Shown one piece after another: positions 1 through 64,000 of a stretch of DNA of 64,000 nt. Where the stretch lies: positions 186,001 through 250,000 of the forward strand of contig NZ_OY764327.1 of assembly GCF_963668385.1 (NCBI RefSeq), given 5' to 3'. The notes under the pieces were generated by a model that worked only from the letters and a program-made list of their open reading frames with translations, searched no databases and was not told the origin of the DNA. The translations under genes were made by a program, and so were the position numbers. Source of the DNA: an uncultured Carboxylicivirga sp. Its GTDB lineage: Bacteria > Bacteroidota > Bacteroidia > Bacteroidales > Marinilabiliaceae. Every line of letters starts with the position of its first letter. Positions within the stretch are counted from its first letter, which is position 1.

Positions 1-440
1 AAGCTTTTCGAAAGTGGTATTATAAATAATGTATACACATAACAACCAACACAAAAATTCAAAAAACACTCAACCGATGCAAACACTATCAACACAAAAG
101 CCAAGCTATTAGCTACCACTCCAGCTCCGACCAAAGACAATACCAACACAGCAAAACTGAATATCATACCCAAGCGAGCTGCAAACACTTTTGGAGCCTT
201 ATCAATGCGTGGTGTATTTGAATAATATTTAAGTGCCAACTTCTTTGATAAGCTTCCAATCAAACTATACTTGCCTGAGGTAAATCCTCGCAAAAGAAAA
301 TCAACGAATAAAAATGCAGGTATCACCCACAACTTTGTAACTAAAAAAGTCAATAACAAACCAACAACCATCAAGGCTGAAATTCGCGGTTGCGCTTCTA
401 AAATTCTTTCTGGCGACACAGGACAAACCAAACTCTTCAT
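1..440 (-). CDS. DUF4395-family integral membrane protein (C-terminus off the left edge)
   Basis: The frame opens at ATG 440 and stays open to base 1, so about 146 residues are present and the C-terminus lies outside the window. It begins MKSLVCPVSPERI, the N-terminal Cys-Pro-Val-Ser signature of DUF4395 proteins. Hydrophobic segments lie near residues 24-50 and 88-118, and a CVGC pair lies near residues 132-135 ahead of another hydrophobic stretch. A purine-rich AAGGAG sequence lies just upstream of the ATG on the minus strand, supporting this start. The family is widespread and often sits near thioredoxin-like or rhodanese proteins, but its biochemical role is not established. No partner gene is visible in the window. 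Confidence 0.75.
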   Translation of the reverse strand, partial: MKSLVCPVSPERILEAQPRISALMVVGLLLTFLVTKLWVIPAFLFVDFLLRGFTSGKYSLIGSLSKKLALKYYSNTPRIDKAPKVFAARLGMIFSFAVLVLSLVGAGVVANSLAFVLIVFASVECFLNFCVGCYVYTLFIIPLSKS

Positions 441-725
441 AATCCTTCTCCTTTTTATTTATTATTAATCCTTTATGCTACAAAACTAAATAAGCTTACT
501 ATATTATCCTACTATATTTATATTTTTAATCATACTAAAATGATATAAAAATACCATATCCCTTACTTTATAAGTACTTTGCTTTTCCTTCTTTTTTTAT
601 ATCCTTTTGTGTTATTAAATCTAACATACCTAATAAATCACACATTTCACAAAACAAACCTTTACCATTTCAGTTAATGTATCAGGCGATAGTTTTATAT
701 ATTTAGCCTTTGATAATACATAACC

Positions 726-1889
726 ATGAAAGCAGCCGGATTTATTCTATTTATAAGCATCATTTTAGGAGTACATTTTCTTGTTAATTTTTACATCTAC
801 ACTAGAGGTGTGCAATGGTTGAGCAACACGCCAGCCTTAAAAAATGCATTTAGAATTACGATACTCATCTTATTTATTTCTTATCCGGCAGGTCGCTTCC
901 TTGAAAAAATATGGTATGCACCTCCATCAACAACACTACATTGGATAGGAGCCTTTTGGTTTGCAGGTATGTTGTACTTCACTTTAAGCTTGCTGTCTGT
1001 TGACATAATACGCATCATCAACTATTTTTTTCATTTTCTGCCCGAAAAAGGAACGGAAGCTTATCAAAAACTCAAATTTGTTACCGGAACCCTTATAACA
1101 GCAGGCGTACTATTAACCATGCTTATCGGATTTTTGAATGCGTGGCATCCTAAAATCAACCAAAGAACCATTACCATACACAAAAATGCCGGCAATATTA
1201 AATCACTTAAAATAGTAGCTGCATCCGACATTCACTTGGGCACTATCATAGGCCCACGCAAAACAAATAAACTGGTCGAAACCGTTAACAACCTTCATCC
1301 CGACATTATATTATTTGCTGGTGATGTAGTTGACGAAGATATCCAGCCTGTTATCAAACAAAATTTGGGAGAAAGCCTTAAAAAGCTAAAAGCACCCTAT
1401 GGAGTTTATGCATCAACAGGAAATCATGAGTACATTGGGGGAGTTGAAAGAGCCGTTGAATACTTGAATACTCATGGCATTACAGTATTGCGCGACTCTT
1501 GTTTAACCATAAACAGCTCCTTTGTTATTGCAGCCCGTGAGGATAAAGATAAAAACAGAACACCCAAACACCGCAAGAGTATTGAAGAGTTATTATACAA
1601 TATCGATCAGTCAAAACCAATTATAATGCTCGATCACCAACCCTATCATTTAGACGAAGCGCAAAAAGCGGGTGTCGACCTACAAATATCGGGACATACA
1701 CATCACGGACAACTATGGCCATTTGGATACATAACAGAGAAGATTTTTGAAGTTAGCCGGGGTTACAAACAAAAAGGAGATAGCCATTTTATAGTAAGTA
1801 CAGGCTTTGGCACATGGGGACCTCCCATCAGAACCGGCAATCGACCCGAAATACTAGAGATTACCTTAAATTTCGAAAGCAACCAATAA
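726..1889 (+). CDS. Membrane-anchored calcineurin-like metallophosphoesterase
   Basis: The protein is 387 aa. The first ~140 residues hold about four hydrophobic helices (near 4-24, 42-58, 72-92 and 118-138). A calcineurin-type phosphoesterase domain follows, with all di-metal motifs visible: SDIH (D168, H170), GDVVDE (D200), GNHE (N233, H234), H304 in LDHQP, and GHTHHG (H324, H326). This is the architecture of YkuE/YaeI-like enzymes, some of which act on lipid or nucleotide phosphoesters at the membrane. The substrate here cannot be told from sequence. The gene stands alone, with 233 bp to the next gene. Confidence 0.85.
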   Translation: MKAAGFILFISIILGVHFLVNFYIYTRGVQWLSNTPALKNAFRITILILFISYPAGRFLEKIWYAPPSTTLHWIGAFWFAGMLYFTLSLLSVDIIRIINYFFHFLPEKGTEAYQKLKFVTGTLITAGVLLTMLIGFLNAWHPKINQRTITIHKNAGNIKSLKIVAASDIHLGTIIGPRKTNKLVETVNNLHPDIILFAGDVVDEDIQPVIKQNLGESLKKLKAPYGVYASTGNHEYIGGVERAVEYLNTHGITVLRDSCLTINSSFVIAAREDKDKNRTPKHRKSIEELLYNIDQSKPIIMLDHQPYHLDEAQKAGVDLQISGHTHHGQLWPFGYITEKIFEVSRGYKQKGDSHFIVSTGFGTWGPPIRTGNRPEILEITLNFESNQ

Positions 1890-2022
1890 TTACTCATCAA
1901 CTAACTGAAAAATAGCAATGCACAAGAGCGTAACTTCATCTAACATTGCTATTTTAAAAGTTAATTAATTCCAAAAAATCAATAAGTTCCGTCACAATAC
2001 CTTATTATTAAAAAAAGACGTC

Positions 2023-2030
2023 TATCTTTG
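2023..2030 (+). promoter_or_regulatory. Bacteroidota -7 box ahead of the DEAD-box helicase
   Basis: TATCTTTG matches the TAnnTTTG -7 consensus of the Bacteroidota primary sigma factor. No clear TTG -33 element is seen at the right distance. If used, it gives a leader of roughly 90-120 nt before the helicase start. Such a leader would be compatible with the post-transcriptional control known for cold-shock helicase mRNAs. Confidence 0.4.
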
Positions 2031-2150
2031 CGCTCGATTTAACGAGGACCACTCAGGTCACTTTCAGTAGCACTGTCGTAGCATAAATTATTTCTGGTAT
2101 CGCTGCAGGAACGTGAATAGGAGTGGATAAAGAATTATTTATGCAAACAT

Positions 2151-3775
2151 TTAAAGAAAGCGGACTTCCAGAGGAGGTTCTGAAAGCTATTGGTGAGCTA
2201 GGTTACGAAACACCAACCCCTATTCAAAGTAAAACAATTCCTGAAATTTTAAATTACGGTAACGACCTAATTGCATTAGCGCAAACAGGAACTGGTAAAA
2301 CAGGTGCATTTGGCTTGCCTGTTATCCCTCAAATTGTTACTGAAGAAAAGAAAGTACAGGCTTTAATTTTATGTCCTACACGCGAATTATGTCTTCAAAT
2401 CACAAAAGACTTAAATAATTACGCTAAATACTACAAAGATTTATACATCACCCCTGTATATGGTGGTACTGAAATAAGAACTCAGATCAGATCTTTAAAA
2501 AGAGGTACTCACATTGTAGTTGGTACTCCAGGACGTATGAACGACTTAATTAACCGCAAGGCAATTGAGTTAGGAGATGTACGTTGGTTGATTTTGGATG
2601 AGGCTGACGAAATGCTTAACATGGGCTTTAAAGATGACCTTGAAAGCATTATGGCTCAAACTCCGGAATGGCGCCAAACATTGTTATTTTCGGCAACTAT
2701 GCCACCCGACATCGCTCGTATGTCGAAACAATATATGCAAGATCCTGTTGAGATTAGTGTAGGCACTAAAAACGCAGGCTCTTCAAATGTTGAACACCAT
2801 TATTATATGGTTCATGCCAGCGATCGTTACAAAGCATTAAAACGTATTGTTGACGTAACTCCAGATGTTTATGGTATTGTTTTCTGTCGTACTCGTCAGG
2901 AAACCAAAGATATTGCTGACAGCTTAATGGCCGATGGATATAATGCTGATGCAATCCACGGTGATTTATCGCAAGCACAGCGCGACTTGGTAATGCACCG
3001 TTTCCGTAAAAAACACCTTCAGCTTTTAGTAGCAACAGATGTAGCTGCTCGTGGTATTGATGTAAACGATCTTACTCACGTTATCAACTACAACTTACCT
3101 GACGATATTGAAGTATACATTCACCGAAGTGGACGTACTGGTCGTGCCGGTAAAAAAGGTATTTCGGTTGCCATTATCCATTCCAGAGAAATGCACCGTA
3201 TTAAGGCCATTGAAAAAATTTCAAAGAAAACCTTTGAGCGTAAATGGGTTCCTAAATCGGAAGAAATCTGTGAAAAACAACTTTTACACTATCTGGAAAG
3301 AGTTAATAATACTGAACTAGAAGACGATTCTCCGGTAAAAGCATTAATGCCTACTGTATACGAAAAGTTAGCCAGCATGGAACGCGAGCAACTGATTACT
3401 CAGTTTGTGGCAGCTGAATTCAACCGTTTTATGGAGTATTACAAAGATGCTCCCGACTTAAATGTATACAAAGAGGCTAAAACAAGTCGTAGAAATTCTA
3501 ATGTAGCTTTCAGTCGTTTGTTTGTTAACCTGGGTAAAACCGATAAAATAACATCGGGTGACATTATTGGTTTAATCAACAGCAAGATAAAAGGAACTTC
3601 GGTTAAAGTTGGTAAGATTGAATTACTTCGTAACTTCTCTTTTATTGAAGTTGACAAAGAGTACGAACAAGAAGTTATTAACAAGCTTAGCAACGCTAAG
3701 GTAAAAGGTAAAAAGGTGAGCCTCGAAGTGGCCACTCCAAAACCTTCGTCGAAACGCAGAAACAAAAGACGTTAA
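2151..3775 (+). CDS. deaD: DEAD-box ATP-dependent RNA helicase, DeaD/CsdA type
   Basis: An ATP-dependent RNA unwinding enzyme of the cold-shock/ribosome-assembly type. The helicase core shows PTPIQ (Q motif), AQTGTGKT (motif I), PTRELC (Ia), TPGR (Ib), DEAD (II), SAT (III), FCRTRQE (IV), ATDVAARGID (V) and HRSGRTGRAG (VI). Approximately the last 85 residues form a DbpA/CsdA-type RNA-binding domain (RLFVNLGKTDKIT onward), ending in a Lys/Arg-rich tail. I prefer ATG 2151 (541 aa) because it places the Q motif at the usual distance from the N-terminus. An in-frame GTG at 2123 would add nine residues. A strong terminator follows, so the gene is probably monocistronic. Confidence 0.9.
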
Positions 3776-3784
3776 TATATAACG

Positions 3785-3818
3785 AAAGAGGCACCGGAAA
3801 CGATGCCTCTTTTTTTTA
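3785..3818 (+). terminator. Rho-independent terminator after the helicase
   Basis: A perfect 9-bp stem (3785-3793 with 3804-3812) and a 10-nt loop are followed by an uninterrupted T run. It lies just after the helicase stop codon. Confidence 0.85.
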
Positions 3819-4040
3819 TATCATTATTTTGATTTGGCAACAGTAGACAAAAGCATCAAACCTAGCTATACTCTAAAATAGCGAAGCAACTTCGTTAAAT
3901 CACCTGGTCCATTATCTTTCAATCCCCATAACATATAATTAGCGATTTCTATCCGGTTGTCGGCAACACACGCTCTCAGCCTTTGGTTTGCAACCAGGCA
4001 GAACGCTTAGTTATTAGGCTTTATTTTTTCTATTATTGCA

Positions 4041-4490
4041 CCTCGACGGGAAAATCCCCACTTGACGGCTAACCACTCTGGCAACCCAAGTTTCTTTAAG
4101 TTACGGGTGCGGCTAACAGTGCTGTGCCAAGGCAAGGGCTCGTCAATATAATAGCACAGAAAATACAGTATACCTAGACGCATTGAACAATGCTCAATTA
4201 ATTTACGATCGCTAATAATATTCTCTAAATAGCTCACAATGCATAACTTAAGAATGACACGTGAATCAATGCTTTTTTGACCGCAATTACCATAATAAGA
4301 TTCGGTTTCTTTTAGTAGAAAATTAAGATTCAATACTGACTTTAAGCGGCGATAGAAGTTATGCTCCGGAACAACCCAACTAAGCTGAAAACTAACAAAT
4401 AGCTAAGCCTGATATTCTTCATTGCCTTGCATGCCTTAAGTTACTAATTTTTCAGCTATTTGCTAGTTGTGCAACAGTTACCAGTGTTGC
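4041..4490 (-). mobile_element. Degenerate IS1182-type transposase/intron chimera, copy A
   Basis: On the minus strand a frame starting at ATG 4432 encodes an IS1182-family transposase N-terminus (LKSVLNLNFLL...YYGNCGQKS...HSTVSRTR). It is interrupted by an in-frame TAG at 4405-4403. After RTR it continues as NLKKLGLPEWLAVKWGFSRRG, which resembles the C-terminal part of a group II intron maturase. Homology to copy B (5906-6358) stops abruptly near 4041. The DDE catalytic region is absent, so the element is dead. Its outer edge near 4490 abuts the stop codon of the Fic gene. The sequence left of it, to the terminator at 3818, holds only a 46-codon coding-like remnant (3866-4006). Confidence 0.75.
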
Positions 4491-4493
4491 CAG

Positions 4494-5603
4494 CTAGTGC
4501 ATTCTCCATTCATCCGTCAATTCGTAATTTGTGCTTCGACCTCCTGATTCTTCCTGTATTAATATTCCTTTTTCAATTAAATCTTTTATATCTCTAAGTG
4601 CTGTATCTGCAGAACACTTGGTAATCTTAGCCCATTTAGATGATTTTAATTTACCATCAAACCCATCAAATAACTTGTTCAATATTAATCTTTGTCTGCT
4701 ATTTAAAATAGTCTCTCTATTTTTATCCCAAAAGTCAGCTTTTCGAAGCACTCGTTTCAATGTTTCTTCTGTATTCTCCAATGCACGAAACAAACAACTT
4801 AAAAACCAATCCAGCCAATCAGTTATATCGCCAGAGCTATGCTGAACTTTTTGCAATATCTCATAATATGTCTTTTTCTCAATTAGAATCTGGTTTGATA
4901 AGCTATAAAATCTCTGAGAACTTTCCTCTGAACGAGCAAGTAACATGTCTGATATTGCTCTCGCAATACGACCATTGCCATCATCAAATGGGTGGATTAT
5001 TATAAACCAGAAATGCGCAATCGCTGCTTTTAATACGCCATCTATGCCCGTTTCATTATCAAACCAATTTAAAAACACATCCATTTCCTTTTTTACCACC
5101 TTAGCTGAGGGAGCTTGAAAATGTATTTTTTCTTTTCCTATCGGGCCTGACACTACTTGCATTTCTCCATTTCGATAACAGCCTGTATCAATCCGATGCA
5201 TTCCACTCCAACCAGTAGGAAATAAGGCTGCATGCCAACCAAAAATTCTTTCATGGTCTAGTGTCATATCATATTTTTGTGTTGCATCAAGCATCATTTC
5301 AACAACACCTTCCACGTCCCTATCAACATGAACAATACCAGCATAATCGAGCCCAAGTCTTTTGGCTATTGAAGAGCGAACTTGTTCGTGATTTAGAAAT
5401 TCACCTTCTATTTCGGAAGATTTCAAAACATCAAGTGTCAAAGTCGATAAAATTGTTTCCTCTTTTATTGAAAATCCAAGTACACTCATTTGTCCCAAAA
5501 TCTTCCCTTGCAGATGGCGTACTTTACCTAAAGTCACTACAATCTTCTTATCATCCCAAGAAAATTCAGGCCATTTATCATATTCATAGATATATCTTGC
5601 CAT
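4494..5603 (-). CDS. Fic-family (putative AMP-transferase) protein with DUF4172 N-terminus
   Basis: The protein is 369 aa. Residues ~1-90 match the DUF4172 region found in front of many Fic domains. It carries an inhibitory-helix motif SSEIEGE (62-68), the S/TxxxE(G/N) type that blocks ATP binding until displaced. The Fic core motif HPFDDGNGRIAR (H204 to R215) is complete, so AMP transfer to a protein hydroxyl is chemically plausible. The last ~80 residues look like a winged helix (KITKCSADTALRDIKDLI), suggesting DNA binding or autoregulation. The gene lies between two degenerate mobile-element copies, in the same orientation as both, and its stop abuts one of them. That points to horizontal arrival or reshuffling. 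The target is unknown. Confidence 0.88.
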   Translation of the reverse strand: MARYIYEYDKWPEFSWDDKKIVVTLGKVRHLQGKILGQMSVLGFSIKEETILSTLTLDVLKSSEIEGEFLNHEQVRSSIAKRLGLDYAGIVHVDRDVEGVVEMMLDATQKYDMTLDHERIFGWHAALFPTGWSGMHRIDTGCYRNGEMQVVSGPIGKEKIHFQAPSAKVVKKEMDVFLNWFDNETGIDGVLKAAIAHFWFIIIHPFDDGNGRIARAISDMLLARSEESSQRFYSLSNQILIEKKTYYEILQKVQHSSGDITDWLDWFLSCLFRALENTEETLKRVLRKADFWDKNRETILNSRQRLILNKLFDGFDGKLKSSKWAKITKCSADTALRDIKDLIEKGILIQEESGGRSTNYELTDEWRMH

Positions 5604-5708
5604 AAATTTTTATCACTATGCGGTAAATATATAAATTAATCTCCGCATATTTAATGGGAATAGCTTCGTTTTTCTCAGTACATCTCCTTTTTCTTGGTAT
5701 TAGCTACA

Positions 5709-5905
5709 ATCAAGTAGAGTAAGATACGAAATTAATCGTATCCCCACCCTCTCACACCACCGTGCGTACCAACCGGCATACGGCGGCTCGCTAAACATGG
5801 CAATAGCGTTGATAAATGTTAGCCATTGGGACAAAGCCGCGCTTTTGTAACTGCTCGTTAGTAAGTGTAGTTTGAAGTATCGGACTTTGAACCACATGCC
5901 AGCCT
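5709..5905 (-). mobile_element. 3' end of a group II intron (maturase tail plus domains V and VI)
   Basis: On the minus strand the chimeric reading frame ends GGWHVVQSPILQTTLTNEQL...CHV, with the stop at 5791. This resembles the C-terminal end of bacterial group II intron reverse transcriptases. Directly after it (5789-5750) is GAGCCGCCGTATGCC with a downstream ACGGTGGTG, the pairing arms of a domain V hairpin in the Bacteroidota style. Next comes a GATACGA/TCGTATC hairpin and a terminal CTACTTGAT near 5709, as expected for domain VI and the 3' splice boundary. The 5' portion of the intron and most of the reverse transcriptase are missing. It cannot splice on its own. Confidence 0.6.
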
Positions 5906-6297
5906 CCTCGACGGGAAAATCCCCACTTGACGGCTAGCCACTCTGGCAATCCAAGTTTCTTTAAGTTACGGGTGCGGCTAACAGTGCTGTGCCAAGGCAA
6001 GAGTTCGTCAATATCATATCCCAGAAAATACAATATATCCAGACGCATTGAACAATGCTCAATTAATTTACGATCACTAATGATATTCTCTAGATAACCC
6101 ACAATGCATAACTTGAAAAAGACACGAGGATCAAGGCTTTTTTGACCGCAATTACCATAATAAGCTTCGGTGTCTTTTAGTAGAAAATCCAGATTCAATA
6201 CTGACTTTAATCGGCGGTAGAAGTTATGCTCCGGAACCACCTGACTAAGCTGAAAACTAACAAATAGTTTTTCCTGATATTCTTTATTGCCTTGCAT
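5791..6297 (-). pseudogene. Chimeric transposase-maturase reading frame (168 codons)
   Basis: The open frame fuses an IS1182 transposase N-terminal domain (residues ~1-110) to the C-terminal ~58 residues of a group II intron maturase. Neither enzyme is complete. The transposase lacks its DDE residues and the maturase lacks its reverse transcriptase domain. It is best treated as a relic that happens to stay open. Confidence 0.7.
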
Positions 6298-6358
6298 GCC
6301 TTAAGTTAATAATTTTTTGGCGATTTGCTAGTTGTGCAACAGTTACTATTGTTGGTAG
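5906..6358 (-). mobile_element. Degenerate IS1182-type transposase/intron chimera, copy B
   Basis: This is a direct repeat of copy A (4041-4490), about 1.87 kb away and on the same strand. A frame from ATG 6297 runs through the N-terminal ~110 residues of an IS1182-type transposase (VVPEHNFYRRLKSVLNLDFLL to HSTVSRTR). It then continues without a stop into intron-maturase sequence and ends at 5791. The identical fusion point in both copies means the chimera formed once and was then duplicated. The outer edge near 6358 lies 3-4 bp from the stop codon of the ATPase gene, just as copy A abuts the Fic stop. No catalytic DDE domain remains. Confidence 0.75.
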
Positions 6359-6361
6359 CCG

Positions 6362-7645
6362 TTATTCCTCACAAATAGGATTTCTCATTCTAATAAAAAT
6401 CTTGAATACAACATCATTAAACTTTATATAATCATTACCTACATTACTTATTACTCTATCAAAGTTCTCATTATCCTTAATCCTATACTTTAAAAGGTAA
6501 GTAATTATCTTCTTGGGATTTGATATTCCATTGTTCTCACAATAATCATATATGCTACTTCTTTTAATATTTTGCGGAATCATACTGGCTAAAGCTTTCA
6601 GGACTTTTTCCCTATCCTTATTTTCCCCAATGATAGAATAATAAAGCTCATCCATTTCTGGTTCATATGTTACTAATTCCTCTAACCCCTTATTCAGGTG
6701 TTGGGTATTAACTGTACCTTTTGTCTTATATCCAAGATTTTCAGCAAAATTATCTAAAGCTAGTTGTCCACACAGTTGAACTAAATATGGGAATCCTGAA
6801 GTTAATTGATAGACACTGTCTTTAAATTTAGTGTTGAAATTTATTAGATTATGATTATTTTTTTCGGCTAAGTCAAATACTGTGTAGACCTCCTTTTCTG
6901 TCATAGGCGATAATTTTATCTTTCCTTGATAAAGTAACCTATTAACTGATTGGTGACCTTCTATTAATTCCTTATAATCTGTTGCAATTCCTGATATCAA
7001 AAATTTTACTTTTCCTTTAGAAAGAGATTTCATAATAGTTGCTAATTTTCCCTTGTCAGCAACTTGATCAAACTCATCTATGATGATTAATAACTCTTCT
7101 TCTTTTTTTAAGATTTCATTTTGAATAGTTAAAACCACATTAGTGAAAGTCTCTATAACACATTGTTCACTTATTGCTTTCTCAATCTTTTTGTCACTGG
7201 AACCTGAGGAAATACTTAATAATTTCAAAAAGTTTAAACCAAGTTTATCTGTTGTTTGCTTTTCAATTGACTCAACCCTTGTACTTATAATCTTCTTTAA
7301 ACCATCTGGACTTGTCAATAACCTCTGTAATACATGTTCAACATTTTCCGTTCCTGAGTCACATGTAACTTCTGCAGTCTGATATTTAAAGAAATCCTTA
7401 TTGTATTTATGATGAAGTTTATGCTCATGTATAAGATAAGTATTACCTTCTGCAATCATTTTGATCATGGCGATAAATGATGACTTACCAACTCCTCTGT
7501 CTCCATAAACAATTATACTATTTCCTTTTCTACTAATAGCTTGTAGTGCTCTTTCAATATCAGATTTACGTCCAGAAAACCACTTTGGATCATCAATTTC
7601 ATGTCCTGGAAAGAATGTATTATTTATATCAATAGTTTTTTTCAT
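6362..7645 (-). CDS. AAA/ORC-like P-loop ATPase with C-terminal winged-helix region
   Basis: The protein is 427 aa. An N-terminal FSGRKSDIERAL box precedes Walker A GDRGVGKSS (48-56). Walker B is LLIIIDEFD (185-193) and a sensor-1-like stretch FLISG follows (215-219). The C-terminal third (LKALASMIPQ...YLLKYRIKD) looks like a winged helix. This is the layout of AAA_16/archaeal-ATPase-like or STAND-type regulators, which act as ATP-dependent switches. No obvious effector domain or adjacent partner is present. The location in a mobile island with a Fic protein makes a defence or toxin-control role possible, but that is inference. The start ATG 7645 is the only good one near the domain start. 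Confidence 0.7.
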   Translation of the reverse strand: MKKTIDINNTFFPGHEIDDPKWFSGRKSDIERALQAISRKGNSIIVYGDRGVGKSSFIAMIKMIAEGNTYLIHEHKLHHKYNKDFFKYQTAEVTCDSGTENVEHVLQRLLTSPDGLKKIISTRVESIEKQTTDKLGLNFLKLLSISSGSSDKKIEKAISEQCVIETFTNVVLTIQNEILKKEEELLIIIDEFDQVADKGKLATIMKSLSKGKVKFLISGIATDYKELIEGHQSVNRLLYQGKIKLSPMTEKEVYTVFDLAEKNNHNLINFNTKFKDSVYQLTSGFPYLVQLCGQLALDNFAENLGYKTKGTVNTQHLNKGLEELVTYEPEMDELYYSIIGENKDREKVLKALASMIPQNIKRSSIYDYCENNGISNPKKIITYLLKYRIKDNENFDRVISNVGNDYIKFNDVVFKIFIRMRNPICEE

Positions 7646-8329
7646 ACTTTACGTAATAATAGTTGTTGTAATGGCTACCAACTACTTTATATCCGCCATT
7701 ACTTCCTATTCTTTTGTAACGCCTTGAATTTATGGAACAAAATCATTTTAATTACTTATAGTCGTTTATTAAAAAAAATACGTTTATAAACGATTAAGCA
7801 ATTGCCCCACATGGTTGAAGGAAAAAAGCAAATAGGTGAGTAATAGAGATTCATAGTATTTGGTTAGAAATTAACGTTTACAAAAATAGTAGAATACGGG
7901 TATTATGCTAAAAAACCATTGCGTTTTTAGTTTAACGAAGTAAAACAGAAGATAAATGGTAGTTTTATGTATTTCAACAACAAACACATTATAAATACAT
8001 ACTTATGTGCCTTTTATTGTTATACAAGTGGTGTAACTAAAAGCACAGAACTTGTTTATTAGTTAAATAAAAGGGCTGTTTGTTAGAAGAAATTGCCGTG
8101 GTAAGCAAAATATTGCTCAGGGAAGGGTTAAATATGCCAATGGGAACTATTATTTGACCGGTAATTTTAGATATTTTACTCAGGAAGCTTGTCAAATTGC
8201 TCAGGGGCGGCTTAAAATTGCTGATTATTTTCAAAAAAACGACCAAATATGCGGTTCTCATAAGTGATTAACCACTATATTTTACTCGTTGAGATTGATA
8301 TTTTGCCCGTTGAGATCGAAATTTTGCAT
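7646..8329. other. Gene-poor stretch with a palindrome, a coding-like relic and a short tandem repeat
   Basis: About 680 bp without a convincing gene. A perfect 12-bp palindrome CGTTTATAAACG lies at 7781-7792, about 135 bp upstream of the ATPase start, and could be an operator. A plus-strand frame ending near 8270 reads IAQGRVKYANGNYYLTGNF and then repeats IAQGRLKIADYF. It has no start codon and looks like a decayed coding fragment. At 8287-8328 a 21-bp unit (CGTTGAGATnGA-ATTTTGC) occurs twice in tandem with two or three differences. Confidence 0.4.
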
Positions 8330-8377
8330 AAAAAAGGGTGAATATCCCCCGAAGAAGGTGTGAAACAATCTCGGGGG
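8330..8377 (-). terminator. Likely terminator of the 8396-9085 gene
   Basis: Read on the minus strand, CCCCCGA (8377-8371) pairs with TCGGGGG (8352-8346). A T-rich stretch follows at 8337-8332. It lies just beyond the stop codon of the uncharacterised gene. Confidence 0.55.
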
Positions 8378-8395
8378 CTAACAAAATAAAGGGTT

Positions 8396-9085
8396 TTAAG
8401 CTTTAATGTACTTTTTAAGTCGCTCATCATTCTTCCAAAAAACATAACGACCATACTCTCTTATTTCCTGTACTTTTTTATAAAGAAGGGTATAAGCTTT
8501 ATCTCGTAATAATTTATTTCCGCCACCCTCTTCTGCTGTTCCGTTAGCTTGAGCCAGCAATTCCGATAGAGAATGCGAGAGCTTCTTTGCCTCTTGTAAA
8601 ACAGGCATATCAAAGTTAATTGTCCCAAGCGGTTGAGGATTATTTTCTCCAAGTACAGCCAGTTCTATTAAATCCTGAATCATATCGGCATTGCTGCTTC
8701 CCTCACGTAAACGACGGACTTTTTGTAGCAGGTTACTGTCTTTACGGTAGGCAAATGTAAAATGATGCAGCATATCATCTCTTAGCTTATAAGCCTCAGG
8801 AGACTGCTGCTGCCATTCTTTTTGGGCCTCCTGACGGGCTCTGAATTCACTCATCCAATTCGCCTGTATATAACGCAGTGCTCCGGTAAGTGGAGTGACT
8901 TCGTCGATAATTTTTACATCAAGGCCTGCACCGGTTAATGCTTCCTTATCACGCTGGGCCTCTATGGCCAGGGTCTCACACGATGCTGCAAAATCATCAA
9001 TGGGTTGATTGGGTAATTTAACCTCACCATCGGGCACTGCTTCAATCAATTCTTTCCATTCCTCATAGTTTTCGTTGAAACTCAT
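8396..9085 (-). CDS. Uncharacterised helical Bacteroidota protein
   Basis: The protein is 229 aa, very charged and predicted all-helical, with no signal peptide or membrane segment. A helical N-terminal half (residues ~1-110) leads into LREGSSNADMIQDLIELAVL. The C-terminus ends REYGRYVFWKNDERLKKYIKA-like, a closing motif (FWKNxERLKxY) I recall from unannotated Bacteroidota proteins. I cannot assign a function. It sits alone between a gene-poor stretch and a repeat array and has its own terminator. The start ATG 9085 is the first Met and begins MSFNENYEEW. Confidence 0.65.
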   Translation of the reverse strand: MSFNENYEEWKELIEAVPDGEVKLPNQPIDDFAASCETLAIEAQRDKEALTGAGLDVKIIDEVTPLTGALRYIQANWMSEFRARQEAQKEWQQQSPEAYKLRDDMLHHFTFAYRKDSNLLQKVRRLREGSSNADMIQDLIELAVLGENNPQPLGTINFDMPVLQEAKKLSHSLSELLAQANGTAEEGGGNKLLRDKAYTLLYKKVQEIREYGRYVFWKNDERLKKYIKA

Positions 9086-9387
9086 AATTCAAAAAATTTA
9101 ATTATATATTGCGGTCACCTCTCCGGCCTCTTCTTCCGCTCTGGTCTGCTAAAACAAGATGGGTTGATGACCAGCCGGTGAGGGTTTTCCAACTATATTT
9201 GCTTCTTAAAATAACATATTGTTAATTCTCCGGCAAGCTTTCACATTTTTTGTTAGTTACTAGCATTCGCAACCGTTGCACGCGTTAATACTTGCTTGTT
9301 TGGATCTAATCCTTACCAGCTGTAACATTCAGTAGTTCAAATATGTTAATTTGAAATTGTTTTAAATTAGAACTCTCGTAAAATGTT
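9086..9387. other. Intergenic stretch with nothing recognised
   Basis: About 300 bp between the uncharacterised gene and the C5/G5 repeat array. It presumably holds the promoter of the minus-strand gene, but no TAnnTTTG box stands out. No open frame of useful length is seen. Confidence 0.4.
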
Positions 9388-10091
9388 CCCCCATCGCCCT
9401 ATGGGCACTTCCCCAAGGGGAAGAGTATGCACGGGTAGGATGCTCCCCTCGGGGAGCTGACCGCAGGACTGAGGGGGTGTTTTCTCACGCGGATTGAATA
9501 CATGAGAAGAATAAAAAGTAATATGATTCGAAAATTAATACCCCCATCGCCCTAACGGGCACTTCCCCAGGGGGAAGAGTATGCACGGATAAAATGCTCC
9601 CTTTGGGGAGCTGTCCGCAGGACTGAGGGGGTGTTTCTCTCGTGGATTGAATACATGAGAATAATAAAGGGAATTTGATTAGCAGTTTAATTCCCCCATC
9701 GCCCTAACGGGCACTTCCCCAAGGGGGAAGAGTATGCACGGATAAAATGCTCCCCTCGGGGAGCTGTCCGCAGGACTGAGGGGGTGATTCTCACGTTGAT
9801 TGAATAAAAGAGAAGAATAAAAAGGAATTTGATTTGCAAGTTAATACCCCCATCGCCCTAACGGGCACTTCCCCAAGGGGGAAGAGTATGCACGGGTAAA
9901 ATGCTCCCCTCGGGGAGCTGTCCGCAGGACTGAGGGGGCCTTTTCTCACGTGGATTGAATACATGAGAATAATAAAAAGGAATCTGATTCGAAAGTTAAT
10001 ACCCCCATCGCCCTAACGGGCACTTCCCCAGGGGGAAGAGTATGCACGGATAAAATGCTCCCCTCGGGGAGCTGTCCGCAGGACTGAGGGG
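9388..10091. repeat. Five-copy array of a 90-bp C5...G5 hairpin repeat
   Basis: Five near-identical units lie at 9388-9477, 9541-9631, 9693-9784, 9847-9938 and 10002-10091, starting every 152-155 bp. Each starts CCCCCATCGCCC and ends GGACTGAGGGGG (one G fewer in the last). Each contains the internal hairpins CTTCCCC-AAGGGGGAAG and GCTCCCC-TCGGGGAGC, so a unit can fold into a branched structure closed by the C5/G5 arms. The ~62-bp spacers are also related (TTGAATACATGAGAA...AATAAAAAGGAAT), so the real period is unit plus spacer. It is more GC-rich than the surroundings. It resembles dispersed palindromic elements seen between genes in other Bacteroidota; here it is tandem. Confidence 0.85.
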
Positions 10092-10201
10092 TATTTCTCT
10101 CGCGGATTGAACCCGGGGTTAAAAATAAGCAAGGCACTGCCGCACTTAGTGCTGTTCTTTATTATCAAATAGTGTTGCGGCAGGAAATAAAAAGCCATTC
10201 A

Positions 10202-10283
10202 ACCCTCTTCAGGGTCGGGTAACCAATACCTTGAAACCACGGGTTTCACCCGCGGCTATTATTGTTAATGTCCTTCAGACATT
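10202..10283. repeat. Cluster of three REP-like hairpins
   Basis: Three short inverted repeats follow each other: ACCCT/AGGGT at 10202-10215, CCACGGGT/ACCCGCGG at 10237-10255 with one mismatch, and AATGTC/GACATT at 10267-10283. The string 'ACGGGTTTCACCCGCGGCTATTA' in shortened form (hairpin followed by GGCTATTATTGTTAATG) is typical of intergenic REP-like elements in Bacteroidota. No gene is associated. Confidence 0.5.
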
Positions 10284-10350
10284 TTTATAAACTAAATACC
10301 TGAATTGCCAATTAAGAGCCATCACACTAATCATTGAAACCCAAAAGTTA

Positions 10351-10745
10351 ACCTATTGCTGGTACGGTGGGGGTCCAAGAATGGCACGGGCTTTTGGAAA
10401 TAGAGCCCTTATTCGGGGGCGGACTGTGGGTAAACTATTTCGGAAAGGCAGCATTCGTGGTGAATTTTCTTTGCTTCCTTTATTTGTTTGGCAGACAAAG
10501 AAAGGTGGTTTGAAAGTATGTCTCCTTCTCCTGACAGGAGAAGGCCGGAATGAAGTGTTTAATACGAAACGTTGACCTTAAAAAAGGAATCAATGATGTC
10601 TGGTAAACAATTTCCATTTTTAATGTTATGACATTGTTTACATGCAACTCCGCTGGAGTTGTAATGAAGAGGTATATCTTTTAATATGCTATAGATATGC
10701 AACTTCTCTGAAGTTGATAGTATATTCCTATCTGCGGAACCAAAT
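10351..10745. repeat. 395-bp direct repeat, copy 1
   Basis: This copy is nearly identical to 10824-11218, offset by exactly 473 bp, with only about three substitutions noticed. It begins ACCTATTGCTGGTACGGTGG and ends ACCAAAT. It contains two hairpins, CAACTCC-GCT-GGAGTTG and CAACTT-CTCTG-AAGTTG. A 64-codon open frame (10381-10575) is carried in both copies, but its codon use and composition do not look like a protein gene. Confidence 0.85.
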
Positions 10746-10823
10746 GAACTAAGGCCTGTTAATTCCGTCCCATTCATTAATAAAATCAATAGTAAACTTA
10801 TTGATGGTTTAAACCAGAATTTT

Positions 10824-11218
10824 ACCTATTGCTGGTACGGTGGGGGTCCAAGAATGGCACGGGCTTTTGGAAATAGAGCCCTTATTCGGGGGCGGACTGT
10901 GGGTAAACTATTTCGGAAAGGCAGCATTCGTGGTGAATTTCCTTTGCTTCCTTTATTTGTTTGGCAGACAAAGAAAGGTGGTTTGAAAGTATGTCTCCTT
11001 CTCCTGACAGGAGAAGGCCGGAATGAAGTGTTTAATACGAAACGTTGACCTTAAAAAAGGAATCAATGATGTCTGGTAAACAATTTCCATTTTTAATGTT
11101 ATGCCATTGTTTACATGCAACTCCGCCGGAGTTGTAATGAAGAGGTATATCTTTTAATATGCTATAGATATGCAACTTCTCTGAAGTTGATAGTATATTC
11201 CTATCTGCGGAACCAAAT
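10824..11218. repeat. 395-bp direct repeat, copy 2
   Basis: This is the second copy of the unit at 10351-10745. The 78 bp between the copies is unique. Sequence after copy 2 (AATACCTGAATTGCC at about 11216-11230) also occurs just before copy 1 (about 10296-10310), hinting that the ancestral unit was longer or was flanked by a further short repeat. No transposase is nearby. Confidence 0.85.
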
Positions 11219-11404
11219 ACCTGAATTGCCTGGTAAGAGGCCAAATTTCATAGGGGCACCACCATTAAAAAACAACAAAAAGCCATACCATGACAATTCT
11301 CACAACCCTTTGTGTCGAAAGATGTTATTTTTATAGCTTATCTTCGCCAATAATTAAAACATCATATAAACTTGCTACTAAGAATAAACCAAAAACATAT
11401 AAAG

Positions 11405-13492
11405 ATGAAGAAGTATACCTTTTTTTTGGGTATTTTAGGTTTACTGTCTGCCTGTACCGGGTCGAAGAAACCTGAAAAGCCAACCTTTACCAACCGCGAT
11501 CTTAAAGTCGAAAGCGAAATTATGACTCCCGAAGTACTATGGTCGTTTGGCCGGGTGGGAAATGTTGCGGTTTCGCCCGATGGTAATACGGTTGTATTTA
11601 CAGTATCGTATACCAAAATAGACGAAAACAGAACCTATACCGATATTTACACCATGCCTGCAAAAGGTGGCGAGTTTAAGCAGTTAACCTCAACCTACGA
11701 TAACGAATTTGAGGTAAGCTGGCGTCCTGACGGACAAAAAATTGCCTACTTATCAGCTAAATCGGGCGATGTACAACTGTGGGAGATGAATCCCGATGGG
11801 TCAAAACCCACAAAAGTAACCAAAATCAAAGGGGGTATCGAAGGATATAAATACTCGCCTAGCATGAATAAGTTACTTTTTACCCAAAGTGTAAAGCTGG
11901 ATAAAACCATTCACGATTTATATCCCGATCTTCCTAAAGCTGATGCCCGTATTGAGGATGATTTGATGTATCGCCACTGGGACCACTGGCACGATTACAA
12001 ATACAGCCACGTATTTTTTATCGATTATGCCAATGGGGCAACAGTTGGTGCTGCCACCGATATTATGGAAGGCGAAAAGTACCACTCTCCGCTTAAACCG
12101 TTTGGAGGGATGGAACAAATCACTTTTACTCCCGATGGAAAAAGTATTGCTTATACCTGTAAAAAACTCGAAGGTAAAGCATCAGCTTTCTCAACCAACA
12201 GTGATATTTACCTGTATTCGATTAAAGATAAATCGACCCAAAATCTTACCGAAGGCATGATGGGTTACGACATTGCTCCTAAATTCTCGCCCGATGGCAA
12301 ACTTATGGCATGGGAAAGCATGGAACGCGATGGTTACGAAGCCGACAAAAACCGTTTGTTTGTAATGGATTTGGCTACCGGAACCAAAACCGATTATAGC
12401 CAAGAAATCGATTTTAATGTACACGGACTTACCTGGGCTAACGATGGCAAAACCATTTGGTTTACTTCGGAAGATAAAGGATCGAACGAAATTTATAAGT
12501 TCAACCTGGCCGATGCTTCCTACACAAAAGTTACCGATGGTATTCACAACTACAACTCTGTTGAGCCAGCCGGCAATAAACTAATTGCCACACGCACATC
12601 AATGCAATATCCAACTGAAATTATTTCGGTTGATCCGGCATCGGGCAAAGGAGAAAACATCTCGAAAGTAAACGAGCCTCTTCTTGCTCAATTAAAAATG
12701 GGCAAGGTTGAAAAACGATGGATCAAAACCACCGACAACAAAGAGATGCTTACCTGGGTTATTTACCCTCCTAACTTCGATCCTAACAAAAAATATCCAA
12801 CCTTATTATATTGTCAGGGAGGCCCTCAAAGCATGGTTAGCCAGTTTTGGAGCTTACGTTGGAACTTTCAAATGATGGCTGCTAACGATTATATTATTGT
12901 AGCGCCTAACCGCCGAGGCTTACCTGGTTTTGGACAGGAATGGAACGAACAAATCAGTGGCGATTACGGTGGTCAGAACATGAAAGATTACCTTACAGCA
13001 ATTGATGAAGTTGCCAAAGAACCTTTTGTTGATAACAACCGCTTAGGTGCTGTTGGTGCCAGCTACGGAGGCTTTTCGATTTACTGGTTGGCCGGACACC
13101 ACAACAAACGCTTTAAAGCTTTTATTGCACACTGTGGTATTTTTAACCTGGAGCAGATGTACAGTATTACCGAGGAGATGTTTTTTGTAAACTGGGATAA
13201 CAAAGGAAGCTATTGGGATACCAAAAATAAAGCAGCTATGAAAAGTTATGCTAACTCACCTCACAAGTTTGTTCAAAACTGGGATACTCCAATTTTGGTG
13301 ATCCATGGAGCTAAAGACTTCCGTATTCCTTACACACAAGGAATGGCAGCCTTTAACACAGCCCGTATGTTAGATATACCAGCACGCTTCTTGTATTTTC
13401 CCGAAGAAAGTCACTGGGTTTTATCTTGTCAGAACGGCATTTTATGGCAACGCGAGTTCTTCCGCTTTTTGGATGAACAGTTAAAAAAATAA
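11405..13492 (+). CDS. S9-family (prolyl oligopeptidase-type) serine peptidase lipoprotein
   Basis: I place the start at ATG 11405, not the TTG 33 bases upstream, because it begins a proper lipoprotein signal (MKKYTFFLGILGLLSAC) with Cys17 as the likely lipidation site. The mature protein of the 695-aa precursor has a TolB/WD-like beta-propeller (about 50-400; repeated SPDG/TPDG/RPDG strand motifs). An alpha/beta-hydrolase domain follows with nucleophile S553 in GASYGG, D638 in HGAKDF and H670 in ESHW. This is a dipeptidyl/acylaminoacyl peptidase layout, likely cleaving oligopeptides at the cell envelope. It stands alone between an intergenic repeat region and its own terminator. Confidence 0.9.
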   Translation: MKKYTFFLGILGLLSACTGSKKPEKPTFTNRDLKVESEIMTPEVLWSFGRVGNVAVSPDGNTVVFTVSYTKIDENRTYTDIYTMPAKGGEFKQLTSTYDNEFEVSWRPDGQKIAYLSAKSGDVQLWEMNPDGSKPTKVTKIKGGIEGYKYSPSMNKLLFTQSVKLDKTIHDLYPDLPKADARIEDDLMYRHWDHWHDYKYSHVFFIDYANGATVGAATDIMEGEKYHSPLKPFGGMEQITFTPDGKSIAYTCKKLEGKASAFSTNSDIYLYSIKDKSTQNLTEGMMGYDIAPKFSPDGKLMAWESMERDGYEADKNRLFVMDLATGTKTDYSQEIDFNVHGLTWANDGKTIWFTSEDKGSNEIYKFNLADASYTKVTDGIHNYNSVEPAGNKLIATRTSMQYPTEIISVDPASGKGENISKVNEPLLAQLKMGKVEKRWIKTTDNKEMLTWVIYPPNFDPNKKYPTLLYCQGGPQSMVSQFWSLRWNFQMMAANDYIIVAPNRRGLPGFGQEWNEQISGDYGGQNMKDYLTAIDEVAKEPFVDNNRLGAVGASYGGFSIYWLAGHHNKRFKAFIAHCGIFNLEQMYSITEEMFFVNWDNKGSYWDTKNKAAMKSYANSPHKFVQNWDTPILVIHGAKDFRIPYTQGMAAFNTARMLDIPARFLYFPEESHWVLSCQNGILWQREFFRFLDEQLKK

Positions 13493-13517
13493 AACGACAC
13501 AATACATTTTTGATAAG

Positions 13518-13547
13518 AAAGCAGAGGCCATCACCTCTGCTTTTTTT
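13518..13547 (+). terminator. Rho-independent terminator after the S9 peptidase
   Basis: A 10-bp stem (13518-13527 with 13534-13543) and a 6-nt loop are followed by a T run. Confidence 0.85.
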
Positions 13548-13664
13548 GTCTTCTCTGCTATCAATTGCTACATCTGCAATACACCACTTTTTTCAACACA
13601 AATATTTTTTGATGTTTAATTGAATAATTTTTTATCTTCAAGAAAAATAATTGGCAAGTATTTA

Positions 13665-13672
13665 TATTTTTG
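13665..13672 (+). promoter_or_regulatory. -7 box ahead of speA
   Basis: TATTTTTG fits TAnnTTTG and lies 67 bp before the speA start. The nearest TTG is only 11 bp upstream, so no proper -33 element is seen. Confidence 0.35.
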
Positions 13673-13738
13673 CCGAACTTTTTTACCAGTGAAATAAAAT
13701 CATTTATTAATGTTGTAGCAATAAATTAGATCTGCAAA

Positions 13739-15148
13739 ATGAAGCAATCGTATTTCGAATTGATCGACCAAACTTACTATTTCCCTCAACCAGGTTTTGA
13801 TATCGAAAACGGGAATTTGTACTTTAATAATGTGTCGCTAAAACACATGATTGACAAGTATGGAACACCTCTTAAAATCTCCTATTTACCGCGAATTGGC
13901 GAACAGGTCAAACGGGTTAAAAATCTTTTTAGTAAGTCCATTAAGGCAAATGGTTATAAAGGAAAATACAATTATTGCTACTGTACAAAAAGTAGTCATT
14001 TCAGTTTTATTATTAAAGAGGTTTTAAAATACGGTGTAAGTTTAGAAACCTCATCGAGTTACGACTTAGACATTATTTTAAAACTTCACGAAGAAGGACT
14101 GATTACCAAAAACATTAAACTGGTTCAGAACGGACATAAAACAGATGGTTATCTTCAAAAGATTGCTCAATTACACAATGCAGGATTCAAAAACCTGATT
14201 GTAGTATTAGACAGTCTTCATGAGTTGGATCGTTTGTTACCTCTAATTGAAACAGGCACCATTCAGGTAGGTATTCGTATGGCCATTGACGAAGAGCCAC
14301 AATCGGCCTATTATACATCACGTATGGGTATACGTCCGGCTGACGTTATGAACTTTTACAAAGAGAAAATTGCCGATAATCCCAAAGTAAAGCTTCGCAT
14401 GCTTCATTACTTTGTAGATAGCGGTATTAAAGATACACTTTACTACTGGGGCTTATTCCAAAAAGGACTAAACCTGTATGTTGAATTAAAGAAACAATGC
14501 GAATCGTTGAGCGCATTCAACATTGGTGGTGGTTTGCCAATTAGAAATAACTTAGGCTTTGAGTACGATTACAATTACATTATTAACGAAATTGTTCGTA
14601 ACATCAAAGACACCTGTACTTCTGAAGGTATTGACGATCCAGATATCTTCACCGAATTTGGACGTTATACGGTTGGCGAATCAGGTGCCATCATTTTTAA
14701 AACACTTGAAGTTAAGCAACAAAACGATGCCGAGCTTTGGTACATCATCGATAATAGTTTGATGACAACCATACCTGATAGCTGGAGTATTTTTGAGAAG
14801 TTTATTCTTCTGCCTATCAACAATTGGGACAAAGAATACTCAAAAGTTAACATTGGTGGAATCACCTGCGATCACTCCGATTATTACAATACCGAGGATT
14901 TAAACCAACAGGTATTCTTACCAAAAATTAAAAATGCCGATGAAGATCCTTTGTATATGGGATTCTTCCATACAGGTGCATACCAGGATTCAATCAGTGG
15001 TTACGGTGGATTAAAACACTGTTTAATTCCGGCACCTAAACATGTGGTGATTGAACGAGACGAAAATGGCTTGCTTCGCGATTATCTGTTCAAAGACGAA
15101 CAAAAAGTAGAAGACATGCTTCGCATATTAGGATTTTTAGATAAGTAA
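13739..15148 (+). CDS. speA: Arginine decarboxylase (PLP fold type III), short Bacteroidota SpeA
   Basis: Converts arginine to agmatine, the first step of one route to polyamines. The 469-aa protein opens with YFELIDQTYYFPQPGF. It carries YCYCTKSSHF, whose Lys is the expected PLP Schiff-base residue. GGGLP (about residues 263-267) fits phosphate binding, and CDHSDYY plus the GFFHTGAYQ region fit the C-terminal barrel that supplies active-site residues. It is shorter than enteric SpeA (~650 aa) but matches the compact form I recall from flavobacteria. No other polyamine gene is adjacent. A terminator overlaps the stop codon, so it is probably monocistronic. Confidence 0.85.
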   Translation: MKQSYFELIDQTYYFPQPGFDIENGNLYFNNVSLKHMIDKYGTPLKISYLPRIGEQVKRVKNLFSKSIKANGYKGKYNYCYCTKSSHFSFIIKEVLKYGVSLETSSSYDLDIILKLHEEGLITKNIKLVQNGHKTDGYLQKIAQLHNAGFKNLIVVLDSLHELDRLLPLIETGTIQVGIRMAIDEEPQSAYYTSRMGIRPADVMNFYKEKIADNPKVKLRMLHYFVDSGIKDTLYYWGLFQKGLNLYVELKKQCESLSAFNIGGGLPIRNNLGFEYDYNYIINEIVRNIKDTCTSEGIDDPDIFTEFGRYTVGESGAIIFKTLEVKQQNDAELWYIIDNSLMTTIPDSWSIFEKFILLPINNWDKEYSKVNIGGITCDHSDYYNTEDLNQQVFLPKIKNADEDPLYMGFFHTGAYQDSISGYGGLKHCLIPAPKHVVIERDENGLLRDYLFKDEQKVEDMLRILGFLDK

Positions 15149-15170
15149 CCCGCTTGGGTTACTTTTTTTT
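15143..15170 (+). terminator. Rho-independent terminator overlapping the speA stop codon
   Basis: A 9-bp stem, AAGTAACCC (15143-15151) with GGGTTACTT (15156-15164), has a 4-nt loop and a run of T. The TAA stop (15146-15148) lies inside the left arm. Confidence 0.85.
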
Positions 15171-15239
15171 GCAATAAAGATGCGATTCCCAACCATAAGA
15201 ACCGCATCTAAGCAACTAAACCTAAACCTATTTATAAAC

Positions 15240-16151
15240 CTATATTTCTTTATACTTTAAAGCCACATTTGGATAATCAGTAATCAAACCATCCACTTTC
15301 CAGCTTAAAAGGCGTTTCATATCTGTTGAATCATTCACGGTCCAGGGTACCACTTTAATTCCTTCTTGTTTCATTAAGCCAATCTCATTCTGGCTCAAAA
15401 GCACAAACCAGGGGCTGTAAACATCAGGTTTGAAACTTAACTTACTAAGATTAGCCTCTGCACTCCCCGATTCAACCAAAGCCGCCAGTTTAAATTCGGG
15501 ATATTGCTGATGCATTTGTTCCAGAATTCTAAAATCAAAACTTTGCACAAGCACCCTATTCAACGGTACATATTGCTTTATAACAGATGTTACTAGTCTG
15601 CAGTATTCTTCTGGTACGGGATGAAAAAGATTGTCTCCGCGAGGATCACTCTTTATTTCAATATTATAACAAATACTATCACCACGGCCTTTCATGTAGT
15701 TTTCGCAATAAGTCAATACATCTTTTAGCAAGGGCTTATGTACCTCCATTTTTTTCTGATCCGGAAAATTAGGATTACCCAAACTACCACAGTCGAACAA
15801 TTGAGTTTCGGCGTAAGTCATATGGTAAATGGCATAACGCATCGAATCTTTTGCTTCAATGGGTTTCCCCACTGAATCGAGACAAATATGATAATTAAAC
15901 CACGGATCGTGCGAAACCAACACCAAGCTATCTTTAGTAATTACCACATCCATTTCTAAGGTATTAACACCTAAATCCATTGCTTTTTTAAAAGCAGGTA
16001 AGGTATTTTCAGGCATTAGTCCGCGAGTACCTCTATGCCCTTCTAAATCGAAGTTATATAAAGATTGCTTTTCTTTTTGATGCCCTGTTTTTGATTTACT
16101 ATTACATGATGCCAACACAAATAGGGCAAGTACAAACGATATAATTTTCAT
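15240..16151 (-). CDS. Glycerophosphodiester phosphodiesterase lipoprotein
   Basis: Hydrolyses glycerophosphodiesters to glycerol-3-phosphate plus an alcohol. The 303-aa protein begins with a lipoprotein signal (VLALFVLASC, Cys16). The GDPD barrel carries HRGTRG...PENTL near residues 39-51, LEMDV (metal Glu/Asp) and SHDPW. A C-terminal SWKVDGLITDYP is the usual closing strand. It overlaps the upstream hydrolase by 4 nt (ATGA at 16151-16148), so the two are translationally coupled. With the TonB-dependent receptor further upstream this looks like an envelope system that imports and breaks down phospholipid-derived or similar esters. That linkage is inferred. Confidence 0.9.
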   Translation of the reverse strand: MKIISFVLALFVLASCNSKSKTGHQKEKQSLYNFDLEGHRGTRGLMPENTLPAFKKAMDLGVNTLEMDVVITKDSLVLVSHDPWFNYHICLDSVGKPIEAKDSMRYAIYHMTYAETQLFDCGSLGNPNFPDQKKMEVHKPLLKDVLTYCENYMKGRGDSICYNIEIKSDPRGDNLFHPVPEEYCRLVTSVIKQYVPLNRVLVQSFDFRILEQMHQQYPEFKLAALVESGSAEANLSKLSFKPDVYSPWFVLLSQNEIGLMKQEGIKVVPWTVNDSTDMKRLLSWKVDGLITDYPNVALKYKEI

Positions 16152-17122
16152 TGTTTAAATATTAGATTTTGATTGATAAACTCTGTTGTACGATTGTATA
16201 CAGCCTGCCAGTCATTCGAGCGAAGGTCACAACCAATAACATGATTACCTGCTAAAGGAAAAGCAAATTGCTGCTTTTTATTCTTAGGCGTCCCCAACGA
16301 ATTAAACATCTCCTTCATTGCTTTAACCGATACGGTATGATCCTGATGTTCTTCGTCTTTATAATAATATCCCAGAAATACCGGACAGGTTACTTGTTTA
16401 AAATAGTTGGGATTCATGTAATCATCAATCATATGAATTAACGAAACATACCCGTTTATGTGATAAGTATCTGACCAAAAGCGGGCCACCTCACCTATCC
16501 TATTGGTATGTTGTGTCCATCCGGCATTCTTCAGCAGAAAAAGAAAAGACCCCAATGCAGAAGTTACCACACGAGCCGATGAATCGTACAAATCGATAAA
16601 AGGTGAATAAAGGATCAAACCTTTAATATCTTTATTTTGCGCAGCCAACATTAAAGCCAGACTACCTCCGGTTGAAGTTCCAACAATTATAACCTCATCG
16701 CCTAACCTGCGGGCAATATCCAAAGCTTCATATGCCGTTTGAACGTAGTTATCTTCAGTAAGTCCTTCAAAGGCATTGATACGACTAATACCATGTTCGC
16801 TTAAACGCGACATATATACATTCGCATTATATTTTTTGGATAATAACGACATAATGGGTTCACCCTCCCGACTGGAAGCTCCAAAACCATGCAAATACAA
16901 AAACACCGTAGAAGTAGTATATCCGGCTCCTTTTTTGCTCCATATTATATGAGCTTCATTAGCTGGTTTCAGACCATCTACCATCTTTTCTGCATGAGTA
17001 ATTGAATCTTCTAATACAAGCAAGTCAGACTTGAAAAACGGTTGGTGCTGAGCATTGAGTTGCTTTGAAACAAGTATCAAAACAACCCCAATGATCAAAC
17101 ATCTTTTGTTATTTGCTTTCAT
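16148..17122 (-). CDS. Secreted alpha/beta hydrolase (esterase/lipase-like)
   Basis: The 324-aa protein has an N-terminal hydrophobic signal (about residues 8-24, ending LNAQ) suggesting export to the periplasm. The oxyanion region LYLHGFG lies near residues 75-81. The nucleophile is S150 in GTSTGG and the likely catalytic His is in AGNHVIG close to the C-terminus. A long cap region between ~185 and 260 may set substrate choice. It lies 31 bp after the TonB-dependent receptor and overlaps the glycerophosphodiesterase by 4 nt, so all three form one likely operon. Annotation as esterase, lysophospholipase or lipase is equally possible. Confidence 0.8.
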   Translation of the reverse strand: MKANNKRCLIIGVVLILVSKQLNAQHQPFFKSDLLVLEDSITHAEKMVDGLKPANEAHIIWSKKGAGYTTSTVFLYLHGFGASSREGEPIMSLLSKKYNANVYMSRLSEHGISRINAFEGLTEDNYVQTAYEALDIARRLGDEVIIVGTSTGGSLALMLAAQNKDIKGLILYSPFIDLYDSSARVVTSALGSFLFLLKNAGWTQHTNRIGEVARFWSDTYHINGYVSLIHMIDDYMNPNYFKQVTCPVFLGYYYKDEEHQDHTVSVKAMKEMFNSLGTPKNKKQQFAFPLAGNHVIGCDLRSNDWQAVYNRTTEFINQNLIFKQ

Positions 17123-17153
17123 TTATCAGCAATCAGATCTTAGTATTAGATGA

Positions 17154-19670
17154 TTAAAATTTAACAACTAATTGAGTACCATAAAAACGAGGAGGACCAG
17201 CTATATAGGTTGGTATTCCAAATGTTTTTCCTGTATTTCCGGCATCAATCACATATTCTTCATCTAATGCATTATTCATGTAGAATGATAAATCGGCACG
17301 CTTCTTATATTTCAGTCCAACCTTAAAATTTAGCAAACCATATCCTTCCTGATAGCAAGTAGGATCGTTATCTTCTTCGAAATACACACCTGATTTATAA
17401 GAATAAGAGGGGCGGAAGTAGGCTTCCATATCAGCTATTAGATCGGCCATGGCATTAATACCTGCCGAATAAGAATTTTTAGGTGTCAGGCGAAATGTAT
17501 TACCCGCATATGCCTGATCATTACCATCATCATCAGTATCGTCAAAGGTAGCATCGATATAAGCATAATTAGCAAACACGCTTAAATTACGATTAATGCT
17601 GTATTGAGTAGCTACTTCAAATCCTTTTGCGGTTGCATTACCACTATCATCGGTTAACAGGTTGATACCTCCATCCGTATCAAATGTGGCTACACTTGTT
17701 TGAAAATGGCTATAATCGTAAATGTATGCATTCACATCAAAAAGCAAATGCTTATTAAAGAACAACGACTTGGCACCCACCTCGTACGACCACACAATCT
17801 CATCATTCAACACTCTTGTTTCATCAGCATTGATACTAATAACATTGGGTCTACGACCTCGGGCAACATTACCAAACAATGTTACATTTTTACTGATGTC
17901 GTAATTAAGAGCAAACCGACCTACCATCGATAGAAAATGATCGTTTTTAGTAATTCGACCATCGGTTGGTTTTGAAATATTATTCGGATAAGTACCTGTC
18001 AGATATCCAAGATAGGCCGGATACTTGGCTTGACCAGCCTCGTAACCCGCCGTAATATTCTCCCATGTACCACGCAAACCTAAAGTAGCGGTTAATTTTG
18101 AGGTAAAATCATACGAGAAATCAAGAAAAATATCGCCCGAATAATTTTTACCATAATTGGCATAGTATTCTTCATTATATTCTTGTAACGGAACCCCCAC
18201 CAACTCATCGGGAATACCCGGTGCCGGAGGAATAGCCGGCCAAAAAGCAGGCACACCATCAGCCACCAAATAGTTGGTGCCTAACAAATAATCGGCCATC
18301 AACACTACTAAACTTTGCTCATTGGTATATAAAGGAACTTTCTGCGATCCATCTTCAAAAAAGAAGTTTGCTCCTGTAAAGCCTCTGAATTTACCTCCTT
18401 TGTCAAAATTCAACCGAACTTCCTGACTGAACTGCTTTCCTTCTGCAATTTCATGAAAATATAAAGAAGGAGCAGCTGTACCATCACCATCAAATGCTTC
18501 ATCAGAATCGAAAGCACGATAAGCTGTTGTTGAAGTTAAATCCCAAACATTATTAAACTGATGTTTTAATATTCCGGTAACGCCCCACACCGTGCGATCA
18601 AGTCCAAGGTTTTCCCCTTGTTCCAAATCTGCAGCAGTCCATGGTTTTACATCGCCACCTATTGGAGCATATGTTCCGCTTTTAAAAGCTGTACCCGGAG
18701 GTGTATCTTGTTGCCAGTTGGCAATTACTGTAAAACGTGTTTTATCCGAAATCAAATATTTCATGGAAGCACGTAAAGCTCCGGTTTCTTTTCCGTTTAG
18801 CTTTCCACCCGAGATGTTATCAATAAAACCATCATAAGCATTATAGGTCCCAGCCAAACGAAATAACAGTTTATCCTTTACTATTGGAGTATTAAAAAAT
18901 CCGGTCACTTGTTTTTGATTATAGTTGCCATAACCCAATTTAATCTCTCCTTCGGTATTATTTTTAGGCTTATTTTGGATGATGTGCATGGCTCCAATCT
19001 GAGCTCCTCTTCCAAATAATGTACCTTGAGGTCCTTTTAATATCTCTACCCTTTCAATATCGAACAGTTCAACAACCGATCCGCGCGATTTACTGATTGA
19101 AACGCCATCCTGAAAAACAGATACACGGGGTTCTACGCGTGAATCGCCATTATCACTGGTAATTCCCCGAATTACAATACCCGGATTGTTGGCACTTTGC
19201 AACTGCACTTGCAGGCCTGGTACATACTCCGATAATCCATCGTACTGACTTACATTTATATTGTTGATAAACTCAGTTCCATACGAAGTTAAAGCAATAG
19301 GCACATCCTTATTTAACTCCTCTCGCTTTTGAGCGGTAACTACTAACCCCTCCAGCATAGTGCTTGCTTCACTCAATTGCACATCATAAGTAACGTCGGT
19401 ATTTTGTACATCAATTACGTGCTCTACATTATCGTAGCCAATAAAAGTATACTCAATAGTATAAGTACCTCGCTTAAGATTATTTAATATATAAATACCA
19501 TTGGCGTTTGAAATAGTACCAATAGTGGTATTCTTGATAAAAACATTTGCTCCGGTAATCGGTGCTCCTTCTGAATCAATTATTTTACCACTTACAGAAT
19601 AAAGAGTTTGAGCCTTTAACATTGTAATAGAACACAACAATGATAAAACCATTAGAAAAATTCGATGCAT
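17154..19670 (-). CDS. TonB-dependent outer-membrane receptor with carboxypeptidase-like N-terminal domain
   Basis: The 838-aa precursor has a signal peptide (residues 1-20, ending LKAQ). A CarboxypepD_reg beta-sandwich (about 22-105; SGKIIDSEGAPITGANVF) is followed by a TonB box-like VVTAQKRE (110-117). The plug domain contains GIVIRG and VEILKGPQGTLFGRG. A 22-strand-type barrel runs to the terminal aromatic-rich strand ending VKF. It imports a substrate using TonB energy. Its operon partners are a hydrolase and a glycerophosphodiesterase, pointing to an ester or glycerophospho substrate rather than a metal chelate, although the barrel alone would also fit a siderophore receptor. It is not paired with a SusD-like protein. 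Confidence 0.88.
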   Translation of the reverse strand: MHRIFLMVLSLLCSITMLKAQTLYSVSGKIIDSEGAPITGANVFIKNTTIGTISNANGIYILNNLKRGTYTIEYTFIGYDNVEHVIDVQNTDVTYDVQLSEASTMLEGLVVTAQKREELNKDVPIALTSYGTEFINNINVSQYDGLSEYVPGLQVQLQSANNPGIVIRGITSDNGDSRVEPRVSVFQDGVSISKSRGSVVELFDIERVEILKGPQGTLFGRGAQIGAMHIIQNKPKNNTEGEIKLGYGNYNQKQVTGFFNTPIVKDKLLFRLAGTYNAYDGFIDNISGGKLNGKETGALRASMKYLISDKTRFTVIANWQQDTPPGTAFKSGTYAPIGGDVKPWTAADLEQGENLGLDRTVWGVTGILKHQFNNVWDLTSTTAYRAFDSDEAFDGDGTAAPSLYFHEIAEGKQFSQEVRLNFDKGGKFRGFTGANFFFEDGSQKVPLYTNEQSLVVLMADYLLGTNYLVADGVPAFWPAIPPAPGIPDELVGVPLQEYNEEYYANYGKNYSGDIFLDFSYDFTSKLTATLGLRGTWENITAGYEAGQAKYPAYLGYLTGTYPNNISKPTDGRITKNDHFLSMVGRFALNYDISKNVTLFGNVARGRRPNVISINADETRVLNDEIVWSYEVGAKSLFFNKHLLFDVNAYIYDYSHFQTSVATFDTDGGINLLTDDSGNATAKGFEVATQYSINRNLSVFANYAYIDATFDDTDDDGNDQAYAGNTFRLTPKNSYSAGINAMADLIADMEAYFRPSYSYKSGVYFEEDNDPTCYQEGYGLLNFKVGLKYKKRADLSFYMNNALDEEYVIDAGNTGKTFGIPTYIAGPPRFYGTQLVVKF

Positions 19671-19893
19671 ATTTTTTTAGTTAGAATTGTGTTAGTTATT
19701 AATTCGTAAAAGTATATGCAGCGAATTTTTAGGTGTTTATTAGAAAATTACATTACTACTAAATTAAACTTAAGAACTTTTTACTTATTTGTTCGATTAT
19801 TCTATCCTTCAAGCATATGTTAATTGAATATTATATTGATATGATGATTCAGAGATATTTACAAGTCCATATCAACGGCAACATTACATCTAC

Positions 19894-22305
19894 TTAAAAT
19901 TCAATTAGGAGTCCAATGGTTGGGAGAACCGTTCCTGAAGTTCCGTTCAGTTCTTTCATGGCATATCGTTGCTGATTTAAAGGAGCATCGGGATTAACAA
20001 TGATTGATTGCCCGTTATCATCCAATTGCTGAATTAACTCGGGTGCCTGAGCAGACTGATTATTATATAAGTTTTGAATATCGATGTAAAAACCCAAGGT
20101 CATCTTTTTCAGATTATAGGTTTTATCCACCCTTACATCCAACTGATGAAAGTCTTCAAGTCTTTTTGTATTGTACTGCGAATAATCAAGATATTGTTTG
20201 TATTGAGCATCCCAGGCTACTTTCAACGATGATTTATCTTCGTCGTAAGGTGTATACGGCAAACCGCCCACATAACGCCATTTCATTCCCACACTCCAGT
20301 TACGCTGTAAGGTTTTATTCACTGTAATGGTAAATAAATGACGACTGTCCCAGGCAGAAGCCACATAATCGTTTTTGTAATCGGTAAACTCACTTCTAAC
20401 AAAGGTATAAGCCGCAATCATATTTAAGCCTTTATTAGTTTTGGTGCGATACAAAGCCTCAAAACCATAAGCACGTCCTTTGGATGTCGATGTCACTTCT
20501 TCATCTCCTACCACTCCAAAATCGCCACCTTTACTGGCCATTGAGATGGAATCATTAACCGAGAATGGATACTTATCATATCGTTTAAAAAAACCTTCCA
20601 AAGTCATTCGGCTATTTTCGTTCGGACGCAGTTCCAATCCTGCCACAAAGTGATCGGATGAAATATAGGTTAAACCATTTTGCTTATTCACCAGCTCACC
20701 TTCGCTGTTTCGGTACCCCATGGTTGTGTATGACGGATTTTGATAATATCGACCTACATTGGCATTGAAATAAAATTCTGGTAAGATCATGTAGGAGATA
20801 GATGCCCTCGGACTAAATTGATTCAGCAGATTATTCATATCACTGGAATAATTATTGGCATCCATTCTGATCCCTCCGGATAAGGTTAATCGATTATTAA
20901 AGAAAGGATGCGATACCGAACCAAACATCGAATATTTGACAAAATCTAACGTTGATTTATAATTGATTTCTGAGGGTTGATCATCAATAAAAACACGATT
21001 ATAAGTTCGGTTGTAATAACTGATATATTCACCTCCTGCGCCCACGTTAATTGTCCATTCATTAGGACGTGCCGTATATTCCATCCTGAACTTGTTTTCA
21101 ATTTCATCCGACACATAATTCAGATTCAGGTTTTCGGGCGACTCAATGTTATCTTCGTATTTTATGGCTTCGTTATTCAAATGATTCCTGCTTAAAAACA
21201 TGGATAAATAACTATTATCGAAATAATGTTTGTAAGATGTTCCAATGGTATAATTCCACTGATTATTTACCGGAAGATACCCAATAATGTATTTATTTTC
21301 CTCTGTTTCGGAAGCACCGGAATTAAATTCAAAAACATCAATTGCTCCAATTCCGATAAATGAAATCTCGTTGCGTTCATCTATACGCGTTTCTGTCTTA
21401 AACTGAAAATCGGTAAAAGTTGGCAAAAAGGGTAAATCAAGAGCAGCAAATAAAAACTGCAGATACGATCGTCGCACCGAAGCAATCAAACTTGTTTTTT
21501 CGCTTATCGGAGCTAATGTTGTCAACGATATTTCTGAAGCACCTAAAGTCCCTTTAAAAGTAGGTTTATCAACATTTACATCAATCTGCTTAAAATCAAA
21601 AACCGAACTCAATGCATTTCCTTTTCCTGCAGGAAAAGCACTTGAATAAAAATCGACTTCACGAATAAAATCTACATTTAATATACCAACAGGTCCGCCC
21701 GTTGCACCTTGGGTGGCAAAGTGGTTGATATTAGGAATCTCTATTCCATCAATAAAAAAACGATTTTCGGATGGTCCACCTCCTCGCACAAACAAATCAT
21801 TCCGAAAAGTACTGGCTGATCCCACTCCCGGAAAAGACTGTAGTACTTTTGAAATATCGCGGTTAGCTCCTGCACTTTTTTCGATCTGATCAATTCCGAT
21901 TCTTCGCAACGACACAGGAGCATCCGGCCTAACAGCATAAGGTGAAGCAGTTACTTTAACCTCACTCAATGCCTCAGCACTCGATTCCATTTTTATCTGA
22001 ACGCTGGTATTTCGCACTTGTGATATATTATATTCTTCGCTTATTACATTTTTATAGCCTATTGAAGAAAGTTGTAATCGAATAAATCCAGGATCAAGAT
22101 CACGAAATTCAAATCTCCCTAAAGTATCAGTCATTGTTCCTGTGGTAGTATTAAAAATAACAACACTGGCAAAAGGAACCGGTTTGTTGGTATAGGCATC
22201 ACGCACTTCTCCTTTCAACACCCCTGTTTGAGCCTGAATAGTATATACAAAGAACAATAGAGGTATAAAAACAAAATATTTCATAAGTCTATTAAAGTTC
22301 ATCAT
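19894..22305 (-). CDS. TonB-dependent receptor with carboxypeptidase-like N-terminal domain
   Basis: The 803-aa protein has a signal peptide ending TIQAQ near residue 26. A CarboxypepD_reg domain (KGEVRDAYTNKPVPFASVV) is followed by VKVTASPYAVRP as TonB-box region. The plug contains VLQSFPGVGS and LFVRGGGPSENRFFIDG, and a long barrel ends LLIEF. ATG 22305 is chosen; a second Met follows at once and a third six codons on, all compatible with the signal. It is separated by 223 bp from the next receptor operon, so probably transcribed independently. No SusD, hydrolase or regulator is attached. The substrate is unknown. Confidence 0.87.
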   Translation of the reverse strand: MMNFNRLMKYFVFIPLLFFVYTIQAQTGVLKGEVRDAYTNKPVPFASVVIFNTTTGTMTDTLGRFEFRDLDPGFIRLQLSSIGYKNVISEEYNISQVRNTSVQIKMESSAEALSEVKVTASPYAVRPDAPVSLRRIGIDQIEKSAGANRDISKVLQSFPGVGSASTFRNDLFVRGGGPSENRFFIDGIEIPNINHFATQGATGGPVGILNVDFIREVDFYSSAFPAGKGNALSSVFDFKQIDVNVDKPTFKGTLGASEISLTTLAPISEKTSLIASVRRSYLQFLFAALDLPFLPTFTDFQFKTETRIDERNEISFIGIGAIDVFEFNSGASETEENKYIIGYLPVNNQWNYTIGTSYKHYFDNSYLSMFLSRNHLNNEAIKYEDNIESPENLNLNYVSDEIENKFRMEYTARPNEWTINVGAGGEYISYYNRTYNRVFIDDQPSEINYKSTLDFVKYSMFGSVSHPFFNNRLTLSGGIRMDANNYSSDMNNLLNQFSPRASISYMILPEFYFNANVGRYYQNPSYTTMGYRNSEGELVNKQNGLTYISSDHFVAGLELRPNENSRMTLEGFFKRYDKYPFSVNDSISMASKGGDFGVVGDEEVTSTSKGRAYGFEALYRTKTNKGLNMIAAYTFVRSEFTDYKNDYVASAWDSRHLFTITVNKTLQRNWSVGMKWRYVGGLPYTPYDEDKSSLKVAWDAQYKQYLDYSQYNTKRLEDFHQLDVRVDKTYNLKKMTLGFYIDIQNLYNNQSAQAPELIQQLDDNGQSIIVNPDAPLNQQRYAMKELNGTSGTVLPTIGLLIEF

Positions 22306-22439
22306 GTCTGTTTTAATTAAATAATTGGGAATTTAAATGTTTAATTTTCTACTCATATCATTAAACACATTTGAAATAAAAAGGTTTATTAGTGCGAATT
22401 ACTAAATTTGATTACCTTTCAAAGGTTAACCCAAGTCTC

Positions 22440-24215
22440 ATGAATCGTAAATCTCTATTCAAACAGTTTCTTATCTGGCGGCTCCGACATGTTAGTAATC
22501 GTCAGTTTATGATGATTTTGAGTATTATCATAGGAATAGCAGCAGGTTTTGCTGCCGTTGCCATTAAAAATTCCGTTCATTGGATTAGTCATTTTGTACA
22601 TGGCTACCTTGGGCAAGACAATGGTTACATCTTTCTGATTTCGCCTACAATTGGAATTTTCCTTACGGTTTTATTTATTAAATACGTGATTCGTCGTCCG
22701 GTTCGGCATGGTATCCCCAATGTTTTGTATGCCATTTCGAAAAACGAAGGCAAAATGAACCGTCATAATATGTTCTCATCCATTGTTACCAGTGCTCTTA
22801 CTGTTGGTTTTGGAGGAAGCGTTGGATTAGAGGGCCCAACCGTATCGACAGGCGCCGCAATTGGTAGTAATGTAGGCCAGTTATTCAGGTTGAATTACCG
22901 ACAAATCAAACTATTGTTAGGATGTGCTTGTGCTGCAGCCATGTCTGCCATTTTCAAAGCTCCCATAGCTGCTATTGTTTTTGCTTTGGAAGTAATAATG
23001 CTTGACTTGACTTTAGCTGCTATCGTTCCAATATTATTAGCTTCGATTTCGGCTGTTATCATCTCCTATATTTTCATGGGACAAGAAGTGGTGTACCCTT
23101 TTGAATTGTTTCATACCTACGAAATGATTGATTTGGTATATTACGTTATACTTGGCATTGTAGCCGGATTTGTGTCTTCGTATTTTACCCGCATCTACAT
23201 ATTTATGGAAAAATGGTTTGAAAATCTGGATAAACACCGGATTCGTTTACCTGTTGGAGGTGCTTTATTGGGTATATTACTATTCTTCTTTCCTGCTTTG
23301 TATGGAGAAGGTTACGATGTTATTAATAGCGCATTAAGCGGTGATACAAACTTTATTTTCGAAAACACCATCTTTCAAAGCTGGTCAGACAGTATGTGGG
23401 CTGCATTTATCTTACTGGCTGCAATAATTGCACTAAAGGTAGTAGCCACATCACTTACCTTTGGAAGTGGTGGTGTAGGTGGTATTTTTGCTCCAACGCT
23501 TTTTATGGGAGCCAATACCGGTTTACTTTTCGCCAATATTGTTAATCGATTGGGCTTCCATCAACTTCCGGTTCAGAATTTTGCATTGATAGGCATGGCA
23601 GGTTTAATTGCCGGGGTTTTACAAGCTCCTTTAACCGGACTCTTTCTGATTGCAGATTTAACGGGCGGCTACGAAATGTTTTTACCATTGATGATAACTG
23701 CCACGGCATCGTTTGCTACGGCAAAGACCTTTGAACGACACTCGGTTTACACCCACTTGTTAGCCATGCGTAAAGAGTTGCTTACTCATGACAAGGATCA
23801 GGCTGTATTAACCATGATGGAAGTTAAAAACCTGATAGAAACTGACTTTGCCACCATCGACCCCGAAGCTTCTTTGGGAGATTTAGTAAAAGTAGTTTCA
23901 GAAGCACATCGAAACCTCTTTCCAGTAGTGGATTCCAAAGGACAAATGTATGGTATGATAAAAATGGATGATGTACGTAAAATCATCTTTCAACCCGAAC
24001 TCTATAATAACACCATGGTTAAAGATTTAATGTACATGCCCGAATACTACATTAGCCCCGACGATTCGATGGAAGACCTTGTTGAAATGTTTCGAAAATC
24101 GAGCCGTTTTAACATTGCAGTAATTGATAAGGGCAAATACTTGGGTTTTATTTCCAGAGCCAATGCTTTTACTGCATACCGCAATCAGTTAAAAATGTTT
24201 TCGGGAGATTACTAG
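22440..24215 (+). CDS. ClC-type chloride channel/transporter with C-terminal CBS pair
   Basis: I prefer ATG 22440 (591 aa) over the upstream GTG 22392, since the downstream paralogue begins at the equivalent place. The membrane part carries RHGIPN, the gating-glutamate motif GLEGP (E131) and GSGGVGGIFAP. Two CBS domains occupy about the last 130 residues (LFPVVDSKGQMYGMIKMDD; IAVIDKGKYLGFISR). At the position of the proton-pathway glutamate of E. coli ClC there is Val185 (FALEV), as in animal ClC channels, which suggests chloride conduction without proton exchange. It is a paralogue of the gene at 26450, with the same order of motifs. Confidence 0.88.
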   Translation: MNRKSLFKQFLIWRLRHVSNRQFMMILSIIIGIAAGFAAVAIKNSVHWISHFVHGYLGQDNGYIFLISPTIGIFLTVLFIKYVIRRPVRHGIPNVLYAISKNEGKMNRHNMFSSIVTSALTVGFGGSVGLEGPTVSTGAAIGSNVGQLFRLNYRQIKLLLGCACAAAMSAIFKAPIAAIVFALEVIMLDLTLAAIVPILLASISAVIISYIFMGQEVVYPFELFHTYEMIDLVYYVILGIVAGFVSSYFTRIYIFMEKWFENLDKHRIRLPVGGALLGILLFFFPALYGEGYDVINSALSGDTNFIFENTIFQSWSDSMWAAFILLAAIIALKVVATSLTFGSGGVGGIFAPTLFMGANTGLLFANIVNRLGFHQLPVQNFALIGMAGLIAGVLQAPLTGLFLIADLTGGYEMFLPLMITATASFATAKTFERHSVYTHLLAMRKELLTHDKDQAVLTMMEVKNLIETDFATIDPEASLGDLVKVVSEAHRNLFPVVDSKGQMYGMIKMDDVRKIIFQPELYNNTMVKDLMYMPEYYISPDDSMEDLVEMFRKSSRFNIAVIDKGKYLGFISRANAFTAYRNQLKMFSGDY

Positions 24216-24297
24216 ACAATAGACCATTAGGTTGATGGATGTTAGACTTATAGATAAATGTCCAGATGGCTACCGGAAGCAGCGACAGAATTAAGAA

Positions 24298-25341
24298 CTA
24301 TTCCTCTTCCAGTTCCTGTTCGCGTCTTTTAACGTCTTCTCTAAATGCCTTAACTATTGATTCTACTTCATCAACTCCATGTGTTTCCATAAGCTCGGCA
24401 CGCAAGTGAGCGGCTCCTTTAAAGCTATTGGTATAAATTTTAAAGAAACGCTTTAATATGGACCAGTTCTTTTCTCCAGTCCAGGTGTTTGAATACAAGC
24501 GCGAATGTAATAAAAGAGCTTCTAATCGTTCTTCCATATCAGGTTCGTGACCCGGGTTATAAATCCATGGATTATGAAAGATACCACGCCCCACCATCAC
24601 TCCGTCAACACCAAACTCAGCTACTTTCTGATTCGATTCTTCAATCGACATTACATCACCATTACCTAACAACTTAATATTCGGATTAATCTGATTACGT
24701 AACTCAACAGCCCTAGCAATCTGACTCCAGTCAGCTTCGCCTTCTGACATCATCTTTTGAATACGCCCATGAACAATTAAAGCATCAGCCTCCGACTGAA
24801 GTAAATTACTAATCCACGACTCGGTAACCACCGATTTAAATCCAATCCTAGTTTTAACGCTTAATGGTAAATCTGATGCTTCTTTAGTAGCTGTAATAAT
24901 TTCACGCGCCAAATCAGGTGTATTGATCAATGCCGAACACGCGCCTTTTTTGATGATATTTTTCATGGGACAACCCATATTAATATCAATACCATCAAAG
25001 GCTGTTTCTTCAGCGATATATTTAGCTGTTTGATAAAATTTTTCCGGATCAGTTCCCCATATCTGTGCTACCAATTTCACATTCATGCTACGGGCCAATT
25101 CCAATTCTTCGGGATTAATATGAAAACGATGCAGTACCTTCTCCTTTCCTACCGGATGACAAAATCCATCGGTTGACAAAAACTCACTAAACAATAGATG
25201 CACATTTCCGGGTTTACTTAAGCGTAAAACAACCTCGCGAAATACAGTATCTGTTACATCTTCCATTGGAGCTAATGCCCAAATAGGATCTTTTGCCAAC
25301 TTCCAGTAATTCTCTTTCTCAGTAATAACAGCTTCTTTCAT
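24298..25341 (-). CDS. tRNA-dihydrouridine synthase family protein
   Basis: FMN- and NADPH-dependent reduction of specific uridines in tRNA. The 347-aa protein has APMEDVTD at the start of the barrel. DINMGCPMKN supplies the catalytic Cys. SVKTRIG, IVHGR, LLGNGDV and GVMVGRGI complete the FMN-binding signature. The C-terminal helical tRNA-binding region ends in a highly charged tail. The Dus subfamily (A, B or C) cannot be fixed by eye. The HGR spacing and the mid-protein sequence fit the Bacteroidota proteins usually called DusB-like or plain Dus. It is convergent with the first ClC gene and stands alone. Confidence 0.87.
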   Translation of the reverse strand: MKEAVITEKENYWKLAKDPIWALAPMEDVTDTVFREVVLRLSKPGNVHLLFSEFLSTDGFCHPVGKEKVLHRFHINPEELELARSMNVKLVAQIWGTDPEKFYQTAKYIAEETAFDGIDINMGCPMKNIIKKGACSALINTPDLAREIITATKEASDLPLSVKTRIGFKSVVTESWISNLLQSEADALIVHGRIQKMMSEGEADWSQIARAVELRNQINPNIKLLGNGDVMSIEESNQKVAEFGVDGVMVGRGIFHNPWIYNPGHEPDMEERLEALLLHSRLYSNTWTGEKNWSILKRFFKIYTNSFKGAAHLRAELMETHGVDEVESIVKAFREDVKRREQELEEE

Positions 25342-25600
25342 CTATATCTATTCCTTTTATCAACCTTTTAACTTCTATTTTCAAACCCTTTATAGCAACC
25401 TTATAAAAAAACATATTTATTTAAAAATATTTCAAGGTGATAACCTTCTAATTTAAATAGTACTAATAATAGACTTAAAAATATTTTGCGCAAAGATATT
25501 AAAATGGATAAAACTACGTTATACGCATCATAAAACAGCACATAAATACTTACTTACTAGCGCTTAACGTTTTTTAACAGTAATAAAATATAGTATGACA

Positions 25601-25631
25601 TTGCATTCAAATTCGCTTTTTCATACTTTTG
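25601..25631 (+). promoter_or_regulatory. Bacteroidota promoter of the NUMOD4/HTH gene
   Basis: TTG at 25601-25603 is followed after 20 bp by TACTTTTG at 25624-25631, an exact match to TTG-N19/20-TAnnTTTG. The expected start site near 25637 gives a leader of about 110 nt. The rest of the 408-bp gap (25342-25749) shows nothing else clear. Confidence 0.7.
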
Positions 25632-25749
25632 CTGTTACTTAAGAACAGTTAGCAGGTATAATTTATCTCTTTTAATCTGTTACCAAATTAATGTTAGACA
25701 TTCTTCTTTTTAGTTATTATATTGTCTAACACTAACCTAAAATAAACAT

Positions 25750-26316
25750 ATGAAACCTACAATAAAATCTCGCAAGCTCAGAAAAATTGACGATGAGCAA
25801 TGGAAACAGTTAACTTTTACTGATAAAAAATACGAGATAAGTAATTACGGACGAATCAAAAGTTATTGCTACGATAAAGAAAATGGTCGGATTGTAAAAC
25901 TTGGCAACATTAAAGGCTTTTATAATGTAAGTCTGCGCGTTAACGGTAAAAAGAAATCATATCTAGTCCATAAGCTTACTGCCGAGTATTTTGTTCAGAA
26001 AACAGATACAGAACAAGATGTAGTTATTCACCTTGATTGGAATAAGCAAAACAACTACTACACCAACCTACAATGGGTTACTAAAGATGAGAGTTACAAA
26101 CGCATGCACAAAGTTTTGCAGGAAGCTCGCAAAAAAGCAGGCAAGGTAGTAACCAGCTCGAAACTTAGCACCGACGATGTGGCTGTTATTAAAGGAATGC
26201 TAGAGAAAGGCGTTAGACAAAATTTAATTGCCAGGCTATTTTGTGTAAGCGAAATGCAAGTGAGTAGAATTGCCCGCAAAGAAAATTGGGCCGAGATAGA
26301 ACCTAAAATGGATTAG
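25750..26316 (+). CDS. NUMOD4/degenerate HNH protein with C-terminal HTH
   Basis: The protein is 188 aa. Residues ~17-45 match NUMOD4 (WKQL...YEISNYGRIKS), a DNA-binding module of phage homing endonucleases. An HNH-like segment follows (VHKLTAEYF... IHLDWNKQNN...NLQWVT), which keeps His, Asp and Asn-Asn positions but with unusual neighbours. The last ~50 residues form a helix-turn-helix (KLSTDDVAVIKGML...VSEMQVSRIARKENW). It is not inside a split gene, has a good promoter, and lies between two ClC paralogues. Those points favour a domesticated DNA-binding regulator over an active homing nuclease. Nuclease activity cannot be excluded from sequence. Confidence 0.72.
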   Translation: MKPTIKSRKLRKIDDEQWKQLTFTDKKYEISNYGRIKSYCYDKENGRIVKLGNIKGFYNVSLRVNGKKKSYLVHKLTAEYFVQKTDTEQDVVIHLDWNKQNNYYTNLQWVTKDESYKRMHKVLQEARKKAGKVVTSSKLSTDDVAVIKGMLEKGVRQNLIARLFCVSEMQVSRIARKENWAEIEPKMD

Positions 26317-26411
26317 TATTTATAAAATTTAACATTCAAGCCATCTATACATAGATCAATCCCTTTCATAAAGTCCCCTAATTAAATATCTAAACTTATT
26401 AATGTAGTTAA

Positions 26412-26441
26412 TTGCACTACGTTTTATTTGTATTACTTTTG
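26412..26441 (+). promoter_or_regulatory. Bacteroidota promoter of the second ClC gene, predicting a leaderless mRNA
   Basis: TTG (26412-26414), 19 bp, then TACTTTTG (26434-26441). The ATG begins at 26450, so transcription should start within a few bases of the start codon. No later in-frame Met precedes the first membrane helix, so this start is firm. Confidence 0.7.
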
Positions 26442-26449
26442 CGGCCATT

Positions 26450-28228
26450 ATGAAGAAGATCAATCAATTATTAGGTCAATTTTTGTTGTGGAGAGTTAAG
26501 AATATAAATGAAAAACATTTTATTCTTATATTAAGTTTGTTGGTGGGTATTTTTAGTGGACTAGCTGCTGTCATCTTAAAAAATGCCATTCACCTTATTC
26601 AAACTTTACTGACTAACAACTTTAAAGTTGAACACATGAATTACCTTTATTTGGCCTACCCTATAATTGGTATCTTCATCACATTAGTTTTGGTAAAATA
26701 TGTTGTTAAAGATAATTTAGGACACGGTATTACCAAAATCCTTTATGCCATTTCGAAACGTGGCGGACACATAAAATCTCACAACAATTATTCATCGATA
26801 TTTACCAGTTCGTTCACCATTGGTTTTGGTGGGTCGGTTGGAGCTGAGGCACCAATTGTATTAACAGGTGCATCAATTGGTTCAACTCTGGGCCATTTAT
26901 TCAGGATGAATACTAAAACCATTATCCTATTGGTGGGTTGTGGATCGGCTGGAGCCATTGCCGGTATCTTTAAAGCACCTATTGCAGGATTGGTTTTTAC
27001 ACTTGAAGTTTTGATGCTTGATTTGACCATGGCATCAATTGTTCCTCTATTGATTTCAGCAGTAACATCTGCTACCGTAGCCTTCTTCTTTCTGGGTAAA
27101 GATGTTGAATTCTCATTTAATTTAGAAGCTCCCTTTTTATTAAATAACATTCCATACTATGCACTTTTGGGTATAGTTGGAGGTTTCGTATCACTTTACT
27201 TTACGCGCGGTGTAATGTGGGTTGAAAAACATTTGGGTGTTGTTAAGAATCCATTTGTAAAATGGATTATTGGTGGAGCCGTATTAAGTTCGCTTATCTT
27301 TTTATTTCCTCCGCTATACGGTGAAGGATATCACACCATAACTGAGTTATTAAACGGAAACAGTGCCGAAGTATTAAACGAAAGTTTATTCTTCCCACTT
27401 CACAATAACCTATGGGCTGTATTGGGTTTTCTGGCTATGCTAATCATATTTAAAGTATTTGCAACTGCCGTAACAACCGGAAGTGGTGGTATTGGTGGTA
27501 TTTTTGCCCCTACCTTGTTTATGGGTGGTGTTACCGGATATTTCTTTGCTCAATTGGCCAATACCTTTGGTTTTGTAGACCTTCCATCGTCTCACTTTAC
27601 TTTAGTGGGTATGGCTGGCTTGATGGCTGGGGTTATGCATGCACCTTTAACGGCCATCTTCCTTATTGCTGAAATTACCAATGGCTACGGTTTGTTTATA
27701 CCTCTTATGATTACCTCAACCATTGCTTACATCACAATTATGTATTTCGAGCCTCACTCAATATACACCAAACGATTGGCGCAAAAAGGAGAATTAATAA
27801 CACACCATAAAGACAAGGCTGTACTAACCATGATGCGTTTGGATAAAGTACTGGAAACTGAATTTAAAACTGTTTTCCCCGAAATGACTTTAGGCGAACT
27901 AACCAAAGTGGTTTCTAAATCGAAACGTAACATCTTCCCGGTCATTGATCATGCCGATCAATTAAAAGGTTATATTACATTATCAGATATACGTGGAATT
28001 ATTTTTAATCATGACCTTTACAACGAAACAACCGTTGAAGAACTAATGGAAGTGCCACCAGCAGTTATTGATCATGATGAGAATATGGATAACGTGATGA
28101 AGAAATTTGAAGAAACAGGTGCATGGAACCTTCCGGTGGTTGAAGATGGCAAATACCTTGGCTTTGTTTCCAAATCAAAAATATTCTCTGTTTATCGACG
28201 TGTGTTAATTCACTTTTCGGATGAATAA
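26450..28228 (+). CDS. ClC-type chloride channel/transporter with CBS pair, second paralogue
   Basis: The 592-aa protein is collinear with the gene at 22440. Motifs are more divergent: GHGIT where the family has G(S/H)GIP, GAEAP where it has G(R/L)EGP (gating Glu kept as E133), and GSGGIGGIFAP intact. Val187 replaces the proton glutamate, as in the other copy. The C-terminal CBS pair is intact (FPVIDHADQLKGYITLSD; PVVEDGKYLGFVSKS). The two copies probably arose by local duplication and then diverged in the selectivity region. They might form different homodimers or a heterodimer, which is inference. Confidence 0.88.
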   Translation: MKKINQLLGQFLLWRVKNINEKHFILILSLLVGIFSGLAAVILKNAIHLIQTLLTNNFKVEHMNYLYLAYPIIGIFITLVLVKYVVKDNLGHGITKILYAISKRGGHIKSHNNYSSIFTSSFTIGFGGSVGAEAPIVLTGASIGSTLGHLFRMNTKTIILLVGCGSAGAIAGIFKAPIAGLVFTLEVLMLDLTMASIVPLLISAVTSATVAFFFLGKDVEFSFNLEAPFLLNNIPYYALLGIVGGFVSLYFTRGVMWVEKHLGVVKNPFVKWIIGGAVLSSLIFLFPPLYGEGYHTITELLNGNSAEVLNESLFFPLHNNLWAVLGFLAMLIIFKVFATAVTTGSGGIGGIFAPTLFMGGVTGYFFAQLANTFGFVDLPSSHFTLVGMAGLMAGVMHAPLTAIFLIAEITNGYGLFIPLMITSTIAYITIMYFEPHSIYTKRLAQKGELITHHKDKAVLTMMRLDKVLETEFKTVFPEMTLGELTKVVSKSKRNIFPVIDHADQLKGYITLSDIRGIIFNHDLYNETTVEELMEVPPAVIDHDENMDNVMKKFEETGAWNLPVVEDGKYLGFVSKSKIFSVYRRVLIHFSDE

Positions 28229-28372
28229 ATCACAAGGTCAAAGTTTAAAAGGCAAAAGTTAAAAGTAAGATAGATTATAGATTGATAGGTCAGCAGGTCG
28301 ATAGATTTCTTATCATCATATATTAAATTAATCGACTCATTGATCAATTGAAAATTAATTCATCGAACATTT

Positions 28373-28765
28373 TTACATATCCAACCAGATATTACGACCC
28401 CACACCAGCATAATTACAATTACCAAAACAATCAGGCTCCAAAGAGGCCATTTACGTTGCAGAAAACGAATAAGCTTATCATCATTTCTAAAAACATCTA
28501 TCGCCGCTTGCATAACAGCACCAAGCATAAATACGTTAAATAAAATACCTAAGGGATGGTAAAACAGCGATTGTGACAAGTGCCCATGTATAAGCATCCA
28601 TGTACTTCGGCCCATTCCGCACCCCGGACAAGGTATACTACTCACTTTTTTAAACAAACAAATACTTTCGTGAGACTGCGGAAATGAAGTTAAAAGTAGG
28701 TAACTATACCCCAGCATAATTACCCCTATTATCGTAAGATTAAATAACCTATTGCGATTAGGCAA
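28373..28765 (-). CDS. DUF2752 membrane protein
   Basis: The 130-aa protein has about three hydrophobic segments (near 10-28, 62-84 and 104-124). It contains the family signature [14 protein letters not shown] near residues 41-54 and an H..G..FYHPLG stretch. The Cys pair could bind metal, but the function is unknown. Its start overlaps the end of the TM2 gene by 8 nt, so the two are co-transcribed. The TM2-DUF2752 pair is a familiar combination in this phylum, as I recall. Confidence 0.82.
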
Positions 28766-29093
28766 CTCTTGTAAATTTCTCGAAGTTACTATCTTTAGTA
28801 GCTCCCATAATCAAGAATAAATCAACCAATGTCCAGATACCAAAACCTCCACAAGTTAATAATTTAGCTATACCTAAACCGGTTTGGCCTAACATAAAAC
28901 GATCAACACCTAAATAGCCAAAAAAGAATGACAAAACCAGCATGATAGTTGGGTTTCGGTATTCTTGTGTGCTAATCAGGAAAAAGCGTTGATCATCAAT
29001 CTCTTCCAATTTCTTTTTAATAACAGGCATCGATTCTGCCGGAAAGCGCTCAGCATTCTGCGCCAGGAATAAAGTAATACTATTTGAATCCAT
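28758..29093 (-). CDS. TM2-domain membrane protein
   Basis: The 111-aa protein has a soluble helical N-terminus (about 45 residues). A TM2 domain follows: a first hydrophobic segment [15 protein letters not shown], a short turn [13 protein letters not shown], and a second segment [10 protein letters not shown]. The DRF motif between helices is the hallmark of TM2 proteins. The role is unknown; the family may sense or organise membranes. It is the first gene of a two-gene unit with DUF2752 and has a well-matched promoter 18 bp upstream. Confidence 0.85.
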
Positions 29094-29110
29094 AATTTAA
29101 GTTTGAGGCG

Positions 29111-29140
29111 CAAAACTAGTAAAAATGTGCATTTTATCAA
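29111..29140 (-). promoter_or_regulatory. Promoter of the TM2-DUF2752 unit
   Basis: On the minus strand TTG (29140-29138), 19 bp, then TAGTTTTG (29118-29111) matches the Bacteroidota consensus. The start codon at 29093 implies a leader of about 12 nt. Confidence 0.7.
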
Positions 29141-29213
29141 CACTTACTATTTCCATTTCTAAAAATCATTAAAACTTATAAAGTGCATTACTTTTTTATA
29201 TCAATTAGTTCTG

Positions 29214-29221
29214 TAAATTTG
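29214..29221 (+). promoter_or_regulatory. -7 box ahead of glyA
   Basis: TAAATTTG fits TAnnTTTG, divergent from the TM2 promoter. No TTG at the expected -33 distance. It would give a leader of about 95 nt. Confidence 0.4.
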
Positions 29222-29323
29222 TGGACTCGTGATGAATAAGCTGTAAAACATATAAACCATAACTCCAGCTATTGGTTAAGCATTAACTAGATTAGAAAGG
29301 GTTAAAAACTAATTACAAAACAA

Positions 29324-30604
29324 ATGAAAAGAGATACAGTCATCTTTGACCTGATCAAAAAAGAATACGATCGTCAAAAAAACGGTATTGAATTAATTGC
29401 TTCTGAAAATTTTGTGAGTGAGCAAGTAATGGAAGCTCAGGGTTCGTGTTTAACCAACAAATACGCCGAAGGATATCCAGGCAAACGTTATTACGGAGGT
29501 TGTCAGGTAGTGGATCAAACCGAGCAATTGGCTATTGATCGTGCCTGCGAACTTTTTGGAGCGGAATATGCCAACGTTCAACCACACTCGGGGGCACAAG
29601 CTAATGCTGCAGTGTTTTTTGCCTGTTTGAAGCCAGGTGATACTTTTATGGGATTGGATTTGGCTCATGGTGGTCACCTTACACATGGTTCGCCTGTTAA
29701 CTTCTCTGGTGTAACTTACCACGCCATTTCATACCACGTAAAAGAAGATACCGGCTTGGTTGATTACGACGAAATGGAAACCTTGGCTCGTGAGCAAAAA
29801 CCTAAAATGATTATTGCAGGTGCATCGGCTTACTCGCGCGAATGGGATTACGCCCGTATGCGTCGTTTGGCTGATGAAATTGGTGCTTTATTGCTTTGCG
29901 ACATGGCTCACCCTGCCGGTTTAATTGCCAAAGGCAAATTGAACAACCCGGTTGAGCATTGCCACATTGTTACAACCACTACTCATAAAACACTTCGCGG
30001 ACCTCGCGGTGGTATGATTTTGATGGGTAAAGACTACGAAAACCCATTTGGTATTAAAACACCAAAAGGCGAAACCAAAATGATGAGTGCTGTTTTGGAT
30101 TTTGCTGTTTTCCCTGGTCAGCAAGGTGGACCTTTGGAGCACGTAATTGCAGCTAAAGCAGTTGCTTTTGGCGAAGCTTTATCTGATGATTATGGAGTGT
30201 ATATCGAGCAGGTTCAAAAGAATGCTCAAGTGATGGCCGAGGAGTTTATCAAAAAAGGATATAAGATTATCTCAGGCGGTACCGATAACCACTTAATGTT
30301 AATCGACCTTAGAACTAAATTCCCTGATATTACTGGTAAGCAAGTTGAAAACATATTAGTTAAAGCTGACATTACTCTTAATAAAAACATGGTACCATTC
30401 GACAGCCGATCACCATTCACAACCTCAGGTATTCGTGTGGGAACTTCAGCAGTTACATCGCGTGGTTTAAAAGAGGCTGATATGGTTACTATTGTTGATT
30501 TTATCGACGAAGTAATTTCAAATATCGACAACGACGAAGTAATTGCCGGTGTATGTAAAAAAGTAAATGCGCTGATGGCTGACAAGCCAATGTTTGCTTG
30601 GTAA
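29324..30604 (+). CDS. glyA: Serine hydroxymethyltransferase
   Basis: PLP enzyme interconverting serine and glycine while loading one-carbon units on tetrahydrofolate. The 426-aa protein is full length. It shows ELIASENF near the N-terminus, [33 protein letters not shown], and the PLP-lysine motif [14 protein letters not shown] with K222. The C-terminal [13 protein letters not shown] is also standard. It is monocistronic, with a strong terminator downstream. That hairpin is duplicated 9.9 kb away at the end of the GLPGLI module. Confidence 0.97.
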
Positions 30605-30668
30605 TTTTAAGCTGATAGCTATTAGAAGTTAAAACACTTCGCTTTTAGTTGTTAGAATTTACAATATT

Positions 30669-30720
30669 AAAGAACGGTTCTTTATAGCCATTATGGCAAT
30701 AGAGAACCGTTCTTTTTTTT
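30669..30720 (+). terminator. Terminator after glyA; one of two near-identical hairpins bounding the GLPGLI module
   Basis: A 13-bp stem (30669-30681 with 30703-30715) with a 21-nt loop is followed by T. The sequence recurs almost unchanged at 40601-40650. The string AGCTGATAGCTA-TAG, just after each preceding gene's stop, is also shared. Confidence 0.8.
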
Positions 30721-30793
30721 ATACCAACAATAAAATTTGATTTTAATCATTATACATAAAGTATTACGATTACTAATTTTATAAACCTAATCG

Positions 30794-31630
30794 ATGCAAA
30801 AAACAACCATTATTATTTTAGCCCTTTTACTTAATAACGTAGTTAATGCGCAGGATTACGAATTATTAGATTCGACAAAATACATTGCACAATACACCTA
30901 CACAGTGCAACGAGATGCCCAGAACACAGATGACAAAACTACTTATACCATGTTACTGTATTTGGGCGATAAAGTGAGTAAATTTGAACACATGCAAGCC
31001 TACATCCGCGATTCGCTTCGCAATAAGGCTAAAACAGCAGCCAACCAATATACCGCTTACATGGATATGTTTGAGAAATCGGCTAGTAGCGAAACTGCCG
31101 GATACTTAGCTTCTTTTCGAATTATCAAACACTTGAATAGCAACCATCTGTTCTTAAGCGAAAAGATAGTATTCTGTCGCCAGAATATTAAGGTGATGGA
31201 AGAGCCTGTTTTTAACTGGCAATTAATAAACTCTTCTCCCGAAGTGTTGCAGGGATATACATGTAACAAGGCAAGCCTCTTATTTAAGGGGCGTACTTAT
31301 ACTGCATGGTACACCCCCGAAATTCCAATTAGCGACGGTCCTTACAAGTTTAAAGGTTTACCCGGCTTAATTGTTAAAATTGAAGACACACAACACCAAC
31401 ATTGTTTTGTATTGAATAAGTTTACAAAAACAGCATACCATATTCCTATTTATACTCAAGCCCAAAACTACACTTCTGTAACTATGACCGAGTATTACAA
31501 AATAAAAAGGACTGATAATGCAAAGATGATTGAGCTATTTAACAATCCTGAAAAATTCCAGACTAATGCTGACATGGGCGAAGTAATATCGAAAATTAAC
31601 AAGCGCAACAATTTTATTGAAAAATTATAG
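30794..31630 (+). CDS. GLPGLI-family secreted protein 1
   Basis: The 278-aa precursor has a signal peptide (residues 1-20, ending VNAQ). The defining motif GPYKFKGLPGLI is at 182-193, preceded by GYTCNKA (single Cys) and AWYTPEIPISD and followed by KIEDTQHQH. It ends RNNFIEKL, matching the family's conserved C-terminal Asn...Ile-Glu. GLPGLI proteins (TIGR01200) are exported proteins of Bacteroidota with unknown function. This copy stands alone: it has no small-peptide gene in front, unlike the later ones. The 21-bp minisatellite starts 12 bp after its stop and continues in the same reading frame. Confidence 0.87.
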   Translation: MQKTTIIILALLLNNVVNAQDYELLDSTKYIAQYTYTVQRDAQNTDDKTTYTMLLYLGDKVSKFEHMQAYIRDSLRNKAKTAANQYTAYMDMFEKSASSETAGYLASFRIIKHLNSNHLFLSEKIVFCRQNIKVMEEPVFNWQLINSSPEVLQGYTCNKASLLFKGRTYTAWYTPEIPISDGPYKFKGLPGLIVKIEDTQHQHCFVLNKFTKTAYHIPIYTQAQNYTSVTMTEYYKIKRTDNAKMIELFNNPEKFQTNADMGEVISKINKRNNFIEKL

Positions 31631-31642
31631 CATTTACAGTCA

Positions 31643-31999
31643 AGTAAGCATCTGACTACGTCGGGTAGCATAATGGCAGTATCAGGTACAATGCTGTCAA
31701 TACCGGGTAGGCATCTGTCGGTGTCAGGTAACAATCTGACAGTCCATGATAAACATCTGTCTACGTCGGGTAGCTTAATGGCAGTATCAAGTACGACGCT
31801 GTCAGTGCCGGGTAGGCATCTGTCGGTGTCAGGTAACAATCTTTCAGTCCAAGGTAAGCATCTGTCTACGTCGGGTAGCATAATGGCAGTATCAAGTACG
31901 ACGCTGTCAGTGCCGGGTAGGCATCTGTCGGTGTCAGGTAACAATCTTTCAGTCCAAGGTAAGCATCTAACTACGTCGGGTAGCGCAATGGCAGTATCA
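31643..31999. repeat. 21-bp minisatellite, 17 units with 105-bp higher-order period
   Basis: Exactly 17 units of 21 bp (357 bp), loosely GGTAnnnATCTGTCnGTGnCA, arranged in a five-unit (105-bp) super-repeat; for example GGTAGGCATCTGTCGGTGTCA returns every 105 bp. Because 21 is a multiple of 3, all units read in one frame on the plus strand (GRHLSVSGNNLSVQGKHLS...). A 122-codon open frame results (31673-32041). That frame is the one used by the GLPGLI gene upstream of its TAG. I treat it as intergenic variable-number DNA: the GLPGLI stop sits at the family's usual C-terminus and there is no ribosome-binding site. Confidence 0.85.
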
Positions 32000-32292
32000 G
32001 GTACTCATCTCATAAACAACATAACACATACTAAAGGTTAGTGTATGCTAGTAAATAAAAGCCAGCAACAATTAAAATACAATAGTATTATTCCTTTAAT
32101 ATATAGCATTATAAATCCACCTAAGTTCATTATAACATTTTAATCATTCCAAACTTATCATTCACATAACTTTATACTTTATTCACACAATAAAATCATT
32201 TTTTATTACAAAAATAGTGTTACGATTACCCTTTTTTGCAATTAACCATTGAGTATTCAATGGTGAGACTCAAAAACTTTAAATCAGTTTTT

Positions 32293-32967
32293 ATGAATTC
32301 TAAACAACGTAACAAAGTTTCAATGTTCAGGGCAGTTAATAATGTGTTTAATACCTACACTTCTGAATTAAGTTCTATACCTGTTTTGGTTAGCTTGATC
32401 GAAACCTTTGGTAACAATCTTATTAACATTGAAGATGTTTTACTTATTCAACAAGGCAAAACAACAGGAGCCAGCAAATTAAAAACAAAAGAAGAAGAAG
32501 AAATGATAGAAGCAACTGTACAAATGGCCGGTTCTATTTTTGTATACGCACAGGATAATAACCAACCCGACCTGAAAGAAAAATGTGCCATATCTTCCTC
32601 TCAGATTAGAAATATGTCGGATGAAGATGTAAAAACAGCCTGCCTCAATATTTATGCAGAAGCTGCAAGATTAGATGGTGCATTAACCGACTATGGTAAA
32701 ACGCCCGAAGACATTGCTCAGCTAAAAAAAGAAATTGACGACTTTGCTACCTTGATCGCCTCTCCCCGATCGGCCATTGTAACCCGCTCGCAGGCTACCC
32801 GAGAACTGGCTCGCTTAATTACCGAAAACAACGATTTATTGCGACTGAAAGCAGATAAACTGATGGAATTATTTAAAACCACTAACACTAAACTTTACAA
32901 TACTTACAAAGCAGCACGCGTTATTGTTGATTTACGGGCAGGTAAGCAAACAATAGTAGAAGAATAA
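32293..32967 (+). CDS. Uncharacterised helical Bacteroidota protein (MNSKQRNKVSMF type)
   Basis: The protein is 224 aa from ATG 32293; an upstream ATG at 32260 and TTG at 32236 are in frame, but relatives I recall begin with a short basic stretch and SMF/SMY as here. It is almost wholly helical, with no signal peptide or membrane segment. It has a mid-protein Thr-Thr-Gly (GKTTGASKLKTKEEEE), a Ser-Pro-Arg turn (IASPRSAI) and a C-terminal LFKTTNTKLYNTYKAARVIVDL. That last stretch recurs in this family, which is found in multiple copies in Bacteroidota genomes. Function unknown. It lies between the minisatellite and the wHTH gene and has its own hairpin downstream. Confidence 0.75.
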   Translation: MNSKQRNKVSMFRAVNNVFNTYTSELSSIPVLVSLIETFGNNLINIEDVLLIQQGKTTGASKLKTKEEEEMIEATVQMAGSIFVYAQDNNQPDLKEKCAISSSQIRNMSDEDVKTACLNIYAEAARLDGALTDYGKTPEDIAQLKKEIDDFATLIASPRSAIVTRSQATRELARLITENNDLLRLKADKLMELFKTTNTKLYNTYKAARVIVDLRAGKQTIVEE

Positions 32968-32976
32968 AATTAAAGG

Positions 32977-33015
32977 ATGCGATCTTAATAAAACAAATAT
33001 TCGAAAAGATCGCAT
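32977..33015 (+). terminator. Hairpin after the 32293-32967 gene
   Basis: A perfect 10-bp stem ATGCGATCTT (32977-32986) with AAGATCGCAT (33006-33015). The following sequence is only moderately T-rich, so termination strength is uncertain. Confidence 0.5.
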
Positions 33016-33100
33016 TCATTCTACTCAAACACCCCTCTTTCATTCGCCATATAATAAGAGGATTTTATAAACAAAGATTAAAGCCAAAACTCACCTAATT

Positions 33101-33346
33101 ATGAAAATTAACTTAAAAACCATCCCCTACCAACAACTAGCATCACTTATCGAAAATCAACAAACTGGCACTGCCTCAAAGTTGGCCAAACAAATTGGCG
33201 TATCGCGCTCTACCCTTTTTAATATGCTCGATGAAATAAGAGGTGCCGGAGTTGAAATTGAATACTGCGAAGAAAAACATAGTTATATCTACACAAATAA
33301 TAAACGCATAAAAGTAAATCAACCCATCGAAATTATAGCAACTTAA
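33101..33346 (+). CDS. Small winged-helix transcriptional regulator
   Basis: The 81-aa protein has a helix-turn-helix of HTH_11/winged type (KLAKQIGVSRSTLFNMLDEIRG) and a wing-like strand pair (VEIEYCEEKHSYIYTN). It has no ligand domain. It precedes the first poly-G/leader/peptide cassette by about 40 bp and points the same way. It may therefore control the cassette, or be part of its unit; both are inference. No copy precedes the second cassette, so a shared trans-acting role for both leaders is possible. Confidence 0.75.
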   Translation: MKINLKTIPYQQLASLIENQQTGTASKLAKQIGVSRSTLFNMLDEIRGAGVEIEYCEEKHSYIYTNNKRIKVNQPIEIIAT

Positions 33347-33379
33347 TAGAACAACACCCCTATTAGGTCTTTTAATATA

Positions 33380-33560
33380 AAAAAAAAGGGGGGGGGTAGT
33401 CTATTTTATTACACTAGCACTCATGTATATTTATACTGCTTTATAAATGGCCATTTAAAAGCAACCCCTGCCAACCTATTTTTGCGAACCGGTGCAGCAG
33501 GGGCGCAGGATTTAACCTGCACAAAATTAATTTATTTATTAACAACTTAAATTTTGTGTT
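33380..33560 (+). promoter_or_regulatory. Cassette leader 1: poly-G tract and conserved upstream region
   Basis: An A run is followed by nine G (33388-33396). About 70 bp on begins a block nearly identical to leader 2: CCCCTGCCAACC, TATTTTTG (33477-33484, fits the -7 consensus), CCGGTGCAGCAGGGG, and the hairpin GCAGG-ATTTAA-CCTGC. The block ends AACAACTTAAATTTTGTG at the peptide start codon. CCCCTGC and GCAGGGG flank the -7 box as an inverted repeat. The strict conservation of non-coding sequence between the two cassettes suggests shared transcriptional control or a structured mRNA leader. Confidence 0.6.
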
Positions 33561-33743
33561 ATGAAAAAACATTTGAAGAAGTTTTTATTTGTAGCTGGAT
33601 TTGTAGCAATTACAGCTGCTGCAAATGCAAAAGTATGGCCCATCGAATGCGAAGATGGATCAGCATACCTTCTAATCACGACAGAAACTGATCGCTTTCT
33701 AGATTTGATTGCCTATCTCGATGCCTGTGAAGCACTTTGTTAA
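33561..33743 (+). CDS. Small secreted two-cysteine peptide 1
   Basis: The 60-aa precursor begins MKKHLKKFLF with a hydrophobic signal ending AAANA (cleavage near residue 23). The mature part is about 37 residues: KVWPIECEDGSAYL, a helix-like stretch, and the end LDACEALC. It shares MKKHLKK, xIxCxxGxxY and a terminal (D/E)xLC or ALC with peptide 2, so the two form a family. Conserved Cys near mature position 7 and at the C-terminus could form a disulfide; this copy has one extra Cys. It is not a NVEALA-type peptide by its sequence. It lies just upstream of two GLPGLI genes, separated by a hairpin. Function unknown. Confidence 0.7.
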   Translation: MKKHLKKFLFVAGFVAITAAANAKVWPIECEDGSAYLLITTETDRFLDLIAYLDACEALC

Positions 33744-33755
33744 AATTTATCTACA

Positions 33756-33789
33756 CTCTTCCTCAATGACTCTAACTATTGGGGAAGAG
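33756..33789 (+). promoter_or_regulatory. Hairpin between peptide 1 and GLPGLI 2
   Basis: CTCTTCCTCAA (33756-33766) pairs with TTGGGGAAGAG (33779-33789), 11 bp with one G-U. No T run follows, so it looks like an attenuator or mRNA-stability element, not a full terminator. The second cassette has a hairpin in the same place. Confidence 0.6.
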
Positions 33790-33813
33790 GTAACTTTTAC
33801 TAAATTAAAGCAA

Positions 33814-34662
33814 ATGAAACAAACTTATAAACAATACCTCCTTTTCTCACTTTTGGTAATATTATCATTATCATTAGGTGCACAAACAAATAATGGCGTT
33901 AAAATAATTAACCCTTCAATTTTCTTTGCATCCTACAACTATGAATATCAAGAAGATTCTGCAAGTATCAACTCTCGCAGACAAGAAGAAATGTGGCTAT
34001 TAATTGGTAAAGATCTTTCTCAATTTGCTCACAATAGCATGTTCAGGATGGACTCCATGTTCTATAACTGCAATGATATTAATGATCCCAAAAATATGAT
34101 GAAAATCGGCCAACAACTTAGAGGAGATAAATTTTCTTATCTCACAAGTTATCGTATTATTAAATCCAATAATAAACTAACTACAGATTCTTATGAAGTA
34201 ATTTCCAATACCTACTATAAACTATCTGAAGAAATTACTTTTGATTGGAAACTAACTAACAAACCAGACACACTTATCTCAAACTTTTTATGCAAAGAAG
34301 CACAGACTACTTATAGGGGGCGAAAATATAATGCTTGGTACTCAGTGTCAATTCCCATTAACGATGGCCCCTACAAATTCAGAGGATTACCTGGTTTAAT
34401 TGTTAAAGTTGAGGATGTAGAAAAAGAACATAGCTTCTCACTTACATCTTTCGAAAAAATAAGCTACAATAAACCAATAACTTTATGGGATAGAAAATTT
34501 TCAGATGCTGAACCTGAACAATATTCAAAACTAAAACACAATCAAACCCTAGATAATCTTAGAAAATATGGAAACCCTCAAGTGGTGAATTTATCTCAAG
34601 ATAAACTGGGTAGTGTTGAAGCAAAAATTTTAAGTAGAAATAACCTAATTGAAAAGTATTAA
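33814..34662 (+). CDS. GLPGLI-family secreted protein 2
   Basis: I start at ATG 33814 (282 aa), where a signal peptide begins (MKQTYKQYLLFSLLVILSLS, ending LGAQ). The upstream in-frame Met at 33709 overlaps the peptide gene. The motif GPYKFRGLPGLIVKVED is near residue 190, preceded by LCKEAQTTYRGRKYNAWYS and followed by EKEHSF. The C-terminus RNNLIEKY matches copies 3 and 4 exactly. It is the second gene of cassette 1, with copy 3 following after 141 bp. Copies 2 and 3 are the closest pair (shared ASYNYEYQ, KEMWL-type and LGSVEAKIL segments), pointing to local duplication. Confidence 0.87.
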   Translation: MKQTYKQYLLFSLLVILSLSLGAQTNNGVKIINPSIFFASYNYEYQEDSASINSRRQEEMWLLIGKDLSQFAHNSMFRMDSMFYNCNDINDPKNMMKIGQQLRGDKFSYLTSYRIIKSNNKLTTDSYEVISNTYYKLSEEITFDWKLTNKPDTLISNFLCKEAQTTYRGRKYNAWYSVSIPINDGPYKFRGLPGLIVKVEDVEKEHSFSLTSFEKISYNKPITLWDRKFSDAEPEQYSKLKHNQTLDNLRKYGNPQVVNLSQDKLGSVEAKILSRNNLIEKY

Positions 34663-34803
34663 ATAATATCATTAACGCCGTTCATGTACCACTTACAACA
34701 TACATCTTTATCCAATACTCAATAAATACAACCGAATACTCATTTACACAATGCATACTGTCATAATTTGTGGTAATTAACACTCAGTAAATAAAGCTAA
34801 GCT

Positions 34804-35640
34804 ATGAGAGAACTGCTTTTAGTCCTATTGATCACTGTACCCCCACTTTGCCGGATAAACGCTCAAAGCCATAACGGGATTAAAATCATCGATAAGGCTC
34901 AGTACTTTGCATCCTATAACTACGAATACCAGCAAGACTCAACCAGTACTAGTTCAAAAAAGCAAAAAGAAATGTGGTTATTCATTGGAGAGAACATCTC
35001 TGAATTTTCGCATAACAGCATTTACCGAATGGATTCTATGTTTTACGAATGCCTTGATGTTAAAAAACAATCAAACCTCGTACATATTATTAACCAATTA
35101 AAAGACGATTCTTTTAATTTTTTCACTCAGTACAGTATTATTAAAGATAAAAGCAGCAACAAGATAGATTTATATGAAGTTGCTTCAAGCAATTACTATC
35201 ATCTTCCGGATAACATCTCATTCAATTGGAAAATAACCAACAAAAAAGATACGGTAATTGCAGGCTACCAATGCAAGGAAGCTCAAACAAGCTATAGAGG
35301 CAGACAATACAGAGCATGGTACACCATGGCTATTCCTATTAGTGATGGCCCCTATAAATTTAAAGGGCTACCTGGTTTAATTATAAAACTGGAAGACACT
35401 CACAAAGAACACTGTTTTGAATTAGAAACTTTCAAAAAGATTAACTACAACAAGCCCATATATTTATGGGATAAAAAATTCATCGAAATAGAAGCTAAGC
35501 AATACCGCAAACTAAAACATAACGAAGCATTAGACAGATCAAGAATGATAGGCGCCCAGGTTCAAAACATATCCTCCGAGAAATTAGGAAGTGTGGAAGC
35601 CAAAATACTAAGAAGGAATAATCTGATTGAAAAGTATTAA
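34804..35640 (+). CDS. GLPGLI-family secreted protein 3
   Basis: The 278-aa protein has a signal peptide (MRELLLVLLITVPPL..., ending INAQ). It contains FASYNYEYQQDS, GYQCKEAQTSYRGRQY, AWYTMAIPISDGPYKF, then GLPGLIIKLED and KEHCFEL, and ends LGSVEAKILRRNNLIEKY. It is a close paralogue of copy 2. A near-perfect 14-bp hairpin follows its stop, ending cassette 1. The role is unknown; GLPGLI proteins are exported and are often found next to TonB-receptor-like proteins, as here. Confidence 0.87.
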   Translation: MRELLLVLLITVPPLCRINAQSHNGIKIIDKAQYFASYNYEYQQDSTSTSSKKQKEMWLFIGENISEFSHNSIYRMDSMFYECLDVKKQSNLVHIINQLKDDSFNFFTQYSIIKDKSSNKIDLYEVASSNYYHLPDNISFNWKITNKKDTVIAGYQCKEAQTSYRGRQYRAWYTMAIPISDGPYKFKGLPGLIIKLEDTHKEHCFELETFKKINYNKPIYLWDKKFIEIEAKQYRKLKHNEALDRSRMIGAQVQNISSEKLGSVEAKILRRNNLIEKY

Positions 35641-35653
35641 ACTAAAAGATATA

Positions 35654-35686
35654 ATTCAAGGTGTGACTTTGAGTCACGCCTTGAAT
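35654..35686 (+). terminator. Hairpin after cassette 1
   Basis: ATTCAAGGTGTGAC (35654-35667) pairs with GTCACGCCTTGAAT (35673-35686), 14 bp with one G-U and a 5-nt loop. It lacks a T run on the plus strand, so it may terminate poorly or protect the mRNA end. Confidence 0.5.
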
Positions 35687-35774
35687 AAAGCATACAATCT
35701 TTATTGGCTAGATGTAAGATAACATCGCATCCGTAACGACATCACCAATGTTAATTAACATTATTTAACAAAAG

Positions 35775-35957
35775 AAAAAAAAGGGGGGGGGGCAGTGTAT
35801 TTTTTTGGACTAGTATCCACATACCTTTACACTGCTTTATTAATGACCATTTAGAAGCAACCCCTGCCAACCTATTTTTGCGAACCGGTGCAGCAGGGGT
35901 GCAGGATTAAACCTGCACAAAATTAATTTTAATTATTAACAACTTAAATTTTGTGTA
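35775..35957 (+). promoter_or_regulatory. Cassette leader 2: poly-G tract and conserved upstream region
   Basis: An A run and ten G (35783-35792) are followed by the same block as leader 1: CCCCTGCCAACC, TATTTTTG (35873-35880), CCGGTGCAGCAGGGG, then GTGCAGG-ATTAAA-CCTGCAC (7-bp stem, longer than in leader 1). It ends AACAACTTAAATTTTGTG at the start codon. The part between the G tract and the conserved block has diverged from leader 1, while the block itself is almost unchanged. Confidence 0.6.
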
Positions 35958-36146
35958 ATGAAAAAACATTTGAAAAAAATTGTATTGATGAGTAGTTTTG
36001 TCGCAATGGCTGCAGCTGCTAATGCTGATGTTTTCCACATCAAATGTAATAATGGAAAAGAGTATAATTACATATCTCTAGAACCTGTCGGTTCCGATGC
36101 AGAAGCAGCTGATTTCGAGCAAGCAATTGAAGATCTTTGCTCTTAA
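35958..36146 (+). CDS. Small secreted two-cysteine peptide 2
   Basis: The 62-aa precursor begins MKKHLKKIVLM and has a signal ending AAANA (cleavage near residue 23). The mature ~39 residues read DVFHIKCNNGKEYNYISLE and end AIEDLCS. The two Cys positions, the Gly-x-x-Tyr step and an acidic, helix-forming C-terminal part are shared with peptide 1. The leaders and signal sequences are more alike than the mature parts, the usual pattern for families of secreted effector or signalling peptides. It lies upstream of GLPGLI 4-5 and the barrel protein. Function unknown. Confidence 0.7.
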   Translation: MKKHLKKIVLMSSFVAMAAAANADVFHIKCNNGKEYNYISLEPVGSDAEAADFEQAIEDLCS

Positions 36147-36160
36147 AAAAACAATTAAAT

Positions 36161-36192
36161 AATCCCGTTATCAAAGTATTGATCTCGGGATT
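36161..36192 (+). promoter_or_regulatory. Hairpin between peptide 2 and GLPGLI 4
   Basis: AATCCCG (36161-36167) pairs with CGGGATT (36186-36192), with a further ATCAA/TTGAT pairing inside. There is no long T run. It occupies the same position as the hairpin in cassette 1, although the sequence is unrelated, suggesting selection for structure. Confidence 0.6.
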
Positions 36193-36225
36193 AAAACATT
36201 TACAATTCTATTTTCATTCATACTA

Positions 36226-37077
36226 ATGCTACATATTAAAACCCTTTTTACAACAATACTATTGTGTGCTTTAACTATTTTATCAAACGCACAATCGAAC
36301 AAAAACAAATCTAAGATAAGCATAATTGATAACGCTAGATATATTGCAACTTACAATTACGAATTTCAGGAAGATTCCGTTATTACAAGTCTAAGACGTC
36401 AAACAACTATGATGCTTTACATAGGAGATCACCTATCTGAATTCGGAAATTCTAACCTTTTTTACAGAGATTCTCTTTATAGAAACAATAATAAAGAAGT
36501 TCAACAGATTACTCGCGAGTACATAAATCATATTATGGGTAGCCCAACCCCTATGTTAGCTCAATATAGAATCATCAAACACAAAGACTCTTCTAGTATA
36601 GATTTTTATGAACGAATACTAAAAACGAATTATCATATTAAAGAAAACAACAAATTTATCTGGGAACTTATTAACTCAAAAGACACTATTATTGCAGGTT
36701 ATCAGTGTAAATTAGCTCAAACTAATTATAGGGGGCGAAAGTATAATGCATGGTACACTTTATATGTTCCCATAAGCGATGGTCCCTATAAATTTAGTGG
36801 ATTACCAGGATTAATCATTAAACTACAAGATTCTCATCAAGAACATGTTTTTGAATTAGTTTCATTTTCAAAAAAGGAGAATAATTATCCCATCTATTTT
36901 TCACAACAAAATTTCATTATCCTTGATATTAACAAATACCCTCAGTTAAAGAAAAACGAGATTTTAGGCAGAATAAAAAGAGTAGATAGTCCACAAGTAG
37001 AAAACTTAACTACTGATCAAATGGGGCATATCGAAGCAAAAATTTTAAGTAGAAACAATATAATTGAAAAGTATTAA
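36226..37077 (+). CDS. GLPGLI-family secreted protein 4
   Basis: The 283-aa protein has a signal peptide (MLHIKTLFTTILLCALTILS, ending NAQ). It contains YIATYNYEFQEDS, GYQCKLAQTNYRGRKY, NAWYTLYVPISDGPYKF, then GLPGLIIKLQD and QEHVFEL, and ends IEAKILSRNNIIEKY. The stop codon TAA is immediately followed by the ATG of copy 5 (37078), a tight translational coupling. It heads the GLPGLI pair of cassette 2. Confidence 0.87.
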   Translation: MLHIKTLFTTILLCALTILSNAQSNKNKSKISIIDNARYIATYNYEFQEDSVITSLRRQTTMMLYIGDHLSEFGNSNLFYRDSLYRNNNKEVQQITREYINHIMGSPTPMLAQYRIIKHKDSSSIDFYERILKTNYHIKENNKFIWELINSKDTIIAGYQCKLAQTNYRGRKYNAWYTLYVPISDGPYKFSGLPGLIIKLQDSHQEHVFELVSFSKKENNYPIYFSQQNFIILDINKYPQLKKNEILGRIKRVDSPQVENLTTDQMGHIEAKILSRNNIIEKY

Positions 37078-37911
37078 ATGGATAGATATTCCTTCCTAAC
37101 TCTGATGCTGATTATAGCAAGCGTACAAATAACTTTAGCTCAAACCTATCAAACACTTGACAAGGTAAAATACGTCTGCCACTACAATTACGAATTCGTG
37201 CTGGATTCAACTAACCGATCAAAAACCAAAACCACGGATATGGTTTTACTTATTGGGGCAAAATATTCTCAATTTGCACATAGTAGTTTACCTGATAAAG
37301 ATTCTTTGTTATTAGTTTATAAGAACGAAGATCCTGAATCGGCGGCCATGAAAATATTACCACAATTAATGGGTAATCCTCCTACCTTTTTCACTTCTTT
37401 CAACATCATAAAATCATCGGAGAACAACAGTTGTAATCTGTATGAAAAGGTAACGAGTACCTACTTAAAAATATCGATGCCTACGGCATTAAAATGGCAA
37501 TTGACAGCCAATACCGATACCCTATTGGCAGGCACCAAAGCGCAAGTAGCTACCACCCAGTATGCAGGCAGAACATTCAAAGCATGGTACACAACCGAAG
37601 TACCCGTTAGCGATGGGCCGTATATATTCGGTGGTCTGCCCGGTTTGATTCTTAAATTAGAAGATACTCAAAGGCAACACTGCTTCGAGCTTACTTCTTT
37701 TGAACCAATCAGCTACAACAAACCTATTTTACTGGAAGATAAAAACTATATTAATACCAATATACAAGGTTATCAAAAAGCTAAAAAAGGAGATATTGAA
37801 GAACGTATTCAACGCTATGCAAATCCGGAAGTGCTTCAACTGAATGATGATGAGAAAGCAAAACTTAATGCCAAACTAAGAAGTCGCAACAATTATATTG
37901 AACGTTTATAG
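37078..37911 (+). CDS. GLPGLI-family secreted protein 5
   Basis: The 277-aa protein has a signal ending TLAQ near residue 22. The motif reads GPYIFGGLPGLILKLED, preceded by AWYTTEVPVSD and followed by RQHCFEL. It ends LRSRNNYIERL. It is the most divergent of the set: the Cys present in the other four (GYxCKxA) is replaced (GTKAQVA). It starts directly after the stop of copy 4, and the barrel protein begins 8 bp after its own stop. Copies 4, 5 and the barrel are therefore one transcription unit. Confidence 0.87.
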   Translation: MDRYSFLTLMLIIASVQITLAQTYQTLDKVKYVCHYNYEFVLDSTNRSKTKTTDMVLLIGAKYSQFAHSSLPDKDSLLLVYKNEDPESAAMKILPQLMGNPPTFFTSFNIIKSSENNSCNLYEKVTSTYLKISMPTALKWQLTANTDTLLAGTKAQVATTQYAGRTFKAWYTTEVPVSDGPYIFGGLPGLILKLEDTQRQHCFELTSFEPISYNKPILLEDKNYINTNIQGYQKAKKGDIEERIQRYANPEVLQLNDDEKAKLNAKLRSRNNYIERL

Positions 37912-37919
37912 TAGTTATT

Positions 37920-40550
37920 ATGCGCTTAAACCTGATTCTGGCTTTATTTATTTTTAGTACAATCCATATTAATGCACAAACAAAATTAAATGGAATTATT
38001 GTAGGAGAAGATAATCAACCCGCCGCAGCGGTAAGTGTAATGTTATTAAATCCCGAAGCAGATAATAATATTATCACCTACGCTTTTACCGATGATAAGG
38101 GACTTTTTAATATGAGCTACACTACCCTGGTGGATAGTGTAACTCTTTCGTGCCGTTCGTTAAACTATAACGACACTACTCTTATCATTGCCAATAAAAC
38201 ACAGGAAATTCACATAATGCTGCCAACAGAAGTAAAAGCTATAAAAGAGGTAAATGTACACGGCACACCTATTGTAAGTAAACAAGATACCACCACTTAC
38301 ATGGTAGGTTCGTTTGAAAAACAAAGCGATGAGTCGATTGGTGATGTAATTAAGCGCATGCCCGGTTTTACAGTTGAGGCAAGCGGTAAAATATACTATA
38401 TGGGCAAACCCATTGATAAATATTACATCGAAGGGATGGATTTACTGGAAGGACGATATGGTATTGCCAACAAAAACCTGTCGAACAAAGCAGTTGGATC
38501 TGTTGAAGTATTACACAACCATCAGCCCATAAAAATGCTGCGCGATAAGGTTTTTAACGATGGTACTTCATTGAACCTGAAACTTAAAAAGAAATATACT
38601 ACCACCTTTCGAGCCGAAGGAGCCATAGGCATCCCGTTTCCCAGGTACAGTGCCAACATTACACCCATGCTATTTTCGCCCAAGCACCAGATGATAGCAA
38701 CGCTGCAGGCCAATAATATTGGTAACGATTTATCAACACAGCATCATCCGTTTACCATATCGTACAACGAAATTGATAATTACACTAATACCAAACCCAA
38801 TCTACTGGATATTTCATCGGTAACACCACCGGGGATCTCTAACCGCGAGCGTTACCTAATGAACAATGCCGCCCTTATCAGCTTCAACTATCTTACCAAG
38901 CTTAGCGATGAAGAAGAATTAAAAACCAACCTTAGCTATTACAACGATCGGATTGAAGAAGAAGCATTGATCGAAACCGAGTATTACCTCGAAAATGACA
39001 CCACTCGTTTGCGTGAACATACCGAAAATACATTCAAAAAAAACAGTTTGATCACCGATCTGATCTATACTAACAATGCCAGTAAAAAATATGTAAACAA
39101 TAAGTTTCGCCTCGAAAACTATTGGGATAAGGCAGAAGCATCGATTAACGAGAGGCAGCAGCTTCAGAATGCCAACCTCCCCCACTTTTCAGCAGCCGAT
39201 GAACTGGATTGGCATCGCATGGTGGGTAAGCATTTTATCAGTTTCAAAGCTTTTGTTGATTACAACCATAGTCCGCAACAAATGCAGTACCAACCCGGAG
39301 TATTTGATAATTACATCAACAACGGCGAATCATACAACCAAGCTACTCAACACTACTTAAAGCAGGATTTACGCACCAAAGCATCAGCTGCTTTTACACT
39401 CACCCATAAGCGATGGGCCTTTTCAACCAAAGCATTTGTCAACTTCAGCCTGAACAAACTGAATACAACTATTGACAACAATGGCTTTGGAATAACTGCC
39501 GACAGCTTGCGCAATAAACTCAACTGGACTGAGAGTGAAGCGGGAGTTGATGAAAAAATAAGTTACGAAACTCCAAGTCTGAAACTTCGGTTTAACCTGC
39601 CCTTTTCGTATGTCAATAACAATATTGATGATGCTTATCATCATGCCGGTCAACAAATACAACAAACCATTTTTGCTCCCAGGGCATATCTTAATTACGA
39701 GTTCTGTAATTTTTTCAAGCTGATAACTTCGGCATCTTACAGTAAAAGTCTGGGAGACATTAACGGGCTCACCCAAGGCTTTATCATCAATAATTACCGG
39801 AGTTTAAACCGTGGCTTAAATCAATTGCCACACAAATATAGATACATGGGAAGCATCCGCACCGAATTCAAAAATCCCTTGTCAGGATGGTTTGCCTCTG
39901 TCGATTACAGATATAGCTTAAATCATAGTGATATTATCACCCGCCAGATAAGTATGGGCAATGGTGTTTTTCAAAGCGAGATTCTTCCCTACGATAATGA
40001 AAAATCGGATCATACCATCAATGGAGAAATAACGTACTACATTGCCAATTGGCGTTCAACCATTGGTATTAACTCTACCAATAGTTTTCAACAATCGCAA
40101 TATGTATTAAACCAATCACTAAGCGACAGAGAAATGCTAACTAACATGGCCGGATTAAATATTAACTGGGGCTATTGGAGAGCATTACAGATTAAATATC
40201 GTTTTAACTACACACAAACCCGCCAGCAGACCACGCAGGCGAATAGTAAATTTTACAACTACGCACAAGTATTGGATTTCTTCTTCTACCTAACTAAAAA
40301 ACAATGGATAAACATTAGAGGAGAATACAACCTCAACGAAAACAACCAACAAACATTCGAGAATTGGTTTGGTGATTTTAGTTATGCATTCAAACCTACA
40401 AAAGGAAAATTCAGCTATAAAATCAAATGCCGGAATGTTTTCGACACAAAACAACTGGTTAGTTATTGGAACAGCGATATTTCATTGGTCAGAAACACGT
40501 ATTATCTAAGACCAAGGGAGATACTACTGAATGTGAGTTATAGGTTTTAA
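37920..40550 (+). CDS. TonB-receptor-like outer-membrane barrel protein paired with GLPGLI proteins
   Basis: The 876-aa protein has a signal peptide (residues 1-20, ending INAQ). A CarboxypepD_reg-like domain covers about 22-105 (NGIIVGEDNQPAAAVSVML). A plug-like domain follows (EVNVHGTPI; DVIKRMPGFTVEASGKIYY; YYIEGMDLLEGRYG; GSVEVLHNHQP), then a barrel ending LNVSYRF. No canonical TonB box is obvious. Barrels of this type with the GxxYYIEGxDLL element commonly accompany GLPGLI genes. They may serve as the outer-membrane port or anchor for whatever the GLPGLI proteins and small peptides do. It is the last gene of the cassette 2 operon. Confidence 0.8.
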   Translation: MRLNLILALFIFSTIHINAQTKLNGIIVGEDNQPAAAVSVMLLNPEADNNIITYAFTDDKGLFNMSYTTLVDSVTLSCRSLNYNDTTLIIANKTQEIHIMLPTEVKAIKEVNVHGTPIVSKQDTTTYMVGSFEKQSDESIGDVIKRMPGFTVEASGKIYYMGKPIDKYYIEGMDLLEGRYGIANKNLSNKAVGSVEVLHNHQPIKMLRDKVFNDGTSLNLKLKKKYTTTFRAEGAIGIPFPRYSANITPMLFSPKHQMIATLQANNIGNDLSTQHHPFTISYNEIDNYTNTKPNLLDISSVTPPGISNRERYLMNNAALISFNYLTKLSDEEELKTNLSYYNDRIEEEALIETEYYLENDTTRLREHTENTFKKNSLITDLIYTNNASKKYVNNKFRLENYWDKAEASINERQQLQNANLPHFSAADELDWHRMVGKHFISFKAFVDYNHSPQQMQYQPGVFDNYINNGESYNQATQHYLKQDLRTKASAAFTLTHKRWAFSTKAFVNFSLNKLNTTIDNNGFGITADSLRNKLNWTESEAGVDEKISYETPSLKLRFNLPFSYVNNNIDDAYHHAGQQIQQTIFAPRAYLNYEFCNFFKLITSASYSKSLGDINGLTQGFIINNYRSLNRGLNQLPHKYRYMGSIRTEFKNPLSGWFASVDYRYSLNHSDIITRQISMGNGVFQSEILPYDNEKSDHTINGEITYYIANWRSTIGINSTNSFQQSQYVLNQSLSDREMLTNMAGLNINWGYWRALQIKYRFNYTQTRQQTTQANSKFYNYAQVLDFFFYLTKKQWINIRGEYNLNENNQQTFENWFGDFSYAFKPTKGKFSYKIKCRNVFDTKQLVSYWNSDISLVRNTYYLRPREILLNVSYRF

Positions 40551-40600
40551 AAAAAGCTGATAGCTACTAGCTGTTGGCTACTAGTTTTAAGAAACAATAT

Positions 40601-40650
40601 AAGGAACGGTTCTTTATAGCCATAATGGTAATAGAGAACCGTTCCTTTTT
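40601..40650 (+). terminator. Terminator at the end of the GLPGLI module (second copy of the glyA hairpin)
   Basis: AAGGAACGGTTCT pairs with AGAACCGTTCCTT across the loop TTATAGCCATAATGGTAAT, followed by T. It differs from the glyA hairpin at only a few positions. Confidence 0.8.
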
Positions 40651-40694
40651 AACCATCAGCCAACAGCTATTAGCTTTTTATGTATTTTTACCTA

Positions 40695-41465
40695 ATGGAT
40701 ATTTCAGCTCTTAACATTCTTCTTTTAATCCTTGCCGGTTTATTTGCCGGATTCATCAACACACTTGCCGGAAGTGGCTCATTAATAACGCTGCCCATGT
40801 TGATGTTTCTGGGTTTAAGTCCCCACCAGGCCAATGCAACCAACCGCATAGCTATATTTATTCAGAATATTGTTGCAGTGCGTAATTTTCGAAAACAGAA
40901 AACACTGGATTATAGAAGCAATATCTATCTGATTATACCAGCTTTATTTGGTTCTGTTGCCGGAGCTCTTGTCTCCATCAATATCAGTGAACAGGCTTTA
41001 AACTACTTTATCGGCATCTTGCTGTTTGTAATGTTTTTCGTGATACTTTTAAAACCCGATAAATGGATCAAAGAACAAGCCGGCCATATTGAAGGTAAGC
41101 CTACCTATTGGCAACTAATTATCTTCTTTTTCATCGGCTTTTACGGTGGTTTTATTCAAGCTGGAGTCGGACTATTTTTGTTAGCAGGTTTAGTCTTAGG
41201 CGTAGGGTACAATCTTATTCAAGCCAACGCAGTAAAGGTTTTAATTGTACTTTGTTATACAGCTATTGCATTAGTATTCTTTATTTGGGCTGGTCAAATC
41301 AACTACTTGTATGGATTTATTCTTGCAGCAGGTAATGCTTCAGGAGCTTTCATAGCTTCGAAATATGCCAAACAAATTGGGGTAAAACCAATCCGATACA
41401 TCTTATTGGGAGCTGTTATGCTGGCCGCTATGAAAGTGTTGGGAATTTTTGATCTGCTTTTTTAA
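40695..41465 (+). CDS. TauE/SafE-family permease
   Basis: The 256-aa protein from ATG 40695 has about eight membrane segments. I choose this start because the five codons from ATG 40680 overlap a promoter-like TATTTTTA. It contains the repeated family motif in each half: GFINTLAGSGSLITLP near the N-terminus and GFYGGFIQAGVGLFLL in the middle. The family moves sulfite, sulfonates, thiosulfate or other organic anions; substrate unclear. It stands alone between the GLPGLI module and the TonB operon. Confidence 0.85.
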   Translation: MDISALNILLLILAGLFAGFINTLAGSGSLITLPMLMFLGLSPHQANATNRIAIFIQNIVAVRNFRKQKTLDYRSNIYLIIPALFGSVAGALVSINISEQALNYFIGILLFVMFFVILLKPDKWIKEQAGHIEGKPTYWQLIIFFFIGFYGGFIQAGVGLFLLAGLVLGVGYNLIQANAVKVLIVLCYTAIALVFFIWAGQINYLYGFILAAGNASGAFIASKYAKQIGVKPIRYILLGAVMLAAMKVLGIFDLLF

Positions 41466-41653
41466 GTAACAAGACATTTCCAATCGCTACTACTCGATCT
41501 ACCTGCTACTCGATTCCTATCGAGTAGTTTATATTTATGAATTTCTTAATTCAACAGAACTAATATCGATAGGAATTGATTTGACATTAGCCCTTCGTTT
41601 TCAAACGAAGGGTAGCTACTGACCACTGACTAAATACTAACAAACTTACTGTT

Positions 41654-42553
41654 CTAATCCAAAACAAAATGATAGGTAATAGTGCCTTGCTGATAAGCAG
41701 CTGCTTCTTTATCGGAATTAAACTTCGCTTTTTTAGCTGCTTCAATGGCTCTGTTACGAAGCTCTTTATTCATTGTATTTGTACCTTTTAAATTAACATC
41801 TGCAGCGGTTACATATCCATTTTTATCAACTGTAATATTAACTACTACGATACCTTCTTCCTGAATGCGATAAGTAGGCAAAGGTAAAGTTCCCACCAGA
41901 CTTCTTCCACTCAAATCAAACCCATTACCTGAGTTTCCTAGGCCCGATCCGGTTCTATTAGTACTATTACCTCCGGTTGTCTGTCCCTGATTACCTGTTC
42001 CGCCCGTATCCCCTTCCGAAGTATTGTCACCGGTTCCCTTTCCAAAGGCTCCTTTTACTTTATTTCGTGCCTCAGCAGCCTGACGATCCAGTTCTTCCTG
42101 ACGCCTGCGTTCTTCTTCTTCAATACGTTTACGCTCCAATTCCTCCTGACGCTGACGTTCTAATTCTTCTTTCCTAATCCTTTCTTGCTCTTCTCTTTCT
42201 TTGCGTTCCTTCTCCAAACGCTCCTTCTCCTCTTTTTCTTTCTTTTTCTGAGCTTCGGATTTTACAACCGGAGCTTCGTCATAATCTTGTGTTTCAATAT
42301 CTTCTTTTTCAGGTTCTGGCTGTATTGGTTCAGGCGTTTTAACGGGAGGAGGTGTTACTTGCTCCTGCTTTACAGCCTCAGATTCTTTGGGCTCTTCGGG
42401 CCCCTGACCTAATACTGTATCCCCAAAACTTACCAATATCCCTTCTTCTCCTTTGGGTAGCGTTTTCAATCCAAAGAAAATCAGAAACAACAACAGTAAA
42501 GAATGAAATACTGTTGTACCAATTACACCGTATCGTTTGTTTTTATCATTCAT
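41654..42553 (-). CDS. tonB: Energy transducer TonB-like protein
   Basis: The 299-aa protein links the proton-driven ExbB/ExbD complex to outer-membrane receptors. It has one N-terminal membrane anchor (GTTVFHSLLLLFLIFFGL, about 12-30) and a Pro/Glu-rich stretch (60-95). A long highly charged Glu/Lys/Arg coiled coil follows (about 98-165), then a Gly/Thr/Asn-rich linker (170-215). A short C-terminal TonB/TolA-like domain ends the protein (VVNITVDKNGYV...AKFNSDKEAAAYQQGTITYHF). The coiled coil makes it TolA-like in shape, but its place after exbB-exbD-exbD argues for TonB. It is the last gene of the operon. Confidence 0.82.
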   Translation of the reverse strand: MNDKNKRYGVIGTTVFHSLLLLFLIFFGLKTLPKGEEGILVSFGDTVLGQGPEEPKESEAVKQEQVTPPPVKTPEPIQPEPEKEDIETQDYDEAPVVKSEAQKKKEKEEKERLEKERKEREEQERIRKEELERQRQEELERKRIEEEERRRQEELDRQAAEARNKVKGAFGKGTGDNTSEGDTGGTGNQGQTTGGNSTNRTGSGLGNSGNGFDLSGRSLVGTLPLPTYRIQEEGIVVVNITVDKNGYVTAADVNLKGTNTMNKELRNRAIEAAKKAKFNSDKEAAAYQQGTITYHFVLD

Positions 42554-42555
42554 AT

Positions 42556-42951
42556 TTACTTGGCTTGTGTGGCCAATATCAACTTATATTTATTTCGGAT
42601 GGCAATATCTCTTATTTTACCAACCACCGAAAACGGAACCGACTCATCGACATGCAATGCTACATACATTTCGGGACTATTTGCCAATATTTCTTTCAAT
42701 TTAGATTCTATTTGCCAGAAAGCAACCTTCTCGCCCTGTACAAAATATTCGCGGTTAGCATTTACCGAAATAGTAGTATTAGGCTTGGCTGATACCTGAT
42801 GATCACTCTTGGGTAATGTCAGGTCTTTATTAGCCACTGGCGTTACTAATGTTGATGTAATCATAAAAAAGATCAGCAACAGAAAAACAATGTCAGTCAT
42901 CGACGACATGCTGAAACCAGAATCTACTTTACTTCTTCTTTTGAGTCCCAT
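42556..42951 (-). CDS. exbD: ExbD/TolR-family protein 2
   Basis: The 131-aa protein has an N-terminal SMSSMTDIVFLLLIFFMITSTL, with the Asp in the single membrane helix that carries protons. A periplasmic domain follows (KSDHQVSAKPNTTISVN...VGKIRDIAIRNKYKLILAT). It shares one base with the preceding exbD stop and lies 2 bp from tonB, so translation is coupled. Two different ExbD subunits in one operon are usual in Bacteroidota. Confidence 0.92.
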   Translation of the reverse strand: MGLKRRSKVDSGFSMSSMTDIVFLLLIFFMITSTLVTPVANKDLTLPKSDHQVSAKPNTTISVNANREYFVQGEKVAFWQIESKLKEILANSPEMYVALHVDESVPFSVVGKIRDIAIRNKYKLILATQAK

Positions 42952-43340
42952 TACCTGATATCCAAAATTACTTTTACACCATTCGATTCCGCAATATCCA
43001 ACACACGGGCAGCATCACCTGTCGACGCATTAGCATCGGTACGCAGCTTAATGATGGTTTTATCATTACGAGAAAAAAGTCTCACCAAATTGCCTTCTAC
43101 CTGATCACTCCCCATCCATTTACCATCTACTACATAACGTCCCGAAGCAGTTACCCTTACATTTAAGTAAGTTTCAACCACAACCTTCTTTGTGCTTTTC
43201 TTTGGTATCAACAATTTTATGGCATTAGGATGCACCATTGTTGAAGTGATCATAAAAAAGATCAGCAACAAAAACACAATGTCGGTCATAGACGACATAC
43301 TGAAACTGGCACTTATTTTTGTTCTTCGCTTTAAAGCCAT
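42951..43340 (-). CDS. exbD: ExbD/TolR-family protein 1
   Basis: The 129-aa protein has the same helix SMSSMTDIVFLLLIFFMITS as its neighbour, with a proton-carrying Asp, and a different periplasmic domain (IPKKSTKKVVVETYL...ARVLDIAESNGVKVILDIR). It lies 3 bp after exbB and overlaps the second exbD by 1 base. The N-terminal MALKRRTKISASFSMSSMTD is almost repeated in the second copy (MGLKRRSKVDSGFSMSSMTD), indicating tandem duplication. Confidence 0.92.
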   Translation of the reverse strand: MALKRRTKISASFSMSSMTDIVFLLLIFFMITSTMVHPNAIKLLIPKKSTKKVVVETYLNVRVTASGRYVVDGKWMGSDQVEGNLVRLFSRNDKTIIKLRTDANASTGDAARVLDIAESNGVKVILDIR

Positions 43341-43343
43341 GTT

Positions 43344-44039
43344 TTAGTGAGCAGGTTCATTTAACAGATCCATAAACTCCATGGTACGTGCTTCCATCTT
43401 GAAAACAACTTTCTCCACTTTGGCCACTAAGATATTATAGGCAAAATAAGCGATAATACCAATTACCAAACCAGTTACTGTTGTAACCATAGCAGTATAA
43501 ATACCCGACGATAGTAGGCTAACATCAATATTATTACCTGCATTTGCCATATCAAAAAAGGCACGGATCATACCAATAACCGTTCCGAGGAATCCAATCA
43601 TTGGAGCCCCGCCGGCAGCAGTTGCCAGAGTTGGTAAACCTTTTTCCAAACGACTAATCTCAAGGTTACCCACATTCTCAATGGCGGTATTAACATCATT
43701 TAACGGACGACCAATACGAGTAATTCCTTTTTCGATCATTCGCGAAATAGGGAAATCGTGCGATTGACATAATGCAATTGCCGAGTCTATTTTACCATCA
43801 TGGATATAATCCTTTATTTTATTCATAAATCCATCATCTTCGCTGGAAGCTTTACGGATGGCAAAAAATCTTTCGAAGAAAATATAAACCGAAATAACCG
43901 ATAACAAAAGCAGAGGAATCATAATCCAACCTCCATTAATCGCCATTTCGATATAATTCATGCTTTTTTCTGCACCCTCTTCGAGGTTTGCATCAGCAAT
44001 GTTTTCGGCTGTTGCCTGTATAAATAGTAATAGACTCAT
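43344..44039 (-). CDS. exbB: ExbB/TolQ/MotA-family proton channel protein
   Basis: The 231-aa inner-membrane protein has three membrane segments (about 38-56, 135-165 and 182-205). It carries the family motif GGAPMIGFLGTVIGMIRAF and a TAMVTTVTGLVIGIIAYF segment with the Thr residues lining the pore. It is the first gene of the exbB-exbD-exbD-tonB unit and would energise the TonB-dependent receptors in this window and elsewhere. ATG 44039 is the start: the residues before the first helix form a plausible short periplasmic N-terminus. Confidence 0.93.
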   Translation of the reverse strand: MSLLLFIQATAENIADANLEEGAEKSMNYIEMAINGGWIMIPLLLLSVISVYIFFERFFAIRKASSEDDGFMNKIKDYIHDGKIDSAIALCQSHDFPISRMIEKGITRIGRPLNDVNTAIENVGNLEISRLEKGLPTLATAAGGAPMIGFLGTVIGMIRAFFDMANAGNNIDVSLLSSGIYTAMVTTVTGLVIGIIAYFAYNILVAKVEKVVFKMEARTMEFMDLLNEPAH

Positions 44040-44121
44040 TGTTATATTTCTAGATTTCTATTCAGCTAAAATAATAAAAATGCAAACGGCACCTATCTTT
44101 CAATAAGGTAAACGTAAATAA

Positions 44122-47100
44122 TTAATCATTATTCTCTTCTTCCTCTTCCTTTTTTGCTTCTCCGGTAAACATACGCCAGTATTTCCTCAACAATTCCTTA
44201 ACCGAATCAAATTCTTCTTTAAACGATATCCCCACCCCTTGTCTGGTTGGCGACTCGGTATAAATAATGTCATTATTTGTTACTGTGTAAGCTTTTCCAC
44301 GTAAGCTCCCCGACTGATTGAGTTTCACATCTACGTCAAAGTCACCAATCAGGTTACTGGTCCGGGTATTATCTTGCCCATACCCTACATTACCGTTAAT
44401 GGTAACGCGGTTATTAAACACCTGTGTTGAAAGGGCTACTTCAATCTCATCGTTCGATATTCCTTCTTCACCCGGACGATAACTTACTCCAATATCAAAA
44501 TCGTTGCTTATCTGAGATAACCAATGACTTAACTGATTCGACAACATTTCAGAGGTAGTTACTAACGCCGCATTATTACCTGTAGAGCGATTATTGTCAG
44601 TAACATTATTTGATAAATTCTCGTCGGTAAAAAAACGATTAAGTACTAACAATGATAATACTTGTCGGTTTAATTCTTCTTCGGTATTAATATAAGCATC
44701 AATAATATCCTGATTATTTTTTTGAGCAGATGGGGTTTCTATCTGGAATTTAATTGCAGGTTTCATCAATCGATCGGTCAGTAACAAATTACAATTTACG
44801 GGTATACGTCGGCTATAATCCTGCAGCGTTTTTTCATCGGTTATAGTAGATTGGACCAAATCGTAAAGCGAAGTTTTCAACTTATAAGTTGCATTCAAAT
44901 CAATTTTTGCATCATAAGGATTGCCATCCCAACGGATAGTACTTCCCTGGTTAATAATGAAGCGTTTATTCAGCACGTTTTGAAGTGTAAACATATAATC
45001 TCCTTCATCAAAACTAAAATCGCCATAAAAATTAACGCCTCCTTCTTTATCCATTCGCACCTGAAGATTTCCGTTACCATTCCCTTTTAAGATATCGCCT
45101 ATCTTCGAATCGAAAATTACCTGGGTTTGAGCATCGGGTGTTATATCTAAATCCATATTGATGGTCATTCCTGAAAAGTCAGTCACATAACTATCGTCAA
45201 CCTCATCTACAAGATCCTCTTCATCTTCTACCTTTGGTTTTGCAAAGCGGATAAAATTAGATTCTTCAACCACTTCATCACTTCTTAGCGGAATATAAAA
45301 CAATGTATTTTTCCTTGTTTTACCACCTATATCCAGAAATATATCACTTGTGGTACCAGTGATAGACATGTTTCCATCGCCAAAAACAGTTCCATAATAC
45401 AAGGGATTATCCTTATACTTAGTATCTAAAATGAGCATATTATTGGCAATTAACGCCAGGTTATAACTCATATCACTAAACACTGTATGATGAATATTTC
45501 CATTAAACGATCCTTTATTTCCATAGCGATCGGTCAATGTCATCGATTTAAAATCCATGTCATTAGCTCCAAATTCAATCGAATCAGATATAGAATAAGT
45601 TGTTTGCAACAAACCAACATCAAAAAAAGCTTTGTTAATATTAACTTTACCTACTAATTCAGGAGCTTGTAACGATCCTCTTACAGCCATATTGCCAGAA
45701 GCTGTACCTTTGAGATTTTGTATGATTTTACTCAAATAAAGATTAAGAAATCCTATGTGCAAACTATCCAGTTGATAATCGAGATTTATCTCCAGACTAT
45801 CCATATCAATATACCCACCTCCAACCAATGGCTGCTTATCACCATCTTTTACCGATGAAGTAACATTCAACCTTTTTTGCATGGGTTCATAATTCGAATT
45901 CAGATAAAAATCACCAATTTTATCATCATTAAATTTAAATTGTTCAATTTTTAAATCACTTGCTACTATTGGTGTACGGTAATAATCAGCAAGCTGAAGA
46001 TTACCATCCAACACCCCATCCATACTTAATCCTTTAATATTTTGTGCTGAAATAATATCTCCCAATCGAATATTTTGCATATGAATCTCCATGCCATCTT
46101 TAGCTGACTTATGAAGAAATCCATTTATGCCCAACTCCTGATTATCGTGATGAATACGGAAATTTTTAATAGAAATACCCATTGGATGATAATTAATGCG
46201 AGATTCCTGAATTTCCCAAATACTATCTTTCACCATCACATACGAAGGCTCCAAATCAATACTAGCATAAAGGCCTGATTGAATTCCCTTTACATTAGTT
46301 GTAGCATGGATTGATCCACTATTATTAACTTCACTCCAGTTATTCCAATATATATTAGTTTGAATAGTATCCTGATACATTAAATTATGAATACTAAAAT
46401 TCTGAAATAATGGATTTTCTTTGGCTAAAATTTCTTTACAACGGGTAATAAATGATAGTTCATGATCATCGTTCGAAGCAATTTGTAACTCAGGATTTAC
46501 CAATAACAGATTCTTATATTGAAGTTCACCCAATTCAAAAGTTAAATCAACAGTGTTTTCTTTGTTATTGAATTTACCTAATACAATACCATCTTCCGAA
46601 ACATTTAAATCAGGTTTCAGCAGATGTACAATTTCACTCACTTTCTTAAATCGACAGGAAAATGTAAAATTATTATCTCTTAAATCAACATTCTTTTGTG
46701 GTAGTAAATTTTCAAGAGCAGGAAGATATTTTTGTAATTGTTTGATAAAGATCTGCCTAAAAAAAGTAAAATTATATTTCCCTACCAGATCACCTTCCAA
46801 CACATCCGATTGCAGAATTATATGTTTGTCATCTCCCTCACGAACCGAAATTAGCAAGAGTGAATCCATCTTAACATTATGCTCTGGAGATATAAATTTA
46901 GCGTCGTTAATAGTAATATATCCAACCACATCGTTAATATCTTTACCCGTAAAATTAGAATTCAAGGTGATAGACATTTCATTATCCGGAATTTTGGGCA
47001 GGATATTTAACTTATCAAGTTTTGCATTTTCAACAACAGCACTAAAGTTAAAGTTTGGTTCGCCTTCGGTTAAATCAATTTTACCATTAAAATCAAGCTT

Positions 47101-48531
47101 TCCATTGGGGTCATCCATACGTATAGCACCATCAAATTTCTGATTAGCAAACAATCCGCTTAAAGTAATATTGGTGTAGTTGTATTGATTTATCTCCAAT
47201 GTATCAACCACACCATCAAGGAAAGCATAAAATGATTGAGCTGATTTGCGACTTCCCTTTATCGATACCTCCATCGAAAGATTATCTATTCGTTCCTCTG
47301 CTCCCAATAATCCGCCAATATTAAAATCGGAAGTGGAAAGGTTTCCCGCAAAAACTAATCCTTTTCGATCATCTACTTTTAGTCCAATATCTGTATTAAT
47401 AGTACCCATTGTGGTGGAAAACTGACCAAAAGCTACCATATCATTTAAAAACCCCGTTAAACTTCCTTTATAATGAATTTTACCCAAATGATCGAGACTA
47501 GCAGGTAATTGATATTTCACCTTTTTATTGTAGGCCATAATATACCTTAAATCAGCTGGAGTGGTATAAAGATCTTTTACATTTAAATACAAAAATGTTT
47601 CATCTACGTTTGGTAAGCCATTTACATCAAAACTGGTAGAAATAGATGATTCAGTTCCAAAATCGAATCTGATATTTCGCCCTTTAATACTATTTAATGT
47701 ACCATATGCCTGACCTGAGATATTAAAAGGTAGATTTCCTAATTGTTTAAGATCGACAAAAAGACCTAAATCTCGATGTGATATATATGAAGGTTTTAAA
47801 CTAACATAAAATTGCTGTATTTGATTTAAACCGGTTTCACGCCTATCGTAATTGAGATTTAAACTATCCAAATTAATTCGTGAATGAAACGTTTTAATTT
47901 GCAACTCACTTAAATTAACGTTTCCTTCTGCAATACTTACGTTACCTGAAGCTCCCTGCACAATGATACCATCTTCCTCCTCCAATCGTAACTCATCAAG
48001 ACTAAACGAAAAAATACTATCCTTATTAATTTCACTAAGAACTAAATCAAAATTATTTACTGAAATAGGATGCGTTTTTTCTTCATCAATATTAAGACTT
48101 CCATTAGCTAACTCAATTGACTTTACTTTAAATCTCCAATTACTTTTCGATACAGTATCTTCTTCAACTCTGTTTTTAAGAAGAAATGAATAATTATAAA
48201 CACTATCCTCTTTATATACATTTATATAAGGGTCATTAATTTCTAACCTTGATAAATATAATTTCTTATCGCTAAAAAAAATTGAATCAATATGTGAGGT
48301 TAATGAATGCACATAGATCAGTGTATCATTCTGTTGATCCTTCACCAATACATCACCCAGCACAACACTCGAAAAAGGCTTGAAATAAACCTTACCCACA
48401 GATATCTCAGCATTAAAATCTTCAGATAACTCATTGGTAAAAAAGGCTACTATACGTGTTTGAACAGCCGGTATCAAAACAAGCATATACAACACTAACA
48501 GTAAACCCAAGGGCACTGCAATGACATACAA
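44122..48531 (-). CDS. tamB: TamB-like translocation/assembly or lipid-transport protein
   Basis: The 1469-aa protein has an N-terminal anchor (VPLGLLLVLYMLVLIPAVQ). A long repetitive beta-rich body follows, typical of AsmA/TamB proteins that form a groove across the periplasm for lipid transfer. The C-terminal DUF490 region contains DITPDAQTQVIFDSKIGDI, GDYMFTLQNVLNKRF and a final GVGISFKEEFDS. The only in-frame starts nearby are a TTG at 48531 and no ATG; the residues just upstream (KKNIKIGLY in frame) look homologous to family N-termini. The true start may therefore be non-standard, or the A9 run there may carry an indel. It is divergent from tsaD. Confidence 0.87.
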   Translation of the reverse strand: MYVIAVPLGLLLVLYMLVLIPAVQTRIVAFFTNELSEDFNAEISVGKVYFKPFSSVVLGDVLVKDQQNDTLIYVHSLTSHIDSIFFSDKKLYLSRLEINDPYINVYKEDSVYNYSFLLKNRVEEDTVSKSNWRFKVKSIELANGSLNIDEEKTHPISVNNFDLVLSEINKDSIFSFSLDELRLEEEDGIIVQGASGNVSIAEGNVNLSELQIKTFHSRINLDSLNLNYDRRETGLNQIQQFYVSLKPSYISHRDLGLFVDLKQLGNLPFNISGQAYGTLNSIKGRNIRFDFGTESSISTSFDVNGLPNVDETFLYLNVKDLYTTPADLRYIMAYNKKVKYQLPASLDHLGKIHYKGSLTGFLNDMVAFGQFSTTMGTINTDIGLKVDDRKGLVFAGNLSTSDFNIGGLLGAEERIDNLSMEVSIKGSRKSAQSFYAFLDGVVDTLEINQYNYTNITLSGLFANQKFDGAIRMDDPNGKLDFNGKIDLTEGEPNFNFSAVVENAKLDKLNILPKIPDNEMSITLNSNFTGKDINDVVGYITINDAKFISPEHNVKMDSLLLISVREGDDKHIILQSDVLEGDLVGKYNFTFFRQIFIKQLQKYLPALENLLPQKNVDLRDNNFTFSCRFKKVSEIVHLLKPDLNVSEDGIVLGKFNNKENTVDLTFELGELQYKNLLLVNPELQIASNDDHELSFITRCKEILAKENPLFQNFSIHNLMYQDTIQTNIYWNNWSEVNNSGSIHATTNVKGIQSGLYASIDLEPSYVMVKDSIWEIQESRINYHPMGISIKNFRIHHDNQELGINGFLHKSAKDGMEIHMQNIRLGDIISAQNIKGLSMDGVLDGNLQLADYYRTPIVASDLKIEQFKFNDDKIGDFYLNSNYEPMQKRLNVTSSVKDGDKQPLVGGGYIDMDSLEINLDYQLDSLHIGFLNLYLSKIIQNLKGTASGNMAVRGSLQAPELVGKVNINKAFFDVGLLQTTYSISDSIEFGANDMDFKSMTLTDRYGNKGSFNGNIHHTVFSDMSYNLALIANNMLILDTKYKDNPLYYGTVFGDGNMSITGTTSDIFLDIGGKTRKNTLFYIPLRSDEVVEESNFIRFAKPKVEDEEDLVDEVDDSYVTDFSGMTINMDLDITPDAQTQVIFDSKIGDILKGNGNGNLQVRMDKEGGVNFYGDFSFDEGDYMFTLQNVLNKRFIINQGSTIRWDGNPYDAKIDLNATYKLKTSLYDLVQSTITDEKTLQDYSRRIPVNCNLLLTDRLMKPAIKFQIETPSAQKNNQDIIDAYINTEEELNRQVLSLLVLNRFFTDENLSNNVTDNNRSTGNNAALVTTSEMLSNQLSHWLSQISNDFDIGVSYRPGEEGISNDEIEVALSTQVFNNRVTINGNVGYGQDNTRTSNLIGDFDVDVKLNQSGSLRGKAYTVTNNDIIYTESPTRQGVGISFKEEFDSVKELLRKYWRMFTGEAKKEEEEENND

Positions 48532-48639
48532 TCCTATTTTGATATTTTTTTTTATACTTTTGACCCGTTATAACCCACCAAAATTAAGAAAAAGGAGGGA
48601 AATAAAACGATAAGGAAGCTAATTCTATAAGAAGAAATT

Positions 48640-49659
48640 ATGAGTGTGATTATTTTAGCCATTGAGTCATCATGCGATGATACATCAGCAGCAGTTTTTA
48701 AGGACGAAGTGATCCTTTCTAATTGTGTGGCAAATCAGGATGTTCACAAAGCTTTTGGTGGGGTGGTACCAGAATTAGCATCACGTGCACATCAACAAAA
48801 TATTATCCCTGTTGTTGATAAAGCCATTAAAGATGCAAACATCAAAAAAGAAGAAATAGACGCTGTTGCTTTTACCAGAGGTCCCGGATTAATGGGCTCA
48901 CTATTAGTTGGAACATCATTTGCCAAAGCTTTTGCTCTGACGAATAAACTTCCTTTGATCGACGTAAATCACTTACATGCTCATGTTTTGGCACATTTCA
49001 TAAAAGAAAATACGGAAGATAATGACCAACCCGAATTTCCTTTTCTTTGCTTGTTGGTATCAGGCGGAAATAGCCAGATTGTTTTAGTTAAAAGCCATCT
49101 GGAGATGGAAATAATAGGGCAAACAATTGATGATGCCGCCGGCGAAGCTTTTGATAAATGTGCCAAAGTAATGGGATTACCTTATCCAGGTGGGCCTCTT
49201 ATTGATAAATTAGCTTCTCAGGGGAATCCAGATGCGTTTGTTTTTAGCAAACCAAGAATCACCAACTACAATTATAGCTTTAGCGGTCTAAAAACGTCAT
49301 TTCTGTACTTTTTAAGAGACCAAATCAAAGTAAATCCAGATTTTATTGAAGACAACAAGGCTGATATATGCGCTTCGTTACAAAAAACCATTATTGATAT
49401 TTTAATGGATAAACTTATCAAAGCAGCAAAGGATACTGGCATTAAACACATTGCATTAGCAGGAGGCGTTTCTGCCAACTCGGGGCTAAGAAATAGGTTA
49501 AATGAACTAGCAAAAAAACATAATTGGGTAACCCATATCCCAAAATTTGCGTACACCACCGATAATGCAGCAATGATAGCTATTACTGGCTACTACAAAT
49601 ATTTACAAGAAGAGTTTGTTGATCAGTCAGTTGCTCCATTTGCACGATTAGAATTTTAA
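48640..49659 (+). CDS. tsaD: tRNA N6-adenosine threonylcarbamoyltransferase
   Basis: Transfers the threonylcarbamoyl group to A37 of ANN-decoding tRNAs, with TsaB/TsaE. The 339-aa protein has the ASKHA-fold start ILAIESSCDDTSAAV and GGVVPELASR. The metal-binding His pair is in VNHLHAHVLAHF, followed by LLVSGGNSQ, GLPYPGGP, LAGGVSANSGLR and the terminal YTTDNAAMIA. All signature residues are present. A TACTTTTG box at 48555-48562 could serve as its promoter, although no -33 TTG is at the usual distance. It is the only t6A gene in the window. Confidence 0.96.
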   Translation: MSVIILAIESSCDDTSAAVFKDEVILSNCVANQDVHKAFGGVVPELASRAHQQNIIPVVDKAIKDANIKKEEIDAVAFTRGPGLMGSLLVGTSFAKAFALTNKLPLIDVNHLHAHVLAHFIKENTEDNDQPEFPFLCLLVSGGNSQIVLVKSHLEMEIIGQTIDDAAGEAFDKCAKVMGLPYPGGPLIDKLASQGNPDAFVFSKPRITNYNYSFSGLKTSFLYFLRDQIKVNPDFIEDNKADICASLQKTIIDILMDKLIKAAKDTGIKHIALAGGVSANSGLRNRLNELAKKHNWVTHIPKFAYTTDNAAMIAITGYYKYLQEEFVDQSVAPFARLEF

Positions 49660-49760
49660 ACCAAATGAATCTTTAAATGTTATTAAAATGCTAAAAGTCT
49701 TTATTGGTCAAATATTCTAGAAGAATTTAGTTAACGATAAGGCATATAAGCGTTTTTTTA

Positions 49761-49768
49761 TATTTTTG
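49761..49768 (+). promoter_or_regulatory. -7 box ahead of the peptide cluster
   Basis: TATTTTTG fits TAnnTTTG and lies 17 bp before the TTG start of the PqqD-like gene, giving a very short leader. No -33 TTG at the normal distance. Confidence 0.4.
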
Positions 49769-49785
49769 TACCTAATTTATTTATT

Positions 49786-50076
49786 TTGGATCAGCTACAA
49801 TATAAAAAAGTATCAGGTTTTGTTGAAAAAAAATTAGGGAATGAATTAGTAATTGTTCCTGTTGCATCGGAAGTTGCTCAAATGAACAAAGTATTTGCAA
49901 TTAACGAGGTAGGTTTGTATATTCTTGAACAATTAAACGAATCTAAGTCAGAAGTAGAGATTATTGATCTTGTTTGCAAAGAATTTGATGTAAATACAAC
50001 TGTTGCTAAAAATGATATAAAACATTTTTTATCCGAAGCCATAAGTGCTAACATAATTAAGGCAACGAATAAGTAA
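49786..50076 (+). CDS. PqqD-like peptide chaperone (RiPP recognition element)
   Basis: The 96-aa protein starts at TTG 49786; no ATG lies upstream in frame, and the PqqD fold begins within the first ten residues. Strands GFVEKKLGNELVIVPV lead into the family core AINEVGLYILEQLN. A helix-rich half follows (EVEIIDLVCKEFDVNTTVAKNDIKHFL), as in PqqD/RRE proteins that bind the leader of a precursor peptide and present it to a modifying enzyme. It is the first gene of a five-gene cluster, 8 bp before the candidate precursor. Confidence 0.83.
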   Translation: MDQLQYKKVSGFVEKKLGNELVIVPVASEVAQMNKVFAINEVGLYILEQLNESKSEVEIIDLVCKEFDVNTTVAKNDIKHFLSEAISANIIKATNK

Positions 50077-50084
50077 ACGATTAA

Positions 50085-50303
50085 ATGAATAAAAAAAGAA
50101 TATATACTTCACCTAAAATCAATAGTTTTGAGATTGATTCGGAGATTTCTTTGGTAATGATGACTCAATCTCCAGGACACCCTGGTGGTGGTGGTCTTCC
50201 TGGTATGGAAAGCGCTAGTACAAATTCAGCACCCAATTATCAGAAGTCGATCAATAACGAAACTCCTTTTGGAGGTACCTCGCCCGATTATGATAACCTT
50301 TAA
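50085..50303 (+). CDS. Candidate precursor peptide, Gly/Pro-rich core
   Basis: The 72-aa peptide has no hydrophobic signal. The N-terminal half KKRIYTSPKINSFEIDSEI is of the leader type (K-x-Y-xx-P-x-I...D) that I recall from numerous unannotated Bacteroidota small proteins. Next come SLVMMTQSPGHPGGGG, a Gly/Pro core, and a Ser/Thr/Asn-rich tail ending PFGGTSPDYDNL. It lies 8 bp after the PqqD-like gene and 6 bp before the HPr-kinase-like gene, exactly where a modified-peptide substrate would be. It has no Cys, so lanthionine, thiazole from Cys, and disulfide chemistry are ruled out. Ser/Thr phosphorylation or proteolytic release fit better. Confidence 0.65.
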   Translation: MNKKRIYTSPKINSFEIDSEISLVMMTQSPGHPGGGGLPGMESASTNSAPNYQKSINNETPFGGTSPDYDNL

Positions 50304-50309
50304 TTAGTA

Positions 50310-51194
50310 ATGATAAGTTATATCTATAATATTGGGGATATAGGAATAAAAGTTAATTTTCTGTATCCTTTTTTTATGCTACTTAATACTTGTGGAAGTA
50401 AATTATTTGAAACCACCTCTAAAAAATTCGATTGGGAATTAAATATTAATAATACTTCTTCAATAGACATCTCAAAACTTAATGTCGTTTTTAAAGGTCC
50501 TCAAAAATTTGAAGAAGAAATTCCTTACAAATGGCAACTCCTTTCGGACTCTTCAAACAAGTTTATTCACTTTGAATTTGAAAACAATACTAATATAAAA
50601 TCAGGCATAGCTATTATTGACGAAAAAGCCCATTTAATCAATCTTAAAATAGTAACCTCACACTCAGGAACCATTCATTTAGACCCTTTTTTTCATCCCA
50701 TTGGCATACTTATACTTCAATATATTACCCACTTAAATAAGGGTATTATAATGCATGCTTCAGCTATCAATTATAACAATTGTGGTTTTTTATTTTCTGC
50801 TATTTCCGGTACAGGTAAATCAACAATGGCAAAGCTTTGGCAACAAAAAGGTGCAACTATAATCAACGATGATCGGATTGTCATTAATCCATCCAATGAA
50901 GGATACCAACTTTACAATACCCCAATGCCCTATTATATTGATGAAAATAAAAAAGTAAAACTCAAAAAGCTTTTCATCATCAGGCAATCGCCTGAAAATT
51001 ATATTAAACCTCTAAAAACTACTAACGGAATTTTGTCAATTCTTAGTAATTGCATTCAATACCAATTTGATGAAAACCAAATAACAGAAAGATTAGATTA
51101 TATTGCAGATATTGTTGAACAACATGGTGTTTTTGAATTAGGATTTAAACCCGACACTGATATTGTTGATCTAATTATTAATCAATTTGGATAA
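50310..51194 (+). CDS. HPr-kinase-like protein of a peptide-modification cluster
   Basis: The 294-aa protein lacks the N-terminal domain of classic HprK. The C-terminal kinase-like core has IIMHAS (H149), Walker A SAISGTGKST (163-172) and NDD (186-188), the residues that bind nucleotide and activate the acceptor. The first ~140 residues are strand-rich and unrecognised. Such stand-alone kinases occur beside PqqD proteins ('HPr-rel' systems), and a related kinase phosphorylates the tail Ser of the lasso peptide paeninodin. Phosphorylating the 72-aa peptide is the natural guess. It overlaps the following peptidase gene by 8 nt. Confidence 0.78.
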   Translation: MISYIYNIGDIGIKVNFLYPFFMLLNTCGSKLFETTSKKFDWELNINNTSSIDISKLNVVFKGPQKFEEEIPYKWQLLSDSSNKFIHFEFENNTNIKSGIAIIDEKAHLINLKIVTSHSGTIHLDPFFHPIGILILQYITHLNKGIIMHASAINYNNCGFLFSAISGTGKSTMAKLWQQKGATIINDDRIVINPSNEGYQLYNTPMPYYIDENKKVKLKKLFIIRQSPENYIKPLKTTNGILSILSNCIQYQFDENQITERLDYIADIVEQHGVFELGFKPDTDIVDLIINQFG

Positions 51195-51621
51195 GCATAA
51201 ACTGATAAGCATTACAAAATCATTGCTAAAAGAGGGGCATACAACAGAGATTGTAGCCCATGGCATTAGCATGTTTCCAACCTTACTCCCAGGCGACACG
51301 TTACAAATAGCCCCTAATGAATGCTTTGACAAAGGTGATATCATTGTTTTTATGGGAAAAGATTCGCTTATTGCACATCGAGTTATTAACTATAAAGAAG
51401 ATGAAATAATAAGTATGGGTGATAGTCTTTTTATAGCTGATCCATGTTTAAAACAAAGTGATATTCTTGGAAAAGTAATTGGTCGTACCAGGAAAAATAA
51501 ATTTCTTTCAATTGAACATTGGAGCTTTAGGCTTTCAAAAAGAATGATGCCTAAAATAGGCAGATACCCAAGATTATTAATACGATACTGCGCACTAATA
51601 TACACTAGAATAATTCAATAG
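51187..51621 (+). CDS. S24/S26-type signal peptidase-like serine protease
   Basis: The 144-aa protein starts at TTG 51187, overlapping the kinase stop; the same TTG-GAT start is used by the PqqD-like gene. The catalytic Ser28 sits in HGISMFPTLLPGD, followed by KGDIIVF and a candidate second catalytic residue H64 in LIAHRVI, as in SipW-type Ser-His peptidases. No N-terminal membrane helix is seen; a weakly hydrophobic C-terminus (LLIRYCALIYTRII) could associate with the membrane. In this cluster it could cleave the leader from the precursor. That is inference from context. Confidence 0.8.
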   Translation: MDKHKLISITKSLLKEGHTTEIVAHGISMFPTLLPGDTLQIAPNECFDKGDIIVFMGKDSLIAHRVINYKEDEIISMGDSLFIADPCLKQSDILGKVIGRTRKNKFLSIEHWSFRLSKRMMPKIGRYPRLLIRYCALIYTRIIQ

Positions 51622-51728
51622 AGTAGCATCTTTCATGCAATCTTCCTTCAATAAGAATATATTGTTCTTTCGTCTTCGTTGATGCTAAATTATTATATTA
51701 TTTTAGTATTCAATTGTAAAACGGCTTC

Positions 51729-53513
51729 ATGAAAATAACAAAGAAGACAAACTCAGTTAAACATCTTATTAAAGCCATTGAACTAGTCTATTTAAGCTCC
51801 CCTAAATGGACAATTATCAATACCATTCTTACTATTTTCAGAGGATTTATTCCGTTACTTCTCTTAATTGTAGTAAAGCAACTTATCAACGTTGTTGACA
51901 ACTCAGAAATTGCAAATAGCAACAACTTAAGCGAACTTTATAACTCGATGGCATTAGTTGCCGCTTTCTTTTTATTAAATGCCATCAGCGGATCGGTCAA
52001 CACATTAGCACGCGAAAGACACTCTCACTTTCTGAATGACTATATCCAAAATTTAATTCATCATAAAACAGTTCGACTACCATATAAATATTTTGAAGAC
52101 AGTACTTATCAAGACTTATTCTATCGTGCTGTTAACGAATCTAACTTCAGGCCAAGTAAAGTTTTTTATAGTTTATTGGGGTTGTTTCAGAACACGATTA
52201 CCTTACTTATAATGCTTTCTGTATTAACAACCTTCCACTGGTACATGATTCCCGTATTATTAGGTGTTGGTATTCCTATCATTCTTTTTCGCATCAGTTA
52301 TTCAAAAAAAGGATTTAATCTTAAACAGGAACAAACAGAGGACGAAAGACGTCTGCATTATTTTAATCGTCTTTTAGTTGGAAAAGACTTTGCTAAAGAA
52401 GTAAGAATCTTCAATTTGAGTAAGACGTTTACAGATAAATTCAATCAGGTACGAGATGAATTACGCAGTAAGCAATGGTCAATGTCAAAGCGTAAAACAC
52501 TTTATGAAACCAGTGTTCAAATTTTTGCTACCATCATCCTTCTCATTGTTTTTTCTTTTATTATCCACGAAGCCATTCAGGGCAAGATCAGCAATGGATC
52601 AATGGCAATGTATTTTCTTGCTTTACAAAGAAGTTATGCTGTTTTACAAGAGTTATTAACACGAATAACCTCTTTATTGGAAGATAATTTATTTCTTAAA
52701 AACTTTTTTGACTTCCAACATATCGAACTGCCCGAAGAAAAAAATAGCAGAGGTAATTTTCCTATTCCATTACAACAAGCAATTACTTTTAAACAGGTTG
52801 ATTTCAAATATCCAAATACTAATCGGTGGGTATTTAATAACCTTAATTTAACTATCCCTGCCGGAGAAACAGTTGCTTTAGTTGGCGCAAATGGCTCCGG
52901 CAAAACCACACTTGTTAAAATGCTTGCAGGGTTATACAAACCTACGAATGGCAAAATACTGTTCGACAACAAACCATTAAGCCAGATTCACCCAAGTGAT
53001 CTTGCCGAAAACATCAGCATTATATTTCAGGATTTTATGCTTTACAACGTTTCGGCTAAAGACAATATTCGTTTTGGAAATGTGCGACGAGCTTTTGAAA
53101 TGGATGACATAATAAAGGCTGCCGATAATGCAGGCATCCATAATGTTTTCAACAATTTGAAAAGTGGTTACGAAACACCACTTGGTACTCTTTTTAAAGA
53201 TAGTGAAATGCTTAGTAGAGGCGAATGGCAGCGAACCGCATTAGCTCGTTCGTTTTACAACGATGCCCAAGTCATTATTCTTGATGAACCAACCAGTTCA
53301 TTAGATGCTTATACCGAAGCCAATCTAATTACTCATTTTAAGGAAATTACTCAAAACAGAACCGCTATTTTAGTTAGCCATCGTTTATCAACCATTCATT
53401 TAGCCGACAGAATAATTGTTCTTAAAGATGGTCAAATAAGCGAAAACGGCACATACAAAGACCTAATGAATCTGCAGGGTGAATTTTTTAATATGGTTAA
53501 TAGTTTTTCGTAA
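51729..53513 (+). CDS. ABC exporter half-transporter of the peptide cluster
   Basis: The 594-aa protein fuses a six-helix membrane domain (about 25-310) to an ATPase domain. Walker A GANGSGKTT (386-394), Q-loop FQDFML, signature LSRGE (495-499, a variant of LSGGQ) and Walker B VIILDEPT (515-522) are present; the H-loop is SHRLST. There is no N-terminal C39 peptidase domain, so leader cleavage would need another protease, consistent with the S26-like gene upstream. It is 107 bp after that gene, with a TAGCATC/GATGCTA inverted repeat in the gap. It ends exactly where the convergent gene ends (53513/53514). Confidence 0.88.
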   Translation: MKITKKTNSVKHLIKAIELVYLSSPKWTIINTILTIFRGFIPLLLLIVVKQLINVVDNSEIANSNNLSELYNSMALVAAFFLLNAISGSVNTLARERHSHFLNDYIQNLIHHKTVRLPYKYFEDSTYQDLFYRAVNESNFRPSKVFYSLLGLFQNTITLLIMLSVLTTFHWYMIPVLLGVGIPIILFRISYSKKGFNLKQEQTEDERRLHYFNRLLVGKDFAKEVRIFNLSKTFTDKFNQVRDELRSKQWSMSKRKTLYETSVQIFATIILLIVFSFIIHEAIQGKISNGSMAMYFLALQRSYAVLQELLTRITSLLEDNLFLKNFFDFQHIELPEEKNSRGNFPIPLQQAITFKQVDFKYPNTNRWVFNNLNLTIPAGETVALVGANGSGKTTLVKMLAGLYKPTNGKILFDNKPLSQIHPSDLAENISIIFQDFMLYNVSAKDNIRFGNVRRAFEMDDIIKAADNAGIHNVFNNLKSGYETPLGTLFKDSEMLSRGEWQRTALARSFYNDAQVIILDEPTSSLDAYTEANLITHFKEITQNRTAILVSHRLSTIHLADRIIVLKDGQISENGTYKDLMNLQGEFFNMVNSFS

Positions 53514-54866
53514 TTAATGAAGTAAAAATGTAATACCTCCAAATACAGAGAAAGAATAAGGTTGAAAACTATAATCCGTATTATCACTTACCGATTCAAG
53601 ATAATATTTAAATCTTGGTTCAATACCTATTCTAATCATTTTAGAAACAGGAACTTCAAATCCTAATCCAAATGAACTACTCCACGAAACAGGCTTAATC
53701 CCTTCTGTTTCTCCAATGTCCATTTTACTATTTCCATCCAATAAATAAGCTGTATTCCCAACTAAAATATTTGAGCTCACTCCTCCAGCAACAGACACAA
53801 TAGCAACACCATCCAACAGTTTATAACGAGCCATTAAAGGCACCTCTATATACTCTAAGGATTGCCGTATACCATCAGCATCCGACAATAATGCGATATC
53901 GTAAATCGAATTTACGGCCTCTTTCTCAATACCAGCCTTAGGAGCGCTACTACTTCCAATAGTATTGAATTTAATTTTACCCAAAGAATTAGTATAACTT
54001 TTAGGCATAGAAACACTAGTCCTAATCATTGCATCACCATACATCAAATCAGCCTGATAATTTGAAGCACTACTAATATCCTGTCCTAATTGAGAATAGG
54101 CAATACCTGTTTCGACACTCCACCTTTTACTAGTCTCGATACGAACATTGATGCTACCACCTAGTGTATTAAAACCACTTTCGGAATAATTATCGTATGA
54201 ACGAACAGGTGCACCCGAAGTTTGTCGATAATTATGAGCTGATGACATGCCTCCACCAATCAACACCTGGTAATCTTTTGGCGATTTTACATCATCATTA
54301 TAAGCATAAAGTGGAAAATATTTTTTGGTAGTATTACTTTTAAGTTGTTTTGAGCCTACATCAGATCTGCCAATTAATTTCTCAACTCCTTTTGCCAACA
54401 AAGGCTTATAATTTAAATGCTTTGACAAATATGTTTCTTCACGCTGAGAACTATTATCGTCATGCAAAACGGCAACTTCATTTTTATTATTTTCGGTAAA
54501 ACCAATTATCGGAGTTTCACTTTCCTCTACATTCTGATCATTATCCAATAAGTCAAGTTCCTTATCCGAAGTTGGAGCCATTATTTGAGATAACTCTTCA
54601 GTATTATTGGTTTGATTATTTACTTCTGCAAAAGACGATGTTAATTTATTAGGATCGCTTATCTGAAAGAGAAGTACGGTTGTAATAATAGCAGCCAATA
54701 CAGATGCTGCCGCAACCATACCCCAAACCATTATAAGGCCCCGTTTCTTTCCTCTGTTCTCAAGCTTACTTTCGATTCCAGCCCAAACATTGGCAGAAGG
54801 CAGAAATTCCATATCGCCTAAGCCTTCACTAAAGACCTTATCTATATCGATATCTTGATTTAACAT
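53514..54866 (-). CDS. PorT-like outer-membrane-barrel protein with N-terminal membrane anchor, partner of the ECF sigma factor
   Basis: The protein is 450 aa. A soluble N-terminus (residues ~1-44, with PSANVWAGIESKL) precedes a hydrophobic helix (about 45-67). A low-complexity Asn/Glu/Ser region runs to ~150. From ~195 alternating strands such as YQVLIGGGMSSAHNY and SVETGIAYSQLGQDI continue to a final barrel-like strand ending GGITFLLH. It overlaps the upstream sigma factor by 7 nt, so it is probably its regulator. An inner-membrane anchor joined to a barrel-type domain is topologically odd. The soluble N-terminus could bind sigma in the manner of an anti-sigma factor, which is not proven. 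Confidence 0.72.
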   Translation of the reverse strand: MLNQDIDIDKVFSEGLGDMEFLPSANVWAGIESKLENRGKKRGLIMVWGMVAAASVLAAIITTVLLFQISDPNKLTSSFAEVNNQTNNTEELSQIMAPTSDKELDLLDNDQNVEESETPIIGFTENNKNEVAVLHDDNSSQREETYLSKHLNYKPLLAKGVEKLIGRSDVGSKQLKSNTTKKYFPLYAYNDDVKSPKDYQVLIGGGMSSAHNYRQTSGAPVRSYDNYSESGFNTLGGSINVRIETSKRWSVETGIAYSQLGQDISSASNYQADLMYGDAMIRTSVSMPKSYTNSLGKIKFNTIGSSSAPKAGIEKEAVNSIYDIALLSDADGIRQSLEYIEVPLMARYKLLDGVAIVSVAGGVSSNILVGNTAYLLDGNSKMDIGETEGIKPVSWSSSFGLGFEVPVSKMIRIGIEPRFKYYLESVSDNTDYSFQPYSFSVFGGITFLLH

Positions 54867-55408
54867 ACTTCTTGTTTTTTACCTTTCACCTTTACTTCAA
54901 TTTGTTGCTTTAACCATTGCCTTGCCCTCGATAAATTAGATTTAGATGTACCTATAGAAATACCCATTTCTTCAGCAATTTCCTGATGAGAAAATCCTTC
55001 GATGGCGTACATATTAAAAACCAATCTGTATTTGGGTGGTAATTCCTGAATCATTGCTAATAACTCAGTTTGATTTACAATAGGAATATAAACATCTTCC
55101 TCCTCATCAGTAATGGTTGGAAATTCATCTACCAAAACTTCAGGCTGTTTCTTTCTAAAATGTTCGATAACTGTATTTACAACTATACGACGAATCCATC
55201 CTTCAAAAGAACCTTTAAATCCAAACAAATGGATTTTAGAAAAGACTTTTATAAAACCTTCCTGCAGGCAATCTTCAGCCTCATCTCTGCCCTTACAATA
55301 ACGCATACAAACACCCAGCATCTTGGGTGCAAACATCTCGTACAACTGTTGCTGCGCCCTCCGCTTATTGTTCTGACAATCCTTTATTATTTTATTAAGT
55401 TCGCTCAC
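54860..55408 (-). CDS. ECF-type RNA polymerase sigma factor
   Basis: The 182-aa protein has sigma region 2 with DEAEDCLQEGFIKVF (about 43-57) and the DNA-melting stretch GSFEGWIRRIVVNTVIEHFR. An acidic linker follows (ITDEEEDVYIP). Region 4 has LPPKYRLVFNMYAIEGFSHQ, then the recognition helix EEMGISIGTSKSNLSRARQWL. It is co-transcribed with the PorT-like protein, an arrangement in which the downstream product typically controls sigma activity. The regulon is unknown; no matching non-standard promoter was picked out in the window. Confidence 0.92.
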   Translation of the reverse strand: MSELNKIIKDCQNNKRRAQQQLYEMFAPKMLGVCMRYCKGRDEAEDCLQEGFIKVFSKIHLFGFKGSFEGWIRRIVVNTVIEHFRKKQPEVLVDEFPTITDEEEDVYIPIVNQTELLAMIQELPPKYRLVFNMYAIEGFSHQEIAEEMGISIGTSKSNLSRARQWLKQQIEVKVKGKKQEVC

Positions 55409-55580
55409 TAAACAGATTAAACTTCAAAAAACGTTACTAAAAACAGAGTATTGAAATTAACCTTTTTATGTAAGCAGAACAACCTTTGACAAAGGCAAAA
55501 ATCCTTACGCATAGACATTAAAAGGGTTTAATATCTCTGATGAAATAGATCAGGAAAGGTTGCGTAGGATGTAAAAGAAA

Positions 55581-56042
55581 TTAATATTTTTTTCTGACGC
55601 GATCCATTTCGCGACTGGCATCTTTTTGCTTAAGAGTCTCTCTTTTATCGTGTTGTTTTTTACCTTTTGCCAAAGCAATTTCAATTTTGGCGAAACCACG
55701 ATCATTCAAAAACAATCGAACAGGAATAATGGTCAAACCCGATTCTTTGGTTTTACGTTCCAGCTTTTGTAACTCTTTTTTATTCAAAAGAAGTTTTCTT
55801 TCGCGCTCGGGTAGATGATTATTATAAGTACCATAAAAATATTCCGATACTCTCATCCCCTTCAGCCAAAGTTCACCCTTTACAAAATAGCAGAACGAAT
55901 CAACCAAACTGGCTTTACCCAATCGGATGGATTTAATTTCGGTACCTGCAAGTTGTATTCCTGCAGTAAAACGTTCAATTAACTCATAATCAAAAGTTGA
56001 ACGTTTATTTCGTATATTTATTCTATTCGATGCTTGACTCAT
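55581..56042 (-). CDS. smpB: SsrA-binding protein
   Basis: Partner of tmRNA in rescuing stalled ribosomes. The 153-aa protein has the OB-fold core [29 protein letters not shown] and [18 protein letters not shown]. The basic C-terminal tail is [19 protein letters not shown] followed by [11 protein letters not shown]. All are standard and the length is normal. Its start overlaps the end of the Yip1 gene by 4 nt. No tmRNA gene is visible in this window. Confidence 0.96.
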
Positions 56043-56641
56043 AAAGCAAATCTGCTTAAGTATATTAATAACTTATGCAACCCATACGGCAATAGCAACA
56101 CTATCAAAGTTAATGCCATTGTATACATACTTCTCTTTTCGGAACTAAAATTTAACACTTTAAGTCCTTCCCATATTATATAAGCTGCATAAACTGCCAA
56201 AAAATAAAAGAAAAATGTTTGAGGAATCAGAGCTGTAATTACTCCTAATAAATAAACAGGTAACGAAGAATATGCTACCAATTTAAATGCCAGTTCTTTC
56301 TCTTCTTTAAAACGATCAACAGGTATTAATTTGATGAGAATAAAATACCCCAGATACAATGCAAAAAAGCATGCCGAAAAAGTAAAAGCTGCAAATTTTA
56401 CTGCTATGGTAAAGTCTAATTCCTGATGACCAAATAAATACCCTAAAAACACAGCCAGACTATAAGCTCCAATAAGGGGCAAACTAAACGACATCAACAT
56501 ATCGTTAACAGTTGTTTGCTCCGCCACTATAACTTCCCATTCCTTTGCTGGCTTGAAAAGCAAATCTTTTATTCGATTAAAAAGATGACGGTACATACGT
56601 CCGATTGCTATTGATTCTTTATTTGATTTATCGTTTGACAT
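56039..56641 (-). CDS. Yip1-family membrane protein
   Basis: I start at ATG 56641 (200 aa, [20 protein letters not shown]); a more distant in-frame Met at 56707 would add residues overlapping the probable promoter. The soluble N-terminus contains [16 protein letters not shown], the usual lead-in of bacterial Yip1 proteins. About five membrane helices follow (near 50-70, 85-115, 130-152, 155-172 and 178-196). Function in bacteria is unknown. It is coupled to smpB by a 4-nt overlap. Confidence 0.78.
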
Positions 56642-56647
56642 AGACAA

Positions 56648-56655
56648 CAAAAGTA
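56648..56655 (-). promoter_or_regulatory. -7 box directly ahead of the Yip1-smpB unit
   Basis: TACTTTTG on the minus strand ends 6 bp before ATG 56641, predicting a leaderless or nearly leaderless mRNA. No TTG -33 at the usual distance. Confidence 0.4.
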
Positions 56656-56766
56656 ACAAAATTTTGAAATTGACTTTCAGGTCAATACTTCTTATGCTAA
56701 TATACAACTACACTTTAGTATTATTTAACACGGCCCATAGCGTTTTATTTTCGCTTAAAAATAACG

Positions 56767-56774
56767 TAGTTTTG
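56767..56774 (+). promoter_or_regulatory. -7 box ahead of miaA
   Basis: TAGTTTTG fits TAnnTTTG, 18 bp before the miaA start. No clear -33 TTG. Confidence 0.45.
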
Positions 56775-56792
56775 CCTCTTTAAAACTGTACT

Positions 56793-57731
56793 ATGCTTGT
56801 AAATAACAACACATCATATAACCTTTTGGTAATATTGGGTCCAACGGCTTCGGGAAAAACTACTTTTGCTACCCATCTAGCCAAAACGCTTAATGGAGAA
56901 ATCATTAGTGCTGATTCGAGGCAAGTATATAAAGGGATGGATTTAGGTACTGGAAAAGATCTTGAAGATTATACAATTGACGGACAAACCATTCCATACC
57001 ATTTAATTGATATTGTTGAAGCAGGCTACAAATACAATGTTTTCGAGTATCAAGCCGACTTTTTTAAAGCTTTTGAAAAAGTACAACACAATGGACATTT
57101 CCCAATTATGTGTGGCGGAACAGGTATGTACATCGAATCGGTTTTAAAGCAATATAAACTGATTAATGTGCCTAATAATCCCGATTTACGGAAAGAGTTG
57201 GAGGGCAAAACAATTGAAGAATTATCGAAAACACTCGAATCGTTCAAATCATTACACAATCAAACCGATACAGAAACTGTTGCCCGAGCGATACGTGCAA
57301 TCGAAATAGAAACCTATTATCAGGATCATCCTGAAATTGAGCTTAATTTACCCGATGTAAATCCATTAATAATAGGAGTCAACATTGATAGAAATGCGCG
57401 TCGCAAAAAAATTACCGATCGATTAAAAAAACGTTTGGATGAAGGTATGTTGGACGAAGTGCGCACTCTTATCGATCAAGGAGTTCATCCGGATGATTTA
57501 ATTTACTATGGCTTAGAATACAAATATCTTACGCAACACATCATTGGTGAATTAACTTATAAAGAAATGTTTGACAAACTAAATGTTGCCATTCATCAAT
57601 TTGCAAAGCGACAAATGACATGGTACCGCGGTATGGAACGCAAAGGTACTAAAATTCATTGGGTAGATGCCTTTGAACCATTAGAACAACGCCAGCAAAG
57701 GGTTTTAAAATTACTTAAAGAGCCATCATAA
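56793..57731 (+). CDS. miaA: tRNA dimethylallyltransferase
   Basis: Adds a dimethylallyl group to A37 of UNN-decoding tRNAs. The 312-aa protein has the P-loop GPTASGKTT near residues 15-23, then ISADSRQVYKGMDLGTGK, the insertion domain region, CGGTGMYIES, and the C-terminal FAKRQMTWYRG. All signature residues are present. The last six bases overlap the convergent propeller gene. Together with tsaD and Dus it is one of three tRNA-modification genes in the window, but they are not clustered. Confidence 0.95.
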   Translation: MLVNNNTSYNLLVILGPTASGKTTFATHLAKTLNGEIISADSRQVYKGMDLGTGKDLEDYTIDGQTIPYHLIDIVEAGYKYNVFEYQADFFKAFEKVQHNGHFPIMCGGTGMYIESVLKQYKLINVPNNPDLRKELEGKTIEELSKTLESFKSLHNQTDTETVARAIRAIEIETYYQDHPEIELNLPDVNPLIIGVNIDRNARRKKITDRLKKRLDEGMLDEVRTLIDQGVHPDDLIYYGLEYKYLTQHIIGELTYKEMFDKLNVAIHQFAKRQMTWYRGMERKGTKIHWVDAFEPLEQRQQRVLKLLKEPS

Positions 57732-58565
57732 CTTACCCCAACGATAAGCAACCACACGGTTATCGAAAAAGGTTGGAACAAAAATCAAACGACAGGTTGG
57801 ATCATACCCAATATCAGCGCAATTAACATTTTCGGAGGAGGTATCCAATAACAAAACAGGTGTATTGTCAGGAACAGCATGATACAATAATCCATCCCAG
57901 GTTGAAAAATAATATCCGCCATTATCATCTCCAACAAGGCCATCAACAGGCGTAGTATTTTCAATCAATACTTCAAATGATTGATCGACCATACTTACTT
58001 TTAAGATACAATTCTCAGTTCCAACAATCAAATCGTCATTATTGCAATAAAGTCCATTTACTCCTTTTAGCATAGGTCCCTCAAGCCAAACTTTCAAACG
58101 ATTATCTTTTAGCTTGTAGATTCTACCAGTTTGAGTATCTGAAACAAAAACACTCCCTTTTTTATTAATGGTAACATCATTTAAAAACCGGGCATCATCT
58201 CTTCGTATTCGGTTATGTATTTGTTGAAGATTAATATCAATTACCACCAATTCATCGATATCAGAAACATACAAATACATCGAATCTACAGCCATGCCTT
58301 TGGGGGCACTTAGCCCGGTAACCCACTTTAATTCTTTTACGCTTCCATCCAGATTTAAAATCGAAATTACACCTTCCCCATCCTTATCGGCTGGATTCCC
58401 TACGATATTAGACACAAACAAACAATTATGATACGCCGAAAACAACACCGATTCAGGTACCTGTAGAGTTGGTTCTGATGACCAGATACGATTTAATTCC
58501 TGAGCTGTTAATTGATCACATAATGAAATTACAACGATAATTCTTAACAGTAAAAACTTCTTCAT
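57726..58565 (-). CDS. Secreted SMP-30/NHL-like beta-propeller protein
   Basis: The 279-aa protein has a signal peptide (residues 1-21, ending LTAQ). A six-blade propeller follows with repeated strand motifs: PESVLFSAYHNCLFVSNI, PKGMAVDSMYLYVSDID, NDVTINKKGSVFVSDTQ and VDGLVGDDNGGYYFSTWDG. The SMP-30/gluconolactonase family uses such blades with a bound divalent metal to open lactones. Many periplasmic relatives have no known activity, and I would not assign one. It is convergent with miaA, overlapping by 6 bases, and stands alone. Confidence 0.75.
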   Translation of the reverse strand: MKKFLLLRIIVVISLCDQLTAQELNRIWSSEPTLQVPESVLFSAYHNCLFVSNIVGNPADKDGEGVISILNLDGSVKELKWVTGLSAPKGMAVDSMYLYVSDIDELVVIDINLQQIHNRIRRDDARFLNDVTINKKGSVFVSDTQTGRIYKLKDNRLKVWLEGPMLKGVNGLYCNNDDLIVGTENCILKVSMVDQSFEVLIENTTPVDGLVGDDNGGYYFSTWDGLLYHAVPDNTPVLLLDTSSENVNCADIGYDPTCRLIFVPTFFDNRVVAYRWGKL

Positions 58566-58738
58566 TTATCAAAACAATTAGCACATTCTTGTATTTATTC
58601 CAAATTAGAATAACATTTTGAAATAATCAACGTAACCATTAATCCAAGCGTGGATTTTTCATGATTTATTTAGTAAATTACTAATAAATTTATACTTGCA
58701 GACCTAAGGAAATTCATATTTAATCCCTTTATAGAATT

Positions 58739-60151
58739 ATGGACAGCATTGATGGTTACATAGAACGAATTACGAAACTCGCCAACCGGAATAAAGAGCT
58801 CAACGAGCAACTAAAAGGTTATATGAGCTGGTATGAAGATCTTCAACATCAGAATGAAAAGTACCATAATCTTTTAGCAAAATACTCAGATAAAGACATT
58901 GACGAAGAGCTTAAAATTACCCGCCGCCGAAAAGTAAAACGCTTTAAAATGGTATCGGTTCTTTATGCTACTGTTAAAGGGTTTAAAAAGCTTAATGGTC
59001 ATCCGAAAGCGCAGGAATTGGTTGATGCTCTGGACGAAGTTTACTTAAAATTCGATGAAATTGGCCGTAAGTATGGTGTGCTGAAAGTAAAAACCATTGG
59101 TGACACTTTTTTATATGCAGGAGGGGTACTGGAAGAAAACCGTACCAACCCCATTGATGTAATCAATGCAGCCGTTGAAATGCGCAAAGTTATTCTTGAT
59201 TGTCGTGTTGAAGGTGTTCATCGTCCATTCTGGAATATTAGTATTGGAATTCATACTGGTCCTGTTTTAGGAGAACCAACCGGGCGGAAAAAACTACCTT
59301 ACAATTTAACTGGTGAAAATGTAAATTTTGCTTCCAGAGTAGGTATGGCCTGCCCAACGGGATGTATAAACATCTCGAACATGACCTATGAACTGGTAAA
59401 AGAATTCTTTACCTTGAATAAAAGTGGACAGATACCTGCCAAATACAAAGGTTTACTCGATATGTTTCTGGTCGCGGGTATTCTTCCTGAACTTTCTGAG
59501 AAAGGGAAAGGCATAATCCCAAATCGAAAATTCAGTACTAAATACAACCTGATTCAGTTTATGGATTTGCAGGAGGAAGTACTGGATATTATGGAACAAA
59601 ACCTACCAACAACATTATACTATCACAATATTAAACATACCATTGATGTTATTACCGAAGTTGAATTAATTGGTTGGGCTGAAAACCTAAGCGAAGAAGA
59701 AATTCTTACTCTTAAACTAGCCGGTTTATTCCACGATTCTGGACACACACGTAGTTACAAGGATCATGAGCTTCATGGCACGCACATTGCCCGCGAAATA
59801 CTAGGTAATTACAATTATCCTGAAGATTTGATCGAAAAAGTTTGCGATTTAATCATGTCGACCCAATTCCCTCCTGCACCTAAAAATTTGATGGAACAGG
59901 TTATTTGCGACTCTGACCTTGACTATTTGGGTAGAAGCGATTTTATTCCGGTTTCCAACAACTTGTATCGCGAGCTGAAAGAACGCGACATGATTGGCAC
60001 ATTGGACGAATGGAATCAGATGCAACTAAAGTTCATCACAAAGCATCAATACTTTACCGAAACAGCACGTAGTTTGCGAGAAGTAAAAAAACAAAAGCAA
60101 ATCGATCGCCTCGAAGAACTTCTTGGAAGTAAAGCATCTGCCAATCAATAA
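58739..60151 (+). CDS. Class III nucleotide cyclase-like domain fused to an HD phosphohydrolase domain
   Basis: The protein is 470 aa. Residues ~8-48 form a coiled coil. A class III cyclase-like domain covers about 70-255. The second metal Asp is present (KTIGDTF, D122), as are the transition-state Asn/Arg (N196, R200 in NVNFASR). The first metal Asp is Thr78 (LYATVKGF where cyclases have xxDIxGF). An HD domain follows (about 290-400): H296, HD at H332-D333 in GLFHDSGH, and acidic CDSDLD (D391-D395), so a phosphohydrolase or phosphodiesterase activity is plausible. Either the cyclase half is a regulatory sensor or it uses an unusual metal site. Soluble and cytoplasmic. Confidence 0.85.
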   Translation: MDSIDGYIERITKLANRNKELNEQLKGYMSWYEDLQHQNEKYHNLLAKYSDKDIDEELKITRRRKVKRFKMVSVLYATVKGFKKLNGHPKAQELVDALDEVYLKFDEIGRKYGVLKVKTIGDTFLYAGGVLEENRTNPIDVINAAVEMRKVILDCRVEGVHRPFWNISIGIHTGPVLGEPTGRKKLPYNLTGENVNFASRVGMACPTGCINISNMTYELVKEFFTLNKSGQIPAKYKGLLDMFLVAGILPELSEKGKGIIPNRKFSTKYNLIQFMDLQEEVLDIMEQNLPTTLYYHNIKHTIDVITEVELIGWAENLSEEEILTLKLAGLFHDSGHTRSYKDHELHGTHIAREILGNYNYPEDLIEKVCDLIMSTQFPPAPKNLMEQVICDSDLDYLGRSDFIPVSNNLYRELKERDMIGTLDEWNQMQLKFITKHQYFTETARSLREVKKQKQIDRLEELLGSKASANQ

Positions 60152-60279
60152 AAAATTAGCCACAAATTATTCAAACAACATCTGTTTGTAAACCATTACA
60201 TGTTTATGTAATTTCGGTATCTGATAATACCTGCTGTTATGCATGGTTTCTATTTGATAACACCTAAGAGTTTACCAAT

Positions 60280-61917
60280 ATGAATAAACTTCTATTGCCA
60301 TTATTGGCCATTTTGATGCTAAGTGCATGTAATCAAAAAACAAAGAAAATGTACACTTCTTCCGACCCCGATTTGCAAAAAAAGGTAGATAGTTTTACTC
60401 CGTTTAAACTATCTACTGATCTATCTCAACTTACTGATAAAGAAAAACAAATGCTTCCTTTATTATTTGAAACGGCCCAGATAATGGATAATATATTTTG
60501 GAAGCAAGCCTGGGGTGATAAAGAGGAATTAATGAACCATACTAAGGATGAATCGCTGAAAAAGTTCTTAAACATTAACTATGGTCCGTGGGAACGCCTT
60601 AATGATAACCAATCGTTTGTTGAGGGAATTGGAGCAAAGCCTGCAGGAGCTGGGTTCTATCCTAAAGACATGACAAAAGAAGAGTTTGAGGCTCTTGAGG
60701 ATGATAAAAAAGACGATTTATATACGTTGATTCAAAGAGGTGATGACGGCAAATTAGCGGTTGTTCCTTATAGCGAAGCCTATAAAAAGGAATTAACCAA
60801 AGCATCGGAATTATTGAAGAAAGCAGCTACCCTGGCCGAAGACGAAGGATTAAAAACTTACCTTGAGTTACGAGCAGAAGCGCTATTAAGCAACGATTAT
60901 CAACCCAGCGATATGGCATGGATGGATATGAAAACCAACACCATTGATTTTGTGGTGGGTCCTATCGAAAATTATGAAGATGCCCTATTCGGATACAAAG
61001 CTGCTTTTGAGGCTTATATTCTGATTAAAGACAAAAAATGGTCTGATAAACTTGCCCGATTTGCCGCTTTATTGCCAGAATTGCAAAAATCGATACCTGT
61101 TGACGACGCTTACAAGCAAGAAGTACCTGGTAGCGACAGCGATTTAGGTGCATACGATGTATTATATTATGGTGGTGATTGTAATGCCGGGAGTAAAACC
61201 ATTGCCATTAATCTTCCTAACGATCCGGATGTTCAATTAGCCAAAGGAAGTCGTAAGATTCAGTTGAAAAACTCAATGCAAGCTAAGTTTGAAAAAATTT
61301 TAGTTCCTATCAGCAAGATATTGATTGATCCGGCTCAACAAAGTCATGTTAAATTTGATGCATTTTTTGAGAACACCATGTTTCACGAGGTAGCTCATGG
61401 CTTGGGTATTAAAGAAACCATAAATGGGAAAGGCGGAGTTCGCGAGGCTTTGAAAGAGACCTACTCATCGATAGAAGAAGCCAAAGCTGATATTCTGGGT
61501 TTGTTTATGGTTAGCAAATTGGTAGAAATGGGTGAACTTCCCGAAACTGATTTAATGGATAACTACGTAACGTTTATGGCAGGTATTTTCCGCTCAGTGC
61601 GATTTGGTGCAGCCAGTGCCCATGGGAAAGCCAATATGATGCGTTTTAACTATTTTCAGGAGCATGGCGCATTTACTTATAACGAAGCAACCGGATATTA
61701 CACAGTTGATTTTGATAAGATGACCGAAGCAATGAATAGTTTATCGGCAGAAATATTAACCATGCAAGGCGATGGCGATTACGAAAAAGTAAAACAAACA
61801 CTTAAAGAGATTGGGATTATTCGTCCGGCGCTTCAAAAAGATTTGAACAGAATTGAAGAAGCTGGTATACCTGTAGATATTGTGTTTGTACAAGGACCTG
61901 ATATTATTGGATTATAA
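60280..61917 (+). CDS. Peptidase M49 (dipeptidyl-peptidase III)-like zinc metallopeptidase lipoprotein
   Basis: The 545-aa precursor has a lipoprotein signal (MLSAC, Cys17). The zinc motif is HEVAH (H369-H373), with the third ligand Glu in SIEEAKAD (about 399). Dipeptidyl-peptidase III usually carries HExxGH; the five-residue HExxH form is also known in some bacterial M49 enzymes. The body has LNDNQSFVEGIGAKP and GPIENYEDALFGYKAAFEA, typical of the Bacteroidota M49 group. It probably removes dipeptides from oligopeptides at the envelope, complementing the S9 peptidase at 11405. Monocistronic, with a terminator. Confidence 0.82.
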   Translation: MNKLLLPLLAILMLSACNQKTKKMYTSSDPDLQKKVDSFTPFKLSTDLSQLTDKEKQMLPLLFETAQIMDNIFWKQAWGDKEELMNHTKDESLKKFLNINYGPWERLNDNQSFVEGIGAKPAGAGFYPKDMTKEEFEALEDDKKDDLYTLIQRGDDGKLAVVPYSEAYKKELTKASELLKKAATLAEDEGLKTYLELRAEALLSNDYQPSDMAWMDMKTNTIDFVVGPIENYEDALFGYKAAFEAYILIKDKKWSDKLARFAALLPELQKSIPVDDAYKQEVPGSDSDLGAYDVLYYGGDCNAGSKTIAINLPNDPDVQLAKGSRKIQLKNSMQAKFEKILVPISKILIDPAQQSHVKFDAFFENTMFHEVAHGLGIKETINGKGGVREALKETYSSIEEAKADILGLFMVSKLVEMGELPETDLMDNYVTFMAGIFRSVRFGAASAHGKANMMRFNYFQEHGAFTYNEATGYYTVDFDKMTEAMNSLSAEILTMQGDGDYEKVKQTLKEIGIIRPALQKDLNRIEEAGIPVDIVFVQGPDIIGL

Positions 61918-61938
61918 GAAAATATTCGAATATAGCAG

Positions 61939-61974
61939 ATGCCCGCTTTGTTTTTCAAGGTGGGTATTTTTTTT
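61939..61974 (+). terminator. Terminator after the M49 peptidase
   Basis: ATGCCCGCTTT (61939-61949) pairs with AAGGTGGGTAT (61957-61967), 11 bp including three G-U pairs, followed by seven T. Confidence 0.75.
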
Positions 61975-62738
61975 GCCTCTTACTTAGGTAAAACGATTGA
62001 CTTTTCTTAAGAAGAAAAATTAACCATTATAGGCTTTCATAAAACCTCGCTCCATATATTTACGGAACACTATCACTATCATACTTTTCGTCCAATATCT
62101 CATCCTTTTTCAAAAGAACAGATCCATCATTTACATTTATCCATTGTGCCATAGCTTATACTTTAAACGGTTTGTATAAGTATTTGAATGATCTCAACAA
62201 CCTAATAATCTCCAATCAAATTCAATTATACATTGAAATTAACTCTTATTTAAGTCAAGTTAATATCGATTTATATTGTAATTGATTTGAGTTTAATTTG
62301 AGTTTAATTTGAGTTTAGTTCGAGTTTAGTTCGAGTTTAATATGACTTTATATAAACTCTGATACGAATTTAACTCAATTCTAATGCGACATAGATACAG
62401 AAGGTTTGCCCAAAAAACAGAGAAGGTGCCACAACCATGGACACCTTCTTCGTCTACTGAAAAAGACTGAGTTAAAACCCAGGCATATTTTTAGTTTGTT
62501 AGTTTATATCCAGAAGTACAGAGTACCAATACAAATTACCACGTATTAAAACATTGAATTTCTACCAACTAACACATTCTAAATTTAAGACAGTAGTTCA
62601 CCTCATATGTACTCAAACCTCTTCAACTAAAATGCAATCATTTGTAATAACATCCGATCAAAAACTGAAGCAAAAAGCTTCAGTTCTAAATCAGATCGGT
62701 TCAATCAAGTGTTTGAATTATAACAAATCCTTAACCTA
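61975..62738. other. AT-rich intergenic stretch with 11-bp phased repeats and a hairpin
   Basis: About 760 bp without a convincing gene. At 62289-62343 an 11-bp unit (GAGTTTAATTT or GAGTTTAGTTC) occurs five times in register. AGAAGGTG (62421-62428) pairs with CACCTTCT (62442-62449) as a hairpin without a T run. A 61-codon frame at 62554-62739 has no supporting signal. Confidence 0.5.
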
Positions 62739-62816
62739 AGAGTCTGTAATAGAAAGTTCGATATCAAGGCTTTAAAACTAGCGTAACGCTGATAACTAAC
62801 TTTCAAGACGGACTCT
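62739..62816. repeat. 78-bp imperfect inverted-repeat element (MITE-like)
   Basis: The ends read AGAGTCTGTAATAGAAAGTT on the plus strand and AGAGTCCGTCTTGAAAGTT on the minus strand, a ~19-bp imperfect terminal inverted repeat enclosing about 40 bp. A small AGCGTAACGCT hairpin lies inside. It sits 2 bp from the stop codon of the gene at 62819. The ends resemble insertion-sequence termini, so a MITE or IS remnant is likely. No transposase is present. Confidence 0.55.
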
Positions 62817-62818
62817 AA

Positions 62819-64000
62819 TTACATTTGAGACATCATAGCTGCAATACCTCCACCGTTTTTCACATTGGTATATCCTCGCTGCTTTAATACTTGTTGTGCA
62901 TAGGCAGAACGAGCTCCTGAAGCACAATACACAATTATTTCTCTATCTGCGTTATCTCCTAAATCGCCTTTACCCGACATAATATCGTCCAAAGGAATAT
63001 TAACAGCATCGGGGAAAGCTCCCGACATAAATTCTCCCGGCGTACGCACATCCACTACCAAACGGGCCATTTCATCCTGACTAATATTTTGGTTCGTTTC
63101 TGTCTCTTCAACTTCCGACTTTTTATCTAAACTCTTCTTCTCAATTGGTAATAACTCAACCTGGAAGTTTTTATATCCAACTGCCATCGCATGACGTTGT
63201 AATGATGTATGACCTCCTGAAATATTATATACCTCTTCGAAACCTGCATTTTTTAAAGTACGCAAGGCCTGATGACCTTTTTTACCAATCTCATCATAAA
63301 CCAAAATAGGTACATCTTTAGGAATCGCCTGTAGGTTTTCCGACAACATTTCTAAAGGTAAGTGGTGAGCTCCCTTCAGGTTACTCTTCTGAAATGCAAA
63401 TACATCACGTACGTCCAATACCACCAAACGCTTACCTTCGATAAATTCATCTAACTCCGAGGCCAATAAACTTGGGCTAAATCCCGACATTTTATTTTCA
63501 GCAGCATAAGCTGCCATGTTCATTGCATCATTGGCTGTTCCAATCGGAGGCGAATAAGCAAAGTCCATATCGGCAATATCGCTTACCTTAATTTTGGCAG
63601 CAGCTGCAGTAGCCAACACATCCAAACGTTTGTCGGCTCCTTTATAACCTGCTGTTTGTCCACCTAACACAACGCCTGTCTTACGATCGTAAATAACCAT
63701 TACCGAAACCGTTTCAGCTCCCGGATAGTAAGAAGTATGGTGTTCTTTATGAACCACCACAGCATCGGCATCAATACCGGCTGCTTTAGCTTGTTTCAAC
63801 GACATACCTGTGATACCTGCAACGGCTTCAAACACTCGCACAACCGAAGTTCCGATAGCTCCTTTGTAAGCATGTTTTCCACCCAAGGCATTCTCGGCAG
63901 CAATACGTCCCTGGCGGTTAGCAGGTCCTGCCAATGGGATACGAACTTTTTTATTGCTCACACGATGTTCAATCTCCACCATATCTCCGGCGGCGTATAT
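62819..64000 (-). CDS. CoA-disulfide-reductase-like FAD oxidoreductase with two rhodanese domains (N-terminus off the right edge)
   Basis: The frame is open to base 64000 (it begins IYAAGDMVEIEHRV, the FAD-binding GD motif followed by the usual KHRV-type helix), so Met 63982 is internal and the NAD/FAD domains lie outside. Visible here are the dimerisation domain (GKHAYKGAIGTSVVRVF; AGIDADAVVVHKEHHTSYYPG), rhodanese 1 and rhodanese 2. Rhodanese 2 has VYCASGARSA with the active Cys. In rhodanese 1 the Cys position is Asp (VYDEIGKKGH), so it should be inactive. The family reduces CoA disulfide or polysulfide and handles sulfane sulfur. Confidence 0.87.
   Translation of the reverse strand: MYAAGDMVEIEHRVSNKKVRIPLAGPANRQGRIAAENALGGKHAYKGAIGTSVVRVFEAVAGITGMSLKQAKAAGIDADAVVVHKEHHTSYYPGAETVSVMVIYDRKTGVVLGGQTAGYKGADKRLDVLATAAAAKIKVSDIADMDFAYSPPIGTANDAMNMAAYAAENKMSGFSPSLLASELDEFIEGKRLVVLDVRDVFAFQKSNLKGAHHLPLEMLSENLQAIPKDVPILVYDEIGKKGHQALRTLKNAGFEEVYNISGGHTSLQRHAMAVGYKNFQVELLPIEKKSLDKKSEVEETETNQNISQDEMARLVVDVRTPGEFMSGAFPDAVNIPLDDIMSGKGDLGDNADREIIVYCASGARSAYAQQVLKQRGYTNVKNGGGIAAMMSQM

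What the first reader, a model, noticed from the sequence alone, without database searches (positions are those of the whole stretch)
33380..37911. Duplicated cassette: poly-G tract, conserved leader, small Cys peptide, hairpin, GLPGLI pair
Two parallel cassettes (33380-35686 and 35775-37911) share order and spacing. Their ~110 bp of non-coding DNA before the peptide start is nearly identical, while the mature peptides and GLPGLI proteins have diverged. The peptides (60 and 62 aa) have signal sequences, then xIxCxxGxxY and a C-terminal Leu-Cys. GLPGLI proteins have no known function. A dedicated small secreted substrate or signal in front of them, with a downstream receptor-like barrel, would give the family a testable role. 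The peptides could be ligands, cargo or anchored surface factors; which is inference.
Basis: partly seen in the sequence, partly recalled or inferred. Interest (0 to 1): 0.8.

Follow-up and report, generated by a model that had tools for sequence, protein, structure and literature searches.

The report
Hypermutable locus for secreted cysteine peptides
Two tiny secreted cysteine peptides, each made from an almost identical structured leader beside a slippery run of Gs, belong to an unnamed family found in several Bacteroidota groups next to GLPGLI proteins, whose predicted shape resembles carriers that ferry molecules between bacterial membranes; this links some members of a protein family without a known job to bacteriocin-like peptides.

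Summary
Leaders of the two cassettes are 87.7% identical as DNA, mature parts 53.5%. The peptides match no Pfam or NCBIfam family over its cut-off. Relatives with a Sec signal and 2-4 cysteines lie directly upstream of GLPGLI genes in other Bacteroidota: 26 of 152 GLPGLI genes against 5 of 686 other genes (two of the 26 look spurious). This is a minority: 2 of 26 GLPGLI genes in a sample not chosen for likeness to the window. 20 of 22 peptide loci have a CarboxypepD/TonB-receptor-like barrel. The GLPGLI model resembles the PNGase F-II bowl domain and LolA/RseB-type periplasmic carriers. Other GLPGLI loci carry GG-leader RiPP-like peptides in the same order. The three-hairpin leader, behind a small HTH gene, also serves GG bacteriocin-like peptide genes. 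Slippage-prone repeats lie upstream of 10 of 27 peptides against 1 of 186 control genes (rule set after a first look). Best reading: a probably phase-variable, bacteriocin-like peptide system with LolA-fold partners and an outer-membrane barrel. Linkage is shown; export, activity and switching are inferred.

The parts
33101..33346 (+). small HTH protein (81 aa), putative cis regulator of the leader
   Evidence: Pfam HTH_11 28.3 bits over cut-off 25; relatives upstream of the same leader in other genomes
33379..33396 (+). A9G9 tract before leader 1; candidate slippage site
   Evidence: repeats upstream of 10 of 27 such peptides against 1 of 186 control genes
33426..33433 (+). TATATTTA, like the Bacteroidota -7 element TAnnTTTG (consensus recalled, not from a call)
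   Evidence: sequence read; G002 and G007 have TATATTTG at the same place
33444..33457 (.). palindrome TAAATGGCCATTTA, candidate operator
   Evidence: the matching stretch of leader 2 is imperfect
33462..33560 (+). three-hairpin leader 1 (P1 33465-33503, P2 33505-33520, P3 33521-33557), ending just before the ATG
   Evidence: fold z -2.85; covariation in P1 and P2
33561..33743 (+). Cys peptide 1, 60 aa, Sec-type signal
33814..34662 (+). GLPGLI protein, cassette 1a
   Evidence: TIGR01200 145.6 bits, cut-off 50
34804..35640 (+). GLPGLI protein, cassette 1b
   Evidence: TIGR01200 146.8 bits
35775..35792 (+). A8G10 tract before leader 2
35858..35957 (+). three-hairpin leader 2 (P1 35860-35900, P2 35901-35916, P3 35917-35954)
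   Evidence: fold z -3.53; in a longer stretch the minimum-energy fold shifts pairs around P2
35958..36146 (+). Cys peptide 2, 62 aa, Sec-type signal
36226..37077 (+). GLPGLI protein, cassette 2a; the one modelled
   Evidence: TIGR01200 154.3 bits; model pLDDT 87.5
37078..37911 (+). GLPGLI protein, cassette 2b
   Evidence: TIGR01200 132.5 bits
37920..40550 (+). outer-membrane barrel with N-terminal CarboxypepD domain and plug-like segment, 876 aa
   Evidence: CarboxypepD_reg E 0.0014, below its cut-off; profile of 16 such barrels matches SusC N-termini and Plug in 4 of 16
30794..31630 (+). fifth GLPGLI protein, upstream member of the locus
   Evidence: TIGR01200 157.7 bits; its nearest relative in the tree, in G002, lies behind the peptide

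Best explanation
The locus makes small secreted, disulfide-bonded, bacteriocin-like peptides. The peptide enters the periplasm by Sec, folds as a beta-hairpin plus helix pinned by cysteines, is held by LolA-fold GLPGLI proteins, and is handed to the CarboxypepD barrel for release at, or display on, the outer membrane. Expression is set by the small HTH protein acting on the palindrome in the leader and by slippage of the poly-G tract, so that cells of one clone differ in which peptide they make. Shown: gene linkage in several groups of the phylum, cysteine pattern, predicted folds, shared leader, repeat enrichment. Inferred: disulfides, hand-over, direction of transport, antagonistic activity, HTH binding, switching.
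Against: No peptide, transcript, export or killing has been observed. A LolA-like fold shows no function; the same fold search also lists VioE and ependymin-related proteins, and LolA carries lipoproteins. The barrel looks like a TonB-dependent receptor, a kind that usually imports (general knowledge). Most GLPGLI genes have no such peptide: of 26, 23 had none and 1 a Sec-like ORF without cysteine pairs. In the genus the GLPGLI next to the peptide is not the same orthologue from species to species. Among the ORFs listed for 28000-44000 none over 400 aa is an ABC exporter (the only ones are the channel-like 592 aa, glyA-like 426 aa and the barrel; names by eye), and no thiol oxidoreductase was noted. 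Whether tract length varies between cells could not be tested, and the repeat rule was set after a first look.
Confidence: 0.42

Rival explanations
1. Signalling system: the peptide is a pheromone or stress ligand; the barrel takes it up and GLPGLI proteins act as RseB/MucB-like periplasmic sensors of it.
For: RseB and MucB are among the structural matches; the barrel has plug/SusC-like features; a small HTH regulator lies in the locus.
Against: No sigma or anti-sigma gene was noted among ORFs listed for 28000-44000 (read by eye, not scanned). Repeats and fast divergence of the mature part suit a weapon or surface factor better than a conserved signal.
Confidence: 0.2
2. GLPGLI proteins are immunity proteins that bind the producer's own peptide in the periplasm; the barrel is the target or exporter.
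For: One-to-one peptide-GLPGLI units in L183 and L194; several diverged GLPGLI copies per locus.
Against: In the genus the orthologue next to the peptide changes: the relative of 33814 lies upstream of the HTH gene in G006. Many GLPGLI genes lack a peptide.
Confidence: 0.18
3. The peptides are anchored surface or structural factors (adhesin-like), not released toxins.
For: Phase-variable repeats are typical of surface structures in other bacteria (general knowledge; the one passage of PMC2831843 seen, concerns slippage in homopolymeric tracts).
Against: No lipobox or sorting domain seen by eye in the 60-62 aa peptides; some peptides in the same gene order are RiPP-like.
Confidence: 0.1
4. The hairpins of the leader are DNA operators or recombination remnants without an RNA role.
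For: P3 shows no covariation (5 of 8 pairs never vary), and 3 pairs changed on both sides is a number that 65 of 500 shuffles reach; perfect palindromes are present.
Against: Cells changed on both sides (10) and cells paired (96.3%) exceed all 500 shuffles; in G002 the extra DNA lies in the P1 and P3 loops with both arms kept.
Confidence: 0.3

Closest known systems
Bacteroidetocins (class IIf, PMC6671954; passages seen)
   Same: Small Bacteroidota peptides with at least two cysteines, thought to be disulfide-bonded
   Different: GG leader, ABC transporter/peptidase, TM protein and mostly a thiol oxidoreductase gene; here a Sec signal, GLPGLI genes and a barrel
TIGR04149 rSAM-modified RiPP precursors
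   Same: Two scanned members (L194, L122) stand before GLPGLI genes with barrels nearby
   Different: Window peptides do not match TIGR04149 and have a Sec-type signal
TIGR03949 class IIb bacteriocin (lactobin A/cerein 7B)
   Same: One scanned member (L139) has the three-hairpin leader and an HTH gene upstream
   Different: GG leader and an ABC exporter relative next to it; no GLPGLI among the ORFs of L139 that I read
LolA/LolB/RseB open-barrel carriers
   Same: Fold of the GLPGLI model
   Different: No LolA match by sequence in Pfam or NCBIfam; cargo unknown
PNGase F-II N-terminal bowl-like (NBL) domain
   Same: Best structural and sequence relative of GLPGLI; its function is called unknown in PMC9522356 (passages seen)
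   Different: There fused to an N-glycanase; here free-standing

Membership tests
GLPGLI (TIGR01200) | score over the curated cut-off of 50 bits | tested here: met
   132.5-157.7 bits for five window proteins
Bacteroidetocin (class IIf) | GG-type leader of 15-16 aa | tested here: not met
   no GG in the window peptides; feature from PMC6671954
Bacteroidetocin (class IIf) | ABC transporter/peptidase gene close by | tested here: not met
   no candidate of that size among ORFs listed for 28000-44000, read by eye; such relatives do occur in L128 and L132
Bacteroidetocin (class IIf) | at least two cysteines in the mature peptide | tested here: met
   3 and 2 cysteines
TIGR03949 / TIGR04149 peptides | score over the NCBIfam cut-off | tested here: not met
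   no such match among the 25 peptides scanned, the two window peptides included
LolA family | LolA-type fold | tested here: met
LolA family | sequence match to a LolA model | tested here: inconclusive
   no LolA hit in Pfam or NCBIfam; remote homology not excluded
TonB-dependent receptor | plug domain | tested here: inconclusive
   Pfam Plug at E 0.01 or better in 4 of 16 aligned barrels, not in the window's own
Phase-variable locus | tract length differs between cells of a clone and changes expression | not testable with these tools
   only one genome per species held

The most novel reading that the evidence does not exclude
A so far undescribed secretion or display route of the Bacteroidota: small disulfide peptides arrive in the periplasm by Sec or by a GG/C39 exporter, are carried by LolA-fold GLPGLI proteins, and leave through a CarboxypepD/TonB-type barrel, with hypermutable repeats switching individual peptides on and off. 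This would give some GLPGLI proteins, and by analogy the PNGase F-II bowl domain, a function.
Probability: 0.33. Interest if true: 0.88.

Novelty: new variant of a known kind. Interest (0 to 1): 0.77.

Why it matters
GLPGLI matches at E 1e-20 occur in 54 of 198 genomes drawn evenly from the window's class, yet the library searched holds only three papers with the word; in the two whose passages I read, GLPGLI genes appear only in lists of regulated genes. A linked peptide, a predicted carrier fold and a barrel make a role testable in one knock-out series. A passage of the bacteroidetocin paper raises the possibility that producers must lyse to release the toxin, so an outer-membrane route for such peptides would fill a gap.
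Full report
What is there. The window lies at 186001-250000 of a single 6.27 Mb contig. On the plus strand the locus runs: GLPGLI (30794), HTH gene (33101), poly-G, leader, Cys peptide 1 (33561), GLPGLI pair (33814, 34804), poly-G, leader, Cys peptide 2 (35958), GLPGLI pair (36226, 37078), barrel (37920). The five GLPGLI genes are the only ones over the cut-off in the genome. A syntenic locus lies in two genomes of the genus: G006, whose contig length equals that of Marinilabiliaceae bacterium A049, and G002.

Peptide family. A profile of six peptides (four from the genus, one each from two other genera of the family) found further short Sec-type ORFs in front of GLPGLI genes (threshold E 5): Porphyromonas bennonis and a Bacteroidetes MAG at E 3e-4, Thermophagus and a Bacteroidales MAG at 2e-3, a Prevotellaceae MAG at 0.04; others, such as Chryseobacterium hagamense at 2.3, are weak by score and count by their place and cysteines. 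The same list also holds unrelated proteins at E 0.4 and above. A census with one rule for all genes over 98 loci found such an ORF before 26 of 152 GLPGLI genes and 5 of 686 others; L137 and L163 of the 26 look spurious, and 24 of 152 still gives p 2e-14. With ATG starts only: 27 of 151 Sec type with two or more cysteines, 4 GG type and 2 Sec without cysteine pairs, against 3, 4 and 4 of 685. Most of these loci were chosen as nearest to the window's GLPGLI, so the rate is inflated: among 26 GLPGLI genes read in the 29 loci returned for a draw of 198 genomes (its best matches), only 2 had it, both in one tandem locus, L249. The reverse search of 395 genomes with the peptide profile gave 6 hits outside the own genome; 2 (L223, L225) are directly upstream of GLPGLI, 1 (L224) is a short Cys ORF without GLPGLI in its 3.2 kb, 3 are longer proteins.

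Cysteines and fold. Of 26 peptides, 18 have both Cys1 and Cys3, 7 have neither, 1 (L152) is discordant by the rule; Fisher p 1e-5. Loss in pairs fits disulfides Cys1-Cys3 and Cys2-Cys4, of which the window peptides keep the second. Three of the seven come from the window's genus, so there are fewer events than rows. The model of the L143 peptide (20 sequences, mean pLDDT 77, pTM 0.50, mature part about 90) has two strands and a helix, without a convincing match in the PDB.

Link to bacteriocins and RiPPs. L183 has three Sec-Cys peptide-GLPGLI units, further GLPGLI genes and one barrel. L194 has three GG-Cys peptide-GLPGLI units and one barrel. The one L194 peptide scanned and the L122 peptide exceed the TIGR04149 cut-off. 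L128 holds, in order, a GG peptide, a radical SAM/SPASM protein, a CarboxypepD-like protein, a bacteriocin-type ABC transporter relative, a Sec-Cys peptide, GLPGLI and barrel (both enzymes are below the equivalog cut-offs). So the GLPGLI-barrel part stands with peptides of either route into the periplasm.

Leader. Fifteen leaders give three tandem hairpins: 96.3% of cells pair and 10 cells changed on both sides against 2.8 in shuffles, both beyond 500 shuffles; the number of pairs with such changes (3) was reached by 65 of 500. Covariation lies in P1 and P2, none in P3. The model hits 13 of 71 family genomes with 26 matches, 15 of which are the sequences it was built from, and no genome outside the family among 295 of the order. 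Of the 26, 3 precede Cys peptides (two in the window, one in G006), 1 a lipoprotein-like gene (G007) and 14 GG-type peptides that I read; the other 8 I did not read, or they are cut or frameshifted. G002, a fourth Cys-peptide leader, was found by BLAST but missed by the model. A small HTH gene lies upstream on the same strand in the four non-GG loci and in 12 of 15 other leader loci fetched, in two of these more than 3 kb away. A script found a perfect palindrome before P1 in 12 of 22 leaders: a GGCC core in window leader 1, G006, G007 and G076 (G002 by eye), GTAACGTTAC in seven GG loci. The GGCC type goes with HTH proteins reading SRSTLF, SRATLF or SRSKLY, the other mostly with S(K/R)ASLHR or similar; G076 is a GG locus with the first pair, and G022 (SRTSLF without a GGCC palindrome) does not fit. 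This pairing is my reading, not a test.

Hypermutable repeats. A run of eight or more G or C, or a 3-6 nt unit repeated five times or more, lies in the 450 nt before 10 of 27 peptides, against 1 of 186 genes in the same loci and 2 of 765 in all named loci. Against 242 genes with at least 300 nt of intergenic upstream DNA the count is 3, two of which belong to this same leader system; without the window's genus it is 6 of 23, p 2e-5. In L143 the run lies inside the reading frame of an HTH relative; in L223 it is a TTTC array. The rule was set after a first look. This suggests phase variation; it does not show it.

Duplication history. A tree of 15 GLPGLI proteins places 33814 with the G006 protein upstream of the HTH gene, and 30794 with the second G002 protein (5 of 12 inner branches well supported). 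Units have been shuffled, which speaks against a fixed peptide-GLPGLI pairing within the genus.

Literature. Full-text search for GLPGLI gave 3 papers; for Porph_ging, PF09697 and TIGR01200 none. Among the titles and abstract starts listed in searches on bacteriocin and RiPP contexts (lists of 15, 13 and 12) none describes this system. The library lacks most subscription journals.

Noticed in passing
30669-30715 and 40601-40647: A near-identical hairpin repeat flanks the whole locus; it has nine other matches in the genome at E 0.001, so it is a dispersed repeat.
   Followed up: yes
31673-32041: A 122 aa frame made of short tandem repeats (GRHLSVSGNNLSVQGKHLS type) between the first GLPGLI and the HTH gene; repeat frames of other make-up lie near GLPGLI in L055 and L137.
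   Followed up: no
L056:6035-6370, L057:6088-6423, L140:7008-7343: In GG-type loci the small HTH regulator itself ends in a double-glycine-like tail (ELQAVNGGF type), absent from the window's HTH protein; it might sense the exporter's peptidase.
   Followed up: no
L018:5100-11000 (own genome about 1109-1115 kb): A second locus of GG peptides with partial leaders and two nearly identical 397 aa CarboxypepD-like proteins.
   Followed up: partly
L147:7268-7537, L150, L157, L186 upstream of the peptide: A short conserved tail (CxTKYIFxxGKNKFD type) is encoded between the C run or promoter and the peptide in several Bacteroidales loci, seen by eye; nature unknown.
   Followed up: no
L054:8190-8804: In G007 the leader with a C8 tract precedes a 204 aa lipoprotein-like gene instead of a Cys peptide.
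   Followed up: no
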